From contig JACROV010000052.1 of assembly GCA_016214285.1 (NCBI GenBank), positions 1 to 36,570 on the forward strand: a stretch of 36,570 nucleotides of DNA, written 5' to 3'. The DNA comes from Candidatus Omnitrophota bacterium. Lineage in GTDB: Bacteria; Omnitrophota; Gorgyraeia; Zapsychrales; Zapsychraceae. This document shows, one piece after another, positions 1 through 36,570 of this stretch; the first letter of the stretch is position 1, and the number at the start of each line of letters is the position of its first letter. The notes beneath the pieces are model-generated. The model was not told the origin of the DNA and searched no databases. It saw only the letters and a program-made list of their open reading frames with translations. Both the position numbers and the translations under genes were made by a program.

Positions 1-3000
1 AAAAACGTCTTGGCCCACAGCCAATAATTAAACAAGGGATCTGTCGCGGCGCGGCTGCGGGCGCTTAAGTAAGCCCAAATATCAACCAGGTTCAACCGAA
101 TCTTACCGTCGAAGCCGGGCACTGGAACAATTCCGGCAACCTTGACAATCCTGAAAGGCGCGACTATACTTGAAACGGATATGAAAGGATTCTTTACCAA
201 TCCAAGGCGTGAATTAATCGGCAAAAGTTTTGTGAATAACATTGTGCCGATTTTGTTGGTTGCAACTCTTGCCACTGATTTCTTCCTGAAAGCAACTTTA
301 GATATCAAGATTATTTCCTGGGCATTAATTATAATTTTATATATGCTCGGTGTTATGATATTTCCGAAGGAAGGAGAAAAATAAAATGTTTTTAGCAGGT
401 TTATTGGCGGTAGCCACCATCGCCGTGGTAATCGGCGTATGGTTCGGGATCGATCAATACCGCGTCCGGCATCACCACTGATCAAATCACCTCTTGATCT
501 TCCGCTCGGCGCGTTGGTCAGACGGGCCAGACCTTTCTGAATGCCGCTCTGCGCCAGGACGCCCAAAGAAGCAACATAATTGACACGACCATTCGGATAT
601 GATAACCTTGCCGATAGAATGATATCAAGATTCTGGACAAACAAACGACTGGAAGCATTAAGCCGAACATCTCTAACATTATTCCAGGGATTTCTCATAG
701 CAGGAGCTTTGGGAGGGGTGTTCGGCAAAATCGAATCCGCAGGGATTAAAATCTTATTTGTAATTATAACGACAGGCTTCCTTACTTTGGGCATCCTGTT
801 TGCCGATAAACTGAATAAGGAGGATTGAAATGTTCGCGCTGATAACTGCCTTGGTAATCCTGATAATTGTTTCGTCCTGGATCGCCATCGAGCAATACCG
901 GATAAAACATCACCATTAATATTTCCACCGGATGTGGAGACAGGGCCCGCCATCATCACAGGGCTTGACCCGCGCTGTCCTGTAACGTCCTCTTCCTTGT
1001 TGACCTCTCCCACTGCGCTGACTTGCGCCAGGACGCCAAACGAACCAAGCCAATCCAAAGTTAAGCCTGCCAACATCACCGGGCTGGAGGCCGGATCGGC
1101 TGAATTCGGCGCGTTGGTCAAGCGGGCCAGAGCTTCGGAGATGCCCTTTTGCCTCAGAACTCCCAATCGATTGGCCAGGACATAAACAATACCAGCCGCC
1201 ACGACAAACGCGCCAGCCACCGCGACGAACGCCCCGGCAACCGCGTACGCCCCGGCGCCAATGGCCGCCCCCGCGAAGGTCCGCGGGTTATTGCCGGTTC
1301 TCTCAAGCCCTCTATGTATGATATTTTCTTGATTTCTTGATAAAGGCGCAGTATTATCTTCTACAGAAAGGAGGTGGAAAAGAATATGTTTATCCGCATT
1401 GTCGTTCATCCGAACATCTGTCATGGCAAACCCACGATCCGGGGCACGCGAATCATGCTCTGGCAAATCCTTGACCTGCTTGGAGATGGCCTCACCTTCA
1501 ATGAAATTATTGCCGATTATTTTCCTCATCTCACCAAAGAAGATATTAAGGCGTGCGTTGACTACGCGAACTGCCTGGTGAAAAACGAAGAGGTTCATCT
1601 TGCCAAAGAGACCAAATAAAGTCGAGTTTATCGCTGATGAATGCGTGGGTTTGCCCACCATAAAATTGTTGCGCCAATTAGGATATGAGGAATTATGAGA
1701 ATTACTTATGACCCCCAAGTCGACGCCCTGTACATCCGTTTCGAAGAAGGAACGGTCACCACCAAACATCTCGCCGAGGGCATTGCCGCCGACTACGACG
1801 CCCAGGGACGGCTGGCCGGCATCGAAATTCTCGATGCCCTCAAGCGCTTCGGCGACCCCTCGACTCTCAAAAAGGTCACCCTGGAGGAAATCGGCCTCGC
1901 CGCCTGAAGCATCATCATTGATCGCCTCTGCTCCGTCCATCGTCCTTCGTCCTTCGTTCTTCACGGCCTCAAAATTCGGCGCGTTGGTCAGACGAGCCAG
2001 ACCTTTCTGAATACCGCTCTGCGCCAAGATACCCAATTGGGCCTTTTGTACGTAACGCTTGACACTCTCGGAAGAAAAAATTATACTTACTTTGTCTACA
2101 AAGAATTCGACTGGAGGATAAATGAAGACAGCAAATTTAGACAATGATTCATTTGTCAGAGAAAATCTGGAACGGCTGGTAAAGAAATATCCGCGCCGGA
2201 GGATCGTCATTTGTAACGGCGAAATCTTCACCGGCGATGACGCTGTTAAGAAAGCGAGGGCGAAATATCCCGGCTCCGTCCCTCTAAGCCTTCCCATTCC
2301 CGCTCCTGAAGAATTCACCCACCTGTTATGAAGAAGATCACCTTCCCTTACAAAATCTACAAAAAAGAATCTTATCCTATTATCAAAATCCTCATGGAAG
2401 GACCCGACGGTCCCCTGGAGACGGAGGCCTATATCGACACCGGGGCCAGTATCTCTATTTTTCAAACGGCCATTGCCTCGGACCTGGGGATAGATTATTC
2501 CGAAGGAAAAGTCAGTTATACCATGGTTGGTGACGGTGGCTTTATTCCAGTTTATATCCATACCATTCCCATACGCATTGGCCACATAAAGTTTCCAGCC
2601 CGCATCGGCTTCTCCCCGTCCCTGGGAGCGGATTTCAATCTTCTGGGCCAAAAGGATATTTTCGACCGTTTCGTCGTCAGCTTTAACAGACGAAGAGGCG
2701 TCGTTTCCTTCCAGCCTCATTAATCCGACGGAACTACGCCGTCTCGCATTTCTCCACGCATACCGCTTGGCCGTCACATAAACAATCCCCGCCGCGGCGG
2801 TCGCGTTTAATTCCTCATCGAAAGATTCAGTCGTAACCGGGCTGGAATTTCTTTTAAGTTCTCTGTAAATATTTTGAATCTCTCGCGGGATCTCCACATA
2901 TTCGATAAAGCCTCTGCCTTGCGGGCCGTAGACGTCCGGTTGCAGACGGTAAACCTCGCCCAAAGCCATATCCAGATGGTAAACGAATTCCTGCTCATCC

Positions 3001-6000
3001 ATGCGGCGTACATTCGGGACATACGGCGCGAAGCTAATGACCTTGAGACTCGACCACTGTTGATGGGCGGACTCTCTGATGATTTTGTTAAAGGTCGCGA
3101 CGGCTCTCTTCTGAATAACGGGATGCTGGAAGATCAAAATGCTTTGAGGAAGGTAGGTATTCTCCAGAATTCTTAAGGCATTACGGATATTATCTTCGGA
3201 ATTGGTGGAGGTCGTATCAAGAGGCAGGATGTCTTCTTCGTTTACACCGTTGGCAAGCAGGATCTCTTTGAATATCTCGGCCTCGGATTTTCCTTCCAAG
3301 TTTTCTTTCCTGTGCCCGCGCTTCACAAGATTATCGATCAGCCGCGCCGTCCCCGGCCCTATACCGCCGGCGATCAAAATCTTCTTAACCAAGCCCTGCT
3401 TATAAACCTTCGCCGCGGCCTCCGGCACCTCAACACGGCTGTTGCCCAGGGTCAACAAAAGATCAACCTTTTCGATGCCATACGCTTCTTGCAACGCCAC
3501 TTTATTCAGAACAGACAGATCTCTCTGCGCGAGGAAGGTAATCAACATTTGAAGTTTATCTTCATTCCAACGGGTAACCGGGCTGGAAGTTGGATTATAA
3601 GAACTATCATAAAGAATTGGTTCAACTGGCTTTGGACGTTCATCTCTAATTACTGTCCTATAACCAGAATTAAATCCTGAAACTAATTTTATTGAATTTA
3701 ACCCGCCACTTAAACTTTGTCCCTCGATTATACCGCCGTGTGATAAACTGACGTTAACATCCCCAGTCACTTCAACATCGACGTTTTTACCCTGATACCC
3801 GCCCCAAATAATCTCACCTCTACCCTTCCTGTCAGATGAAAGCTTGGCATTCTTTAGCACACCTTGATTTCTAATAGTCATCTTTGCATTTCCAACAATA
3901 GTATCCGCAATGCCTCCAAAATTATTAAATAGGGTTATGCCCTTGACTACCACTTCCAGCATACGATGGGCACGAAATCCTGTTGCACTGTTCATCAAAG
4001 GCATAACCCTATTATTAAATTCTGCGTCAACATTTACATCTCTCATAACCGCAGCGACTATGCGACCTGCTAACCGATCCTTAGGCCCAAGGCAAACATC
4101 TTTTTTATCAGCAATGATTAGGGCGCCTCCCCTATTTCCTAAATCCCAAACGTTTATGTCGACAGTTCGCCCATTCTTCGCATAGATTTCGACGCCTGGA
4201 TAAACAAATGTCCCCTTTCCGATCCTGATCGCAATATCATCTTTCTCGTCCTTTGACGTAAAAACCTTTCCTGCCCGACTAATATAAACTGTACTCTTTT
4301 GTAAGATCGTATTTAAATCTCTAGCCTCTTGTATTGTGTCAACCGAGAATACCTTTGGTATATCCTGAGTCTTTTTAACCGCGTATTCATCTTTTAACTG
4401 CGGGACATTTAATAAACCCGACGCACCCAATCCCCCCGGCACACATTCTACTTTAACAGCCTTCTCCTCGACACTCACTTTAACAATATCCGACGTAATA
4501 AGTTTTTTCCGGATATGATTCTTAACTTCTTCATCGACAGTCACGCCATCATAAATATAAACACGCTGCCCCTGCCAGAGCTCCAGGTCAACTGCTACAT
4601 GGATGCCCTTGTTGTGCTCAGAGACCAGAAAAACCCCGTCAAGCTTAACGCCATCGGCTACCGTGATAGGATGGACCGGGCCTTCTTTAACACCTTTATG
4701 CTGTGCAAGCCCGTTACGAAATTCCGCACCCTTTCCAATAACAACACCGCGCCCTTTTCCTTCTTCATCTTTTTGTCTCCACCCGCCAACAAGTTCATCT
4801 TGGCCGCCAATTAAACTTGCATTTATGATCTGGGCTTCGGAGGATACTATTGATTTAAAAATCTTTGATTGCTGATCAACAGCAACATCTGACCCAACAG
4901 CGCTCATCCTTGCTTCACTATTCCCCATAATTCTTGTCCGGTCACCAACTCCTCCATCATCCATTTCAATCAAAACAGAACCTTCAATTTCCACACCATC
5001 GCCTATCCGTGGAACATTCATTATTTCCCCGCCTTTAATAATCTTAACATTTTTCCCAATAACCATTTCCTCTACAATCAACGTATCACCCAGCCACTCA
5101 ACACGAGCTTGTCCCTGACTCCTTCTTAAAGAAATAAAAGCATCTTCCATTACCAAACCTTCATCGATACTAAGAACCAATTTCTCCTGGTTTTCTCCCT
5201 GAAATCTTATCTGACTTCTATTGCCTTTTACGGTCACTGAACCGCCTAGTTCAATATGCCCATCACCAATAATAAATACATGTGAACTTAGGTCGGGACT
5301 AACAGTCTTTCCATCATTCACAACCAGATTGCTTTTATCAGGGCCACCTGAAGCAAGAAATCCTGAATGGGTAGATCCCTCTAAGCCACTCTTATGCTCA
5401 AGCAATCGAATCAATTCCCTATACACATATTCCCTTAATTCTTCGTCTTCTAAAATATCGGATACTGCGATAAACTGATTGTTCGTTTCAATTGATCGTT
5501 CCCGTATATTCGGGCGCAAACGCGAAGCAATATCTAAAACAGCTTTTAATCCAATTTCCCGCAATGCGACAACAAGAGGATCTAATGTTAAACGCCTGTT
5601 AACATCCCCAAGAAAATTCTTATTATTTGCATTCCCCAAAATAAAACTTTTTGCCAAATAATCATTAACAGAGACTACACCGTCATAATTAACGGAAAAA
5701 CTGGTAGTATTATTTTCTCTCCCCACATAAATTACATCTTCTTTGAGTCTTTTCTGATAGACCTTATCAAACTGTTTGTTGGCTAATTCTGTGTTTAGCA
5801 TGTCTTTTAGAAGTTTCATTTCAGAATAACGAACAATGAATGTGTATCCCGATGGCAGAATAATAGGCTTGGTTGGGAAAGGTCCATCTTGAGGGACTCC
5901 CTGAATCTTTCCATCCAAGGATTTGATTATTTCTGAAATCGGGTCTTTATCTTTTAATATGCCTTTAAGTGCTAAAGAAATCGCCGCATATCCCGTATCC

Positions 6001-9000
6001 CAATATTTTTCGAATGCATTAATAATATTGATAATGTTCTTTTGTGGTACACGTCGTGCATGAAACTCGTCAACGCTTACCTCAAAAGCTATATTTAAGG
6101 GTTGCTTTCCTGCTTGTATCCTTTCCCTAAGAGCCTCTACTAATTGATTAAGAATTTCTTCCGTACGAGATGCGTCTACTGCAAAATAACCGCTGGTAAA
6201 TATCTTGACATTCGGCACTTCCGCTTCGCGTATAATCCTTAATACAGTGGCCATCTCGGTCAGGGGTTCCCCACCCGATAGCAAAAGACGAAAGACCTGA
6301 TTGTCTTTAATAAAAGAAAGAATTCTCTCTATAGCTTTAGACCCTAATGAAATTTTTTGTTTTTTATTTTTAACTGAACGCATAAAACAAAATGCGCATC
6401 CCACGGAACAATAATTCGTAAGAGCTATGCATATAGGATCGTACTGCTTAATCCTATGCGGGACATTAAGCGGGATCCAGGAAGTAAACACGTCGTCGGC
6501 TTCCGGCATAACTTCTTCAAATAGTTGCCCATCATGCCTAACCCAAACCTGACTGTTCTCTTTGACCAAAATAGGTTTATATTCTTCTTTCACCTTTTTA
6601 TTTAAGAGCGCGAATCCTCGTTGAGGCAATCCCGTTGAAAGAGTTTGCTGCATCGGGATCATGGCTGTTTGTCCCCGTTGCAACCTTTTCATTGCATTGA
6701 CATAATCATTGAACCTCATATGTGAAAATGGATAATTAAACAAATTATTTCGCTGTGATTCACCAAGATCCCATCTGCCGGCATCGATCACAAGTGGTAT
6801 TCCTGTCTTCAAAGACGGGCGTTCACCAAAATCTAAATTAACAATATTCCAATTCCTTCTAATATTATCCGGAGCAAACTTTTCAAACAAGTCGACAACG
6901 ATCTCTCGATATTGGGACGCTGTTGTTTCAACGGTGATTGTTGCCAAGATATCACGCCCTATCCCTCTTTGAATTCTTGCGGCAAGGTCTGCAACCATAA
7001 ACTCGCGTGTGCCCGCTTGAAACATTTCTTTTACTAATGGGACTCGCAAAACCTCGCGGCTATCCCCGCCATCAACAACAGCGACAATCAAAAAATGCTG
7101 ATGTTCAGAGTTTCTGAAAGCTGTTAAATGATTGGCTTTTGCCCAAAATTCATCCCACGCTTCGCTTAATGGTTCAGATTTATATCTTCCCGATGTAAAA
7201 ATATCTTTTAAATATAATTCATCACCGCCATTCAACATGCTTGGAACGATTCTATCTTTTCGTCTTACAATAAAATGTCCTATAGCCAGAAAATCTAATC
7301 CTTCGCCGTAAAAATACGTATTCAGCGCATCTTCTGGTGTCTCAACAATCGGGCCCCGTTTATTGAAGGATGTATTAAGCGCCCCTGGAACACCTGTACG
7401 TTTTCCCAGTTCGCCGAGCAGTGACCAATAAAGAGGATTTGCTTCACGAGAAACTGTTTGGGGTCGAGTCGTTCCATCTGCTGGATGAGCGCCGGCCCTG
7501 ATCACATCTTTTTTATCTTCTGCCACAGGGAAGGCTATCGTCATAAAAGGAGAAATATTTACGCCGTCTAAAAATTCTGCCGCTCGTTCTTCTTGAATAG
7601 ATAAGGCCGATGGACGCCAGGGTTCTCGATTCTTGATCCGGTTAACTTTGATGTTCCCTTCCGGATCGTTTAACCTGTTTAAAATACTCCTATTCCCCAG
7701 GGCTCGTGGGCCTAATTCTGCTCCTCCCTGGAACCAGGCAACTGTTTTATCATTCACTATCGCATCCGCGACTTCTTTAACCAATTGCTCATCACTTTCA
7801 ATATGCTGATAATCAATACCTTTAACTAAACCGAAACGATCCAATACACTTTGAATTTCTTCATCAGAATATGTTTTCCCGAAAGATATTTTTCTAACTT
7901 CATTTTGAATATGCAAGCCATACTCTTCGTCTGCGACCGAAAGTGCGGCTCCAATAACTGTTCCATCATCAGCCGGATAGGCTGGTACGAAAAATTTATC
8001 TGCTTCGACGGTGCCGCTCTTAATGAGTTTGCCGTTGGCAGAAATGTTAAGCGCAAGGCCTCCCCCCATCACAACGTATTTCACGCCCCGTGTTTCGGGA
8101 TTTTCATTGAGATAATACGAAACCATATCGTTAATAACTTGTTCTACCCGTTCTTGCATTGCAAATGCCAAATGCGCCCTCTTTCGATCTTCCGGTGTCA
8201 AATCACGCCCAGTTTTCCCCTCAGGCATTGGCAGGACGATCTCACCTAACCTTTGCAAAAAGTTTTCTGAGAAGCCGATCCCGGGAAGAGTTTTTATTTT
8301 TGTTAATTCAAATTTCCCCTGATTCATTTCAATTTGTCCGGTTTCCCGATTAAACCATATTAATTCTTGCATCATTTGTCTTAATCGAGATACTGCGTTC
8401 TCTTCGTCCGCATTTCTTGGCACCCCATAAGTGGCATACCCCATAACTTTTCCTTCATCATTTCTTCGATATCCCAAGTAAACCGTAATGATGTGATAAA
8501 AATGTCCTAAAGAATGCGTGAACGGGGTGGTGCGGGCGACCTTCTTTAATTTTCCATCCTTGGCCAGCCAAATCGTTGTTGATTCATCTTCTCCCTGGCC
8601 ATCAATCGATGCGACCAAAGTCGGTTCTGTGAATCCACTGGCATAGTATGCTGCTGCCGCATGCGCTTTGTGGTGTTTAACAAAAGTGACAGACGGGATA
8701 TATCCCGTACCGTAACTAAGCGCGGTATCTTCCAAAAACGATTGGAATTGATCTGTGTTATATCGATTATAGGATTCCTTAAAAGGAAGGCCGTGTTTCT
8801 GTCGATAATGATAATGCGGCTCTCTGCTGTTAGGCGTCTGCCGGTAAAAGTTATAATCATAAGGGATGGCGATATGATCAATGTCTTCCCAAGTAATCCC
8901 GTAAGCATCTAACAAATAACGCGTTGCTTCTTTAGGAAAGTACGCTACTGTGTGTTTATCTGAATTCAAACGCTCTTCTTCAATGGCCCCAAGAAGAACG

Positions 9001-12000
9001 CCGTCTTTGATCAAAGCCGCGCCTGAATCATGGCCTGGGCGCGAGACACCAAGCACATACACTGGTTTATTTCGTTGCCTTATCTCATCACGATAGTCCC
9101 GGTGATAGATCTTTACAGCTACCTCGCTACAAGTGGCGCAATGTTTAACATAGAATCTATCCTTTAATCCGTGACGTTCATTTATTTCCTGTTCCTTAGG
9201 ATGCACTTTGACTGCTTCTGTCTTACTGACTATTGTTAATTCCCCATTTCGCCAATCAGCTCTTTCAATGCCGCTCACTTCGGATAATTTATGAAGAAGT
9301 CCGGTTATGTCTGCCGCCGGATCGAAGATTTTCAACGCGATATCAAGGCCTTTCCCTTCAAATTCAAACATATTCGCGGCAGAATTCACATCCAATGTTT
9401 CATCCATCGGCTTATCGTCACCTTTTATCGGTGAAGAGGCATCGACAATTAAGTCAACCCCTTTGCTTTTCACAATAATCTTGTTTTTATTCAAACTGAC
9501 ACGAACATGTGTCACCTGAACAACCGGCTGGCGGCCTTCCGGCATTCTGAGCCTCATGGATTCAAACCGTTCGAATAGCGCGCGCAATTGCTCGGGCGTG
9601 GCCTCTTTGATATAAGCAACGCTGATGTGATTGATATCCTGAACGAATGCCTTTTCATCCTGTCCAAGACGACGTTCATTCATTCGGCGCTGGGCAGCTT
9701 GTTTGATACGCATAACCGGCGGTGCATAGGTCCTGAGCTCAAGCACCACGCCGAAGTTATCCATCAAATGAGGCCCGGCGATCTCATATTCAAACTTCGT
9801 CATTCCTCTTGTATCCTCACGAAGTTCAGAAATTATGTCATCGACAGTGATGGAAACACGCGGCCCCACTGAATTCGTTGCCAATGTCGTGTGGATCTGC
9901 CCGAGCGGCATATACTCGGCCTTGGTCCGCCCGGCATCATCGAGCACTTCGCTGATAACAGCTTGAACTTTAGCCGCAACAACTTTGGCAGATATGGATT
10001 GATCAAACGGGATGTTAATGAATATCGACTCTTCCACAGGTTTGGCATTGATCTTTTTGAAGACTTCGATAACGACTTGGTCGGTTTCCAGAATAAGCGC
10101 CGTCTTGGCGTCTTTGGCCCTGAAGTTTTCATCCAGCTTCTTTTGATAAGCTACAGCCTCGAGATTCTCCAGCGGGCTGGAGGACAGACCGCCGGCTGAA
10201 TTCGACCGACGTCGGTCGAATTGGCCATCCGCTTCTATCCAGGAGAATTCCCGCAGCGGCCGGTTGACAATTCCCGCGCTCACTGATATAGTGGCTGTCA
10301 AAAGGAAAATGAAATGGTCAAGATCGAAATCAATTACCAGCAAATCCTTAAAGCCGTTAAAAATCTTCCCTTGAAAGAGCGCGCCCGGCTGGCCAGAGAA
10401 ATTCAAAAAGACACCATCCAGGAACAATGGCGTCAGATACGATCCGAAATTATGTCTACCCCCAAGGCCAAAATCTCCCGCGACGAGGTAAAAAGAATTA
10501 TCGACGGGACGCGGGAAGAAATATATGCCAAAAGCCGCGGCCGTCGTTGATACCAACGTATTGATCAGCGCCCTTTTACGCGGCACATCCGCCCTCGCTG
10601 TCATCGATCTTATCGCAGACAAAACCATCACCCCGGTCATCTCCGAAGATCTCTTCAGGGAATTTTCCAAAACGATTGTCAAGCCAAAATTTCTTAACGC
10701 ATTCGACCCTTTAAAATTAACCTTTCTCCACCGTTTGATTAAAGAACGGGCGGCATTTGTAAAATCAAAGGCTTCCATCCTTGCCTGCCGGGACGCTAAA
10801 GACAATCTCCTGCTTGAATGTGCCGTTGATGGTTCGGCGGATTTTATTATCACCGGCGACAAGGATCTGCTTGTGCTGAACCCTTTTCGCGGCATCGAGA
10901 TCCTGACGCCTCGCGAATTCGTCAAACGGATCAAAGAATAAATCCGGGCAATCTCTTCCCCAACAAAGACCTCTGGCCTTCGGGAGGAAGCGGCCGCTCT
11001 TTCTGGTGTCTGGTCACTGTTGACTGGTGACCGGACTTGAGACAGACTCGTCCTTAAATCCGAAATTCGAATTTGGTCATTTGAATTTGTCTCGTATTTT
11101 CCGCCTGAGGCGGATCCGCCTTTGGCGGACGTGCTTCGCGCTTCGTGCTTCTCGGTCCTTCCAGACAGACTCCAATCGTCGGACGCACCTCTGGAACCTG
11201 ACGTTGTCAAAATTAATTTTCCAACAGGAATTGTGCCGGCGGCAGGCGGGTCGCGGAAGCTTAACTTGTGGCCGCGTCTGTTTTCAGCCAGCAGATAAGC
11301 CCCCCTGTATCCGCGCTGACGTGTTTTGTTGATATGTAATATTCCCGGGACCGGGATTGTCGGTATGTCAATATTGAAAATATTGATATTACTATTGAAG
11401 CCGGAAGTCTGTTCATTCGCTGTCTGCGGTAAAGCCGCTGGATCCTGGGGAACGGCCGCGGGGCTGACCGGTATCGTTTGTGTTGTCTTAGCCGTAAAGC
11501 TGAACTTCTTACCGTTGATTATCATCGAAGCGGCGATATCAGCATCAGCCTTGAGGTCTTTGGCCGAAACAACCACTCGCGTACTCTGCTCATGCTGCTT
11601 GAGCCACTTCGCCCAAACTTCATCGTTACGATCAATGATTGGCGAAGAGGATGTCTGGATGACCGCGCCGACCGGGGAACTCGTCGTTCGTGTAATGTTT
11701 TCCTGATCAGTGGACCCTGTACCCTGCGACCGAAGGAAGTCCCCGTCAGGGGAGACCCTGTACCCTTCCTCCATCGCTTCCTTGAGGCTTAAGACGATCC
11801 TCTTGATCCTCAAGAGCGTCTTCGCCCATTCCTCGAAGCGCTCAAACCACACGGACATCTTGAAGGCTTTGATGGAAACGTTGATCTTGAAAGGATCCGA
11901 CGCGGCGGACGCGCGGCCGCTCAAGAAGCCCCGCAGATCGATCAAGGCACGCTTGATCTGGATAATAATACCGGAGACTTTCGGGAGGGAAGGAACAAGC

Positions 12001-15000
12001 GTCACGCTCCAGCCGTTGGGAGCGTTAGTCAGACGTTCCAAAGCTTCTTTATTACCAATTTGCGCCAAAACGCCTAACTGCTTGGCCACGACATAAACGA
12101 TGCCCGCCGCCGCGACGAACACTGTAGCCACCGCGTACGCCCCGACGCCCACCGCGGCCGCCGCAACCGCCGCGACGCCCAAGCCGAGCAAAGTTTCGAT
12201 GGTGCCGAGGCCGGATTGGTTTTGCGTATTATCAACAATGTCGGTAGCTTTTGGTTTCTCTTCCACCTTCTCAATGCCTTGGGACGCGATGACCATATAC
12301 GCCGCTTTGCCGATGGTCCCGATATCTTCAGAGATATTGTAGTCCTGATTCCCGGAGAAAATCCTCAACCCAAAGGCGCTGTCCGTATCTTTACCTTTCA
12401 TGCTTGTCGTTGACGGATTGAGCGCGTACCCTCTGCGGAAGGCCTCCAACGCCCGGCCATAACTCATGCGCATATGGTTATACCAGCCTGTTCCAATAGA
12501 TTCCCCGGCCCCGCCGCCTAATACATGCGTACCCAGAAGATTCTTCGCATGTCCGTATTCGATATAAGAAGGACCGGATTCCGTAATGCCATTCTGCGGG
12601 CCGCGGATAGGAATCTTGGAAATCATATTAGGATGATCGCGCATATCCTGAAGATCTTCACGGTAGGCATCCAAATTATAGACTTGCGTGCTCTTGTCAT
12701 CCATGACAATGAGAGAATCAAGATAAGAGGCCTTCTTATCCATCGTAATGCCGGTCAAAGCGGCAGATTTGAACGGAAATCCGGTACGCACATAAATGAC
12801 CTTCGTTTGGACACCCGTCATGATTTTAATTAATTCACCAAGCTTTTTCCTTTGCGAAAACTCGCTTGTTGCTTCTAACGAAACTTGCGACGGTGGAATG
12901 TTATTTTCTTTATTCTTTTCTGGCTCATATTTTCCATACTTATTACTCGCCAAATAAAGAATAAATTCTTGAGGTAACCCCTGTTCCTTAACAGCTAACA
13001 TCTGTTCCACAAACCCGATACCGGTCGGATAAGAATTACCTCCAGGTGTTAACTTGCTCATGATCCACCGGCGTAATCTCCAAGCCTCTAACAGGAACCA
13101 CCGATCATTCTCGGCGTTCTCTCCCACCACATTAATCATCAAGTTATTCTCTGTTGAAGCTTTCTGCCGATCAATACCATGACGGAATATTCCGTTGGCT
13201 GTTATTTGATGCGAATGCCAGATAGTAACCCCAGATCTTGCTTCCAATTCACTCAATTTTCTTAACCAGTATTCAAACTTGGCGACTATCTTTCCACTCA
13301 CCTCATACTTGTCGTCATAGAATGTATCCAGTCGCAATCCTTTCGAATTCAACCGACCGGACAATCCTTCACCCCATCCCAAGATCATATCCGCACCCTT
13401 TTCCGCATTACCAATTGCCGGAGACTTCAGCGTAGGACCGCCAACATAAACCTGCGCCATGGTTCTTCTCTTCTCTATTTCCCTTGACTGGTCATCCATG
13501 CGATGAGTATCCCGTTCTTTGCCTTTACCTAAATATCCTTCGATCAAATTCAAATATCTCTGGGCATAAGCCTGGCTGCCTTCATCGACCGTACTGCGGA
13601 CTTCATCAAAGAGGTTCTCAACTCTTGAGACCTGATAAGATGTCATTTGCGGTTCTTGCTCTTTAAACAGTGCTTTTAATCTTCCATACTCTTTCTGAAG
13701 TCCTTTATATTCAAGATGCCCAAGCCAACGACCCAAGGCATAATAAATGAACAGCCCGGCGAGAATGAACCCTCCGGAGATTAAGAAGTCAGATGTAAAT
13801 ACCGACAAAATAGCGCCGCCTGGCCCTTCCACGCTGACCATGTGATACACCGGCACCCAGAAAAGCCAAATTAAAGCCATTAGCGATACAACATAAGACC
13901 GCACGAATACCGACTTGAGCCTGTTTTGCTGCTTATAAAGACCCAGGTATCTGTCAATGGCTTTCCACTGATTATCTGTAAAAATCGTTTCAAAAACTGT
14001 AAACAGCGTTAAATTATTGGTCTTGTTATAATTCTCCAAATCTTCCTTAAACTTATCATTTACTCCTCTAAATTCGCTGGTTAAAAGACCATCTTTATCC
14101 AAATAGTTTTTCTTAGTTAATGCTTTAACGAGGTTCTCAATATTTGTTTTTATTTCCTCTGCTATTCTTAGCTCTATTTTCTTCTTCGCTTCAGGCGTCG
14201 TTTGGTCAATACGAAGCTCTTTCCTTATTTCCTCTTCGCGCTTCTTTTTGTCTCCCCCATTGACCATAACGTCTAATAATTCCGCCGCAACAAAATCACC
14301 CCTTCCCTTAGCCTCGGTAATGGCCCCATAATTAATAAACCCTTTTCTCTTCTTGAAGAAGCCAGGCATGTTGCGGATTAAACCCGGCTTATTTATAAAA
14401 TTACGAATGGTCTTAAACTGATATGCCCAGGCCAATAACAGGACAGCACCGATAATAAATGTAACAATGGGGATATACGGGGCAAAAGGAACAAAAGTCA
14501 CTACCCCAGTCGACATCATTAATTTAAATGTCATAATCGTGGCTACCCCAGCCAGCCATGCACCAATCTTAACCGGGAGCGTCAATTTGCTGTATTTGGA
14601 TTCCGGCATATTCATGACAAATATCCCGATCAAAAGGCCCGACGTCAGGATCAAAAACGGATACAACAACAACACATTCATGAAAATAGTATTAAAACTT
14701 ATCGTAAACAGATACAGGGCAAAGAGGCCCAACCCATAACCTAACCAAGCCACTCTCATATGATGCGCCCCTTCATCTTTCATCCGTTCGCTGACATCCA
14801 CCGCCAAGTAATCCGTCTCCTTAGCCCCTGAAATCGTGAACTTCAATGTCTGGAAGATCCTCTGGCCTTGCACATGGATGACCAGCTGATAGGGGAAGCG
14901 AATCATGTCCTTGCCGCGGTTGATCAGCCAATGGCTCAACCCCTGGGTGTAACCGCCGGTAAATAATCCGACAAGAATGATGGCTGGCATAACCAACGTA

Positions 15001-18000
15001 CTAACCGCAAAGAAATTTCCTGCCGCAAATGCCACAACAGCACCTGCCAAGGCAGCCGTCTTGCTGAAAGATTTTCGATCCAAATCAGCCACAAGACCGA
15101 AGAGCGTAATCACCTGGTTGAAAAATATCCCCATGATTACCAGTAAAAGCACAACCCCCTGGAACGGCGAGAAATTGAATATGGTTGATACGGCGAGAAG
15201 GATGATCAAGTGCATCGCTGTCCGGGCACTGGTAAAGAACCGCGAGTTATTCGCCCTGACCTCTTTAGCAAACACGGAAAGTGGCCCCAACTCATTGACC
15301 TCCTGAACCACCTTATCCCCCATATTCTGCGGAAGACCGCCGGACCACCGGATAAAGGCCGACCACCAATCAGCATGCGAGAAGGTCTCGCGCATCTTGC
15401 GGGCGTAGGCCTTGGTCAATGTGAAGCGGATACTCTGGTTATCTAACCAACCGTCCAATAAACCACTAATCTTAGAGATAACCTTACTATTAATAAAGTG
15501 AAGTATTCGCTGTTCAAAAATCATCAAGACGGCCAACAGGCCGGCGATTCCATAAAGAACAGGAATCGAGAGCCCTCCAAGGCCTGTTGTCAAACACAAG
15601 ATCGCGAAAGCCAACCCCAGCGTTCTAAACGGCGTTGTCGCAAAGAGCGCTGCCGCCGATCCTAAGGCAAACCCCCAGCCAACCCGCATCAAGGAAACCG
15701 CGAGGAATAACATGTATCCGCCCGCAAGGATCTTAAAGAGGCTGCCTAGGCTGAATTGCGCCAGGAAAAACAGGTGAAATGTTTCAACCCCCAGAAACGT
15801 GCCAAACGCGACAAACCCCGCAAGGCTCGCGACATAGAAGAATATCGCTCCCAGCATGCCAGCCCATCCGCCGGTAAATATTTGTGGACGATAATGATAC
15901 CGCAAGGTCAAGGCCAGCACGGAAACCGGCCGTGTCTGGATAAAGAAGCTGCGGCCGTTTAATTTATCCAGGATATTCTTGACCATCCAAAGCGGCGCCA
16001 TTCCAAACACCGTTGTCATCCTCTGAACAAATCCCGCCTTGTCCTTTGCAAGTTTCTCCGTAATCGTTTTCGCTGTCGGTATGTTGCGGATGAATTTAGT
16101 CACTACAGCCGTCTGGATAAATGTTGTGAGGACATTGATGGCCAACGGCATGATAATGCCCAATAATTCCATAAAAGCCGTCAATCCGACCAGACCGATC
16201 AAGGCCTGCATCACCCAGACAATATAAGGAATAACCCCAACGAACATCACCGGCAAGAGTGTCCATACCTGCGATACCAGGATAAAGACCGCTGCAATCG
16301 CCGCGAGCCGGAAGCCAAAAGACAGGAAGATCAAGATCGTCGGCATCCTTAACCAGCCCCACTTTGCCTCAAAAGACCGCACGCCCTGCGCGCCAGTTAA
16401 GTCTTTAAATCTAAATGTCTTGGCCCAGTTGGCGAGGATCGCAAAAAGGAGCGCTCCGGCGACTAGCCCAACAATCCAAGCTAATAAGGTCACATGAGCC
16501 GGAATGCCAAGAATAGAAACAAGATTTAAGACAATCGATTCCTTGCCGATCAGCTCAGTGACACCGACAAGGATGGAGACGGCCAAGAAACCGTACTGGA
16601 TGAACGACCGGCCCGCACGAATGGCTAATGAATGGATTGGCCTGCCAAATAGACCTTCACGCTGTTTGAATCTCTTATAAGCACCTTCTATGCTATCCAT
16701 GAGGGATTTGTTAATGCCAAAATCGTTCTCCATTTTATCTTTAAGACCTTTCCATTCCTCCTCTATGCCCGCCACATCCTTGTCTCCAATGAGAGATTGC
16801 AGATCATTCAACCATTTAAGCCGGTCTGCGGATTCTTTCCCCACATCATATAATTTCAAAGGCGCTGGTAATGGCGCAATGGCTTTTTCTTTAAGCAATG
16901 CCTCAATGGCGTTGCTAATTCTTTGTCGCTCCTCATCATTTTGAGCATTGTCATAGGCATAGATCAATGTTCGCAACTTGCCGGCTAGCTCTTCCAGGAA
17001 GGCGTCAAACCGGGCCACGACCTGAACGCTGTCTTCCGTCAAAAAGCTGTCCTTCTTCCCGGCCTTGATATAAAACACGAGGCGCGTCGCTAAATACGCC
17101 ATTACCGCGTCAAATCCGTTGAGCCATTCTTCACTACCGGAAATAAGGGTTTTCTTTTGCTCTTCAGTCGGATTACCCCATCCCTTCACTTTCGCTCTCC
17201 AATGGATCAACAGCGCGTAGATCGGAACGACGTAAGCTAAATAATTGGCCTCCTGCACACCTTCGCTCAGGACCAAGGAATCCTTGCCTTCCTCCAAGGT
17301 ATTTAATATTCTTACTCTTTCCTGCCCATTGGCATCCTTTGTCCGCTCAAACCGCAACATGACTTTGAGGATCCTTCGCTCAATGGCCATATCCTTCTCT
17401 GCTTCCGTAAAGGCTTCTTTGGCCACGGAACTCTTGCGTTTTCTTGCTTGCAGCATTCTCTTGATAAGGCCCCAGATCGGTCCGATAAATAAAGACAGGA
17501 CAAATACAATCATGGCGACAGTGACAACCGCCCGGTCAAATGAACCGAACAATTTACCAAACACTTTATTGTCTTTAAATCGCTCATTGGTATTAAGATC
17601 TTGTTCAATCTGTTCAGCGGCCTTGAATTCGGGCCTGCCGGCAATATTTGACCGTTCAGCGATCTTTTCGCGCAATGAAGGTCCGTCAATATTTTGCCTC
17701 AATGGTATGCGGACCGGGTCGCCTGTGTTCATATCCGTATAAGAAGTCTCTTTATTTCGTAATATAACTCGCCCACCGGTTATTACGTCAATCCAGCGGT
17801 TTGTTTTATTAAACATCTGTTTGAGCACTGGCGTCACGTAACCGTTTTCTTCGACCACAATAAGACCGGTTTCGCCAATCGTCTCAATATCTCTGCCGGA
17901 GGCGTCCTTGACAGACAACGGCTTGGGATAGAACGGCCAATCCGCGTTGTAGTTGATTATCTTGGAAGAATCAACCAACGGCTTGATAAACACCGCCGTC

Positions 18001-21000
18001 GGCTGTTCGTAGCCTTCCTGGTACGCCCAGCCGCCGGCCAGATCATACATGCCCCAGCGCAACCCTTCCTTGCCCATGCGGCCGTCTTCGGTCTCATAGC
18101 GCATGGCTAGGCGGCCGCCGAACAACTCGACGGTCGTGTTGTAGGTATGCGCGATCCAGTCGCTTGTGCTCAATCCAAAGAAGTTCCGGATCTTCGCGAA
18201 CCGTCCTAACTGCATATATTTGTCCGGATCGATGCCCTTGGCAGAGTCATGACGGTACGCGAAGCTTTCGGCGGCCAGGCGCCGGTCGCCTGTTTCGGGA
18301 TAAACGGGGAAGGTCACATCCCGTGGCGCACCCATACCCCAGCCGGTTTCTTTACTGATCGCCGGGAAGGAGGATAATATCGCGCGCAATTCACCTTCTC
18401 CGCTCATGATTTCCGAACGCGCCCCGAGCGGCACTTCGAACAGGAAGTTTCCGTTGTTCTCTTTAATAAGCCCTTCCAGGAAGGCATACCGCGCATTCTC
18501 CAGTCGGCCATTAAGCGCCTTGTTCGATAAGTCGGAAGCAATGCCTCGCTTGGCATCGAAATGGAGAAGTTTGTTCTCAAGATCCGTATTATTGGAGAAG
18601 GAATAATGCTTCTCTTGACCATCAAGCATAACCATAAAGAAGGTCTTGGTCGCGATATCGTAAATACCCCATTTTAATTTGTTGTTTTTGTCCCGGCCCA
18701 GCTCAAAGATCCTGTAGAATTTCTCATAAACTCTAAGGTCCCCTGTTACGAGTTTCTCTAACCCATGTTTCTCGAATTCCGCAAATTCTTTCAGCGTCAT
18801 CACGACCGGCACGCCATCGACCGTGCCCAGGTGCGTCTCCTGGACGTTTCCGCGCGCGTCGCGGATTTCTTCATAATCCACCCGGCCGATCTTGCCGTCC
18901 TTCAAATAAAAGATCATCTCGCCGCGGTAATGGATCCTCTTCTCGCCATTAAGGAGCAGGGCGACGTCCACAGCATTGACGTCGAAGATGGGTTTCCCGT
19001 CGGCATACGTCAGCCAGCTGCGGTCGATTAAATTACCGCGGATGTATTTGATATTCCCTTCAATATATAACACCTTATCTTTGGCCACTTCCTGGGAAAC
19101 AGGCACGGCGTGCACCAGATAGGTCTCGGACTTACTGGCCAGGCCGATGACGCCGGGGATGCCCTCGTAGAACGATTCGGTCACTTCGTTGGGGATAAGA
19201 TTGCCTTCGGCATCCAGGCGGCCCTTGTAACTTTCAATGATGCGCCCGCGGCCGTCTTTGACAATCAGCCGATCGATGCCGAGGAAGTCTCTTACCATCC
19301 GGACATGCAACCTGCCGTCTTTGATGGCCTGGGTCGTCGACTCGGAATAAAGCGGGCCAAGTGCGGGGCTGACTCTCTTGTCCCCGTCCAGAACGTAAGT
19401 CGTTTCCGTCGTCGGGACCTCATACCGGCTAAAGCCGTCATATTTTGGCTCACTCTCACGCTGGCGGACAAATTTGCCGTTCTCTATTACGCCGTCGTAT
19501 TTCCTGATGAAGCGGCCATACGCGTCGTCTTCTTGCTGCCAGACCTGGCCGAAGAGCGGATTCCCCGTCTGGCTTAACACGCTGCCATCCTCCTGATCGA
19601 CACGAATGATCTTCGAGCTCTGGAGCTTGCGGCCGTCGTAAAGAAGATAGGATGCCCCTTCTTTGAGAGGATTGCGGTCCAGACCTAATGTCGCGCTGTC
19701 TTTGAAGACCGTCTTGATATCATGCCGGAAGTCTCCGGCGACTATCTCTCCGTCAAACTTCTCGGCCGTGTCGCCGCGGACGTCGATGACCTCTTCCCAA
19801 GTGAGCCAATTGTCGTTGACCTTGAAGATGCCGCTGGTCATCCGGACGGTCACTTTGCCGGTAACAGGATCGTAGGCCGTGACCTCTCCCGTTGAGAAAA
19901 GTTCGCCCTCAGCCGCGTAGGCCCGGAGAACCTCGCCATTATGCTCCATCGCATAGGTGCCGTCTTCCATAATGCGCGTCTCGGCCCGGTCCCCGATAAA
20001 GTCCGGCAGGCCCAGCGCCTCCCTGTCTGTGCCGTTGTAGAAAAACTCCGTCTTCTTATCCCTGGTCTGGCTCCACATCAATCTATCCGGCCACTTGTCC
20101 TCATCTTCTCGAGGCTCCAGGAAGGTCTTGATCCCGGTTTTGTAAACACCGCCGTCTTTATTCAAATCATCCCGCTGAACGACCAAATGCGTCTCTCCGG
20201 TTGCGCTATTGGTTTCTTCGCCGATCTCTCTGGAAACGGCCACAGGACGATCGTCAATATTCTGCGGAAGAATGAACGGCAACGGCGATTGGATCAGCGC
20301 TCTCTTCTCTGTTTCTTCTCTCGGCTTCTCCAGTTCTCTCTTCCCGGCCTCTAATGCCTCCAGGCGATGAAGAAGATCTTTGATCCTTGCCTGCTTTTGT
20401 CCCGTCGCGGGCGCCTGGGGCGCTTCCCCTCGCTCAGGAGCAATCACGGCAGGCGTCTTCTCTTTCCACAACTGCTTGAAGACATCAAAAACTTGTCTCG
20501 GGTTCCGGTCGATATCGACAAATCCCCACCATTCCTCGTTAAACTCGTTATCATAAAGCCCGCCCGAGCGAATTCCTGTCCGATCATGCTGCGAAGGATT
20601 GCCGGCCTTCCACCATTCATCCCCGAAGGTCATGAATGTGACCCCCAGGAAGACATCAGGATCGGCATTCTCGACGAGATTCTTCCAAATCGTCTCGTTG
20701 ACTTTCGCCTGCATGGCGGCATTTTCCCGGCCTGCCGCGCCGTCAAAGGCATCCGTTCCTGTCTCGGAGATATACAATTGCAGATGACCGGGGATCTCCT
20801 TGTCTCGCAGCATAGTCTTCCATTCTCTTATAACATCCGACGGATTGCCGCCGCGATAAACATTAACGCCCCAGACATCCACCGATGGCGCTTTCTTCAC
20901 GATATTCTTGCCGGGAACCTCTCCGTGCGCCGTGGCAACTTTGCGCCCGGGATCAAGGCGTTTGGCTGTCCGGGCCGCTTCTTCCAACATCTTGTACCAA

Positions 21001-24000
21001 TTATCAACATCCCCACGGAACCATTCCGGATGATAATTATATTCATTGCCGAACTCCCACATCAAAATAGCCGGATGATCTCTAAACTGCTGGATGTATG
21101 TCTTGTAGCCGCCCCTGGAAATATCCGGGCCCGCCACTTTGCGATCATCATAACTTGGGAAATTAATAATGACTTTAATGCCGTTGGCGGCCAAAGTATC
21201 CAGGAATTTCCTGGAGGTAATCGGATAGTACGTTCTGATCGTATTAGCGCCCATCTCCTTAAGTAAGGCGATATCACCCATATGCTTATCCCAATCGACA
21301 CCATCCCGTCTATCCTTGCCCTTATCTACTGCCGAATATGTCACGCCGCGAATCGGTATCATTTTATTCAGATCGTTGCCGCCTTTGCCTTCGTTCGGTT
21401 GTTCCTCGGCCTCGGCTGCAGACCCGAAAAGCCAGTCCGACACGACCCCCGCCGATTTCCTCATGTCTTCAATCTTTCCCAGCACGAAAGGCATGGTCAT
21501 CGGCACTGCCGGCGTGGTCACGGGCGGCACGACAGGAAGCATAGCCCCGGGCTGAGAACCTGGCAAAGAAGCTTGCGGCACAGACGGCTGATCATCCAAT
21601 GCCCCATTCTCCTCAAGCTCTCTTAATTCTTTCCTAAGTTTCTCCAGCTCTGTGTCTATTCTTTCTATCGCCTCCCGCCGCTGTTCTGTATCCTCCTTGA
21701 GCGGCAGCCCGCCTTTCTCATCCATGTGATAAATCTTGGACGCACCGTCTCCGACGAGAACCTCTATTTCGTTCTTGGCAAGATTGATGCGCCAGACCGT
21801 CTCGCCCTCGATATTCTTTTCGATCTGAACATGGTCTCTCATCAGCCTGTGCCGTGTCTCCGGCTCCAGAATTTGTTCCGGCAGGCGATAATACGACTTG
21901 CCGGTTTTCTCGATCAAAAGATAGCGCGGCGCGGTGAATTCGCGGATAAAGTCGCGGCCCTCAACGCCCAAAATAAGCGGCGCCTCTTTCGTTTCTTGCG
22001 AATCGTCTCCCTTGTCTTTGTAAGCAACAACGAATTTCCGCACACCCCGGATGCCTTCAATCTTCCTGGCGCGGATAGATTCATAAACGCGGCTTTCTGT
22101 CTGAACCTCGTTTCCTTCCAGCAGATTCTGAATACCTTCCTTCGTCTGTTCGACGAATCCCTCCCCGCGGACAGGAACATACCCATAACCCGTCTGAAGA
22201 TAATCAAGGACCTTGCGGATCGTCTTGACATTGGCCTCAACGATGATCGGATACTCGCTAACAAAGGTGTCACCCAGCACTTTAAATCTCTTGATCTCAT
22301 CCGGCAGGATGACCAAGGCCTTGCCGTCGCCGAGCGAGACCACGGTGCCGTCCTTGCGCGTGAAGAAAAATCCATAGCCGGCCTTATACCGGATGCCGGC
22401 CTTGGCCCTCTCCTCTTGAGGAATGTCCTTTACCGGCCGGGCCACGCTCAACTGTTGTTCGCTCAGGCCAATCAGGCTGTCCTTGAACAACCGGCCTTCA
22501 TCAAAAAAGATCGCGCCGCCGGCAAAAGGCGACTCTTCATCATAGAAAATTTGCCGGTCGCGCTCGATGGCCTTCGGGCCCGGGATGAACGTCGTCTCCG
22601 GTTTCCCGGCGACCGTCGTTGTCTCAAGCTTGCGAAATTCTTTGAGAGCCTGTGGATCGCCTTTAATCTCAACCTTAAGCCTGCCTTTCTGCGGCGTATC
22701 TTCAAAACCTAGCGGCGCGACCGTTTCATCCAGCGGATTTTGCGGGTTGTAAGGCACCGGAATGGAAAGCGGCTTCTTCCGGGCCTGCTGCAAAACGGGC
22801 AAAATCTTCGCGTAATCATCGCCGAACACCTTTGACATCGCATCCCGTGTCGCCTCCAAATTCGCCTTGACACGTATTTCCACCGGATTGCCCTGCGCCT
22901 GCTCGGCCCAACCATTCTCGATTAATTTCCTGGAGACCTCGATCCAGTCAAGCCCGATCTTCTCAACATCGGATTTGGCAACAAATCCTCTTTTGTCCTT
23001 ACCGTCGCGGGATTCCCCTGTCCACAGCCGTTTCACCGTCCCCCACAAGCCGTCGTCCTGATTTTTGTCCCCGTCATCCCTTCCGGAAAGGCTGAGCAGG
23101 TCATACTTGAACGAACCAAAACCGCCGGAGGAGTTGCTGCCGAGATCAATCTCCCAGCCATTCTGACGATAGCTGCTGTTAAGCGTCATGCTGTATTTAT
23201 CATTTTTATATTCACCGCCGACGGTAAGGTTCGTATTTTCGCCCTTATACAGCTTCACGCTGGCGTCATATTTTTCGCTGTCCTTTGTCTTGGTATAACC
23301 CGCGTCCCAATCTTTATACCCTAATTTGAATTTGGTGTACGGATCCAGGGCAACGCTTTGCTCGGCGCTGTAACGAATCTGATGGTCCTTGACCGGCTCG
23401 ACCGTGCCGTGGGCCCCGGCCGTAATGGACCTCGTCTCCTCGCCGAAGAAGAGGTTATTCATCTCCCATTGATTGAATCTCCTGAAAGAAAGGGTCAGCG
23501 AGGTGTTTTTCGCGACCTCATAATCCAGGGTGACCTTCTCCATATCAACGGTATCCTGGCTCTTAAGGGTAACGATGTCATCAAAGACCGTGTCTCCGGA
23601 ATACGAGTCTTCAATCTTCAGGCGGGCGTCGCTATCGGCGGATGAGCGGGCGATGCCGGCCTCCAGCTTCACCCTGAGCTTGGGCAGGGCGTTCGCCACA
23701 GGCGTATCCCAGTAACCCGTCACCGCGCTCGTCTTTTGCTTCCCGTCCCCGTTGACCTTGAAAACACCAAGCAGGCCGCCGTAGACGTCATCCTTGTTGT
23801 AGGTGAGGCCATCCATGACGAGGATGTAATATTCCCTGTGGTTCTCGCCTGTCGAGGAATCCTTCATCACCCAGCGATCATTCTGTATAGCGCCGGCACC
23901 GACGGAATGTCTGATATTCTCCCAGGCCTCAGGTGTGAGCTCAGTCATGACAAATACGTAGGCATTCTTGCTGGCGTCGTCGTGCTGCGCCTGGACGGTG

Positions 24001-27000
24001 CCGAAGAAGACGTCCATGTCCTTCCCTGCGAACTGGGAGATGGCAAAGTGCTTGTTGTTCGCCAGCTTCTCCTTGTCGCCCTCCTTGGTCTTGAAGTATT
24101 TGACCGCGGCATTCTCCACGCTCGTCTCGCCGTCTACGATAACCTTTTGAGCGCGCTCCCCTTTCAAATACGCGTCACGACCCATTATCACGATGCCGGC
24201 CTCTGGCGGGGCGCGGATAAGCCCGGCAAAGCGGGCATCCAGAGAGGCCTTGATCTCCTCCTCCTGCGCCGTCAGCTTCTGGCCGTCCAGATGAAGCTCT
24301 TTATACACCGATTCTTTCCATGCCTTGACATTGCCCTCGAGGGATTCATGGGCGCGGATGATGGCCTGGAGAGCCTCCTGAGCCTCTTTCTGCTGACGAT
24401 CAGCATCCTTCTTGGCCGCCTTGAACACCTTTGTCGCAATAAGCTTCTTCTGCTCAGCCCCCTGGACCCCACCTGTGCCGAGGCTCTCCAGCAGGTTCCC
24501 CAGCGGATTGTTGCCGTCACCCATATAAGACTTGATTATCTTCAGCGCCTTGAGGGCCATCTCTTTCTTGAACTTCCTGTCCTCGCTGGCCTTCCGGAGC
24601 GTTTCATCCGTGAACACATTATCACCAAAGCCGTTAATCTTCTTGAGGATCTCCAGCCGTTTGCTCAGCAGGTCGTATTCAACCTCACGGTTCTTCCGCT
24701 TGCGCTCAATAATCTGTGCGTCGGACTCCGGCCGCGGGGTGCCGTTTTTATCCGCCAACTGCAGAGCCTCATCCGCTTTCAACTCTGTCTCATAAAGGGG
24801 CAGATACACGTCACGCTCATAGATAAGGCTTGCCTTGAGCTGTTCATAATAAGGTTTGGCCTCGGGACGGATTTTCGGATTGGCAATAACCTTGTCTATG
24901 TAAGGAAGGGCTTTCGCCGTGATCTCCGTGTTGCGTTCTTGAAGGTATTTCCTGGCCTTAGCAATGGTAATAACTAAAGGATCATCCGAAGTGACCGGCA
25001 CTATCGGCAGGCCCTTATATCCGGGGAATTTGCTGGCATCCGGGATCCGCACATTCTGGGACCGGTTCAGCATATCGATATCCTTTGTCAGAAGCTCAAT
25101 CCGTTTTTCTTCAGAGCGGATCATCCTGTTGATGATCTCTTCCGGGGTTTCAAACGCCACATTGCCACCGTATCTGTTCTTCGCCTCATAGACCCTCAAC
25201 TGATCTTTAACCAATTGCCTGTTGTCCTTTTCGGCGGAGAGCCACTCTTCCGTCAGCCTCAGCATATCCTTGGTAAAGGCATTCCATGCCCCGTTGCCCT
25301 CAGAGGCCTTGATTGCATTCTTCCAATAGCGGGTGCCTTCGTCAAGCCTTGCAATGCGCCCTATTCTCTTGATGCCGCGCGCCTTCACCAGTTCTTCACC
25401 TATAATCCCGGCCATCCAGTCGTAATAACCATCGTCTGTGTCAAAATATTTCATGGCCTTTCTAAGATCATCTTCGGACATCAGAATATTTTCATAATCC
25501 TTCGTCCTGAGTTTCTCCTCCAGTTTCTTGATATTGTCTTCGGATTCTTTGATTCTATTTCCCGCGGCCTCTTTCATGCCGGAAACCAGGTCAATAACGT
25601 TTCCACTACTATCTTTCACGTTGAAATACACATCTGCCAGGGAAACCGTGCCGAACGACCCGCTATTGTAATTCTTGAGATCCTCGATGTGCCGCTTGAG
25701 GTCGCCCACCTTGCTTTCGAGCGCGGCAACGTCTTCCTCGCTGAACGGCAGGCCTTTGGAGGCCTTCTCAATCAAATCTTCTATATTCTTGAATATGTCC
25801 TCATTGGTCGCGGCCCCTTTCCGTAGCTCGTTCTTTAAATCATTGAGCGTCTGGCCCGCGCCGTAATCCAGCATCCCGCTTAAATAATATTCCAGATACA
25901 ATAGGGCCGCGTCCTTGTCCTGCTGCTCGGCAATACTCTCAAACAGGCCGGCAATGGCCCTGCTCATCTCGTCAAAGCCCGCCTGGCGCTTGGCCTCTTC
26001 CAGCTTCTTCAATCCCTCCAGGGCCTTCTCATACCTGGCTTTCCTGGCCTGGAAGGCCTTCCGCGCCTCTTTCAGGGCCTCCACGGCCGCCGCCGAATCC
26101 TGTACGCGCAGATCCTTCACTACCCCCTCGAGCAGATCCTGTATAGCCTCAATCGTTACGCCATTCATTTCGCGCAGGCGTTGCGCGAGAGCAGGCCGTT
26201 TTTCCTGAGGCAAAGAATAATTGCGTCTTTCGGTAAGGATATTCCGGGTTTCGTCTGTGATGCGGGTCCGCTGGCCTGTTGTCTGATCAATCACCTCGCC
26301 CCAGCCCTCCGGCCTGGGCATGTTCACGCCGAATTCGAGGATGCCGATCTCGCCTCTTGTGGTATCGATACCGGCCCCGGCCATAACCAGGGTGGCCGGC
26401 TGCCAGCCCTTCTTAAGCTCAAATTTCTCTTCTCTCCCGTCCGGATACACCCATTTCAAGCTGATCTCCACACCATCCACCTGTAATCTGGTAACAAGCG
26501 CCCACACGTCTTTCAGATCATAGAAATACTTGACCCCGCCGGCCAGGAGGTTGACCTTGGCGAGCGGTATTCCGCCATCAGCCGGCTTCTCGACCAGGAT
26601 GCCGATTTGATCCTTGCCGGTAAAACGCTCATCCGTCACAACCTTCAATTCCTCAGGCAGTGTCCTGGTTCTTATCCTCTTGTCGGAAAGCTCAATGGGC
26701 TCTTCAACCATCCGTCCCGCGGTCTGATCAAACCGCTTGAAATAATACTTGTCCCCGTTCTTATAAATGAATCTCCGCCTGTCTGTTTGCTGGACTTCAC
26801 GATCATCCGTAATGACATACAGCACCTTAACTGGCACCTTATCTCCATCTCTGTCCTTTTTGTTCTTCAGGCCTTCCTGGCGCAGAGGAGATTGAGTGTC
26901 CTCCCTGTACGGCTGATCGCCGGCAAGGGTCCCGTCACGGTTGAGAACCACGATATTCCCTGTCTGACCGGAATATTCATGGGAGAGCCAGTAATCGTTT

Positions 27001-30000
27001 CTGGCCATGGTCGCGCTATAGATAATCTGCGGATGCAGCATCTCGCCGTTGTTCTTGTTGCCGAAGCGCGTGGACGGATCGTGCGGCACCCGCACCTTGT
27101 CCTTGCCCGTCATAATGACCAGGCCGTCGCGCTCAAAGGCTTTCTCCGGCACAACCGGCGGCAGATGCTTAAGATCGTAATATGCCTCCCGGATTTCGCC
27201 GTTGACCAGCATGGCCCCGTAGATATTGCGCCGGACCATCTTGCCTGTCTTGGGGTCCTTGCGCTCCTCATAACCGCGGCGGACGTCCGCCATCAGCCTA
27301 GCCTGCTCAAGCAGGTATCTGGACGGGAGCTCATACGAATCCCCTGGCCCCAGCGGATTTTTGATGGTGTCGCGGGTCAGGGACTTGCCGGTCTTCGGAT
27401 CCTTCATGTGTTTTCTCGCCGCAGCAAAGACCTCCTTGCCCTCTTTGCCGCCGGTCTCCCTAAGCTTCTTCATGTCATAACGGTAGATAAACTCCCACTC
27501 ACTCGCAGCCTCGCCGGAAATCTCTGTCTTGCCCATCACAATCTTTTCCCCGTCCGGGATGCCTCTTTGAACAATGTACCGGAAATTCCGGTCCTCAGCG
27601 CCAATAGCCTCCATGAAGATTAATCGTTCATCCTGGCCGAAGGAATAGACATACTTGGGCGTCCATACAGCCGGATCCTTTGAGACAAACCCGTTAACTA
27701 TCGGGATGGCCTGGAGGATTGTCTGTGTGCCGCCAATCCAGTATTCTGCCGGCATGAATTTAAAGGTGCGTCCGAATCCCGGATCGTCAAACTGGGTGTG
27801 CGTTTTTCCATCCTTATCCGTCACCTCCACAACTTTTGGATTCACATAGAATTCGGTCGCGCCGGTTGTGAAGCTGAGCAGATTGTCCAGAGGGCTCCTG
27901 TGGACAATCACGCCGCCCCGCTCCTTCACACCAAGGGCATTGAAACGGTAGCTGTTATAAATCTCGAGGAGGGTGCGGATGTAGAAGGCCAAGCCGACGC
28001 CGTCGGCAAACGTAAACGTTCCTGTAGCCAGGGCGGTATAAAGATCCTGCGAGCCCAGCAGGGTGTCAATCATGGTAAAGAGGTAGCTCAATTCATGACG
28101 GACGCTTAAGTTCAGATTAAGAGGAAGCCCCCCGACGTTGCCTATTTTCGTTCCAAGAAGCTTGCCGACCGGCGTGCTGTTGAGGTCAATGGAGGCCACG
28201 AGGGCCGGATCCTTGCCTTTGCCCTTTAACTCCTTATACGTCTCGGCCAGGGCGCGTATCACCTCTTCGGGAACGGTATCACCCACAGAGGCATACGAGG
28301 CAAGCAGGCTGAATAAGGCGGAATCCCCTATTTCCCTGCTCTTCTCTCTGGAGGCCTCGGCAAAGAATTGCTTCGCAACCTCATTCTCTTGTTTCTTTTT
28401 AGCAAGTTCCTTGAGGGATTTCTCGGCGGCCTCAACCCTTTCCTCCGGCGTTGATGTGTCATCTTCAGGCCGGCCGCCTATCTTGCGCGCGTGCCGGCCG
28501 GCTTTTTCCTCAATTTCTTTCTTAACGGCCTTGCCAACATCTTTCACCTCTTCCCCGACGACAATGGTCTCAAACCGCAAAGACGTCGGCTTGTCTCCGT
28601 CGCGGGCCGTGGCCACTCCAATCGGTTCGCCCTCGGCAACGGCATCCCCTTTCTTAAGACGGGTCGCGGCAATGCCATTAAATACCTGCCTCACCTCGCC
28701 GGCCCCCTCTTCCCGGCTGGCAATGATTATCTTGATGCCTCTGGATGTCTCCAAGACCTCCCTGACCTCGCCGCCGCGATAACTATAAACAGGGACGTAC
28801 GGGCTGCCGTCATAACCGCCGCCGGAGACGGTGGGCAGGAATTCGTTAAGGTGGGGCCCGTTGTCCTTCGCAAACGCCCCTGCGGGAATCTCCCTGGCAA
28901 AAATCAGGAATGCCACTTCCGTCGAATCTTTATCTTTGCCGAGCACACGGGCTGTCTGCGTCATCAGGCCTCCGAGGGCCTTGCGGATCCCCTCTTCATT
29001 ATCCCGCGCGGCATCAGGGGAGAGGACAAGAACGGCGCCCTTGCGAAGACCCTCACGGCCGTCCAGCCTCACCTTGCTTCTTTCCCTGGAGGCCAGCGTT
29101 TCCTTCAAATCCTCAGAGATGTCGGAACCGGTGCCCTCTTTGGTCACCCGCGTAAACTCTCCGGCGTCATTTTCAAAGACCAAAGAAACATCGGGCCCTG
29201 GGTGACGGCTGTACCCGCCATTCTGATCCGGTTTAAACAGAATTTCTCCTTGTTTAAGGATGACGACATCAACGACAGGAATAACCGTCTTGCCCCCCTT
29301 CTCGGCATCCGCGACTCTTTCTTTCATCTCTTGGACGGGATTATTCTTCAATTTCCAGGCATCGGCAAAGAAGGATAAGGCCTTGCCGGAATCGAATTTG
29401 GGCATGAAAGCAACTGCGACGGCGGCATTGTCCTTGCCGTAAGTAACCGGCCTTGGCCGGAATATGACATTGCGATTGTAAGCCGCCAAATCCAGAGGGG
29501 TAACCGGCTGGCCGTAGCCTGCCATAATCTTTTGAACGTATTCCGGCGTTTCTCCGTTTTGCGGGATGCGGCCGTTGTTAACCTGCCTGCCCTCCGGACC
29601 GGCATTATAAGCGGTGAGAGCCAGTTCCAGCGTGCCAAATTTCCGCAGCTGCTCCGTCACATAATGCCCGCCGGCGCGAACGTTCTTAAATACATCCGTA
29701 ATATCCGTATCTGTCCAGCTGACCCCAAGGTCTTGTCTGATATCCTTCCATGTCCCCGGCATAATCTGCATAAGCCCTCTGGCCCCTCTGGGGCTGACCG
29801 CCTGAGGATTAAACCGGCTTTCTTGTGTGATCATCGCGCGTACAAACTTGGCAAAATTAACTTCATCTTTAAAAAAGAATTTGTTTAAAATACCGTCTTT
29901 GGCGTTCTGCGCCTTCCATGTCGCTGAAATCGCTTCGCTGATAGGCTGCGCCAAAGACGCATCCAATCCTTCGAAGACAGAAAGAACACCGCTTGTTTTA

Positions 30001-33000
30001 AGCTCCTTCTGCTTTTCTTCAGCCTGCTGCCGGATTCTGAGTTTTATGGCAAGCTCTGCCAAAAGTTCAGGCGTGATTTCCGCCGGCGTTTCCTTAGAAG
30101 CGGATGGACCGGCAATCAAGTCACGCTCGGCGTCGGAGACTTCCGTCCAGGCGACAGGCCCTTTCAACACGCGGTCAATCAGCGCATCGGAGATGCCGTG
30201 AGCACGCAACAAACTACGATTTTGCTCTATAATCAATCCTTCTGTAATCAATGTTTCAAATTTAATTTTTCCTCCGGTATCCCTGACAATCTTTTCAGCT
30301 TGAGACCACAATTTCTTAGGCAATTCCCCATAAATATTCTGATATAAATGATCCAGATGAACGGTTGTTTCGTAATCCGGACTATTAAAGAAAGGATTGT
30401 GCGAAGATAAGAAATTAAACACACCGCGATGAGGATTGAATCCTGTGGCACTTTCCGCCTGCTTCTCTGCACCGCCCAAAATCATCGCCCCAAGACCCTC
30501 TGTCCCGTTGGCCCCATAGATGAATTCTTCCATGAATTTAACTGTCTCGCCCAAAACAGGGATATTCTTCGTGAAATTAAGAGCGAACTCTATTTCAGGG
30601 GTTACCAGCATCATGGAAAGCGTTCCAGTACCAAGCCTGAATAAAGATTGCGTTACAGACTTCCATATCGCTTCTTTTATCGGATATTGTTTGAAATTGC
30701 CCTTCCATATTTTCCACAGGGCCGGGATGTCCAGGAAGAAAATGACAATAAGGCTGCCGAGAATGTGGGAAAGGGTGACCTTCAAAGGATGCGCGTAAGG
30801 CATAGGGACAGTGATAAGCACCTTATGCAAAATGCCTTTTGTGCTCACCGGTAAAAGTCCTAACAAGTAGAATGATATATACTGCGACACGATTCCAATC
30901 AGCAGCCTCTGCCGGATTAAAGAGAAGAAAGCATTCGTCAAAACAAAGAAAATCAAGCCTAAAATAGAGGCTCCTTTGACAAAGAATGAATCTGAATTTC
31001 TTAACCGATCTCCCAAATAAATAATTGCATCATCGGTGAAATCCATAATAAACCGTAACGTCACCATGTCCCGCAAAAGGCGAACTGTTTTTCTTGCTGC
31101 TCCACCCTTTTCTTGATCTAATTCCTCCTTAACTCCGTTTATAATTTTTAATATATCCTCTTCAGAAATTAATGAAGAATAGGCATTCAAAGCCAGCGCC
31201 ACAGGGACCATAATATGTTTCAAAAAGAACTGATAGAGAATGAGCGAGGTAAATACATCCAAAAACCACTCTGATGCTTTCAACGCAAATCTACCAATTA
31301 AATTACCTTCAAGCGTATGTCTACCATGAACAATGATTCCGCCCATCTTTCCACCCACAAAAGGAATACGGCTCAACAAAGCGCCCATCAGATTCATAGG
31401 AGATAAAATTTCAGCCTGCCGCGCGGCTATAACTTCTTTTATCCGGGAAACGATACGCTTTCTGAGTTTTGCGTTGTAAGAAGCTCCTTTGTCTGCAGGA
31501 ATAGCCCCGTCAATAATGCTCCCAAGACTGCGGCCAAATGCCTTGTCAGGAAGCAACCAGAACCATAGAAGCGTAAATACAATGCCAACCGCTGCCATTC
31601 CTATCATGCCCGTGGTGCTGCCAACGATTGCGGCAAAAGACGGTGAGATGGAGATAAGGTGGATCGCTGCCTTGCCCAATCCAATAATCGAAGCCATATT
31701 AAATGCGACGATAAATATTGTCTTAAGTGAGAATTTCTTCTGACTTTTATCCGATAAGGAAACGGGCGAAGATGCCTTGGAATGAATTTCGGGCCATACC
31801 CCGGGAGGAGTATTTGTGCGATCTTTATTTTCACTTACTGCATTCGGCGGCGCATTGGGCTGTTGGATATGAGCCAGGATTGAACCCCTATGGTCAGAAA
31901 TCCTCTCAGCAGCCCAACGGTCAATCGCCAGTCTGGAGACAAAATTAATGCCTTGTTTTAAGAAATCAATAAATTGTGCAAAATAAGCGCCAAATTCGCC
32001 CTTACCGGCTAAATGGGCCTTTTCATGGATTGTGATGGATTTCTGAAGTCTGGACGGAAGGGTATTGAAGGCAGGGTGATATTTGATTTCTCCATTTTCA
32101 ACACTAGTGATCGGCGTTGTCCATGCCGGCGAACCACGGATGCCGCCGTGTTTGGCAAAGGCCATTGCGATTCTAATCCCTTGTGAGAAAAATAAGACCG
32201 ACGCGGAGACTCCCAAAACGCCGATTGTGGTCATGCCCCCTGTTAAAATTAACATCGGCCAAGAGAGGATATGAGAGACGGCCAATAAATATCCGCTTGC
32301 CGTGAAGGCAGCTGCGAACATGGTGGAAGCTATCCCCGCTGTAAAGGAACCAAAAGCCGTAACATTTCTCATCCTTGGCGCTTTAACCGGGCTGGAACTC
32401 TTCACTGTCGAGGAGGCCTTGTCTTCTTGATGCTCTTTCTTTTCTGCCGTACCCTGCAATGCGCCTTCTTGCGTCTCCGTCTCCTTGGAAATCCGTCTTT
32501 CTAACACGAAAAGAACTGCCCTGGATACAACAGTAAAGACAACAAAAACGAATCCATAATAGGCGCGCGGATACAGGGACCGCAATGCCCTGAAGGCCGC
32601 TCCCGCCACAATGACTGAAACCCCCGCCCCAAACATCCCTTCTGTAAAGAAATAGCCCCCGGCCAAAAGGCTGGTCAGGCTGAAACCCCCTCCATAAACG
32701 CGCAACAGGATCTTCAGGCCTACAAGGCCTGAGATCACAGGCAAAGATAAAAGCCCGAGGATAATCAAGGATGCCGCCGCTGCTGCCTGAAGCCTGTTGG
32801 CAATCAGGTTCTTCCATACGCCGGCCACGCGCCTGAAAAGGCCTGCCCTAAGGGAAGCGTCTTTCGAATCAACCGGGCTGGAGGATCTTCCCGGCAGGTC
32901 ATTGATATCTAAGATAGTAAGCGCCGGCCTCATCGTATCACCGGAAGATTCTTGAGGCTCGACGACAAGCCATTTTTTGTCACCCTCCCGTTTCTCTTTA

Positions 33001-36000
33001 ACCGTAAAATCTAAATACAATTCATGCTTTTCTTCCAGCCAGCGTTTCCATACCCTGAAATCTATCCTGACGGCATCAACGGAATAATTCCTTAAAGCCC
33101 GCGTAATCTCACTTCCCTTCTCCCAGGCGGCAGTATCATTCCCGCCAAACAGAACGCTCAACCGATGAGCAATATAGGTAAACACCCCTTCAGGACAAAC
33201 GCCTTCTTTTATCTCTATCACCAGATTGTTGGCAGAATCAAGATAGGATTGATTATGTCTGTTGTAAGGACTGGCCTTTATACGATCAATTAACTCTTTA
33301 ACAGAGAATCCTGCCGGGCTGGAGGCGTTTTCAACGATAGACGAAGGATGAAGGATGAAAAACGCGGCCGTCCCTCGTCCTTCGTCCTTCATCTTTCGTC
33401 CCTCGTCCTTCGTCCCTCGTCCTTCGTTAATTGAGCGCGCCGACCGATGTGCTGTAGCGCGGGATCCGCTTGTCACTGAACGCTTCACAGACAAGTTGCT
33501 GAATTCGGCTGCCGCTGAAGCTATCGAGTTCTTCCCAGGTTTGGTTGATACCATTGCGTTGGTACGCACGGTTCTCACCAGTGAGAACAAGATAGACCTT
33601 AAGGCGGTTACGATCTTTGTCTTTTGCTGTAACAATGACGCAATTAGACGTGGGAACGTAGACAAAATGCTTAACTTCCAAACTCGTGAAGCTTGTGTTA
33701 AGTCGGACCATGATAGACCTCCTTCTTGTTCGTCGTTCGTATTTCGTCGTTCGTATTTCACGGCGAGGCGAACAACAGAAAGGGCCTGATCAGTCCCAGC
33801 CGAAGCCTCGGGACCAACCAGACCCTTTCGATCAACCACTTGATTTAATTTATCCTGTGCCCAAATAACCAAACGAGATACGAGATACGAGCCCTTCGAC
33901 CAGCTCAGGGTCCCTCGAGAAGGAGTCCCGAGCGAAGTCGAGGGAATACGAAATACGGAATCAGGCAAACGGGCAAGATACGGAGCAAGCAACACTGACA
34001 ATAAAGCGATCAGGATCGCATTGTTATCCATATTGCCTGTTAAGGTGGAGACAGACGGAACAATGCTAAAGAGGGCGGTTAAGCCCTTGGCGGTCTTCGC
34101 GTTTGCGCCTTCGGACACACGACGAGAAACATCCGAATACTCACGCGAATCTTGAAGCGGTAATTCAATCGGACTTGCGGCTACACTAAACCAGCTATCC
34201 CTGGACTCGCGGCTTCCAGCTACACCTTCAGAAGCTTCACGTACTCCAAGGACGTTTCTATATTGATCAACAAGGCCTACAATGCCCGTGACCCTGCTAT
34301 CATTTCTATTCGCAGAGTCTAAAACTTTATTCCCGGTCGATCCGACATTGCTATCCGGATAAACTCCGAGAACTATATAAGTAGAACCTTGATTGTATCC
34401 AACCCTATCAGCAGGTTTGCCGTTGATTCCAGCGATCCTTACTACTACATTCATGGATCTGCGGGCTTCAACAGTTTCATTCTTGGTCAAGGCCTGCCCA
34501 TTGATTGAACCAGCAGACACTCCAAAAACTTGAACGATCCTATACCCATCATTCCTGATGGACACAGACCGCACACTGCCTTTTTCACTTGTAGATACTG
34601 CTTGCTGAGCTAATCCAGGCCCAACTGTCGCAGGGCCAGATTCAGAATCATTCTTAGCCGATTCTGATAAGGCTTCTTCACCAGCTGTTCTTTGTTCACG
34701 AGATCCCTTCCTGTTAACCAGGACGAATTCGTGTCCATATTGCTTCAGTACTCGCGCTACTAACTTCGCTACTTCTGCCAACCGTCCTCTAACATATGTA
34801 TATATTAGAGTAGATTGGGCGCTTCTTATGCTTCTATTAACTTCATTTACTGTTTGTCCTTCATTTGAAACACTTCGTGAATCTGCTACTCCCTTATTTT
34901 GACCATTATGGTTTAAGCCATTATGATCCAATAAGTTAGAAACATCTGCTGTTGAGACTGCTCCCAACAGTACTTCACCTGTAGATTGTATCCGCTCTAC
35001 TATCCTTTGCACTGTCTGCTTCCCTGCGGAGGGAAGGACAGCGAGGATAATTGTCGGACTGGACGCACTTCTCCCCCAAGGTCCACGGCTCGCCACGGAA
35101 GCGTCTCGCAGTGGATTATGGGATTGCGCTACTTCTTCCTTTATAATAGGTGCTTTAACAAGCACGGCTGGATTTACTTCATAAGATCTCTCTGGAACTT
35201 GAACGACCTTTGCGGTAGGCGCCTTCCCGGCCGTTCCCGATCCAGAACCACCGGTACCACCACCCGTTGGCGGAAGCACGTCAACAAGAACACTGGGCGC
35301 AATACCGCGTGTTGCTGTTGCTGGAATGGCAGCCGCAGGTTGATTATCCCGGCCAAATGGTAACGCATCTGTTCTGGTCCCCGTATCCGCGCTGGCTGTC
35401 ATAGATTTGCGGTCAAGTTTATATGTTCCCTTAATATTACCTTTCGAATCGACCTCAAATGGGGCTTTTTGATTGAGACCCAGCTGCATAATGACAATAG
35501 GCATAGGCGCCGGCGGTACAATGACGGGCGCTCCAGGACCAATATCCGACGGCATAACAGGCGTTGGCGAAGCAGGTAGTATGGCCTTCTCCGGCTCTAA
35601 AGATGGAATGTCCTGCACAGAGGGCGGAGTTGGTTTGAGTGCCGGCTGACCGTCGGCGGCTGTTGTCGCGGATGATTCCACCGCCGCTGACTCTTTATTC
35701 TTGCCCGAGAAGAACCGTTGCAAGTCTTCGAAGAATTGTCCTATCCTGCGTAACGGCGCCGGCACAGCGTATAATTCCTTCATATGTTGCGCCGTTTCCG
35801 CAGCTTTTCCGGAAACTACCGGCGAAGAGGCGCCGCCTTCGGCTTCAACTGGCGAAGAAGACTTATAATAAATATTTTCCCCATTCTGAACGCGTTTTTC
35901 CAATATTTCCTGCGCAAGAAGGTCATCTAAATCGTTTAAAGCGGTCCTCTCGCTAATGTCACCTAATTTGTAAAGATTATTTCTAAGAGAATCCTGATAA

Positions 36001-36570
36001 TCTCGGACCGTAAAAGCGCTTACTTCAGCAAGGTCTTTTGCCTGTTCCTGCCGGACATCCCTGGTTGCCAAAAGGCGTGTGGGCGTTGCCGTAATAGCGC
36101 CTCTTTCTTCCAAATCTCTGCGTACCTGAAGATTTGCTTTAAAGTCATCATAGATCTTCTGGGCAACCGGCTTTTTAACCTCCTGCTCAAATTGACGCGC
36201 TTCTTCAGCTATAGCTTGAGCCCGTTCCCGCGTATAAAGCTTAACCTTATTTCCTTGCGGAGTTTCCAGATTCTCCGCGGACGTATCGGAGAGCCTCATC
36301 AATTCGAGTGTCGGGAATACTGTTTCCTGGGCATTTTGCCGCAAATCTTGCGTAGAAACTATGTTGACATCCAGGCGGGTGTGAACAACGCTTAATTCGT
36401 GGATTTTATTTTGAATGGCATCCGTTACACGCGCAACCGCGGATAAGAAATCTTCTTTGTGCGATTCAAAGAGTTCCGCGGGAAGAGCAATGGCGATTTC
36501 CTCCGGAGGAGCCCGCGCCATTATGGATCCTCTAAGCCATTCGTCGGGAAGGCTGGCAAACGTCGCGTGC
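1..36570 (-). CDS. Fragment of one giant multidomain ORF, open across the whole window (about 12,189 codons, start and stop both outside)
   Basis: Plus-strand triplets at positions divisible by 3 contain no TTA/CTA/TCA in the regions checked codon by codon (1-2880, 9841-11400, 33301-33960) or in the continuous translation elsewhere. The frame encodes recognisable domains throughout. Confidence 0.93.
142..170 (+). promoter_or_regulatory. Sigma70-like promoter of the first small-membrane-protein pair
   Basis: TTGACA (142-147), 17-nt spacer, TATACT (165-170). Confidence 0.8.
181..384 (+). CDS. Small membrane protein, copy 1
   Basis: MKGFFTNPRRELIGKSFVNNIVPILLVATLATDFFLKATLDIKIISWALIIILYMLGVMIFPKEGEK, starting downstream of a consensus promoter. 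Confidence 0.6.
   Translation: MKGFFTNPRRELIGKSFVNNIVPILLVATLATDFFLKATLDIKIISWALIIILYMLGVMIFPKEGEK
386..481 (+). CDS. 31-aa small membrane protein (…DQYRVRHHH)
   Basis: MFLAGLLAVATIAVVIGVWFGIDQYRVRHHH*, preceded by ggaaggagaaa. Confidence 0.6.
   Translation: MFLAGLLAVATIAVVIGVWFGIDQYRVRHHH
619..828 (+). CDS. Small membrane protein, copy 2
   Basis: MISRFWTNKRLEALSRTSLTLFQGFLIAGALGGVFGKIESAGIKILFVIITTGFLTLGILFADKLNKED, two hydrophobic segments. Confidence 0.55.
   Translation: MISRFWTNKRLEALSRTSLTLFQGFLIAGALGGVFGKIESAGIKILFVIITTGFLTLGILFADKLNKED
830..919 (+). CDS. 29-aa small membrane protein (…EQYRIKHHH)
   Basis: SD AAGGAGG upstream; MFALITALVILIIVSSWIAIEQYRIKHHH*; paralogue of 386-481. 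Confidence 0.6.
   Translation: MFALITALVILIIVSSWIAIEQYRIKHHH
1107..1290 (-). repeat. TM/'GIVYV-LGVLAQ-RLTNAPN' module, copy 1
   Basis: AGAAIGAGAYAVAGAFVAVAGAFVVAAGIVYVLANRLGVLRQKGISEALARLTNAPN in the giant frame. Confidence 0.75.
1329..1357 (+). promoter_or_regulatory. Putative promoter of the DUF433 cassette
   Basis: TTGATT (1329-1334), 17-nt spacer, TATTAT (1352-1357). Confidence 0.55.
1386..1619 (+). CDS. DUF433-family antitoxin-like protein
   Basis: [65 protein letters not shown] upstream. ATG at 1386 preferred over the track's GTG at 1374. Confidence 0.88.
   Translation: [77 protein letters not shown]
1600..1698 (+). pseudogene. Truncated DUF5615-like (PIN-like) toxin remnant
   Basis: Frame after DUF433 reads LPKRPNKVEFIADECVGLPTIKLLRQLGYEEL*, an N-terminal PIN-like fragment only; its stop overlaps the DUF2283 start (ATGA). 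Confidence 0.5.
1695..1907 (+). CDS. DUF2283-family protein
   Basis: MRITYDPQVDALYIRFEEG...GIAADYDAQGRLAGIEILDA. Confidence 0.9.
   Translation: MRITYDPQVDALYIRFEEGTVTTKHLAEGIAADYDAQGRLAGIEILDALKRFGDPSTLKKVTLEEIGLAA
1934..1961. repeat. Heptanucleotide tandem repeat (cgtccat/cgtcctt/cgtcctt/cgttctt)
   Basis: Four 7-bp units just downstream of the DUF2283 gene. Confidence 0.7.
2059..2087 (+). promoter_or_regulatory. Sigma70-like promoter of the DUF5678/retropepsin cassette
   Basis: TTGACA (2059-2064), 17-nt spacer, TATACT (2082-2087). Confidence 0.8.
2122..2331 (+). CDS. DUF5678-family protein
   Basis: ENLERLVKKYPRRRIVICNGEIFTGDDAVKKARAKYPG. Confidence 0.8.
   Translation: MKTANLDNDSFVRENLERLVKKYPRRRIVICNGEIFTGDDAVKKARAKYPGSVPLSLPIPAPEEFTHLL
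2328..2723 (+). CDS. Retropepsin-like aspartyl protease
   Basis: AYIDTGASISIFQTAIASDLGI (DTGAS active site) and FNLLGQKDIFDRF; ATGA overlap with the upstream gene. Confidence 0.8.
   Translation: MKKITFPYKIYKKESYPIIKILMEGPDGPLETEAYIDTGASISIFQTAIASDLGIDYSEGKVSYTMVGDGGFIPVYIHTIPIRIGHIKFPARIGFSPSLGADFNLLGQKDIFDRFVVSFNRRRGVVSFQPH
2940..3490 (-). other. DUF218/YdcF-like domain
   Basis: VDLLLTLGNSRVEVPEAAAKVYKQGLVKKILIAGGIGPG ... ILPLDTTSTNSEDNIRNALRIL ... ILIFQHPVIQKRAVATF. Confidence 0.75.
3700..5330 (-). other. Left-handed beta-helix-like repeats
   Basis: Hexapeptide-like runs: EEMVIGKNVKIIKGGEIMNVPRIGDGVEIEGSVLIEMDDGGVGDRTRIMGNSEARMSAVGSDVAV... Confidence 0.55.
5790..6450 (-). other. Radical SAM domain
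   Basis: CSVGCAFC (CxxxCxxC, 6387-6410) and LLLSGGEPLTEM. Confidence 0.88.
7265..9075 (-). other. O-carbamoyltransferase domain (NodU/CmcH/TobZ-like)
   Basis: VYVLGVSRPGHDSGAALIKDGVLLGAIEEERLNSDKH; FVKHHKAHAAAAYYASGF; VVMGGGLALNISANGKL; WFQGGAELGPRALGNRSIL; TGVPGALNTSFNKRGPIVETPEDAL. Confidence 0.92.
9490..10090 (-). other. 2H-phosphoesterase-like domain
   Basis: Two H-x-[ST]-x motifs: GQIHTTLATN and INHISVAYIKEATPEQLRALFERFESMRL. Confidence 0.55.
10199..10222. repeat. 24-bp perfect palindrome
   Basis: aattcgaccgacgtcggtcgaatt equals its own reverse complement. Confidence 0.95.
10264..10292 (+). promoter_or_regulatory. Sigma70-like promoter of the antitoxin/PIN cassette
   Basis: TTGACA (10264-10269), 17-nt spacer, TATAGT (10287-10292). 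Confidence 0.75.
10314..10550 (+). CDS. Antitoxin-like small protein partnered with the PIN toxin
   Basis: MVKIEINYQQILKAVKNLPLKERARLAREIQKD..., overlaps the PIN gene by 26 nt. Confidence 0.75.
   Translation: MVKIEINYQQILKAVKNLPLKERARLAREIQKDTIQEQWRQIRSEIMSTPKAKISRDEVKRIIDGTREEIYAKSRGRR
10525..10941 (+). CDS. PIN-domain toxin (putative toxin-antitoxin system)
   Basis: VVDTNVLISALLRG...ACRDAKDNLLLECAVDGSADFIITGDKDLL: PIN-family acidic motifs; overlaps the upstream small ORF. Confidence 0.9.
   Translation: MPKAAAVVDTNVLISALLRGTSALAVIDLIADKTITPVISEDLFREFSKTIVKPKFLNAFDPLKLTFLHRLIKERAAFVKSKASILACRDAKDNLLLECAVDGSADFIITGDKDLLVLNPFRGIEILTPREFVKRIKE
11003..11035. repeat. Heptanucleotide tandem repeat (ctggtgt/ctggtca/ctgttga/ctggtga)
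   Basis: Four successive 7-bp units beside the antitoxin/PIN cassette. Confidence 0.65.
11101..11130. repeat. Palindromic repeat ccgcctgaggcggatccgcctttggcggac
   Basis: Inverted cgcctgaggcg / cgcctttggcg units around ggatcc. Confidence 0.7.
11130..11150. repeat. Heptanucleotide tandem repeat (cgtgctt/cgcgctt/cgtgctt)
   Basis: Three successive 7-bp units. Confidence 0.6.
12024..12165 (-). repeat. TM/'GIVYV-LGVLAQ-RLTNAPN' module, copy 2
   Basis: AAAVGVGAYAVATVFVAAAGIVYVVAKQLGVLAQIGNKEALERLTNAPNGW in the giant frame. Confidence 0.75.
12250..13480 (-). other. Possible GT-A-like glycosyltransferase segment linked to the membrane region
   Basis: TKVIYVRTGFPFKSAALTGITMDKKASYLDSLIVMDDKSTQVYNLDAY and NISEDIGTIGKAAYMV (SED at 12324-12332) resemble the DxD-like and ED motifs of GT2-type synthases. 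Confidence 0.35.
13840..17560 (-). other. Polytopic membrane region (many TM helices)
   Basis: Repeated hydrophobic stretches, e.g. VTVAMIVFVLSLFIGPIWGLI, VTLLAWIVGLVAGALLFAILANW, LGAIFFYVASLAGFVAFGTFL, YVVSLMALIWLFWVPVYHM. Confidence 0.8.
20460..21370 (-). other. TIM-barrel glycoside hydrolase (GH2/GH5/GH72-like clan A)
   Basis: IPIRGVTYSAVDKGKDRRDGVDWDKHMGDIALLKEMGANTIRTYYPI...HPAILMWEFGNEYNYHPEWF (NE, Glu 21042-21044) and LQLYISETGTDAF (Glu 20763-20765). Confidence 0.8.
23070..23740 (-). other. Beta-strand-rich, barrel-like segment
   Basis: Alternating amphipathic strands: LRVKLEAGIARSS..., TSLTLSFRRFN, TKFKLGYKDWDAGY, YDASVKLYKGENTNLTVGGEYKNDKYSMTLNSSYRQNGWEIDLGS. Confidence 0.5.
24000..26260 (-). 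other. Long coiled-coil/helical region
   Basis: Lys/Glu/Leu-rich repeats, e.g. EALKEARKAFQARKARYEKALEGLKKLEEAKRQAG. Confidence 0.6.
28555..28840 (-). other. Degenerate M23/LytM-like fold lacking the zinc-ligand histidines
   Basis: GGGYDGSPYVPVYSYRGGEVREVLETSRGIKIIIASREEG...LKKGDAVAEGEPIGVATARDGDKPTSLRFETIVV follows the M23 layout but has LRFE instead of LHFE and no HxxxD. Confidence 0.45.
29515..29870 (-). other. SLT-type lytic transglycosylase domain
   Basis: [33 protein letters not shown] ... LALTAYNAGPEGR ... PEYVQKIM; catalytic Glu of QESRF at 29820-29822. Confidence 0.9.
31776..32400 (-). other. Membrane-associated zinc metalloprotease-like domain (HEKAH)
   Basis: LPSRLQKSITIHEKAHLAGKGEFGAYFAQF; HExxH at 32013-32027, preceded by hydrophobic helices. 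Confidence 0.55.
33369..33424. repeat. Heptanucleotide tandem repeat, 8 units of cgtccYt-type
   Basis: cgtccct cgtcctt cgtcctt catcttt cgtccct cgtcctt cgtccct cgtcctt. Confidence 0.85.
33427..33711 (-). CDS. 94-aa hypothetical protein nested in a different frame of the same strand as the giant ORF
   Basis: Complete ORF MVRLNTSFTSLEVKHFVYVPTSNCVIVTAKDKDRNRLKVYLVL... with Shine-Dalgarno AAGGAGG a few nt upstream of ATG (minus strand gaaggaggtctatcATG). Confidence 0.6.
   Translation of the reverse strand: MVRLNTSFTSLEVKHFVYVPTSNCVIVTAKDKDRNRLKVYLVLTGENRAYQRNGINQTWEELDSFSGSRIQQLVCEAFSDKRIPRYSTSVGALN
33731..33758. repeat. Heptanucleotide tandem repeat (cgtcgtt/cgtattt)x2
   Basis: Four 7-bp units upstream of the nested 94-aa gene. 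Confidence 0.8.
33779..33828 (-). other. Long imperfect stem-loop with UUCG-type loop upstream of the nested 94-aa gene
   Basis: Minus strand AAAGGGtCTGgttGGTCCCgaggCTTCGGctGGGACtgatCAGgCCCTTT. Confidence 0.6.
33892..33945. repeat. REP-like palindromic element
   Basis: cccttcgaccagctcaggg followed by ccctcgagaaggagtcccgagcgaagtcgaggg; each half is a self-complementary hairpin. Confidence 0.65.
35862..36569 (-). other. Giant ORF segment: charged helical/coiled-coil region (EIAIALPAELFESHKEDFLSAVARVTDAIQNKI...)
   Basis: Translation in the giant frame; heptad-like charged sequence. Confidence 0.6.

Follow-up and report, generated by a model that had tools for sequence, protein, structure and literature searches.

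Giant genes are known from the phylum Omnitrophota. The portion of the published account considered here (PMC10066038) includes a Velamenicoccus archaeovorus gene encoding 39,678 amino acids, and describes giant ORFs as poorly conserved. The locus analysed here comes from the same phylum and shares the giant, multi-domain frame and the poor conservation; unlike the genes in that portion of the account, it carries nested antisense operons. In the Vibrio cholerae superintegron, toxin-antitoxin (TA) cassettes are dispersed along a long array, which they stabilise by post-segregational killing (PMC11551772). Those cassettes are separate integron genes, however, whereas ours lie antisense inside one coding frame, with no integron integrase. 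Genes embedded antisense in another gene, as here, have been described for pop/ompA (PMC7103648) and ano/ECs2385 (PMC5960689), but these are novel single cases, while the operons reported here belong to known families and recur across genera in fixed phase. In gene content and operon order they match VapBC, DUF433-DUF5615 and MazEF type II TA modules, from which they differ in lying inside a giant frame and in having lost TTA, CTA and TCA codons in a frame-specific manner.

The giant frame and its antisense genes

The stretch of DNA analysed (the window) is an entire contig of 36,570 bp from a 1.82-Mb draft genome. A preliminary description had reported a giant minus-strand frame passing without a stop through a run of plus-strand cassettes. 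This was confirmed: over positions 1-2723 the giant frame contains no stop, against 16, 40, 37, 53 and 52 in the other five frames. A true stop of the giant gene ahead of the cassettes, the objection foreseen at the time, is absent, the frame being open across the whole contig and at both of its ends (Table 1). In sense orientation it encodes DUF218, radical SAM, carbamoyltransferase, GH2-like, SLT transglycosylase and M23-like domains. Its 12,189 codons and five or more kinds of domain make it a giant gene as understood for Omnitrophota (an uninterrupted frame of more than 20 kb with several domains). Since the longest frame elsewhere in the same genome has only 1,510 codons in a 277-kb sample, the giant frame is a local feature and not a genome-wide property. 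The genomes nearest to the window by cassette genes belong to Omnitrophota/Omnitrophica, as do two relatives at family level, G029 and G009. Within its own genus we found no orthologue of the giant carrying the segment 12231-13700, and the window gave no Rfam match to structured RNA.

Table 1. Coordinates of the giant frame, nested genes, predicted promoters and repeats in the window
Feature	Position	Strand	Remarks
Giant open frame	3..36569	-	at least 12,189 codons, stop-free, open at both contig ends
Predicted promoter, membrane-gene cassette 1	142..170	+	TTGACA-17-TATACT (11/12), sequence match
Small membrane protein 1a	181..384	+	antisense to giant, offset f2; no family match
Small membrane protein 1b	386..481	+	offset f1
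Giant in-frame repeat, copy 1	504..566	-	LGVLAQSGIQKGLARLTNAP
Small membrane protein 2a	619..828	+	offset f2
Small membrane protein 2b	830..919	+	offset f1; giant-frame stops by codon usage: 4.4 expected, 0 seen
Giant in-frame repeat, copy 2	1104..1190	-	followed by an SSPV motif
Predicted promoter, DUF433 cassette	1329..1357	+	TTGATT-17-TATTAT, sequence match
DUF433 (antitoxin-type)	1386..1619	+	Pfam E 6e-23; f0, codon-aligned with giant; AGGAGG Shine-Dalgarno
DUF5615 PIN-like toxin, truncated	1600..1698	+	only first ~30 residues (cut to 32)
DUF2283	1695..1907	+	Pfam E 7e-18; f0
Giant in-frame repeat, copy 3	1974..2054	-	
Predicted promoter, retropepsin cassette	2059..2087	+	TTGACA-17-TATACT (11/12), sequence match; before DUF5678
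DUF5678-like	2122..2331	+	E 0.04 (weak alone); f2; 4-base overlap with next gene
Retropepsin-like aspartyl protease	2328..2723	+	Pfam E 9e-7; f0; DTGA motif intact
VapB15-like antitoxin	10314..10550	+	nested antisense; f0; E 5e-8, below curated cut-off
PIN_3 / TIGR00305 toxin	10525..10941	+	nested antisense; f2; TIGR00305 E 2e-23, above cut-off
Giant in-frame repeat, copy 4	12015..12104	-	differs from others mostly at synonymous giant-frame sites

Profile searches placed the run of antisense cassettes on a firmer footing, DUF433, DUF2283 and the aspartyl protease being secure by Pfam. The DUF5678 assignment is weak by itself, but a homologue stands 5' of a retropepsin-like protease in 12 giants. 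What had been called a PIN-like fragment is the N-terminal part of a truncated DUF5615 toxin, so that the window holds no intact DUF433-DUF5615 module; in nine other giants the DUF5615 partner adjoins DUF433. Similarly, the DUF4258-like partner that adjoins DUF2283 at another locus (L170) is missing here. The two membrane-protein pairs gave no family match in profile searches, and neither they nor the retropepsin-DUF5678 pair are known TA systems. A complete VapB-PIN operon at 10314-10941, absent from the earlier list of genes, combines a PIN toxin and a small antitoxin in one operon and is thereby a type II TA system (VapBC). Position 142, where the earlier description begins the run of cassettes, falls in the -35 box of a predicted promoter, and the first ATG is at 181.

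Clear Shine-Dalgarno sequences precede the DUF433 and DUF5678 genes, and the three predicted promoters of Table 1 are close to consensus. Promoters scoring at least 10/12 were found at 15 of 37 cassettes compared with 1.4% of control places. Flank controls are influenced by repeats close to cassettes, and some cassette boundaries were set at the first possible start codon. These signals suggest that the cassette genes are expressed from the plus strand by promoters of their own. Gene callers that forbid overlaps would miss such nested operons. Elsewhere in the window, copies of a TTCGTCC-type minisatellite (1933-1962 and 33368-33425) look intergenic yet are read through by the giant frame, and further long plus-strand ORFs antisense to it (33355-33789 and 34986-35363) had no Pfam match.

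Phase and codon usage of nested genes

We denote by fN the phase in which giant codons start N bases into the codons of the nested gene. Phases proved fixed by family: VapB f0 with PIN f2, DUF433 f0 with DUF5615 f2, and retropepsin f0 with DUF5678 f2. Free copies carry many stops in offset f1, those of PIN_3 and retropepsin most clearly. Of the 31 nested genes tested, 30 avoided this offset, and for each operon a single phase leaves both genes outside it. At L174 the phases of the two genes of a DUF433 operon are swapped, and f1 is again avoided. Exceptions, all in f1, are a lone DUF433 gene (L177) and two short membrane genes in the window, 1b and 2b.

Each two-gene operon contains its own control. 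Across 27 nested operons, none of the 387 Leu and Ser codons of the aligned gene was TTA, CTA or TCA, compared with 151/510 in the partner (Fisher p = 1e-42), a share perhaps somewhat raised in the partner as its own phase favours A- or G-ending codons. This contrast shows that the giant frame is held open by selection and not by codon bias. In genome G020, ordinary genes encode 41% of their Leu residues by TTA, and 27 giant-frame stops were expected in eight nested genes; none was observed. Its nested PIN gene (f2) contains ten TTA, CTA or TCA codons, its VapB partner (f0) none. Selection keeping the giant open after insertion, one of two readings proposed at the outset, is therefore borne out by the operon control, by G020 and by the constraint on in-frame repeats described below. 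These many bacterial cases of two-strand meaning allow its cost to be read codon by codon.

Could the open antisense frame reflect genome-wide codon bias, as the preliminary description had itself asked, or chance? The three aligned genes of the first cassettes do lack TTA, CTA and TCA as claimed; their absence is not striking by itself, since few stops had to be removed from DUF433, DUF2283 and retropepsin (1.1, 1.1 and 1.7 expected, with P(none) of 0.31, 0.31 and 0.16). The original estimate of chance openness, (61/64)^900, also overstated the case. When synonymous codons were redrawn according to usage in this genome and the spacers were shuffled, the probability came to about 1e-14 for 1-2723 plus the 10314-10941 operon (which adds little), a larger value that is still negligible. 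Against bias or chance, partner genes in the other phase use the three codons freely, the nested genes of AT-rich G020 are likewise stop-free, spacers are open too, and frames reach 35,884 and at least 44,856 codons. The operon control and G020 together rule this explanation out, and we give it practically no credence.

Antisense nesting across Omnitrophota

The same gene types lie antisense in giants of many Omnitrophota genera: DUF433-DUF5615, VapB-PIN, MazF, CopG/MqsA-like and DUF5678-retropepsin. Among 84 homologues of four cassette genes, 31 were antisense in a long frame (at least 400 codons, frame lengths being bimodal), none was in sense and 53 were free. Other nested antisense genes comprised MazF with an AF2212-like partner, a HicB-like gene, two CopG antitoxins, an MqsA-like gene and DUF5647, and most of the recognised cargo is TA. 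For retropepsin, homologues were nested antisense at 11/14 Omnitrophota loci and 0/6 outside the phylum (20 public loci), within frames of 1,754-3,964 codons, which are lower bounds because these frames are open at the end of the fetched stretch. The comparison with free homologues suggested earlier set the two groups apart: no nested retropepsin contains an in-frame antisense stop, and each free copy contains 1-8.

The surroundings of 20 nested places were fetched and revealed true giants. At G045:C68 3849-111500 (L168, L204-L209) the frame is complete at 35,884 codons; numerous antisense ORFs lie in it, among them DUF433-DUF5615 and a PIN gene. Another, G020:C3 2-134569 (L210-L215, L164, L165), has at least 44,856 codons and is cut by the contig end; it lies in a GC-poor stretch (36-37%) of a GC-poor genome and contains 79 SSP-type motifs. 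The nested retropepsin at L073 (6001-6393) is a decaying cassette, interrupted by an in-frame stop of its own although the giant frame remains open there. The retropepsin at L077 (6001-6384, G040:C63) overlaps a long antisense frame at its end, and TCA codons within the copy interrupt that frame.

We then compared substitutions in the two frames. In nested retropepsins, pS was ~0.8 and pN 0.16-0.29 in the plus frame, whereas in the giant frame pN was close to pS. Within this cassette the amino acids of the giant frame are free and its openness alone is kept; the pair therefore overlaps antisense with both frames selected, the plus frame at the amino-acid level and the giant frame for openness only. 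Repeat copies of giants differ mostly synonymously in the giant frame (pS 0.275 versus pN 0.115, p = 1e-10, with pN biased downward as repeats were found by protein similarity), pointing to amino-acid constraint on the giant frame outside cassettes. Comparative genomics here provides evidence for selection that keeps giant frames of Omnitrophota open along their length, which bears on whether they are translated as a whole.

Probable acquisition and possible movement and function of the cassettes

Taken together, these data make it highly probable that the giant gene took up autonomous antisense cassettes, mostly TA modules, and that both strands have been kept readable. An Omnitrophota giant gene would acquire several such cassettes in antisense, the orientation in which a nested gene can retain both its start and its stop codon and yet not terminate the giant frame. 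A two-gene operon would fit in just the one phase with both genes outside the stop-rich f1, and at the codon-aligned offset stops would be lost by synonymous change, TTA and CTA to other Leu codons and TCA to other Ser codons. Each cassette would be expressed from the plus strand by its predicted promoter, and the giant frame, judging from its constraint, would be translated through the cassettes. Selection keeps that frame open, and the part of it within the retropepsin cassette acts as an unconstrained spacer.

In-frame direct repeats flank 10/37 of the cassettes (for example at L170, L072, L168 and L171), and since the repeats are in frame, recombination between copies would preserve the giant frame. 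Each giant has flanking repeats of its own. In G009 an identical pair of repeat sequences flanks one retropepsin and one DUF433 cassette, as though cassettes had been shuffled inside this genome. In trees, nested copies cluster, with 3 (retropepsin) and 2 (PIN) changes compared with 6.5 and 7.1 after shuffling; comparison of the retropepsin-locus flanks revealed no homology between loci. Clustering despite unrelated flanks is compatible both with transfer from giant to giant and with old inheritance in which the flanks change fast. We put frame-preserving recombination at the repeats, moving cassettes between giants, at somewhat below an even chance. Vertical inheritance from a single early entry, with giant flanks since diverged past recognition, agrees with the tree clustering and with the poor conservation of giant ORFs in the portion of the published account considered (PMC10066038), but sits poorly with repeats private to each giant and with the repeats shared by two G009 cassettes; we hold it possible, with the balance leaning against it. 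An empty site was sought in the genus of G045, where the giant segment was absent from the other three genomes and none was found, and the search for a recombinase of the cassettes was also negative. The second initial proposal, an insertion mechanism that tolerates only frame-compatible cargo, accordingly stands in part: f1 avoidance and the repeats at about one quarter of cassettes favour it, the missing recombinase and empty site do not.

An integron-like array, with an integrase moving cassettes and the 61-nt repeats as attachment sites, might be suspected from the unidirectional genes, the repeat 3' of several cassettes and a TA cargo like that of the Vibrio superintegron (PMC11551772). 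No integron integrase (TIGR02249) scored over cut-off in any of 29 genomes, however; the repeats fold no better than shuffles in an attC-like manner (z-scores -0.5 to 1.1) and most of their variation is synonymous with respect to the giant frame, which marks them as protein-coding. The absent integrase and the non-folding repeats effectively rule out integron membership, and such an array is very improbable.

Why TA modules should prevail can be answered in two ways. By analogy with the Vibrio superintegron, nested TA modules could plausibly lock a long, deletion-prone giant in place, as losing the giant or a large piece of it would mean losing the antitoxin. We regard this role as tentative, rather less than evenly likely; the truncation of one toxin and the loss of another weaken the case for it in the window. 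If true, it would help to explain the persistence of such long genes. A wider version, in which TA lineages throughout the phylum have adapted to antisense life in giants as lock operons, with repeat-mediated transfer and addiction protecting the giants, seems unlikely as a whole. Alternatively, TA modules may be selfish riders that insert everywhere, giants being large permissive targets that gain no benefit and only frame-compatible antisense insertions surviving. Survival alone would explain the bias in orientation and phase, and the unrelated retropepsin flanks and partly decayed window cassettes fit this view. Yet giants make up 0-17% of the sampled genomes, whereas 37% of homologues (31/84) are nested in them (p = 1e-5 even at 17%), a figure to be read with hits that are related and not independent, queries from a nested window, and giant shares from small sampled stretches of what are all draft MAGs. 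The enrichment suggests more than passive landing, as do nested copies that form persistent lineages. Selfish riding remains a serious contender, short of an even chance.

Finally, SSPV/SSPI recurs on the minus strand at domain borders of the giant (968-35861), with 16 SSP versus 2 expected. Its codons vary synonymously, hence it is conserved as a protein motif, which rules it out as a DNA-level insertion site; it is possibly a processing or linker motif. Recurrence at domain borders with varied codons, together with an intact catalytic motif, would suit cleavage of a giant polyprotein at SSPV junctions by the nested retropepsin. We consider this improbable: this cassette is also present in giants where SSPV is scarce or absent, and it stands free in other phyla, including KSB1 and WOR-3. 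SSPV/SSPI also marks the giants of G005, G009, G020, G026 and G029 and is rare in other genera.
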